From: a virus
Reading direction: 5' to 3' (one strand)
Virus record (IMG/VR): IMGVR_UViG_3300029319_000531
Coordinates: 1-23,424 of that record
DNA length: 23,424 nucleotides
Part shown: piece after piece, positions 1 to 23,424 of the stretch
Layout: the number at the start of each line of letters is the position of its first letter
Position numbering within the stretch: position 1 is the first letter of the stretch
Program-made: the position numbers and the translations under genes
Notes under the pieces: model-generated
What the model saw: only the letters and a program-made list of their open reading frames with translations
What the model was told of the DNA's origin: nothing
Databases searched by the model: none

Positions 1-71
1 TTGTGACTCCCGAAGGCAGTCAAGAATGCAAGCACCGCACAGCCACTTGCTTTCTAAAATAAATATATCAC

Positions 72-96
72 AAAACTTTTACTTGTAAAGTTTTTT
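72..96. terminator. Hairpin with flanking T-run, possible bidirectional terminator
   Basis: Arms AAAACTTT (72-79) and AAAGTTTT (87-94) are perfectly complementary, with loop TACTTGT. On the plus strand TTTTTT follows at 91-96. On the minus strand the stem begins right after the TAA of the 140-residue gene and is followed only by a loosely T-rich stretch. It could end transcription of both the minus-strand unit and a gene arriving from the left. Bases 1-94 contain no convincing gene start; a 19-codon plus-strand open frame runs in from the edge and stops at 62. Confidence 0.45.
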
Positions 97-517
97 ATTC
101 TATTTTAAATATTTTCAATATTTTTAAATGGCGAACGTCCAAGTTTCCGTTCGTTGAAAGCATTATAGTTTCTCTATACTTTTCCCAATCGAGCTTAAAG
201 CTTTTGTCAACTTTTCCATCGTTGTCTTGGGCAATCGCCAGATTCAATGCGTTTATCGTATACAAAGTATTCGTCTGCTTTTTTCTATGTACTCTCATGG
301 TAAAAAAAGAGCTTCGTTGAATTCTCTCGTTCTTTGGGATGTGTGCATTGTATGTTATAATTTTCCTATCTTCGTTACCTATCTCTTCGAAAAGAAAAAT
401 ATGATCATTTGTCAATGTAAGGGTCTGGGCTAGCTGCTCTACTTCCTGAAGAATTTCGTCATCCGTTTTTCCATTTATGAAGGATGCCAAAAGCAGGCCC
501 TTTGGTTTGGTGTTCAT
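95..517 (-). CDS. Conserved-looking hypothetical protein, 140 residues
   Basis: I cannot name a family. The ATG at 517 is preceded by TAGAGGTATC. The protein is soluble and basic at its C-terminus. Segments include GLLLASFINGKTDDEILQEV, DHIFLFEEIGNEDRKIITYN, FFTMRVHRKKQTNTLYTINA, a Lys/Asp-rich LDWEKYRETIML and the ending HLKILKIFKIE. The compact alternation of strands and helices suggests a small single-domain protein. It is the last minus-strand gene here and ends against a hairpin. It has its own candidate promoter, so it need not be translated from the tubulin-like transcript. Confidence 0.78.
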   Translation of the reverse strand: MNTKPKGLLLASFINGKTDDEILQEVEQLAQTLTLTNDHIFLFEEIGNEDRKIITYNAHIPKNERIQRSSFFTMRVHRKKQTNTLYTINALNLAIAQDNDGKVDKSFKLDWEKYRETIMLSTNGNLDVRHLKILKIFKIE

Positions 518-546
518 TAAATAAGATACCTCTAGCTTCTTTTAAC

Positions 547-554
547 TAAATAGT
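547..554 (-). promoter_or_regulatory. Candidate late-promoter element ACTATTTA (copy 7)
   Basis: Minus-strand ACTATTTA just after the stop of the tubulin-like gene, 29 nt before the ATG of the last minus-strand gene. It lies in the 40-nt gap between them. Confidence 0.5.
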
Positions 555-557
555 ATC

Positions 558-1409
558 TTACTGTCCAACTTTCTGAATGTCTTTTGTATATAAAGCGCAA
601 AGAACCATGATGTCATCAAAGGTGGTGGAATGAACGGAGAATCCATTGTTCGACTGTTCTTTGGAAAAATCTTTAGTTTGCTTCTTTATTTCTCTGACAA
701 GTTTGTTGTTTTCCTCTAGTTGTTTTGCCGGGATTCCGTAGTAATAGTGGGCATCTTGCCACTCCTCTAGTGGAAATAGATATTTAACTTCCGCACCTGG
801 GTCAAGAGACGCCACACCAAAAGTTCCAATTCTCGATATATCAGCGGGAACAACCTTGTTGCTCAAAACAGCGTCTGAATTGTTGTAAAAATTTACCATT
901 GCAAAAACGTAGGCAATGAAATTGTTGATGCTTTTTTCATAGTTCTTAATGGATACATCTCCAACCAACTCTTCAATTGTGAGGGCATCTATCAAGAATA
1001 GCCTATCAAATAATCCACTTCGAGCATACTCTTGTAAAATATTAAAAACAATTTTATCATCTCTTTTTTGCTCGCTAGTGCATACTTCTCGGTCTGGCCG
1101 AACATAGGCGACGGTTATGTGAGCATCTTTTATTTGTTCGAGAACGACCAGCGAAATTCCAGTGATTGGTTCTCCGCCGCCAAGTATGAACAGAACTTCA
1201 TCACTTTGCTTTACGCTCCTCAAATAAGCCCCTATCTCATGAGGGTCAGCGGCTTGTTCATATTCCTCTATCGTATTATTTTTTTCTATGCTTAAAGACG
1301 CACGTTCTTTAATATCACTGTTGATTTTGTAGATCCTGTACTCTGGGTAGCTGTGGAATTCTTCTGCGACACCACAACCTCGATCGCCAAGACCAATAAC
1401 CTTAACCAC
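558..1409 (-). CDS. Tubulin/FtsZ-like GTPase homologue, divergent
   Basis: A 283-residue protein. The start MVKVIGLGDRGCGVAEEF matches FtsZ VIGVGGGGxN, followed by YKINSD (FtsZ NTD). Residues 72-86, VLFILGGGEPITGIS, sit where tubulins and FtsZ have the GGGTGTG signature loop; ITVAYVRPD (98-106) matches the strand after it. ADISRIGTFGVASL (189-202) resembles the FtsZ T7 region ADVRTVMSNMG, but the NxDxxD catalytic loop is degenerate: only the last Asp (D190) is kept. It is shorter than FtsZ (about 380) or PhuZ-type tubulins (about 310). GTP binding is plausible, hydrolysis doubtful. Phage tubulins centre or move DNA and capsids; that role here is inference. The start is GTG at 1409, overlapping the polymerase stop by 8 nt, so translation is probably coupled. 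Confidence 0.65.
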   Translation of the reverse strand: MVKVIGLGDRGCGVAEEFHSYPEYRIYKINSDIKERASLSIEKNNTIEEYEQAADPHEIGAYLRSVKQSDEVLFILGGGEPITGISLVVLEQIKDAHITVAYVRPDREVCTSEQKRDDKIVFNILQEYARSGLFDRLFLIDALTIEELVGDVSIKNYEKSINNFIAYVFAMVNFYNNSDAVLSNKVVPADISRIGTFGVASLDPGAEVKYLFPLEEWQDAHYYYGIPAKQLEENNKLVREIKKQTKDFSKEQSNNGFSVHSTTFDDIMVLCALYTKDIQKVGQ

Positions 1410-2616
1410 GATGGATGTCCTTCATCTTGCCTAGATTTTTTCCCTCTGCTACATTTATCCTGAAGGTTCCAAATTTTGTGTTCTGCATAATCTTCTTAAT
1501 CACTGGCAACAGGTGGCGATCTCTCTTGTCCAGATCAATAATAATTGAATCGTGAATAATGGCGCAAATAAAAGACTTTTCAGATCGTTTCTCTAGAAGA
1601 TGATTTATTTTTAACGCTTGTAAGAGAGTAAGCTCCGCTGTCGTTGACTGAACAATGTAATTCAAGGCGTGATGTTGGCTGACATTTTCGATGCGTTTTC
1701 CCAAGGGTGTTACCACAGTTTGACCGTCCCAAAAATCTGTCATTATTTTCTTTTTGTCATAAAACTTCTCAAGGCTTTTAGCGTGCTTCTTTATTTCCGC
1801 AGCCCTGGATCCGTATAGCCAAGCAAAGAAAAACTCTTTTGCCTGTTTTCTGGTGAAGTGGGTTCCAAAAACATTAAGCCGATGAAAGTCATGAACATCA
1901 TCCATTGGCTGCTTTACACCAAGAAGCCCAAGAAGGCAACGAACTTCAGCGCCGTTAAAATCTAGCTCAACAAAGGTGTCATTATTCGGCTTAATCAAAC
2001 CTCTAAAATCTCTGTTAAGAGTTAGGATTGGAAAAGAATTCTTTTTTGTTGATAATCTGCCCGTCTTTGTGCCAAACTGGTCGTAGCGAATATATGGTGA
2101 TGCTGCAAGCAAGCGGTCTTTTTGCCCGTTGGGAACCTTAAGGACTTGCAGAATGCGCTTATCAAGATTCAGCTTTTTAGATGATATGTCATGTAACATT
2201 TTGCACACCTCTAGAAGAAAATCATATCGTTGTGGTCTCTCCACTTTTGTCAGAACATATTCAGTGATCTTGTTCTTAACTTCGCACCACTCTACCAAAA
2301 ATCTTTTCGGGGTCAAATCATAAATGCAATTTTCATTCATATCAACTTTGGCTATCTTAAGAGACCGAACATGAGAATCAAGTTTTCCGGTAGCGTCCTT
2401 CCAGTCATCCATTAAATACTCTGGGACAACCTCTGAAATTTGTTCCCCTTGGAGGTAAAGAGAGGCGTACTCTATGTCTTCTAGGTTTTTTAAGTAGGGA
2501 GCATAGCTCCAAGTTTTTGTTAGATCCGCTGGAAACTCTTCGACGTCAAAGTATAAATTGCCGTTGCGGTAGAAACCTACACACTCGGACTTATCATCCA
2601 TCGTCTGAAACAACAT
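1402..2616 (-). CDS. Family A DNA polymerase, compact, without 3'-5' exonuclease domain
   Basis: A 404-residue polymerase of the Pol I / T7 gp5 type. Visible motifs: TGRLS at 185-189; motif A LDFNGAEVR (218-226) with catalytic D219; motif B RKQAKEFFFAWLYG (256-269) with R256, K260, F264 and Y268; NYIVQSTTAEL (319-329) matching the family's conserved Gln segment; and motif C IHDS (354-357) with D356. Motif C has Ser where most members have Glu. F264 sits where Escherichia coli Pol I has F762. The N-terminal 130 residues are too short for an exonuclease and show no DxE motif, so it probably cannot proofread. The ATG at 2616 follows TTGGAGGCATTTGG. Its last codons overlap the start of the next gene. 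Repair, gap filling or genome replication are all possible. Confidence 0.9.
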   Translation of the reverse strand: MLFQTMDDKSECVGFYRNGNLYFDVEEFPADLTKTWSYAPYLKNLEDIEYASLYLQGEQISEVVPEYLMDDWKDATGKLDSHVRSLKIAKVDMNENCIYDLTPKRFLVEWCEVKNKITEYVLTKVERPQRYDFLLEVCKMLHDISSKKLNLDKRILQVLKVPNGQKDRLLAASPYIRYDQFGTKTGRLSTKKNSFPILTLNRDFRGLIKPNNDTFVELDFNGAEVRCLLGLLGVKQPMDDVHDFHRLNVFGTHFTRKQAKEFFFAWLYGSRAAEIKKHAKSLEKFYDKKKIMTDFWDGQTVVTPLGKRIENVSQHHALNYIVQSTTAELTLLQALKINHLLEKRSEKSFICAIIHDSIIIDLDKRDRHLLPVIKKIMQNTKFGTFRINVAEGKNLGKMKDIHRG

Positions 2617-2632
2617 CCAAATGCCTCCAAAG

Positions 2633-4069
2633 TTATTCTACACCTTGTTTTGACATTGTTAAAGATTCTTGCATCACGGGCATCAAAAGTTGATCATGAA
2701 TAAAGCTCAAGGATTGTATGTATTTGTAATCCATATTCCCTCTTGTTTTATAAAAAATATCCATAAACCTTTTAACGTCGCTCCTCTCTTGTTGGAAGCT
2801 TTTTTTAACTCCAAGCTCGATACTTCGAAACCTATAATACGACAGCAGACCCCACTTGTCCCCAAAGAATCTTTTGAATTCTAGAAGGCTAACTGGTATC
2901 AAATTAATCACGGTTGGGTTTGTTCTTATGCATCCTGCTCGAATTTCCTCTGGGGTGCTAGCTGCCGGAATAACTGTCTGCGGCTTCTTTTCGACGTATG
3001 CGTTGTAAAATTGCACCATGTAAGCGGTTAAGTAATCCATGTCATTACGCCAGGTTTTCTGATATGCGACCCTAAATACTGAACGATAGACTTCTTGAGG
3101 ATCAGAGTCTAAAGTTAAGTTCCCGTAAGCACCATATCCACGAGCATGTCGGACGACACTTTCTAGCCCAGGTATCGAAGAAAACCCATAGGGTTCGGGG
3201 CGAGGTTGCACTGTCTCATTAATATCGTCACAAACAAGGTCTTGATTTTTTGCTTCAAAATTGTCTTGGAACATGGTGACTCCGACCATGTATTCAATCA
3301 TTGGTTTGGAGCCAAGGTCGGCAACGAATCGCCAAGGGGCATTTGGGTCAATTATGAATCCGTACTCTGACGCAATCTGCCGAACACGGGCAAAGTTTCC
3401 GTCATATAAAAACTTTCTTATTTTTTGAAAGTCTTGATCATGCGGGTCGGGAGATATCTCTATGGCCAATCCAGTATTCAATATCGAGCAAAAGGCGCTT
3501 GTCATGTAAGACGAGAAGGTCATGGGCGCTCCTGACTTTGCCGAGAATATTGCAAAGCCGTCTAAACATTGTAAAAAAGATTTAACGCCTGTTATTTTTT
3601 TCCCCCTTTTGACGAGTCTAGGCAAGTAAACTCCAACAAATGAAGGGAACATAGTTTCGATAAGATAGTCATGATACTGTGAAGAGGCGGAACGCCACGC
3701 CTTGAGGACACGAGGATTATAGTACGGACCATCCTTAAATAATATTCCAGTGTTTGACTCATCGGCAATGCGGTCCACAAAGTCTCGCCATGCGTCCGCC
3801 ACAAAATTAATTGCGAGAGCAGTTGTCGGTGAGGATGAGTATCTCAACGCCTTAAGTTGTGATTCTTGGACATAGATTGGCTCGCCCGCTTGGTTAACTC
3901 TGCCGTAAAATTGCTCTCTCCCCCAAAAATTATGTTCATAGTTTAAGTCAAGAGACGGAATAATTGATTCTTTATATTCAAGCCTTTCTTTGAAAGCAAA
4001 AGCCGTTGACGACCTGTTTGTTGCATAAGTGTAAGATTCTAATTGATTGGGCTTCTGCGGTTGTGACAC
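2633..4069 (-). CDS. Hypothetical protein of the baseplate cluster, 478 residues
   Basis: I do not recognise the family. The start is GTG at 4069 with AGGAGAACGGACCA upstream, nearly identical to the ribosome binding site of the gp53-like gene. The protein is aromatic- and Arg-rich without membrane segments. Notable blocks are LNYEHNFWGREQFYGRVNQA (residues about 42-61), TTALAINFVADAWRDFVDRI, YGFIIDPNAPWRFVADLGSK, a segment with YLTAYMVQFYNAYVEKK, and a basic helical C-terminus around QQERSDVKRFMDIFYKTRGN. The gene lies 12 nt after the baseplate gene and 16 nt before the polymerase, so it links virion and DNA-metabolism genes. A virion part such as a wedge or tail-associated protein is the simplest guess. 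Confidence 0.7.
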   Translation of the reverse strand: MSQPQKPNQLESYTYATNRSSTAFAFKERLEYKESIIPSLDLNYEHNFWGREQFYGRVNQAGEPIYVQESQLKALRYSSSPTTALAINFVADAWRDFVDRIADESNTGILFKDGPYYNPRVLKAWRSASSQYHDYLIETMFPSFVGVYLPRLVKRGKKITGVKSFLQCLDGFAIFSAKSGAPMTFSSYMTSAFCSILNTGLAIEISPDPHDQDFQKIRKFLYDGNFARVRQIASEYGFIIDPNAPWRFVADLGSKPMIEYMVGVTMFQDNFEAKNQDLVCDDINETVQPRPEPYGFSSIPGLESVVRHARGYGAYGNLTLDSDPQEVYRSVFRVAYQKTWRNDMDYLTAYMVQFYNAYVEKKPQTVIPAASTPEEIRAGCIRTNPTVINLIPVSLLEFKRFFGDKWGLLSYYRFRSIELGVKKSFQQERSDVKRFMDIFYKTRGNMDYKYIQSLSFIHDQLLMPVMQESLTMSKQGVE

Positions 4070-4081
4070 TGGTCCGTTCTC

Positions 4082-6853
4082 CTAGGGTTTTCGAACCGGC
4101 ACAGAGTCGGCTCTCCGTTCAAACATGCAAGTCAACCTTGTTTCAAACTTTCCAGATCTTATCACGTTGTCTGACTTAACGACTTTATAATAACCCCCGA
4201 GACCAAGTTGCGCACCGATCTCTCGCCCGAAGGCAAAATCGGCGTTAACATAAATTACGTTCCCATTCCTAAATATACAATTACCAACCATGGTTAATTC
4301 TACATCCTGTGGCAAGATGAGAGCCATTCCGGTTGAATTGTTTTCTATATGCATAGCCCTTAAAAATGGCATCTTTTTCTCGGAAAAGGAATATGTCTTC
4401 ACTAATCCTCTATCGCTTCCCAAAACTAGGTGATAAATACCATTAGCCTCATCAACCAACTTGCTGCCAATTTTATCTTTATCTACTTGTCCCGCAACAA
4501 TTACAAGGTAATAATTTTGAGCGTTTCTTATGCTATCTATTCTTCTTCCTTGGGCTGATTTTTGACTGGGAAACACCTTTCTCAACGCTGTTATGTTGGG
4601 AATATACCCTGGCACGGGCCAGTTTCTGCTGTGGCTAACTAAATCTTTGACATTATAAGGAGAAGTAAGACTTGTCATCTCAAAAACAATTCTATTATCA
4701 TCCTCTGCGGACAAGACTGTCTGGTTTAAAACCGGAGCAACCAACTTGTTCAAGAGTCTATCTATAAAATTTCGGAACGACATTTGTGTTACCTTGGGCC
4801 CTGAAATATTCTCCACAAACCACTGCGTAAAGTGCTCTAGCGAAATTGGCAAAGAAGCTATGGGGATAGAGGCCCCTTCTGGAATTTTAGATGCCTGCCA
4901 AGTTGACGGTATAATGCTTCCTAGTAAAACGTCAGAACTAAATCCCGGAATTCTATCAACGCCATTGAGGGCGCACCCTATAATATCGCCCAAGCGAACA
5001 TAATATATAAACCTTTCGTTATCGTCAGGTGTGTAAATTCGTGTCTGCTGTAAACCTTCGGGTGTGTTTGCGACGCCAGTGTCGGAAGTTCCTGGGTCCA
5101 GAATTTTGACATCGGCCGAGTCTTCTGTATAGTCTATAGGATTATCGGGATCAGCAAATCTCTCCAAAGCGGTCCTAAAGCGGGTCCGAGCATCGGCAAC
5201 ATCCTGACCAGTTACTGGTGACGTCCTTGCGACTACGGCTCGTGGATCATTAATAGATAGTTGCGAGGCTATAGGAGGTCGCTCTGAATCCAATGAAGCA
5301 ATGCGAACAGGGTAATAAAACACCCTCCCTGCACGAAAAATGTAGTCCACAAATTTTGAGTAAAGCCTATTTCTTACTTCATTTTTTACTCGTTTCAAAA
5401 GCCGTTGCGCAACCGAAATCCCTTTTTCTATTTTTTCTGTCAAATCAACATAATTGCTGATAGAGGACTCATACTTATGAATATAGTCTAGATACTTCTT
5501 TAGTGTTTCAATCTCAAATTCAAGCTCATTCTGCGTGATAGCAAATTGAGCGATGTTTGGAGTTAACCCTTGGGCGAAAGCATCATAAGCAGCCTTGGAT
5601 CTTTCATATAGAGCGATCCCCAAGGGGCCGTCTCTGACCAAGTTCGGGGAGGGATTAAAGACGTCATCAAGGGGAGCAACCCCTAGCTCATCAAAAGAAT
5701 ACGCTGTCTCATGGACATAATCATTATTAAAATATCCGACTTCAAGTAAAACACTAACGTTAACAGGCATATTGGCAGGGTCGGGCGGAGGGCGGTTATT
5801 CGGATTGATCGAAAAGGAGGCGGGGTTGCTATTGTTAAAAATGTTGGAGTAAGTGTCGTCACTATATACTTGATCAAGTGACCCAACATATTCTAGGTCT
5901 AAGACAACCTGTCCTTCCTGTTCAAAATTTAGTCTATAACTTATTAACTGCAAGGCTATAACCTTTTGAGTGGCCTCCACTCCATCCATAAACTTTTTAT
6001 AATCGTCAGATGTCCATCCAGCGTGATTTTTTTTAAGGTTTAGAGGAGCAGACCAACCAATGGCTACCTTCAGTTGGGAATATCCCTTGTGAGACTTTGG
6101 GGCTGGGGTTGGAACCGCCCTGCCGACGGAAGTTTGACCGCTGAACCGCCACGCAGCCTTGAACATCTCTTGAACCTCTTTCCTTTCACTTTCTTTTGTT
6201 TTTTTATTTTTCGGCTTAGGCTTTGATGACAAAGCCTGATCTATCTGGTTTTTGTTTTGGAATATAAATCTTAAAAAAGACTGGTTCAACAATTCTGTGA
6301 CGCTGCCAAAATACAGAGACAAATGTGCTTTAATCGTCCGGTCACCCTGGTGTTTGTTGTCCCATACCCATCGAAACTCCTGAACCCCTACATCTGTTCC
6401 TTTTGTCCCGGCACCCAAAAAGGTGTTGATTTTAGGCTCCGGTTGTAATTTTGCTTTGGCTAGACTCATAACTCTGTCAGAGTCCGTATGGTCACTAAAG
6501 TTAAAAATTTGCTCATCAACTACACCATTTTTGTCGGTTGTAGAAAAAGAGAATTTAAGCTTCGGAGTTAACTGACCTAACATGTCTGTGGGGGCGTTCA
6601 AAAACGGACCAAGAGCATCAGAGTTCGCAGCTACCCCAACCAGAGTTTCAGGTGGTCCGCCATAATTTAAAAGTGCAGACGAACCAGACATTCCGGGGTT
6701 TGTATTAGCACCTACAGGCCTACCTAACCCCCCTATGAATGGCAAGTTGTTAGTTGGTATAAGTGTTGTGACAAGATTCCCAAGGTTCTTTAACAAAATT
6801 GCCTGTGAATTTAACTGCCGAAGTTTTGTTCGTTTTTTAATTTCCTCTGACAC
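4082..6853 (-). CDS. Large baseplate structural protein, possibly hub
   Basis: A 923-residue soluble protein. I recognise no enzymatic motif. The first 110 residues are polar and Gly/Pro/Asn-rich. A beta-rich region (KLKFSFSTT, EFRWVWDNKHQG, TIKAHLSLYFGSVTELLN) follows, then a Lys-rich linker, a further beta region, and a helical segment near 430-500 (LEFEIETLKKYLDYIHKYES). The C-terminal half is mixed, ending VNADFAFGREIGAQLGLGGY and YKVVKSDNVIRSGKFETRL, which looks like an OB or hub-like beta fold. The start is GTG at 6853 with GGAAGG 10 nt upstream. Sitting between gp53-like and another virion-type gene, a hub or baseplate core role is likely. No lysozyme domain is visible. Confidence 0.58.
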   Translation of the reverse strand: MSEEIKKRTKLRQLNSQAILLKNLGNLVTTLIPTNNLPFIGGLGRPVGANTNPGMSGSSALLNYGGPPETLVGVAANSDALGPFLNAPTDMLGQLTPKLKFSFSTTDKNGVVDEQIFNFSDHTDSDRVMSLAKAKLQPEPKINTFLGAGTKGTDVGVQEFRWVWDNKHQGDRTIKAHLSLYFGSVTELLNQSFLRFIFQNKNQIDQALSSKPKPKNKKTKESERKEVQEMFKAAWRFSGQTSVGRAVPTPAPKSHKGYSQLKVAIGWSAPLNLKKNHAGWTSDDYKKFMDGVEATQKVIALQLISYRLNFEQEGQVVLDLEYVGSLDQVYSDDTYSNIFNNSNPASFSINPNNRPPPDPANMPVNVSVLLEVGYFNNDYVHETAYSFDELGVAPLDDVFNPSPNLVRDGPLGIALYERSKAAYDAFAQGLTPNIAQFAITQNELEFEIETLKKYLDYIHKYESSISNYVDLTEKIEKGISVAQRLLKRVKNEVRNRLYSKFVDYIFRAGRVFYYPVRIASLDSERPPIASQLSINDPRAVVARTSPVTGQDVADARTRFRTALERFADPDNPIDYTEDSADVKILDPGTSDTGVANTPEGLQQTRIYTPDDNERFIYYVRLGDIIGCALNGVDRIPGFSSDVLLGSIIPSTWQASKIPEGASIPIASLPISLEHFTQWFVENISGPKVTQMSFRNFIDRLLNKLVAPVLNQTVLSAEDDNRIVFEMTSLTSPYNVKDLVSHSRNWPVPGYIPNITALRKVFPSQKSAQGRRIDSIRNAQNYYLVIVAGQVDKDKIGSKLVDEANGIYHLVLGSDRGLVKTYSFSEKKMPFLRAMHIENNSTGMALILPQDVELTMVGNCIFRNGNVIYVNADFAFGREIGAQLGLGGYYKVVKSDNVIRSGKFETRLTCMFERRADSVPVRKP

Positions 6854-6858
6854 TGTCT

Positions 6859-7215
6859 TTAGCCTTCCTGAACTCTCTCATAAAGATACAAAACCTCCGA
6901 TAAAGGTGTTGGCACATATATTGTCTCACCTACCTCAAAATGAGCCTCTGTTGGTTTCCTATTGAACCAGGCGATAATCCACCAAAGTTCTGGTCTGCCG
7001 TAATATTCATTAGCTATTTTATACAGACGAGTTTCTGACTGCCAGCGATAGGGCGACGTTGAAATATTATCCAGATCATCAACTGTAGGGAACACAGTTT
7101 TATTTGTTGTGTATTGTTCTATTTGGCTAATATCTCTGTCTGTAAAAAAAGTGTCACGATAACCTATGTCATCATTAACTATTATTCTTCTTTTCGAGTA
7201 CCTTGAATATGCCAT
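6859..7215 (-). CDS. gp53: Baseplate wedge protein with LysM-like domain, T4 gp53-like
   Basis: A 118-residue protein. Residues 57-105 have a LysM-like pattern: RWQSETRLYKIANEYYGRPE, LWWIIAWFN, then VGETIYVP. T4 gp53, a wedge protein that joins wedges around the hub, is described as carrying a LysM-like fold; small LysM proteins do the same in other contractile systems. Here LysM probably mediates protein contacts, not peptidoglycan binding. The N-terminal 50 residues are polar. The ATG at 7215 follows AGGAGAACGGGACTA. The next gene starts 5 nt after the stop, suggesting coupled expression of baseplate parts. Confidence 0.72.
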   Translation of the reverse strand: MAYSRYSKRRIIVNDDIGYRDTFFTDRDISQIEQYTTNKTVFPTVDDLDNISTSPYRWQSETRLYKIANEYYGRPELWWIIAWFNRKPTEAHFEVGETIYVPTPLSEVLYLYERVQEG

Positions 7216-7228
7216 TAGTCCCGTTCTC

Positions 7229-8107
7229 CTACTTTAAAGCTTTTTTCTCTTTGTTTTGGCGCACAGGATCCTGACTATTGTTGCCACGGCTGCGAGGTCG
7301 TGGTCGAACCTCATAGCCTTTAGAGGGAGAACCTCTAGTTTTCCCCCCATAAGGGAATCCTTTTTTGCCGGATCGGAGTGTATACATTCCTTCTGCGCCA
7401 ATTTCCCAGCCCATCGGGTGTTCATGTAAGACATTCATTTCAAAGTTCATAATTACATTCCTGGGAAAATATTGCCTGTCGCCGTTTCCTGTCTCTTCTT
7501 CCGTTTCAAGGGTGCCCTGCGCCGCAGGGCTGATAAATCCCGAATCACCGACGGATTGCAGAAAGTTTTGATTTCTGGAAAATACACCCTGCTCCGTAAA
7601 GTCTACGTCCGTTGTAAACCCATTTAGATACCCCAGTAATCCGCCACCCGTTTCAGAATTCTGTATCAAGTTTCCAAACTTAACTCTGACCAAAGGTGCC
7701 ATATTTATTACTGAAGACTCGGTATCTCCACCAGTTGTGTTGGTGTAGACCGGGTACAGGAAGCTTACCAGCTTTCCTATTTCATCTAGGTTTTGCTGCG
7801 CCTGAAGAAAACTTGAGGCTGGTATCTTCCAAGAAACAGCTAGTGCTCTTCGGGTGTGCATGTATGTTGCTATCGGATCCATGCGCCCATAAACCTGCTC
7901 GGCTGACCATTCAGAGTTATAGGCGTCACTAAAGTTCTCTATAAATGCAGAAAATCTAACCTTGTATCCTGTGGGTACATGCTCTATTTGTAAAAAATCA
8001 CCTGCTGCATATAGGGCTTCCTCTTGTGGAAGAGCCCCTTTGAGTCTTGATTTACTAACTGTCCGTCCTTTTGTAGCCCCTCTTCCGGCAAATGGTTTAG
8101 TGCCCAT
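7229..8107 (-). CDS. Baseplate tail-tube initiator/cap protein, T4 gp48/gp54-type
   Basis: A 292-residue protein after the tape measure and before gp53-like. Residues 48-120 include VRFSAFIENFSDAYNSEW, VYGRMDPIATY, ALAVSWKIPA and NLDEIGKLVSFLYPVY. I associate this pattern with tube-like proteins that cap the baseplate hub and nucleate the tube (T4 gp48 and gp54). The last strand block, RNVIMNFEMNVLHEHPMGW, again resembles a tube fold. The C-terminus is Lys/Arg/Gly/Ser-rich and probably disordered. The ATG at 8107 follows GGGGGATCCACGTA. The 63-nt gap upstream holds no clear signal apart from an AT-rich stretch. I cannot tell gp48 from gp54. Confidence 0.62.
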   Translation of the reverse strand: MGTKPFAGRGATKGRTVSKSRLKGALPQEEALYAAGDFLQIEHVPTGYKVRFSAFIENFSDAYNSEWSAEQVYGRMDPIATYMHTRRALAVSWKIPASSFLQAQQNLDEIGKLVSFLYPVYTNTTGGDTESSVINMAPLVRVKFGNLIQNSETGGGLLGYLNGFTTDVDFTEQGVFSRNQNFLQSVGDSGFISPAAQGTLETEEETGNGDRQYFPRNVIMNFEMNVLHEHPMGWEIGAEGMYTLRSGKKGFPYGGKTRGSPSKGYEVRPRPRSRGNNSQDPVRQNKEKKALK

Positions 8108-8170
8108 TACGTGGATCCCCCGCTAGATTTAGTTCAATTATAAGTATCGGATCAAACAAAAAATTTCTAT

Positions 8171-10804
8171 TTAACGGGTGCTTGGACCATTTCTTCTCTT
8201 AACTGCCTCGTTAACCACTTCGCCAAATTCATAATCATAAACTTTAAGAATAACTTTTTCTGTTCTTTGTCCGCCGGGTGCGCCGCCAGCACCGCCGCCG
8301 GCAAGCGATTTAACAGCGTCAGCCAAAGCCTTCATGTTAGCGTTATCTGCGGCTGACATCGAAACGCCGACTTCTGCAATGCTTTTCATCACATTGTCTA
8401 GGGTTTGCAGCTTCGTGTCATCAACCTCTTGGGTCACTGTCATGATTTTAGCTACAGCCTCTAGTCCACTGCCAGCAGCAGCCAACTCGCTCGATGCCTC
8501 ACCGAGAGACATTAGCATAGCGGCGAGTGCGCCGATCGCCAAGAAAGCAGCAAGTCCTCCGATACCGCCAGCCATAGCTGCAAACAATATTCCCAAAGAT
8601 AAAGTAATTGCTGTTATGCCCATAGCTAATCCATAGAATCCGCCACTCACTTCTAGTAGCATACCTCCTCGAAGTTGCCCCAACTGTTCAACAAGCCCAG
8701 TGAAAGAGTAAACAAGAAGCGCAATACCGGCAGCAGCCAAAGCAACTCCGGCACCTATACCAAGGATTGCTAAACCTAGTGCTCCAATCGGAGCCGCAGC
8801 TACACCAGCCGTAGCAGCAAAAGTTCCAATGGCAGGAATCATAAAATAGAAGGCAGCGGTCAATATACCCATGGCGACAGCAGCACCTACAATTTGTTCT
8901 GTATTAAGTTCGCCAAAACTACTAACCAACAAAGATAAACCTGCGGCAGCGAGTCCGACACCTGCACCAATCAGAAGAATCGCAACACCCAATTGAAGCA
9001 TCCCCTTGGCTGCGCCTTTGGCTGCCTTGCCGGATGCAACGGTTGGTCCAATAGACGCTGATTTAGCTTGGCTTTCTATGCCAATCGCTTTAGTGTTCCC
9101 CATTCGCATATTGACTTCAGCAGCTAATTGTTTCTGGGTTTTAAGGCCTATCGCTTGCTTAAATAACTCTACTGCCGTCGTAGCTTGGAGCGCCATTTGA
9201 TAAGCCTTATAAGCATTCACACCAAAGATAACCGCTTTTGCTATCCCCATCACAGCAGCACCAAACATTAATGTATAAGAAACAGCTTTTGTAGCTAAAA
9301 CCTCTGCTATTGTCGAAAGAAGATTAAAAAACGGACCAAACGCTGCAACTAGTCTTTCACCTGCTGCTGTTAATTTTTCAGTAACGGAAACAAACTTCTC
9401 TCTCCGCTCATTCGCAAGGGCCTGCTCTTTGTTGTACGCTTCTAAATCTTCTGGGTCCCCCAAGAGTCGGGCAGCGGTACCAACCGGGACACCCATCATT
9501 TGGGCTATGGCTTGCTGCTCTCTTCGGTGCAAGTCTTCAAACTTTTTACCGAGCCCATCGGCGAGACCCATGCCTTCTCTTATCCCTTGTGTCAGCATCT
9601 CCAATCGTTCTTCGTCAGTCGCAGCCATCAACTCAACAGAATTCAATTGGATGCCCAATTGTGCGTTGATTGTACCAATCATTTGGGCTGATCCCTCAAA
9701 GGTGTCAAGCTGGTCTGTAATATCAAAAGCTTCCTGAACTGACACGCCAAGACTTCTGGCCTGTTTTGCTAGTCCTTTAAATATTTTTGTGGCGTCCTTG
9801 CCATATTTAGCGAGCGAAGGCGCTAATTTATTAAAATCTGCGACTACTTGTCCCGTTGGGAGTTTCAATGATTTTCCTAGACTAATAAACTCTTTGCTGG
9901 TTGCTATTGCCTGTTTGTCCGTGTGACCCATTGTTCGCATTAAGTTGTCTAATGCGGTGCCAAACTCTCCAGAATCTACCCCAAGATTCTTCATCTCTTG
10001 TGCAGTGTCCATCAGGGATTGAGCAAACTCACCATCCATAACCTTGCTAAAAGTTGTCATAGTCCCAACAAGACTAGTCAATATTTCTGCGTTGTCAGCC
10101 ATCGATAGACCGAAATCAGCACCATCGATAGTCATCTGCCTCAATGGTTCGGCTAATTGATCAGCCATGCCTGTTGACCTGGCAAGGCTTACCTGTGCTT
10201 GATCAAGTGCAGTGCTCATCTTAAAGCCGGCTTGCGCCATGCTGGCAAATCCGCCGGCGAACGCACTAAACTGTCCCCCAGTTCCAACATCTGCCACGGC
10301 TTGTGCAGCAGAACCAAGAGCCTTCATGTTCGCTACAGAGTCGGCGATTGCCTCCTCAATCTGACGCTGGTACTCGGCTATTGCTTTTTGTTTGTCGGCG
10401 ACGTCCCCCTGGACATCTGCGAGTTCACGACTTTTTACAACAGCTTCTCGTCTTGCTTCTAGCTCTTCGTCGAGAAGTGGAAGTATTTCTTCAGCTTCTT
10501 CCTTTTTTAGGTCAACTCTCTTCTTTAGTTCGTCATAAATTTCCTGATTGGCTTGTAATTCCTCATCATCTTTGGAATTTATGACATCTTTTTGTGCCGC
10601 TATGAGCTGTTGTAAGCTCTCATTATCTTTAAGGGCTTTATTTTTCTTGAGGGCGGCATTTAAAGCTTTTGTTTCTTCCGCAGCAGCCTGCTGGGCTATT
10701 TTTAGTTCCTCGGCTTTAAGCTTAACAACCTCCTGAAGAGCTTTGACTTGCTCTTCAGTTATAGGCTCCGGTGCTGATGGTGGTTTATTTTCGTCTTCAG
10801 CCAC
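8171..10804 (-). CDS. Tape measure protein
   Basis: An 877-residue protein with tape-measure organisation. Residues 15-165 are Lys/Glu/Ala-rich coiled coil. A helical region with a segment around MDTAQEMKNLGVDSGEFGTA follows. From about 480 to 780 there are several long hydrophobic Ala/Gly/Leu/Ile segments (for example VAILLIGAGVGLAAAGLSLL), typical of tape measures that enter the host membrane on ejection. The C-terminus is short and basic. At about 0.15 nm per residue the length implies a tail near 130 nm; that is a family rule, not a measurement. The start is GTG at 10804 with GAGGTAAATAA before it. It lies in the usual place after the tail-chaperone pair and before baseplate genes. Confidence 0.88.
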   Translation of the reverse strand: MAEDENKPPSAPEPITEEQVKALQEVVKLKAEELKIAQQAAAEETKALNAALKKNKALKDNESLQQLIAAQKDVINSKDDEELQANQEIYDELKKRVDLKKEEAEEILPLLDEELEARREAVVKSRELADVQGDVADKQKAIAEYQRQIEEAIADSVANMKALGSAAQAVADVGTGGQFSAFAGGFASMAQAGFKMSTALDQAQVSLARSTGMADQLAEPLRQMTIDGADFGLSMADNAEILTSLVGTMTTFSKVMDGEFAQSLMDTAQEMKNLGVDSGEFGTALDNLMRTMGHTDKQAIATSKEFISLGKSLKLPTGQVVADFNKLAPSLAKYGKDATKIFKGLAKQARSLGVSVQEAFDITDQLDTFEGSAQMIGTINAQLGIQLNSVELMAATDEERLEMLTQGIREGMGLADGLGKKFEDLHRREQQAIAQMMGVPVGTAARLLGDPEDLEAYNKEQALANERREKFVSVTEKLTAAGERLVAAFGPFFNLLSTIAEVLATKAVSYTLMFGAAVMGIAKAVIFGVNAYKAYQMALQATTAVELFKQAIGLKTQKQLAAEVNMRMGNTKAIGIESQAKSASIGPTVASGKAAKGAAKGMLQLGVAILLIGAGVGLAAAGLSLLVSSFGELNTEQIVGAAVAMGILTAAFYFMIPAIGTFAATAGVAAAPIGALGLAILGIGAGVALAAAGIALLVYSFTGLVEQLGQLRGGMLLEVSGGFYGLAMGITAITLSLGILFAAMAGGIGGLAAFLAIGALAAMLMSLGEASSELAAAGSGLEAVAKIMTVTQEVDDTKLQTLDNVMKSIAEVGVSMSAADNANMKALADAVKSLAGGGAGGAPGGQRTEKVILKVYDYEFGEVVNEAVKRRNGPSTR

Positions 10805-10813
10805 TTATTTACC

Positions 10814-11152
10814 TCAAGGGTTGCGTATTGGCCAGTTAATACCGGCTTCCCTCTCAAATCTCTTGATTGCAACATCAAGCTTCGCTTTTTGCTTATATGT
10901 CATAGGATCATCAAGACCGTATTTTTTAATATAGGACATATAACGCTTTTCATTAACAAGGGCATCCGTAAAACGCTGGACCTCTATCCTGTTCCCTCTT
11001 ACTTTTACAGGTATTCTACGTCCTTTGAACATCTTGGACAAAAGGTATTCAATCCATGCAGCAAAAACATGCAAAATGTTTTCATTAAGCTGTCCCTTTC
11101 GAGCAGCACCTAAATCAAATACTATCTCTTTTAGTTGTTCTTCTGTCAACAT
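10814..11152 (-). CDS. Hypothetical protein upstream of the tape measure, 112 residues
   Basis: I do not recognise a family. The ATG at 11150-11152 is preferred; a longer version would need a TTG start at 11179 and add a Cys-rich leader that looks untranslated. The ribosome binding site is weak (GGGGG, 11 nt away). The protein is basic and mostly helical: LTEEQLKEIVFDLGAARKGQ, then an amphipathic helix ILHVFAAWIEYLLSKMF, then KRYMSYIKKYGLDDP and KAKLDVAIKRFE. Its place between the chaperone pair and the tape measure suggests a tail-assembly role, for instance binding the tape measure. Nothing in the sequence proves this. Confidence 0.75.
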   Translation of the reverse strand: MLTEEQLKEIVFDLGAARKGQLNENILHVFAAWIEYLLSKMFKGRRIPVKVRGNRIEVQRFTDALVNEKRYMSYIKKYGLDDPMTYKQKAKLDVAIKRFEREAGINWPIRNP

Positions 11153-11189
11153 AAGCTTACAACCCCCGTCGTCACACAACTGTGCTTAA

Positions 11190-11197
11190 TAAGTAGT
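11190..11197 (-). promoter_or_regulatory. Variant of the ACTATTTA element (ACTACTTA)
   Basis: One-mismatch copy on the minus strand in the gap before the 112-residue gene, 37 nt upstream of its ATG. Spacing and orientation match the perfect copies, but a single mismatch in an 8-mer is weak evidence alone. Confidence 0.25.
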
Positions 11198-11220
11198 TTT
11201 TAGTTTATGTTTCTCAACTT

Positions 11221-11436
11221 TTAGCGGCGGCTTTTGGATTTTGCTTTTCGCACCGCTTCTTCGTGAGCTTCTTTTTCTTTTTCTTTTTGGTCGATGAGTC
11301 TCTGCAAAAACCATCTTCGTATCACCACGGGAAGGTTATAAGCCTCAAAGAAGCTCCAACCGCCATGGTACTTTAATGCAAAAAATTCTTCATAAACAGA
11401 GGCGATGTATTCGTCACCGAGGCCATAGAAAGTCAC
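11221..11436 (-). CDS. Overlapping second frame of the tail-assembly pair
   Basis: The open frame can be extended to 11487 and contains no ATG at all. The best independent start is a GTG at 11434-11436 (71 residues), with GGAGG 12 nt upstream, longer than ideal spacing. The core, GDEYIASVYEEFFALKYHGG and WSFFEAYNLPVVIRRWFLQR, looks like a genuine compact helical domain; the tail is Lys/Glu/Arg-rich. It overlaps the gp26-type gene and lies +1 relative to it. A +1 shift near 11426-11431 or at the CGG TGA end would fuse this domain to the zinc-ribbon protein. Position and architecture resemble the G/GT-type tail-assembly chaperones that precede tape-measure genes. The domain is real coding sequence in my judgement; its way of expression is uncertain. 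Confidence 0.6.
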   Translation of the reverse strand: MTFYGLGDEYIASVYEEFFALKYHGGWSFFEAYNLPVVIRRWFLQRLIDQKEKEKEAHEEAVRKAKSKSRR

Positions 11437-12277
11437 TTGTGAGCGGAACCTCCATGTCCGCTGTGTAAGTGCATGTTGAACATTCAAAAGTCTGATTCAT
11501 GTCAACATTTGGTGAAACCTCGGAAAAAACCTTTCTTAAATATCTTGCATCTCGGGCAGGCATCTGCTGGACAAATGCTGCTACAGCAAGAGAGCCCTCT
11601 TGACCATTGACTGACTTTATAATAAGTCGAAGCTGATCAGTAAATAAAGAGCTTTCTTTCTTTTTAGCGTTGCGTTTAGAGTTCTTAAACACCTTGTTTT
11701 CATCTGCTCCGGTAAGAAGGCGGCATTCGACTTCAGCCTTACTAAAAGGCAGACTAACTGTGAAGGTATTTCTCTCGCTTATTGTTACGCCATGTTCCTG
11801 CATCTTTTCTTCGAAATCGGAATAATCCAAATCAGATAAGTCGAAAATGTGCTTACCAGTAGTTCCACAAGCAGGGCAGGTAACGGAGGTCTCATACTCC
11901 TCTCCATATCCTGTGATTCTACTGGCTATAACAAGAGCGTTTTTATCCCCAACTAAAAGATCTGTTATTTTTATTCTTTTGTCTACCATCAGGCTCTGTA
12001 AGGCTCTGTCAACCGCCAGTCCTTCCTTCAGAAGGGCTTGAGAAGTTAATATGTCCTCTTCTTTTGCTGTCATATATCTGATCTCCACAGTCTCTTGCTT
12101 GTGGAGCGGGTGGCCCTCTGGATAAAACAGTCCACGGGATGGTAAAGGAACCACCTCCGTCGGCACCGACCAGTTAAATTGTGTTGTAGTATTGTCCTGT
12201 TCCGCTACAGGAACAGGGATACCCGAACCTTCGTGAGAAACTTCGGGCAATCCCATTCTTCCATCATTTCTATTCAT
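11414..12277 (-). CDS. Zinc-ribbon baseplate/tail assembly protein, T4 gp26-type
   Basis: A 287-residue protein. After a low-complexity start, residues 40-132 carry the block I associate with the T4 baseplate (gp26-type) family: VPLPSRGLFYPEG, RYMTAKEEDILTS, LLVGDKNALVIASRITGYG. Two Cys pairs, C134/C137 (CPACG) and C266/C269 (CSTC), should form a split zinc ribbon. Between them is a charged helical region. It sits between tube and tape measure, where tail-assembly chaperones are usually found. Its last 23 codons overlap a second frame (11221-11436), as in phage chaperone pairs linked by frameshifting. The ATG at 12277 is preceded by AGAAAGG with a T-run as spacer. The family name is moderately sure; hub component versus assembly chaperone is open. 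Confidence 0.65.
   Translation of the reverse strand: MNRNDGRMGLPEVSHEGSGIPVPVAEQDNTTTQFNWSVPTEVVPLPSRGLFYPEGHPLHKQETVEIRYMTAKEEDILTSQALLKEGLAVDRALQSLMVDKRIKITDLLVGDKNALVIASRITGYGEEYETSVTCPACGTTGKHIFDLSDLDYSDFEEKMQEHGVTISERNTFTVSLPFSKAEVECRLLTGADENKVFKNSKRNAKKKESSLFTDQLRLIIKSVNGQEGSLAVAAFVQQMPARDARYLRKVFSEVSPNVDMNQTFECSTCTYTADMEVPLTSDFLWPR
11426..11431 (-). other. Candidate +1 frameshift site TTT CTA
   Basis: Four codons before the stop of the gp26-type gene the minus strand reads TTT CTA. A peptidyl tRNA-Phe on TTT can re-pair on TTC after a +1 slip, and CTA is often a slowly decoded Leu codon. The slip would lead straight into the frame of the following gene. This is inference from sequence only. 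Confidence 0.3.
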
Positions 12278-12295
12278 CTAAAAAAACCTTTCTAT

Positions 12296-12318
12296 AGGGA
12301 TGTTATCATAACACCCCT
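12296..12318 (-). other. Inverted repeat upstream of the gp26-like gene
   Basis: AGGG-TGTTAT and ATAACA-CCCT form a near-perfect dyad around a single central base, with one internal mismatch, in the 57-nt gap between tube and the gp26-like gene. On the minus strand it is followed by AGAAAGG and a run of seven T just before the ATG. It could be a weak terminator or attenuator, or a translational operator. The sequence cannot separate these. Confidence 0.45.
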
Positions 12319-12334
12319 AAAGTGTTTAGTATTG

Positions 12335-12904
12335 TTATATCCTACGTTTCGCCACCACGTCGGTTAAGGTTGTGCTGTTACCTTTTGCCGTTTCACACTT
12401 GGCGTAATCATAGGCTATTTCGACCGAAATCTCTTGCATGTCGTCGGACGAATAATCAAGAGTTCCACCAAAATCAATGCTTACCAGAAAGGGATTTTGA
12501 AGTGTCCACTTCTCAATCGTTCTACCATCAGCATCGGTTGACACTATCGAGCATCCCTGAAGGGCTGCCATGGCTTTCTGTTTACTCATGGTTTGGCGAG
12601 CGTTAGATGTCTCGGGATATTCGTACCCACTTCCAAGCAAAATACTAAGGAACTCTCCGGCAAGATCAGGGTCCACTGGATCAACCAAGGTTAAACTAAT
12701 GTTATCCCATGTAACTCTTCCTGGGTATTTAAAGGTGTAGTCCAAAAACTGATGTTCTACCACGCTTACATTTGCTTTGGGTTTACTTGCAGTTTTAATA
12801 TACCACAGAGGGACATTTTCTCCTCCCACGTTAACTTCAAACCTAAACTGGCGTTTCGGGTCGGATGCTTTTTGAGTAAACCAAACATTTTTTGTTTGTG
12901 CCAT
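12335..12904 (-). CDS. gp19: Tail tube protein, T4 gp19-like
   Basis: A 189-residue protein directly after the sheath gene. It fits the phage tail tube family: RQFRFEVNVGG at the start, a segment ending in VEHQFLDYTFKYPGRVTWDNI, SLTLVDPVDPD, and a late beta hairpin SIDFGGTLDYSSDDMQEISVEIAYDYA. Its size is close to T4 gp19 (163). Hexameric rings of this protein stack on the baseplate tube initiator and form the channel for DNA. The ATG at 12904 follows ACGGAGACCGCATAAG. Confidence 0.9.
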   Translation of the reverse strand: MAQTKNVWFTQKASDPKRQFRFEVNVGGENVPLWYIKTASKPKANVSVVEHQFLDYTFKYPGRVTWDNISLTLVDPVDPDLAGEFLSILLGSGYEYPETSNARQTMSKQKAMAALQGCSIVSTDADGRTIEKWTLQNPFLVSIDFGGTLDYSSDDMQEISVEIAYDYAKCETAKGNSTTLTDVVAKRRI

Positions 12905-12927
12905 CTTATGCGGTCTCCGTTATGTTA

Positions 12928-12935
12928 TAAATAGT
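12928..12935 (-). promoter_or_regulatory. Candidate late-promoter element ACTATTTA (copy 6)
   Basis: Minus-strand ACTATTTA between the sheath and tube genes, 23 nt before the tube ATG. It overlaps the last bases of a perfect 12-nt palindrome, GTTTCATGAAAC (12934-12945). This would give the tube gene its own transcript, useful because tube is needed in high copy. Confidence 0.5.
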
Positions 12936-12950
12936 TTCATGAAACATTTT

Positions 12951-15900
12951 TTAGTCCTCGAAAGCCGCACCGCTGTTTGTCACAACGAAATCAATGGCAA
13001 AGAACTCAACAGACTTGGTTGGCTTCACAAGCAACTTGGCATAGATAATGTTGCGGTCAACCAAATCAGGCGTCGTTGTTGACTCATCTAAAATAAGTCG
13101 GAAAGCATCGATACCGTACTGTGACTTCACCTCTTCAAGGATTGGCTTCGCTTGCGAGATAAAGTTGTTCCAAGTGTCTCTGGTATTTTGCTCAAAGAGA
13201 AGTCGAGATGCGATGAACGATATCTCTCTCTTGAGGAAAATCATCAGACGGCGGACATTGATACGATCAAGGGCGGACCTTGTTTGTTGCAGTGTCTTCT
13301 GTCCAAACACCACGATACCCTCTGCTGGGAACTTGGCAATCGGATTGATGCCAACCTCATACAGGCGATCTCGGTCGTCTTGAGTTAGTCTCTTCGAGAC
13401 ATCAAGAACCGGGACACCACCTGCGCCTTCCGAGAGTCCACCTCTTTGGAAGCCTGCGGGTGCGTACCACGGGAACTTCTCTCTATCCGTTGTCGAAAGG
13501 ACACCAAGTGCCACAATCGACGGCGGAGCCCAAAGTGTTCTCTGGCTTGTAGGCTCTTGGATTCTCACCCAAGGGGCATACGTTGCGCCGTAACTTGTGT
13601 TCAAGTTTCGATCACGCAGGTTTTCCACAGCTTCAGAAATCGTAAAGGCGTTTCGGTCTGCTGCGCTTTCTGTGTTTTCAGTTTGAGGCGTGTAGATCTT
13701 TCTTACGTCTATGATCGCAAGAGCATCTCCACGGTCCTCTACAGTATCCAAAAGATATTTTGTTACTGTTGGCTGAACAATCCCTGGAATAGTTGCCAGG
13801 TTCATTTGTACAACCTCTGGGTCAGAGACCACGTTAATGGCTTGACGCAGAGAGTAAAGCTGATAGCTGTTCTTTGGATTCGTTGCGTCCGTGAAGGTTG
13901 CATTCGAATCACGATAAGGATCAGCCTCGGTAACGTCAAAGCCTTCATACCCACCATGGAGGCAGGTCGTAAAGCGATCAAGTCCTGCGGCCAGCGTTCC
14001 GGTATACGAAGCACTTACGGCTGCTACACTTGTGCCGCCTTGGCGTGAACCACTCATCCAGCGATAGCCTTCAGCGGTTGAACCAGATATATCATCAAGG
14101 GAGAATACCCACGAGATAACAACAGGATCAGATCCACTCAAAGAACTAACACCCTGTCCAGAGCCATCAGTATTACTATAACCCACTCTGAATCCTAGGT
14201 TTGCTTCTTGAATATCATGATCAGTTGAGGCTGGGTTCGATTGTAAGCCCTTAAGTCTTGGGCGAAGCGTATCAATAACACCCGGATCGAATGTTTGATC
14301 TGTCGAGCTACGCCCTGTCCAAGCGCCCCAATAAGTGTTCTTAAGGCTTTTTGGCTCGCCCCAATTGTCTGTTTGTCGAATTGGTAACCCTGGCATCACG
14401 ATCGAAGCCGTATAGATGGAGCCACCATGTAGTCCGCTAGTTCCTGCACCGCCACCGTAGCCTGTGATCATAACTCCTGGCCTGCCGCTGGTATCACTAC
14501 CGCCTGGGTTTCGGTACCCGCCACGTACACCAAATTTGGCAGGAGGTCCACCGTCAACGATAGAAGCCACCACATCGGTACCGGAGACATAAGCCTCATC
14601 GACTGCGGTCGCAGTGGAAGCGAAGAATGGCAACGGATCCGAACCACTAATCAAAGTGACGTTTCTATATTTCAAGGGACCGAAAACACCGAACGGAAGA
14701 AGTTGCTTGGCTGTCGTGCCAGCATCTACGTCCTCATCCATGACTACGTAAACATACTTTGATCGGTTTTCATATTGACCATATGTTCTGTTGCCCTTGA
14801 GGTCAGAGTCATATACTTCATACTTATCACCAATTCTCTTGGCGATATAATCATCATCCGCTGGGTTCAAGGTTAAGTTGTCATATCTTTCAATCACCAC
14901 AGGCACATTGTCTGTGTCCGATAACTTTCTGATAAGAACAGAAAATGTACCGTATTCTTGGAAATCACCCTCTGGTGCTTTAATGTTGGCAATAGACACT
15001 TTAATGCTTTTTTGTGCGTGATCGCCAGGAGTTAATGCCTCAAGGCGGAACAGCTTTTGAGCTAAGTGCGACTGATAGCTAGCATCAGCCCCGAGGTGCT
15101 GCCCAATGAAGAATCCAGTCGTGCCTCTTTGAGCACCATACTGGAAGTCATTTGCCACCTCGTCAGTGTTTTCTCTGTTTCTCAAGGGCAGAATAGCAGC
15201 CTTAAAGAGAGTGTTTCTAATGTTAGCACCCAAGACGCCCATCGATTCACCGGCAGACGAGGAGGCGAGCATTTGCCTTTCAAAACTCTCCCCTAGCCAG
15301 AAGTTTCCGAGACCGAACGTTCCACTAGCTGTGCTTCTCTTGGAGATTGCTGTATTTGTCAAGGTTGGGTTTGTGTTCAGAGCCTTACGAATAAAGTTTC
15401 TTCTATTTGGGTCAAAACTAATTGTAGTTTTAAACTCATTTAGACTGCCTGACAGTTCTTTAACATAAGTTAAGGTGAGATTGCCATCAGAGTCAGACTC
15501 ATACATGGTGCAAGCAGAAGCAGAGAGCCCGATTCCCCCGTTGGAGTCGAGTCGTGCTGCATTAGTTCCACTAGCCAAAGTAGATCCCGAAAGCAAAATC
15601 CTGCCTTCAGTGCAATACAAAATAGCAGCAAGAGCACCCGTTACAGGCTGTCCTGTGGACCCAGTGGTATTACCTAGGGCACCGGAAGGAAACACAAACA
15701 GTCCCCAAGCACCACCTTCAGTAGAATTATTACTTAATGTTCCCGCTTTCCAGCCAGCGAGGCCGGCAGCGTTGGCGCTAGGATCTTGTGTCCCCACCAA
15801 ACGAACATAGGTAAGTGGCGCATTATTTCTTAACCAGGCTTCGGCAGCAATTGCCCCGTAAGTTGGACCAAGAATATTTCCGTCTCGCCAAACATCTCCA

Positions 15901-16112
15901 CTTTCAGGTCCAGCTACTGGGTCTCCGAAAGTGTCTACAAAATCAGAATACGAAGTGAGTCGCACAGGCTGCATTGCAGGACCTTTACGTGCTCTACCAA
16001 TAACTACTGGTCCCACAGAGGTTGGAATATCGGGAAGCTGAGAGTTATCAACTTCGTCAACAAACACACCCGGTGAGACAAACTTGAACCGACTTGAAGG
16101 ATTGTCTGCCAT
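12951..16112 (-). CDS. gp18: Contractile tail sheath protein, T4 gp18-like, enlarged
   Basis: A 1053-residue sheath protein. The N-terminus has the typical sheath pattern PGVFVDEVDNSQLP, then VVIGRARKGP and the FVDTFGDP segment. The C-terminal core, about residues 790-1045, carries LYEVGINPIAKFPAEGIVVF, RINVRRLMIFLKREI, LLFEQNTRDTWNNF and KSVEFFAIDFVV. This core contracts and interlocks neighbouring subunits around the tube. T4 gp18 has 659 residues, so roughly 400 extra residues lie in the middle, rich in Gly, Ser, Thr and Asp, probably as surface-exposed insertion domains. The ATG at 16112 follows AAGGAGACC. It is followed by the tube gene after a 46-nt gap, the usual sheath-tube order. Confidence 0.95.
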   Translation of the reverse strand: MADNPSSRFKFVSPGVFVDEVDNSQLPDIPTSVGPVVIGRARKGPAMQPVRLTSYSDFVDTFGDPVAGPESGDVWRDGNILGPTYGAIAAEAWLRNNAPLTYVRLVGTQDPSANAAGLAGWKAGTLSNNSTEGGAWGLFVFPSGALGNTTGSTGQPVTGALAAILYCTEGRILLSGSTLASGTNAARLDSNGGIGLSASACTMYESDSDGNLTLTYVKELSGSLNEFKTTISFDPNRRNFIRKALNTNPTLTNTAISKRSTASGTFGLGNFWLGESFERQMLASSSAGESMGVLGANIRNTLFKAAILPLRNRENTDEVANDFQYGAQRGTTGFFIGQHLGADASYQSHLAQKLFRLEALTPGDHAQKSIKVSIANIKAPEGDFQEYGTFSVLIRKLSDTDNVPVVIERYDNLTLNPADDDYIAKRIGDKYEVYDSDLKGNRTYGQYENRSKYVYVVMDEDVDAGTTAKQLLPFGVFGPLKYRNVTLISGSDPLPFFASTATAVDEAYVSGTDVVASIVDGGPPAKFGVRGGYRNPGGSDTSGRPGVMITGYGGGAGTSGLHGGSIYTASIVMPGLPIRQTDNWGEPKSLKNTYWGAWTGRSSTDQTFDPGVIDTLRPRLKGLQSNPASTDHDIQEANLGFRVGYSNTDGSGQGVSSLSGSDPVVISWVFSLDDISGSTAEGYRWMSGSRQGGTSVAAVSASYTGTLAAGLDRFTTCLHGGYEGFDVTEADPYRDSNATFTDATNPKNSYQLYSLRQAINVVSDPEVVQMNLATIPGIVQPTVTKYLLDTVEDRGDALAIIDVRKIYTPQTENTESAADRNAFTISEAVENLRDRNLNTSYGATYAPWVRIQEPTSQRTLWAPPSIVALGVLSTTDREKFPWYAPAGFQRGGLSEGAGGVPVLDVSKRLTQDDRDRLYEVGINPIAKFPAEGIVVFGQKTLQQTRSALDRINVRRLMIFLKREISFIASRLLFEQNTRDTWNNFISQAKPILEEVKSQYGIDAFRLILDESTTTPDLVDRNIIYAKLLVKPTKSVEFFAIDFVVTNSGAAFED

Positions 16113-16181
16113 TCTATCTAGGTCTCCTTATTAAGTTAACTATACGGCATATTCATACTAACATCCAGAATACACTACTAA

Positions 16182-16189
16182 TAAATAGT
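16182..16189 (-). promoter_or_regulatory. Candidate late-promoter element ACTATTTA (copy 5)
   Basis: Minus-strand ACTATTTA in the 117-nt gap before the sheath gene, 69 nt upstream of its ATG. It is embedded in a perfect inverted repeat, CTACTA and TAGTAG around TTTAT (16175-16191). The remaining gap holds only the AAGGAGACC ribosome binding site. Confidence 0.5.
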
Positions 16190-16229
16190 AGCCCAAAGTT
16201 CCAAACTCCCTGCTAACATATTCCCATTT

Positions 16230-17120
16230 CTAGGAGCGATAACGGTCTTTTCTGTTTGGGTTAAAGTAAGGGATGTCACCCACAATTCTTCTTTCTCTTT
16301 GGATGCGAATTTTTGCTGCCGATTGTCGTGCAACTGGCACAGGGGTATCTTGATTCTTATCACTGCCAATCAAATAGCCCAATACTTTTATGTTAATATT
16401 TGTTTTAAAAATTCTTTCGTTCACATCCAGTCCTGAAGAGTTGTTCTCGAAAGAGAAATCTGGCTCAATAAACGCCTCGTAAGCGTTGCCCTCATGAGAA
16501 ACCCTAAACACACTGGGTGTGCTAGATTTTGCCAAGAAAGGGGCCATAATATCATTCATCTGCTGTTGATACTCTGTTACAACGCCAACGTTATAAGTCA
16601 CCTCGACGTAGGTTGGCATTGGTATCATCAGGGTCTCGTAAACAATGTTTTTATTTACCCCCGGAAAAGTTTGATAATTTTTGTTTACTCCAGTGCCTGA
16701 CATGTGCGACCTGACGGCGTTGGCGTTGGCAAAGTTTTTTGTCTTGTCTTGTTGGACAGTTCTAACAACGGGTATTGCGCCGCCTCTTTTATAGTAATCG
16801 AAATATGGGGGCACATAAACACCATATTTTCCTTTGTTCGATGGATTTTTAGCCATGCCATTTCTTAATATTGAAATCAAAGGATAGATCAAGGTTCTAC
16901 CATCCTGGTCTCTCAAGGTAGGATCGTTTTTTATTTGATAAGCCCGCTCGGGTATTGAATATATGACTGGCACCTTTTCAAAGCCTCTGTTTGTGTCGGT
17001 GTAAATGTTTAATTCATCGTTAATGTAATTGTATATGGCATAATCTATATCCTCAATAGTCGAGGGGGACAAAGAGTATGATGAAGTTAACTGTGTATTA
17101 ACAGGCGTTCTAATTGGCAT
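16230..17120 (-). CDS. gp15: Tail terminator / sheath completion protein, T4 gp15-like
   Basis: A 296-residue protein. It matches T4 gp15 in the order of its segments: an N-terminal helix of the IDYAIYNYIND type, VPVIYSIPERA (49-60), a Pro/Leu-Ile segment (LIYPLISILRNGM), and the diagnostic segment near residues 178-205 containing VEVTYNVGVVTEYQQQMNDI. T4 gp15 (272 residues) forms the hexameric ring that caps the tube and sheath and binds the head. The ATG at 17120 lies inside the end of the gp14-like gene, with CGAGGA 5 nt upstream. The gene is followed by a 117-nt gap and the sheath gene, consistent with its role at the top of the tail. Confidence 0.78.
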   Translation of the reverse strand: MPIRTPVNTQLTSSYSLSPSTIEDIDYAIYNYINDELNIYTDTNRGFEKVPVIYSIPERAYQIKNDPTLRDQDGRTLIYPLISILRNGMAKNPSNKGKYGVYVPPYFDYYKRGGAIPVVRTVQQDKTKNFANANAVRSHMSGTGVNKNYQTFPGVNKNIVYETLMIPMPTYVEVTYNVGVVTEYQQQMNDIMAPFLAKSSTPSVFRVSHEGNAYEAFIEPDFSFENNSSGLDVNERIFKTNINIKVLGYLIGSDKNQDTPVPVARQSAAKIRIQRERRIVGDIPYFNPNRKDRYRS

Positions 17121-17610
17121 CGAATAATCCTCGTCTTGCTTGCTTACAGACAGCAGTAACCTCTAAAGATGTGCCATCAGCGAAGTCACTGTCTTGTCCA
17201 AACAGATATCTTGGTTCAAAAACATCTACAACCTCAAAATACATCTGGTCATACTGAACAAAATCTCCAAGGCGAACAAAAAGATCCTGATCTTCTTTTA
17301 GCCGCCTCTTGTGAAAGTGAACAGTTATGTTATATCGATTATCAAATCCATATTGTTCCTGTACTCGATCTGATCCGTTATATTCAACAAGAGAATACAC
17401 TCGCACGGGAGGTAAAAAAGATTTTTTTATTGCCTCTCCGTATAAATTATGATAATTTGTTCTTTCCATGTCAATTGGGAAATACAAAAGTTGCTGCCCA
17501 ACAATTTTTTCAATGACCTCATCATTGATCTGTTTTACAAAATTTCTTTCCGCCTTCCCTACAAACAAAGGGGGCGGCGGTGAAGAAGGTTGAGTCCATC
17601 TATTAGCCAT
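17110..17610 (-). CDS. gp14: Neck protein, T4 gp14-like
   Basis: A 166-residue protein. The order of motifs follows T4 gp14: a short hydrophobic stretch with YFPID, then LYGEAIKKSF, a Tyr-rich segment followed by YGFDNRYNITVHF, then RLGDFVQYD, YFEVVDVFEPRYLFGQ and a basic tail. T4 gp14 (256 residues) helps close the filled head and forms the neck that receives the tail; this version is shorter at the N-terminus. The stop codon overlaps the start of the gp15-like gene by 11 nt, so translation is probably coupled, and the two products act next to each other in the particle. Only 10 nt separate it from the gene upstream. Confidence 0.7.
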   Translation of the reverse strand: MANRWTQPSSPPPPLFVGKAERNFVKQINDEVIEKIVGQQLLYFPIDMERTNYHNLYGEAIKKSFLPPVRVYSLVEYNGSDRVQEQYGFDNRYNITVHFHKRRLKEDQDLFVRLGDFVQYDQMYFEVVDVFEPRYLFGQDSDFADGTSLEVTAVCKQARRGLFDAN

Positions 17611-17620
17611 ATCTTGTTAC

Positions 17621-18871
17621 CTAGCCTACATAAATGCCTTGAGGGATATTTTTGATAACTCCGTTGAGAGCGTCTTGCATTGCTGCATCGCCTTCCACCA
17701 ATTTTCCGTAAACCATCTCGTCCAAAACAGCCTTAAGCTCATCTCTTAATGCGTTTTGTTCGTCCTTTGCTTCTGATATAAGTGCCGGCCCGTTCAAGGT
17801 AACATCATTGCCTGGAATAGGTATTGTGCCGAGTTTTGAGCGTACCTGCCCAAGCGTCTCCTTACAAAGAGAGAGCGCAAATCTTCTTATCCACTGTTTT
17901 CCAATACTATTTATATTTTTATACGGAATATTTGGGAAAGGCAAGGCGTTCATATTATTAACACCATCCGCACCGTACTGACGGTCAGCCTCTTCCTCAA
18001 AGGCATCTTCGGCAACCCTGAAATCTACCCAGAATTTATCTGGATTCTCTCCATCTGGAACAGGGAAAATTCTTAATTTATTGTTGTTTATTTTGAAAGA
18101 GAAATGAGAGGCTCGAACCCTCATGTCCTCCTCGTAAGCGTAAGCCTGGAGAACATTTTGCCAAGATGGCACAACTTGGAAGTACGCATCATCAGCATAC
18201 ATCCCGTATGTTGACAAGTTCCCAACAGTTCCCACACTAACACCACCAAAAAACCTCCAAGCTGCTCTAGAAGTTTTATAATAAACTTTTTGAATTGTTA
18301 TTGCGTTTGTTCCAACAGACCCTGTAAAAAGCCTGCCCCCGTCAGTTCCATCTATAGATGCGCTATAAATAATGTCTTGCAAGTCGTAGTCTTGCTTATC
18401 CCTAACGGCGTCAAAAGAAGCAGAAAATATTGTTTGCGAAGCTCCGATTCCACTATGAACACCAACACCACGACCAATGTGTGTTGCATAGCCAAGCTGA
18501 AATCTTGGGAACTTTAAATTGGCCTTTGTGTCATATGTCCCGCTCAATTCTCCATCTTGATCAAATGTGCCAGTTGTGTTTCCTAGCATGTCCGATAAAA
18601 CGTTTTTTGCCTGGTGGGTGTTTACCAAATAAGAATATTCAAGACACGCCTCTTCATAGGCATTATAGACATTGTCTACTTTTAGTTCGATATCTAGTAT
18701 TGCTCCACCAAGCTTATTGTAAACATATGAAACTTGATCTACAGCACCACTTACAAAATTGTCCGTGGTGTAAACACCATACGACAGAGCATCTGTTACA
18801 TCAGAATGGGTTCCTGTTGATGGTAAAACTACTGCGCTGGTCGTACTGGCGGGTTGCAAATTGGTTGGCAT
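17621..18871 (-). CDS. Putative neck / head-tail connector protein (T4 gp13 position)
   Basis: A 416-residue protein directly upstream of the gp14-like and gp15-like genes, where T4-type phages carry the neck protein gp13. I recognise no catalytic motif. Residues 45-85 contain a helical stretch (VDNVYNAYEEACLEYSYLV) like those of head-tail adaptors. Later segments are aromatic-rich (ASHFSFKINNNKLRIFPVP, KFWVDFRVAED), and the C-terminus is helical (IGKQWIRRFALSLCKETLGQ). The ATG at 18871 is preceded by GAGGATTTTAAT. A candidate promoter and the capsid terminator lie immediately upstream, so it starts a new transcription unit. Position supports a neck role, but another virion role is possible. 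Confidence 0.5.
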   Translation of the reverse strand: MPTNLQPASTTSAVVLPSTGTHSDVTDALSYGVYTTDNFVSGAVDQVSYVYNKLGGAILDIELKVDNVYNAYEEACLEYSYLVNTHQAKNVLSDMLGNTTGTFDQDGELSGTYDTKANLKFPRFQLGYATHIGRGVGVHSGIGASQTIFSASFDAVRDKQDYDLQDIIYSASIDGTDGGRLFTGSVGTNAITIQKVYYKTSRAAWRFFGGVSVGTVGNLSTYGMYADDAYFQVVPSWQNVLQAYAYEEDMRVRASHFSFKINNNKLRIFPVPDGENPDKFWVDFRVAEDAFEEEADRQYGADGVNNMNALPFPNIPYKNINSIGKQWIRRFALSLCKETLGQVRSKLGTIPIPGNDVTLNGPALISEAKDEQNALRDELKAVLDEMVYGKLVEGDAAMQDALNGVIKNIPQGIYVG

Positions 18872-18908
18872 ATTAAAATCCTCGGACTTTTATAATAAAC
18901 AGTCTCTT

Positions 18909-18916
18909 TAAATAGT
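18909..18916 (-). promoter_or_regulatory. Candidate late-promoter element ACTATTTA (copy 4)
   Basis: Minus-strand ACTATTTA 20 nt downstream of the capsid terminator and 37 nt before the ATG at 18871. A copy directly after a terminator and before the next unit is the strongest positional argument that the octamer starts transcription. Confidence 0.55.
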
Positions 18917-18935
18917 TTTGTACTGCGCTCTTTTT

Positions 18936-18976
18936 CATACAAAAACAGAAAACCTCGCCACAAGGACGAGGTTCTC
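18936..18976 (-). terminator. Rho-independent terminator after the major capsid gene
   Basis: On the minus strand, 29 nt after the capsid stop codon, a hairpin has the arms AACCTCG and CGAGGTT (18967-18973 and 18951-18957 on the plus strand). Three further pairs follow after one mismatch, with a 9-nt loop, and then TTTTTG. It is placed to end the scaffold-capsid transcript. Confidence 0.75.
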
Positions 18977-19004
18977 TGCGTTGTTATTCAGATTTTTTTA
19001 GCTA

Positions 19005-20777
19005 TTAGCCAATAAGATCCAAGCAAACAACAAGACCGTACATGTCAGGTCGCACCATCTTGTGAGCGTACCGTGTCATGACACCCTTGCGGGGCACAAA
19101 ATCTTCGGTACCAAAGATGGTTGGTGTGACTTGCAGCGGCACGTATGGAGCGTAAACAAATCCGCTCTCAAGGAAGCTGTTTCCTTTACGTCCAACCAAG
19201 ATCACGTTACGAACAAAGTAAGGATCGACATAAATGTCCATCTTACGGCTCAACGAACCAACCTTGGTTGCTCCCCACGAACCACGATCTTCATCAACCA
19301 CGACCGCAGCCTTAAATCCACTGGTGAACTCAAGAATGCTGGCGACCTCTGGCGAGCAAACCAAGAAGTTTGCGCCACCACGGAGGGTCTTGCGGTGAAT
19401 ACGGGCACTGAGGTCGTTAACGGTTTCGAGAAGGGTCTCGTACCACTCGCTCACTGTGCCTGTGAAGTCAGGCGCACCATTCGAAACTGTAATGGTGTTA
19501 CCGTCTTCACGGTTTACGAAGCGTCCGGGGCGGCGAGACCAGAACAATGTTCCACCTGTGGCTGCACCGACAAGGTTCGAAAGAATCTCTTGATCAATCT
19601 CAAGAGCAATTTGCTCAGAAAGAACGCTTGTCAACTCAACTTCGGCGTCAAGGTTGTGGTAAGCATTCAAGTCTTGAGCAAGCTCGGGGCTCCACTTAGC
19701 CTTGAGCTTCTTGGTAACTGCTGTCACGCTGACAGACTGTACTTTAATATCAATTTCTGGGATCTGCGAACTAGCTTCCAGATTCCAGCCTTGATTTCCG
19801 CTGGCACCAGCGATGGCAACAGCAAGAGGATCACCAGCAGCGACAAATTCGTCCTTCACTGGGAAGAACACCGTATGTGTTGCATCCGGAGCGGCTCCAA
19901 GCAATGAATGAGACAACTGCACTGGAGTGCGTCCGCCCAAGCGAGAAACACCGACAATGTACATCACAGTGTCCGAGGTTCCCGAAAGCTGGTTCAAGCG
20001 ACGGGCGTGATAAGCACCTGTCTCAAGTTCGCCAGCACCATCACTACCAGAAGCAACAACAGCCTGCAAATCTTGGGAATTGAAGCCATCGCTCGACGCA
20101 AAAGTCGTGGTAGCAAGGACGACGGTCGAGGTGCCCGAGATTAGATCTGGGTCGCCTCGAAGGATTTCCCAGTACTCTCCACCTCTTTCAAAATCATTGT
20201 GTCCAAAAGTACCAGAAGCTACAATAGCCATGGCTGTGGCGCTAGACTTAGAGCCTGTGGCGCTACTGAATCCGTTGTTGAGACCATAGAATCCGGTCTG
20301 CCCATTAGCATCCGAAAGGTCCACACCACCAGTAATTTGGCGACCAACAATACCAGCACCATAGATCGAGGTATCTGCGACCTCACCAAGACGGACTTCT
20401 TTTCCGTTTCCGTTGGTGCCGCCGCTGTTCATGCCGCTATCTGGACTAAACACAAAGTCCATGAAGAAGATGAGTCCACTTGGGAGGCTCATCGGTTGGA
20501 CCGAAACAAGGTCCTGTGCCAACAATCCACCGAATACACGGCGAACAATTGGGAATGCAACAGAGGCAAAGCCTTCGACATCACCAGCTTGCATGGTTGT
20601 CGATTCTTTCAAAAGCTGTCCAGCCTGGTTCTCAAGGAGACGGGCCATGTTGTTACGTCCAACTTCGTCCAATCCCTCAAGGAGTCCAGTTCTTTCCCAC
20701 TTCTGAAGAAGTGCCTCACCTTCGTGACTAAGCATACGCTGCTTAATCCCTTCAGTAAGAGTGTCTAACATAGACAT
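19005..20777 (-). CDS. gp23: Major capsid protein, T4 gp23-like
   Basis: A 590-residue HK97-fold capsid protein. T4 gp23 landmarks are clear: FPIVRRVFGGLLAQDLVSVQ followed by PMSLPSGLIFFM (residues 75-106), a central region ending in HNLDAEVELTSVL, and the C-terminal FVYAPYVPLQ, VMTRYAHKMV and PDMYGLV. Length is close to T4 gp23 (521) with extra material in the middle. The N-terminal helical part up to residue 58 ends in LLKE, matching the (I/L)xE rule of the T4 prohead protease, so mature protein may begin at Ser59. The ATG at 20777 follows AAGGAGAATC. It shares a unit with the scaffold and ends before a hairpin terminator, as expected for the most abundant late product. Confidence 0.94.
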   Translation of the reverse strand: MSMLDTLTEGIKQRMLSHEGEALLQKWERTGLLEGLDEVGRNNMARLLENQAGQLLKESTTMQAGDVEGFASVAFPIVRRVFGGLLAQDLVSVQPMSLPSGLIFFMDFVFSPDSGMNSGGTNGNGKEVRLGEVADTSIYGAGIVGRQITGGVDLSDANGQTGFYGLNNGFSSATGSKSSATAMAIVASGTFGHNDFERGGEYWEILRGDPDLISGTSTVVLATTTFASSDGFNSQDLQAVVASGSDGAGELETGAYHARRLNQLSGTSDTVMYIVGVSRLGGRTPVQLSHSLLGAAPDATHTVFFPVKDEFVAAGDPLAVAIAGASGNQGWNLEASSQIPEIDIKVQSVSVTAVTKKLKAKWSPELAQDLNAYHNLDAEVELTSVLSEQIALEIDQEILSNLVGAATGGTLFWSRRPGRFVNREDGNTITVSNGAPDFTGTVSEWYETLLETVNDLSARIHRKTLRGGANFLVCSPEVASILEFTSGFKAAVVVDEDRGSWGATKVGSLSRKMDIYVDPYFVRNVILVGRKGNSFLESGFVYAPYVPLQVTPTIFGTEDFVPRKGVMTRYAHKMVRPDMYGLVVCLDLIG

Positions 20778-20801
20778 AATAAAGATTCTCCTTTTTTTAA
20801 G

Positions 20802-21803
20802 TTAATTTTTTTGACCGATTCCGGCAAGTGTCGCCCATCTGGATTTGACAGGGTCTGCTTTATCGGAATTATCTTGGCGCTGTGCGCCCAATATGACGGA
20901 AGACTTTCTTGATACTGCTTCAGACAATGATTGTGGAGCACTGCTTTTAGGCTGGCTCGCCAGTGTCTTTTGAAGGGTCTCAAAGACCATCTTCGCTTCT
21001 TCAACTGACCGTGAACCGGAGATCATCTCAGCAATTTTATTTTTTTGCTGCTCATTCAGGGAGGAATCGGTTAGTACACGATTAGCATACAACAATCTAG
21101 CGTTTGAAAGGTTAATTTCTTCTAACCTATCTTTTGCTTTTGTCAATACTTCTTTAAGGTTATTATTTTCTTTTTTTAGATTTTCTAATTCTAGCTCAAG
21201 GCGATCTACTGTCCTAGTATGTGCCTCGATATCTTTTTTATCATAGCCATCGTTACGGGAACTCGAAACAGCAACCTCTTGCTCTTCCTCTTCCTTGGCT
21301 TTTTCTGCTATCTCTTCAACTTCCGCAATTTCTTGTTTGTCCATATCGACAACAAGCAACTCCTTAAAGAGATCTAGAAGTTCCCCTTCGTCAAGATCGA
21401 TTTCTTTGTCTTCATCAACCCTGTTTCCGGGCTCAACATCAACAGGTGCGGTCTCTGCCTGGTCAAGAGGAATCCCAACTTCATCTGCGATATCTTCTAC
21501 GTCCAACTCGAAGTCTTCATCTTCTACGCCTTCATCTGCTTCGGCGGCTGCAATGATTTGATCCAAATCTAGAACGACTACTTCGTCGTCCTCCATGTCT
21601 GGGTCGTGAGCAGCAGGGGCGTCATCTACAATTGCCGATAATTCCGGCTCTGCTCCTGGGATTTCGTCTTGTTCAAGAATAGCTGTTACAGCCTCTTTTA
21701 CCTCTGAAGCGTACTTTTCGACGACTGCTGCTTCGGCGTTTTTCAAAGCAGCCTCTCTTAAGTTCGAGGCGTCGATTATTGCTTGTTCAAGCATACTAGG
21801 CAT
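20802..21803 (-). CDS. Prohead core scaffolding protein, T4 gp22-like
   Basis: A 333-residue acidic, highly charged protein placed 24 nt upstream of the major capsid gene, the usual position of the scaffold. Residues 1-45 form an Ala-rich helix (MLEQAIIDASNLREAALKNA region). Residues 50-185 are Asp/Glu-rich, and about residues 200-290 form a strong coiled coil (VDRLELELENLKKENNNL region). The C-terminal part is Ser-rich. Scaffolds of T4-type phages assemble inside the prohead and are cut by the prohead protease. Several LxE-type sites suit that, including LKE in the middle region. The ATG at 21803 follows CGGAGATCAGAT; a second ATG three codons on is less well placed. The call rests on composition, coiled coil and position, since scaffolds diverge too fast for residue-level recognition. 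Confidence 0.75.
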   Translation of the reverse strand: MPSMLEQAIIDASNLREAALKNAEAAVVEKYASEVKEAVTAILEQDEIPGAEPELSAIVDDAPAAHDPDMEDDEVVVLDLDQIIAAAEADEGVEDEDFELDVEDIADEVGIPLDQAETAPVDVEPGNRVDEDKEIDLDEGELLDLFKELLVVDMDKQEIAEVEEIAEKAKEEEEQEVAVSSSRNDGYDKKDIEAHTRTVDRLELELENLKKENNNLKEVLTKAKDRLEEINLSNARLLYANRVLTDSSLNEQQKNKIAEMISGSRSVEEAKMVFETLQKTLASQPKSSAPQSLSEAVSRKSSVILGAQRQDNSDKADPVKSRWATLAGIGQKN

Positions 21804-21838
21804 ATCTGATCTCCGTAAAAGATGTTAAATTAACAAAT

Positions 21839-21846
21839 TAAATAGT
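21839..21846 (-). promoter_or_regulatory. Candidate late-promoter element ACTATTTA (copy 3)
   Basis: Minus-strand ACTATTTA in the 79-nt gap upstream of the scaffold gene, 35 nt before its ATG. It would drive scaffold and major capsid together, up to the terminator near 18950. Confidence 0.5.
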
Positions 21847-21882
21847 CATGAACATCTTAAAAAGACAATATTCTGTATGTGT

Positions 21883-22356
21883 CTACGCTGGGTTTGCACC
21901 GCCGTTGGTTTTCGTTGAAATACCTTCACCTGTCAGTTCAAACATTTCGCCTCGGTCTATCCTTGTTAATTCGGCCAACAATTCATAACACGCTGTACCA
22001 CCAGAAGCGTTCGAAAGATATATTTCTGTACACTTGATGTCAAGGTCAAGCCTCGTTGAGTCGGCAGCATCCGCATTACTACCAGACAAAGTCAAATAGT
22101 GGTGCTCGCTATAGACAGTAGCTGTGTCCTTTGAGATAAAGTGGACCCTGATATCTTTGGGTCCGTGGTTGAAAATTGATATCTTTTTCGACACAAAGGG
22201 GAAAATATGAACATGCTCGGTATTGTTTCCAAGAGCATCAGAACCCGTCATGTAAGGGATGCCAGATACCTGATAGGATCCCACATTGCTAACCCCTGCT
22301 GATCCGGCAGTATAATATTTAGTTTGATCCGGGGAACGTTGATATACGTTAGGCAT
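21883..22356 (-). CDS. Putative small virion protein, perhaps capsid decoration
   Basis: A 157-residue protein with no motif I can name with certainty. The ATG at 22354-22356 is preceded by AGGAGATAGAA, a strong ribosome binding site. The sequence is rich in Gly, Ser, Thr and alternating hydrophobic residues (SKKISIFNHGPKDIRVHFI, YLTLSGSNADAADSTRLDLD, ELLAELTRIDRG), which points to a soluble all-beta fold. It lies two genes upstream of the scaffold and major capsid genes and only 2 nt after bS21. A decoration or head-fibre protein would fit this composition and place. No sequence feature proves it. Confidence 0.4.
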   Translation of the reverse strand: MPNVYQRSPDQTKYYTAGSAGVSNVGSYQVSGIPYMTGSDALGNNTEHVHIFPFVSKKISIFNHGPKDIRVHFISKDTATVYSEHHYLTLSGSNADAADSTRLDLDIKCTEIYLSNASGGTACYELLAELTRIDRGEMFELTGEGISTKTNGGANPA

Positions 22357-22358
22357 TT

Positions 22359-22664
22359 CTATCTCCTATTATTGCGGCGGGGCGATCTCTTCTGCCCTTT
22401 GGCACTATTATTAAATAGTTCTTCTTTTTGTTTATTCTCTTTAACTATTCTTCTTCTTACTTCATTTCTCTTTTCTCGGTCTCGATCTGATTTTTTCTTG
22501 AAGTGTGTTCTTGAGCGAAACTCGTCAACTATTCCCTCTTTTTTTACTTTTTTGATGAATCTTCTCACTAGTGCTTCGGAGTTTCCTTTTGTCTCCTCTA
22601 GTGATACCGAGATAACACCAGATATTTTTCTGCTCTTGTTTTTGTTGAAATTTCTTTTTCTCAT
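22359..22664 (-). CDS. rpsU: Phage-encoded ribosomal protein bS21 homologue
   Basis: A very basic 101-residue protein. Residues 16-77 follow the bS21 pattern: a short beta segment (GVISVSLEE), ALVRRFIKKVKKEGIVDEFR matching the Escherichia coli ALRRF...EKAG...E.RRR core, then HFKKKSDRDREKR matching FYEKPTTERKR, and a long basic helix. Key residues are R34, R35, F36, G44 and E48. It carries about 15 extra basic residues at the N-terminus and a basic tail of about 20 residues, so it is longer than the usual 60-70. Cellular bS21 sits on the 30S platform next to the anti-Shine-Dalgarno end of 16S rRNA and aids initiation. A phage copy could replace or supplement the host protein to favour phage mRNAs; that is inference. 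The AGGAGA that serves the next gene lies in its last codons. Confidence 0.9.
   Translation of the reverse strand: MRKRNFNKNKSRKISGVISVSLEETKGNSEALVRRFIKKVKKEGIVDEFRSRTHFKKKSDRDREKRNEVRRRIVKENKQKEELFNNSAKGQKRSPRRNNRR
22412..22419 (-). promoter_or_regulatory. Candidate late-promoter element ACTATTTA (copy 2)
   Basis: Minus-strand ACTATTTA inside the 3' part of the bS21 gene, 55 nt before the ATG of the next gene at 22356. It overlaps a small inverted repeat (CTATT TAAT AATAG). The bS21 reading frame tolerates it as FNNS codons. Confidence 0.4.
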
Positions 22665-22676
22665 TGTGTTTTCTTT

Positions 22677-23075
22677 CTAATTTAAATTTTTGACCACATT
22701 TCCCCAATTTGACATTCCCGGTATGTTTGATATATCAATACCAGGGTCTCTTGGGTCAACGCCGGCAAGTGCGCCCTTGTTATCATTGCTCGGGATCGGC
22801 TTTGTGCCCTCAAACAATGTCGGATTATTAAACTTTTGCTTTACGTCTTCATAAGCAGATCCGCCGATTGCCGACAAAACCTTGTTTCGAACTTCGGCCC
22901 TGTCGGTCTGCCCTGCCTCTGCTAAAGGTTGTGCAACTACCGGTCTTGTCTTTTGTTGAGTCGGGTGAGTTAGCCCGTTAACAACTTCCGTTATCAACCC
23001 AGACAAAACCCCCTCTTCAAAGATAACCTCTTTGACACATTCTTTGATTATATTTTTGAGTTCCGATTTTTTCAT
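22677..23075 (-). CDS. Hypothetical protein, 132 residues
   Basis: I do not recognise a family. The ATG at 23073-23075 is chosen because AGAAGGGA sits just upstream; a longer in-frame version would run into the preceding gene. The protein opens with a basic, amphipathic helix (MKKSELKNIIKECVKEVI), has a low-complexity Gln/Pro/Ala middle and ends in a Pro/Gly/Asn-rich tail around DPGIDISNIPGMSNW. A short helical start with a flexible tail is common in small prohead-core or internal virion proteins, and the gene lies upstream of the scaffold. That role is only a guess. No membrane segment or signal peptide is seen. Confidence 0.75.
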   Translation of the reverse strand: MKKSELKNIIKECVKEVIFEEGVLSGLITEVVNGLTHPTQQKTRPVVAQPLAEAGQTDRAEVRNKVLSAIGGSAYEDVKQKFNNPTLFEGTKPIPSNDNKGALAGVDPRDPGIDISNIPGMSNWGNVVKNLN

Positions 23076-23090
23076 TACTTTCCCTTCTAC

Positions 23091-23098
23091 TAAATAGT
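23091..23098 (-). promoter_or_regulatory. Candidate late-promoter element ACTATTTA (copy 1)
   Basis: Minus-strand ACTATTTA in the short gap between the adhesin fragment and the 132-residue gene, 15 nt before that gene's ATG. It is flanked by TACT and AGTA, which can form a small inverted repeat. One of seven identical octamers in the coding orientation. The promoter role is inferred from position and recurrence. Confidence 0.5.
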
Positions 23099-23103
23099 AA
23101 TCT

Positions 23104-23424
23104 TTATATGTTATATCCGTTTGTTGTTCCGGCGTCATAAAAGTAGAAACCAGCACCATCAGATTGCCAAGTCCCCGAATCTCTTCTAAATTGAACTGTC
23201 AGTGAGCCTGGTCCTGTGTTGTTGTTACAAAAAGCGGCGAAAGGATAAAAGATGCCCGCCTCTAATGTAAGATTGCTACTTGTTCGTGTTTGACTAGAGT
23301 GCAGTCCGCCATTATCAACAACGGCGTTGTTTTCGTCCAAAGATCCATCGGCTGCTTGCGAGTCAGACCCTATCCAAACATAAGAGCCGTCATCAGATGT
23401 GGTCCTAAACTGCCACGAGGACGA
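23104..23424 (-). CDS. C-terminal end of a PA14/GLEYA-like adhesin (partial, runs off the right edge)
   Basis: The frame is open from the last base of the window to a TAA at 23104-23106, giving 106 residues; the N-terminus lies outside. A TTG codon at 23338-23340 could be taken as a start, but 28 in-frame upstream residues belong to the same domain, so it is internal. The fragment has the hallmarks of a PA14/GLEYA beta-sandwich: TSDDGSYVWIG, then a Leu/Gly strand followed by FYP, a strand ending SLTVQF, and SDGAGFYFY near the end. These domains bind carbohydrates in yeast adhesins and bacterial surface proteins. In a phage virion a terminal copy would suit a tail fibre, baseplate tip or capsid fibre that touches host glycans. 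The domain call is from recognisable motifs; the virion location is inferred from the structural genes just downstream. Confidence 0.65.
   Translation of the reverse strand, partial: SSSWQFRTTSDDGSYVWIGSDSQAADGSLDENNAVVDNGGLHSSQTRTSSNLTLEAGIFYPFAAFCNNNTGPGSLTVQFRRDSGTWQSDGAGFYFYDAGTTNGYNI

Follow-up and report, generated by a model that had tools for sequence, protein, structure and literature searches.

A degenerate tubulin-fold gene adjoins DNA polymerase A in a large group of uncultured T4-like phages

Results

The window analysed here spans an entire IMG/VR record (23,424 bases) that is classed as linear; such records are often fragments. A preliminary description of this DNA had reported an open reading frame (ORF) of 283 amino acids with a GTG start on the minus strand (558–1409), and the ORF was present as claimed. 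On the basis of the ORF reading, its homologues and a predicted structure, we assign this gene to a degenerate tubulin-fold protein. A Shine-Dalgarno-like GAAGGA, read from the sequence (1418–1423, minus strand), lies 8 bases ahead of the GTG. The start of the gene shares 8 bases with the ORF for DNA polymerase A (polA; 1402–2616, minus strand), identified by its polymerase domain (PF00476, 54.2 bits). This PolA is 404 amino acids long; the polymerase domain was its sole convincing Pfam match, and no exonuclease domain was matched. Beyond polA lies a conserved virion block (2633–20777, minus strand), delimited by gene order in five records, with the p478 gene at its near end and the major capsid gene (19005–20777) at its far end. 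On the 3' side of the tubulin-fold gene, a 140-amino-acid ORF (95–517, minus strand) has a 44% identical neighbour in the same place in record G011 and no match in four distant records.

Single-sequence searches with the tubulin-fold protein returned nothing convincing from Pfam, PHROGs, PDB sequences or INPHARED. Likewise, single-protein searches of IMG/VR with the tubulin-fold protein, PolA and p478 gave no matches, and INPHARED yielded nothing for two distant family members. The Pfam Tubulin family (PF00091) did not match the window protein, no tubulin family was listed among 16 members tested, and the TubZ-like C-terminal domain (PF22453) was matched neither by this protein nor by the members tested. 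Relatives were reached via the neighbouring major capsid protein, with 80 loci kept out of 438. Homologues of the tubulin-fold protein were found in 15 of 50 capsid-related viral records (46–53% identity, E 3.8e-89 to 8.2e-104); four of the remaining 35 gave a weak match to another ORF only, and 31 gave none. The 15 positive records were exactly those reaching at least 18 kb past the capsid gene, while the other 35 stop short of the expected site.

A profile of close relatives (A1, 16 rows) was then used in IMG/VR, where at least 582 of 600 pattern matches belonged to the tubulin-fold family; 80 loci were kept. The broad alignment (A2, 73 rows) combined the window protein with 7 of the 15 homologues and 65 of the 80 loci after removal of near-duplicates, and was split by row order into 23 close rows (at least 39% identity to the window) and 50 distant rows. 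Searching PDB sequences with the A1 and A2 profiles returned no tubulin. The homologues in 15 capsid-related records, the profile matches and the conserved polA neighbour together rule out a chance ORF. The tubulin-fold gene is a core gene in a large group of uncultured T4-like phages, and its family escapes Pfam, PHROGs and plain sequence search.

Gene order around the locus was conserved. polA lay upstream of the tubulin-fold gene in all 74 readable loci among the 80 taken; in the other six, the gene was within about 400 bases of the DNA start. The two genes overlapped or were separated by at most 50 bases in 48 loci, by a gap of about 300 bases in 21, and by more in five, these gaps being approximate as starts were set by motif. 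The near-constant gap of about 300 bases (e.g. L124 and L147) points to an additional small gene within a single sub-lineage. Five records of 155–191 kb were collinear for capsid, sheath, tape-measure-like, p478, polA and tubulin-fold genes at capsid identities of 51–71%, with a few small genes not found and one match in G052 out of place. The arrangement proposed for the window, in which the gene is coupled to a polymerase and closes a virion operon, is borne out and extends to deep relatives. In a capsid tree, the five long records grouped in a single clade to which RM378, immuto, Mel-JY01 and a 484-kb uncultured phage did not belong; the deeper joins are unsure owing to two long branches. 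The p478, polA and tubulin-fold genes also adjoin one another on the chromosome of a WOR-3 metagenome-assembled genome (L188; CP070664.1, about 2251213–2254533). No other window proteins were found around that locus within the 160 kb read, and it may be a mis-assembly or a relict.

A second tubulin gene accompanies the first. When 18 records were searched with PF00091, another ORF of 378–389 amino acids scored above the Pfam cut-off in six of them; it also matched PF22453 (TubZ-like_C) over cut-off. The model of this canonical partner (pLDDT 88.0) was closest to TubZ (Z 37.6, rmsd 2.8, 339 residues aligned). The partner keeps a GxGxGGG T1 loop, and its signature GVSGGSGGG was found in 63 of 80 members. 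Its T7 residues D248 and D251 were invariant in the 25 rows of a more diverse partner alignment (A5). Across the 50 capsid records, the partner gene sits 10.1–12.8 kb upstream of the capsid gene. Every one of the 17 records that extend at least 11.4 kb upstream of that gene has it (two copies being cut by a contig end), and none of the 33 shorter ones does. Both the partner and the tubulin-fold protein were encoded in all eight records that span both sites. Mean identity over these eight (28 pairs) fell from 93.6% for the partner through 71.4% for the capsid protein and 60.7% for PolA to 53.9% for the tubulin-fold protein. Phages of the window's clade carry a TubZ-like canonical tubulin besides the degenerate one, which is a new observation. 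For the window's own phage the partner is predicted; the window ends 2.6 kb upstream of its capsid gene. The partner was also seen at 63–67% identity in large viral records lacking the virion block (L386–L402; G072, G075 and G078). Bacillus phage G gp138 (L195), annotated as FtsZ-like, matches the partner profile at E 2.5e-17.

The tubulin-superfamily fold that the preliminary description had read from motifs was upheld by structure prediction and by structural comparison, which agreed on a tubulin-like fold over residues 1–283. An AlphaFold2 model built from A2 (pLDDT 95.7, pTM 0.93) contains the two-domain fold with central helix H7. The best 50 PDB rows from Foldseek were all FtsZ (top E 1.2e-13, TM-score 0.73 over the query). 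An unrelated Rossmann family was looked for as a best match and did not appear among these rows, which rules out a dinucleotide-binding Rossmann protein. VIA-align paired the model with CetZ (3zid_B; Z 25.4, rmsd 3.0, 261 aligned), TubZ (4ei7_B; Z 24.5, rmsd 3.3, 280 aligned), FtsZ (2r6r; Z 23.8, rmsd 3.4, 272 aligned) and eukaryotic and Asgard tubulins (Z about 22); among the matches listed, only tubulin-superfamily structures appeared. Against viral models (BFVD), the strongest match (E 3.9e-11) was to an uncultured-phage protein bearing the name FtsZ; the next six had E values of 1.1e-8 to 3.2e-5, and some of them carry the name tubulin.

A distant sequence link to the canonical partner was also detected. 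Comparison of A2 with the partner by hhalign gave 93.7%, and 96.1% over 281 columns with A5. With the A2 profile, partner ORFs from the window's clade matched at E of about 5e-8 to 6e-7, and more distant partners at 2.5e-6 to 9.8e-5; in the reverse direction, the partner profile found tubulin-fold family ORFs at E 8.6e-7 to 4.7e-4. When 379 ORFs from five records were scanned by hhalign, two partners came top and the tubulin-fold members of G054, G053 and G052 took ranks 3–5, with that of G051 16th and that of G011 outside the best 40. The close-relative profile A1 gave 3.6% against the partner alignment A3, and A2 gave 0.3% against E. coli FtsZ alone, so the sequence link depends on the broad profile. 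The fold assignment is independent of it.

To describe individual sites, we named structural elements in both models by what we take to be the usual tubulin scheme. The motifs of the preliminary description (VIGLGDRGC, NSD, GGGEPITG and ADISRIGTFGVASL) occur in the order it gave. The T1 loop (residues 6–13, G-L-G-x-x-G-C-x; 1371–1394, minus strand), aligned across the family and placed by DSSP, is kept family-wide: in A2, G6 and G8 were found in 73 of 73 rows, G11 in 71 and C12 in 72. The T3 region (residues 42–46; 1272–1286, minus strand) is shortened, the stretch from S3 to H3 spanning 5 residues versus 12 in the partner by DSSP of the two models. By alignment, the T4-equivalent loop (residues 77–86, GGGEPITGIS; 1152–1181, minus strand) carries an altered tubulin signature. 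GGGTG(T/S)G is replaced by GGGEPITG in the window and by GxGx(I/V)SG-like segments in distant rows; the loop had been described as a signature with extra residues, and while the alteration stands, simple lengthening does not.

Conservation in the family peaks outside the nucleotide loops, in QEYARSG at the end of helix H5 (residues 126–132; 1014–1034, minus strand), which is near-invariant in the family alignment with a mean top-residue frequency of 0.95, compared with 0.42 in the T7 region. Judging from Rossmann topology, this segment should point away from the nucleotide and toward the T7 side. Two further positions align with partner residues N204 and N224, whose equivalents in FtsZ and tubulin we take to be guanine contacts. 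At the T6 position (residue 142; 984–986, minus strand), equated with N204 by hhalign, the window has Ala; Asn was found in 48 of 50 distant rows and none of the 23 close rows. At the H7 position (residue 162; 924–926, minus strand), aligned with N224, the window has Asn, a residue it shares with 48 of the 50 distant rows and with 3 of the 23 close ones.

In the T7-equivalent stretch (residues 178–193; 831–878, minus strand), the model and alignment show neither the two catalytic aspartates nor helix H8. Asp occupied the first catalytic position (partner D248) in none of the close rows and one of the 50 distant rows, and the second (D251) in 2 of 23 and 3 of 50, respectively. This agrees with the earlier reading of a T7 loop lacking Asp; its companion claim, that the first Asn is missing, was only partly right, as Asn stands at residue 184 of the window, in 12 of 23 close rows and in 11 of 50 distant rows. 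One position beyond the second T7 Asp (residue 190), the window has Asp, and an acidic residue was present in 35 of the 50 distant rows and in 7 of the 23 close ones. DSSP assigned no helix after T7 (H8) or after strand S7 (H9) in the tubulin-fold model; in the partner model, H8 spans residues 249–256 and H9 277–288.

The two tubulin genes are separable. G051 (184 kb), G052 (168 kb) and G054 (155 kb), records which may be incomplete, carry the tubulin-fold gene and gave no canonical tubulin with PF00091, PF13809, the partner profile or hhalign; a phage partner is therefore not a universal target. G053 (166 kb) has both genes, its partner being divergent in type and far from the capsid gene. 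Despite the presence of that partner, its tubulin-fold protein keeps both guanine-contact-like Asn. Among 23 other partner-bearing records, five had a tubulin-fold ORF, 16 matched only the partner itself (several of these being too short to extend to the tubulin-fold site) and two gave nothing. In three long records among those 16 (G072, G075 and G078), none of the window's 21 proteins was found at E 1e-3, so these are other viruses. A strict obligate pair is ruled out by the three long records with no detectable partner and by the tubulin-fold ORF in only 5 of the 23 partner-bearing records. The window's clade combines a close canonical partner with loss of the guanine-contact Asn, a coincidence that, as one evolutionary event, is suggestive only. 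The cultured relatives RM378, immuto and Mel-JY01 had neither tubulin gene at E up to 1.

Discussion

Fold and distant sequence similarity make the window protein, very probably, a virus-specific member of the tubulin/FtsZ superfamily. Since it has lost the T7 aspartates, most of T3, H8 and H9, it should neither hydrolyse GTP nor activate the GTP of a neighbouring subunit by the standard mechanism. The preliminary suggestion of a protein that binds GTP without hydrolysing it fits the wider family better than the window member: the wider family keeps guanine-contact-like residues and would be a candidate for such binding, while the window's clade has largely lost them.

The protofilament interface shared across the superfamily comprises T7, the base of H8 and S9, according to PMC3678025. 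We tentatively favour a function in which the tubulin-fold protein is no ordinary filament former but a non-catalytic end subunit that caps or seeds canonical filaments of the phage or the host. This reading follows from a nucleotide side that is kept and a T7/H8 side that is lost, so that the protein could accept a canonical subunit and could not itself stack onto one. Its top, nucleotide-side face, still tubulin-like, would receive a canonical tubulin by way of the latter's T7 face; its bottom face (T7/H8), being remodelled, would prevent onward stacking. The filaments it caps or seeds might be those of the TubZ-like tubulin that phages of the window's clade themselves encode, or those of host FtsZ in lineages that yielded no phage tubulin. 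As its gene comes immediately after polA and closes the virion block, the protein could tether the ends of filaments where replication or assembly takes place.

Several observations count against an end subunit. Erosion in the window's clade extends to the top face, the nucleotide-binding one. No phage tubulin was detectable in G051, G052 and G054, so that a phage partner cannot be the target in every lineage; conversely, the three long partner-bearing records have neither the tubulin-fold gene nor the virion block. The weak matches of A1 to the partner and of A2 to E. coli FtsZ, and the lack of any tubulin from Pfam or PDB sequence searches, also weigh on this side. A fuller version of the idea is doubtful: a two-tubulin phage system, in which the conserved TubZ-like tubulin would form dynamic filaments and a fast-evolving pseudo-tubulin with a worn pocket would cap or nucleate them and tie their ends to the site of replication or virion assembly, much as a phage version of a gamma-tubulin-like seed.

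Not much less likely than the capping or seeding role, if still unlikely in absolute terms, is an adaptor of replication or virion assembly. Here the tubulin fold would be a scaffold that contacts PolA or a virion protein through its conserved QEYARSG surface, with no filament involved. Such a role is consistent with a gene that follows polA in every readable locus (48 of 74 overlapping or within 50 bases) and closes the virion block in five deep lineages, with a most conserved segment outside the nucleotide loops, and with the three long records that have the gene and no detectable canonical tubulin. The two guanine-contact-like Asn, each kept in 48 of 50 distant rows, would however be needless for a mere scaffold.

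An attack on host division, in which a mimic of an FtsZ subunit poisons host FtsZ filaments, is improbable. FtsZ is among the closest solved structures, and lineages with no phage tubulin would still meet host FtsZ; however, the gene sits with virion genes and polA, and the phage division inhibitors known are usually early genes. We give no better chance to static, non-hydrolysing self-filaments that would organise capsids or genomes like a GTPase-dead PhuZ. The core fold, the conserved T1 loop and the guanine-contact-like Asn of most distant rows accord with polymerisation, but the usual stacking surface of T7 and H8 (PMC3678025) is lost in the model, and the T7 region is poorly conserved (0.42). 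Least probable by far is continued GTP hydrolysis via the displaced acid at residue 190. The window carries Asp there and 35 of the 50 distant rows Asp or Glu, but an acid is found in just 7 of the 23 close rows; in addition, T3 is short, T4 is altered and the window's clade has lost the guanine-contact Asn.

The phage tubulins known are those of jumbo phages and of a few plasmid-like phages. In the present group, a tubulin has apparently shed catalysis and the stacking helix, yet it is kept in every readable genome of the group. The family is a natural case in which to ask how far a tubulin can function once GTP hydrolysis is lost, and by what route capping or seeding subunits arise.

We found no description of this family in the literature searched, a scope that left out most subscription papers and preprints. 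The nearest cultured capsid relatives are the Far-T4 phages RM378, immuto and Mel-JY01, which differ in lacking both tubulin genes; the words tubulin and FtsZ do not occur in the main text of the Far-T4 papers PMC4360716, PMC7198788 and PMC13037479. PhuZ and other jumbo-phage tubulins share a phage-encoded tubulin fold with our protein (e.g. the BFVD match to the tubulin-like protein of Edwardsiella phage pEt-SU, E 1.2e-5). PhuZ carries the T4 signature (PMC10299810) and the catalytic T7 Asp (PMC3678025), whereas both are altered in the tubulin-fold protein, whose gene comes after polA within a T4-like virion block. Jumbo phages have two distinct FtsZ/tubulin representatives according to PMC7824862, and these differ from the present family as far as that text tells.

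TubZ of plasmids and phage c-st has the tubulin fold in common with our protein (Z 24.5), and the canonical partner is TubZ-like; unlike TubZ, the 283-residue protein is without the T7 Asp pair, H8, H9 and the C-terminal helix after S10. FtsZ and CetZ are its best Foldseek and VIA-align matches, from which it departs in its degenerate T7 and T3, the loss of H8 and H9, and the absence of a Pfam match. Two superfamily genes per genome, one of them without the T7 acids, are known from alpha/beta tubulin, BtubA/B and dual-FtsZ systems. In comparison, the phage protein is further reduced, with H8, H9 and the greater part of T3 missing, and either phage gene can occur without the other.

Follow-up and report, generated by a model that had tools for sequence, protein, structure and literature searches.

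The window analyzed here, a 23,424-base virus fragment from IMG/VR, encodes a ribosomal protein bS21 that is a fixed part of its phage lineage, with a fixed place and strand in the block of head genes. Its product, likely made late in infection, probably enters the host 30S subunit and keeps or tunes Shine-Dalgarno (SD)-dependent initiation for the SD-bearing virion mRNAs. Among ribosomal proteins, bS21 is the one most often found in phages, and its role in infection is still hypothetical. The window gene is real, well conserved and of the kind described between 2019 and 2022. Moreover, capsid-adjacent phage bS21, its late transcription and the idea of a bias toward late mRNAs have already been published (PMC9723584; PMC6375957). 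The head-operon lineage described below, together with the contrast between bS21 type and SD use, was not found stated in the available text of the accounts compared and is a useful addition to them (PMC6375957; PMC9723584; PMC9976891; PMC9578407; PMC7029224; PMC4360716; PMC7198788; PMC13037479).

Identity of the bS21 gene

The gene is an ATG-started open reading frame of 101 amino acids on the minus strand at 22359-22664. In a Pfam profile search its product matches PF01165 over residues 27-73 with 30.8 bits against a cut-off of 27, and in an NCBIfam profile search it matches TIGR00030 with 35.5 bits against a cut-off of 28.95. It also matches PHROG 21469, 'ribosomal protein S21'. With both curated cut-offs passed, the original prediction of a virus-encoded bS21 with an intact core is borne out; placement outside the family had been named as grounds for abandoning it, and the profile searches place the product inside. 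The PDB sequence matches listed (n = 32) are bS21 chains except for one unrelated designed protein, with a best E of 0.004, and PF01165 is matched by 21/21 aligned relatives. A tblastn search of isolate phages with the window bS21 gave no matches at E 0.01, and the bS21 of Microcystis phage Mel-JY01 was reached via the capsid gene and synteny only.

Core, tails and predicted fold

The core comprises residues 29-73 (22446-22580, minus strand). It is preceded by residues 1-28 (22581-22664, minus strand), which comprise a basic N-terminal extension and the lead-in to the core, and followed by residues 74-101 (22362-22445, minus strand), which comprise the end of the last helix and a basic C-terminal tail. 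Residue 71, an arginine, is the equivalent of Tyr54 in the bS21 of F. johnsoniae. Relative to a gamma-proteobacterial bS21, the window protein has about 17 extra residues N-terminal of the core and 13 extra C-terminal residues. The net charge is about +7 within the first ~14 residues and again about +7 within the last 15, while that of the whole protein is +23 as opposed to +14 in the gamma-proteobacterial reference. This comparison of length and charge confirms the basic extensions that had been proposed for both ends, and the basic N-termini of close relatives back the assigned start. Among ten close relatives, mean identity is 31-33% in the tails and 54% in the core, and the tails are basic throughout. 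They are a trait of the close clade that is conserved in outline only, and any special role for them is putative.

The AlphaFold2 model of the protein (pLDDT 77.8, pTM 0.40) contains helices at residues 29-43, 45-53 and 58-89. The N-terminal tail is predicted to be disordered, with pLDDT below 50 at residues 1-3 and 7-12. Foldseek returned nine matches to the model, all of them mitochondrial ribosome entries and non-significant (best E 0.14). Much longer basic N-terminal extensions are found in two relatives, namely L029 (922-1260), where bS21 has 112 residues and its head is rich in Arg, and L095 (~1488-1841), where bS21 is divergent.

The head-gene block and its conservation

The window holds a T4-like virion block, all on the minus strand, that encodes a gp23-type capsid protein, neck and sheath proteins and T4-type baseplate proteins. 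As predicted, bS21 lies inside this cluster, with a scaffold-like gene, gp23, neck and sheath genes downstream on the same strand. Directly downstream is g21883 (21883-22356, minus strand; 157 amino acids), which has syntenic homologs in most relatives. Next comes the prohead scaffold-like gene (20802-21803, minus strand), recognized by its position just before gp23 and its similarity to the genes found there in phages immuto, Mel-JY01 and LR756508, and then the gene for the gp23-type major capsid protein of 590 amino acids (19005-20777, minus strand; PF07068, E 6e-72; phrog_138). On the upstream side lies g22677 (22677-23075, minus strand), a small gene that precedes bS21 in nearly all relatives and encodes 132 amino acids from a conserved MKKSELKN start; its longest open reading frame extends to 23159. 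The N-terminal motif of the product is MKKSELKxxIKECVKEVIFEEGVLSGxISEV. It has no Pfam matches above cut-off and no PHROG matches, and its AlphaFold2 model is of low confidence. The protein is possibly a partner of bS21 or a prohead protein.

A first scan of viral contigs with a bS21 seed pattern yielded 75 relatives. A g22677 homolog lies upstream of bS21 in 75/75 of these loci, usually adjacent to it but with an insert in L068, L074 and L075. A g21883 homolog is next in most of the 75, and the scaffold and capsid genes then follow on the same strand. The gene order of the close relative L005 starts with TerL and portal and continues through three smaller genes, protease, a 419-residue gene, g22677, bS21 and g21883 to scaffold and capsid. 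Proximity of bS21 to head genes is seen for the capsid gene within the window and for TerL, portal and protease in this relative. All of the first 75 relatives share the string FIKKVKKE, which was rejected as a signature because it is an artifact of the search seed; FIKKVKK occurs in 1/33 of the capsid-based sample.

That sample came from a second scan, made with the capsid protein so as not to select for bS21, which gave 80 loci. Of these, 33 contain bS21, and the 31 loci with a g22677 homolog all do so (31/31). The loci without bS21 are mostly short or begin near the capsid gene; in L091, however, neither bS21 nor g22677 is present in the 8 kb that precede the capsid gene. Comparison of bS21 among the relatives gives dN/dS values of 0.053 at the median and 0.127 at most, which indicates strong purifying selection and agrees with what has been published for viral ribosomal proteins (PMC6375957).

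Two variations in gene order were also observed. In L153 (8573, plus strand), a divergent bS21 no longer follows g22677 but has moved to the position immediately before the scaffold gene. In many relatives, including L009, L010, L014 and L022, several extra kb lie between g21883 and the scaffold gene, which makes this interval of the head block a site of variable cassettes.

Expression and Shine-Dalgarno use

A GGAG, GAGG or AGGA motif precedes the start codon in 14/19 window genes, where 3.8 would be expected after shuffling. The claim that the genes here carry strong GGAG-type sites thus holds for most window genes but not for bS21 itself, which has none (its upstream sequence is AGAAAGAAAACACA-ATG). 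In the relatives, a GGAG-type site is present before 20 of 60 bS21 genes, compared with 12.2 expected by shuffling, a signal weaker than that of the other genes. This weak SD suggests either that bS21 is coupled to g22677 or that the protein regulates its own gene. The gap between g22677 and bS21 is 12 bases in the window, and in L005 the start and stop overlap. Because the genes overlap or are closely spaced, translational coupling of bS21 to g22677 is suggested.

The capsid gene is followed by a strong terminator-like hairpin (18945-18979, minus strand) of 15 pairs, seven of them G-C, with a subsequent T run; this is a consensus match only. The interval from bS21 to the capsid gene showed no terminator-like site on the coding strand. 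Based on this arrangement, bS21 and the capsid gene are likely co-transcribed. The late production that had been proposed is likewise likely, given the head-block position, the terminator layout and the metatranscriptomes of other bS21 phages (PMC9723584).

Two types of phage bS21

In F. johnsoniae, the residue at position 54 of bS21 stacks against the 16S tail and contributes to the block of the anti-SD (PMC9723584; PMC9976891). A scan with a Flavobacteriia-like bS21 provided 80 further viral loci, referred to as type A, which match the kind that Chen et al. reported in 2022 from freshwater Bacteroidetes phages. As in the window lineage, bS21 in the phages of Chen et al. lies near TerL, portal, protease and capsid genes; it is transcribed late with the capsid genes, and its substitution into ribosomes was put forward as a hypothesis (PMC9723584). 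The Chen-type gene is otherwise distinct: it runs opposite to the head genes, has an aromatic residue at the Tyr54 position and is associated with Bacteroidetes hosts, and in the equivalent set assembled here the phage genes lack SD sites. The window type shares the strand of the head genes, has Arg71 in place of an aromatic residue and is SD-rich, and it has another conserved neighbor and belongs to a separate capsid clade.

Position 54 is aromatic in 38/38 distinct type A proteins and in 0/97 proteins of the window clade. bS21 and the capsid gene lie on opposite strands in 21/21 type A loci that have a capsid gene, whereas in the window and its relatives the two share a strand. An SD motif precedes 3.1% of 224 type A genes (4.8% after shuffling) but 58-70% of window-type genes (17-20% after shuffling). 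Since the types form two separate capsid clades, the correlation between bS21 type and SD use has few independent points. Mel-JY01 fits it, being SD-rich and non-aromatic at position 54, while LR756508 is off the pattern, as it lacks the aromatic residue but shows no SD enrichment. The simplest reading of these sequences is that phage bS21 substitutes into the host 30S subunit and would match the translation-start mode of the host.

The RpsU of Mel-JY01 (PP395634.1, 22183-22410) is annotated as S21 and lies on the same strand between the prohead protease and the scaffold and capsid genes. In contrast to the window, it is without long tails, its small neighbor gene is not detectably homologous, and the capsid proteins are 37% identical. 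LR756508, from an uncultured 484-kb phage, has bS21 at the syntenic place, while in LR756511 a long distance separates it from the capsid gene. Pelagibacter phage HTVC008M (AGE60443) is a T4-like marine myovirus with a phage bS21, but its bS21 gene, at 91 kb, falls outside the virion block, where the capsid gene is at 74-75 kb, and the capsid belongs to another clade. Two bS21 types with two initiation modes in related lineages offer a natural comparison, which makes it testable whether phage bS21 sets, or merely matches, the mRNA choice of the ribosome. Mel-JY01, which is cultured and has a syntenic bS21, is a bench system for this purpose.

Phylogeny and origin of the gene

In the capsid tree, the window clade has support of 99/99, and 16/16 of its rows hold bS21. 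It groups with RM378, immuto, Mel-JY01 and LR756508 (100/98), apart from near-, cyano- and SAR11-T4 phages; support for this grouping is 85/90 after type A is added, and the long branches make it rough. From this placement, the window phage appears to sit beside the Far-T4 phages. Like the window clade, Far-T4 phages (RM378 and uncultivated clades) have a long capsid protein, and the available main text of the paper describing them is without mention of S21 (PMC4360716). Neither RM378 nor Flavobacterium phage immuto has a PF01165 match. In immuto and Mel-JY01, phoH follows the capsid gene; none lies between the capsid and neck genes in the window, which is a fragment. On the simplest reading, bS21 may have been acquired long ago, with later losses.

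Phylogeny of the core had been proposed as a way to find the donor lineage. The best bS21 tree keeps the phage proteins together, apart from the sampled Pseudomonadota, Bacteroidota and one chloroplast row, the cellular groups to which the sample was confined. Its support is 23/64 over 47 alignment columns, too few to name a donor. Compared with the cellular bS21 sampled, the identity of the window core does not exceed 43%.

Host signals

Two apparent cellular relatives, from an Acidiferrobacteraceae MAG (L080) and a Flavobacteriaceae MAG (L081), were rejected as phage contigs binned into MAGs; these genomes show a false second bS21 because contigs of the phage clade were binned there. The binning is also contradictory, gamma-proteobacterial for L080 and Flavobacteriaceae for L081. 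The window-type capsid gene was absent from ~400 Bacteroidota genomes searched, and a search of ~400 Pseudomonadota genomes recovered the known L080 contig only. No tRNA genes were found in 76 kb of a 190-kb relative. The equivalent of position 54 is Arg in 22/29 sampled Bacteroidota, so this residue alone is compatible with a Bacteroidota host. The SD-rich genes of the window, however, would speak against an SD-blind (Bacteroidota) host.

Proposed role in infection

In the mechanism proposed here, the phage would make a true bS21, matched to an SD-using host, from its head-gene block late in infection. The protein would then join the host 30S subunit beside the 16S 3' tail, either replacing or adding to host bS21, and SD-dependent initiation would be kept or tuned while SD-bearing virion mRNAs dominate. 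This model is supported by family membership, the fixed head-block place, purifying selection, the SD-rich genes and the non-aromatic position 54. Late timing, ribosome incorporation and any preference for phage mRNA are presumptive, and selective translation of phage mRNA is itself a published hypothesis. A precedent for altered output comes from Francisella, where a bS21 paralog alters the proteome without matching mRNA changes (PMC9578407).

The bS21 of HTVC008M enters E. coli 70S ribosomes, and ribosomes containing the pelagiphage protein retain ~5% activity in vitro (PMC6375957). Because incorporation is known from the bS21 of another phage in E. coli, and at this level of activity, inhibition and replenishment are real rivals, although each is rather unlikely. 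With inhibition, phage bS21 would displace host bS21 and leave ribosomes poor at host mRNAs, so that the benefit is host shut-off and not preference. The reduced synthesis and the low identity of the window core to cellular bS21 agree with this, and the ~5% figure may fit poisoning or host mismatch as well as the main model. However, it comes from a cross-species assay of a tagged protein, and a head-gene position implies expression when the phage's own need for translation peaks. With replenishment, at similarly modest odds, the phage would top up an easily exchanged ribosomal protein for late initiation with zero mRNA selectivity. Viruses do tend toward carrying exchangeable ribosomal proteins (PMC6375957), and a bS21 type that matches phage SD use is expected if the host initiation mode is kept, but the clade proteins have extra tails and only a distant similarity to the cellular bS21 sampled.

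It is improbable that bS21 has been exapted as a head-associated or packaged internal protein that binds nucleic acid and is possibly injected. The fixed place between protease and scaffold/capsid, the very basic tails and the predicted disorder of the N-terminal tail would suit such a protein, and packaging has also been proposed by others (PMC9723584). Nonetheless, the core is under strong purifying selection and the sampled relatives pass as bS21, which speaks against this reading.

It is very improbable that a lineage-wide late bS21 replaces an anti-SD-hiding host bS21 and frees the 16S tail, with SD-rich virion mRNAs translated in a non-SD host. The least credible reading, that the non-aromatic phage protein frees the anti-SD in a Bacteroidota host and so creates SD-reading ribosomes for phage mRNAs, draws on the predicted Bacteroidetes/Flavobacteriales hosts of Far-T4 phages (PMC7198788; PMC13037479), the binning of L081, strong SD use beside a bS21 without the aromatic residue and the freed anti-SD of F. 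johnsoniae ribosomes without bS21 (PMC9976891), but it is opposed by the Flavobacteriia-like bS21 phages, which retain the aromatic residue and are without SD, by the frequency of Arg in Bacteroidota, which need not mean a freed tail, by G+C contents of 42-44% in the window type versus 34% in type A, and by the gamma-proteobacterial binning of L080.

Other genes of the window

An open reading frame of 283 amino acids at 558-1409 (minus strand), with a KVIGLGDRGCG start and a faint FtsZ/tubulin look, was set aside because searches of Pfam and of PDB sequences gave it no support. The gene at 1402-2616 (minus strand), which lies at the end of the tail genes, encodes a 404-residue protein resembling the C-terminal polymerase part of family A DNA polymerases (PF00476, E 1.4e-14); its matches among isolate phages are weak and are to mycobacteriophage PolI.
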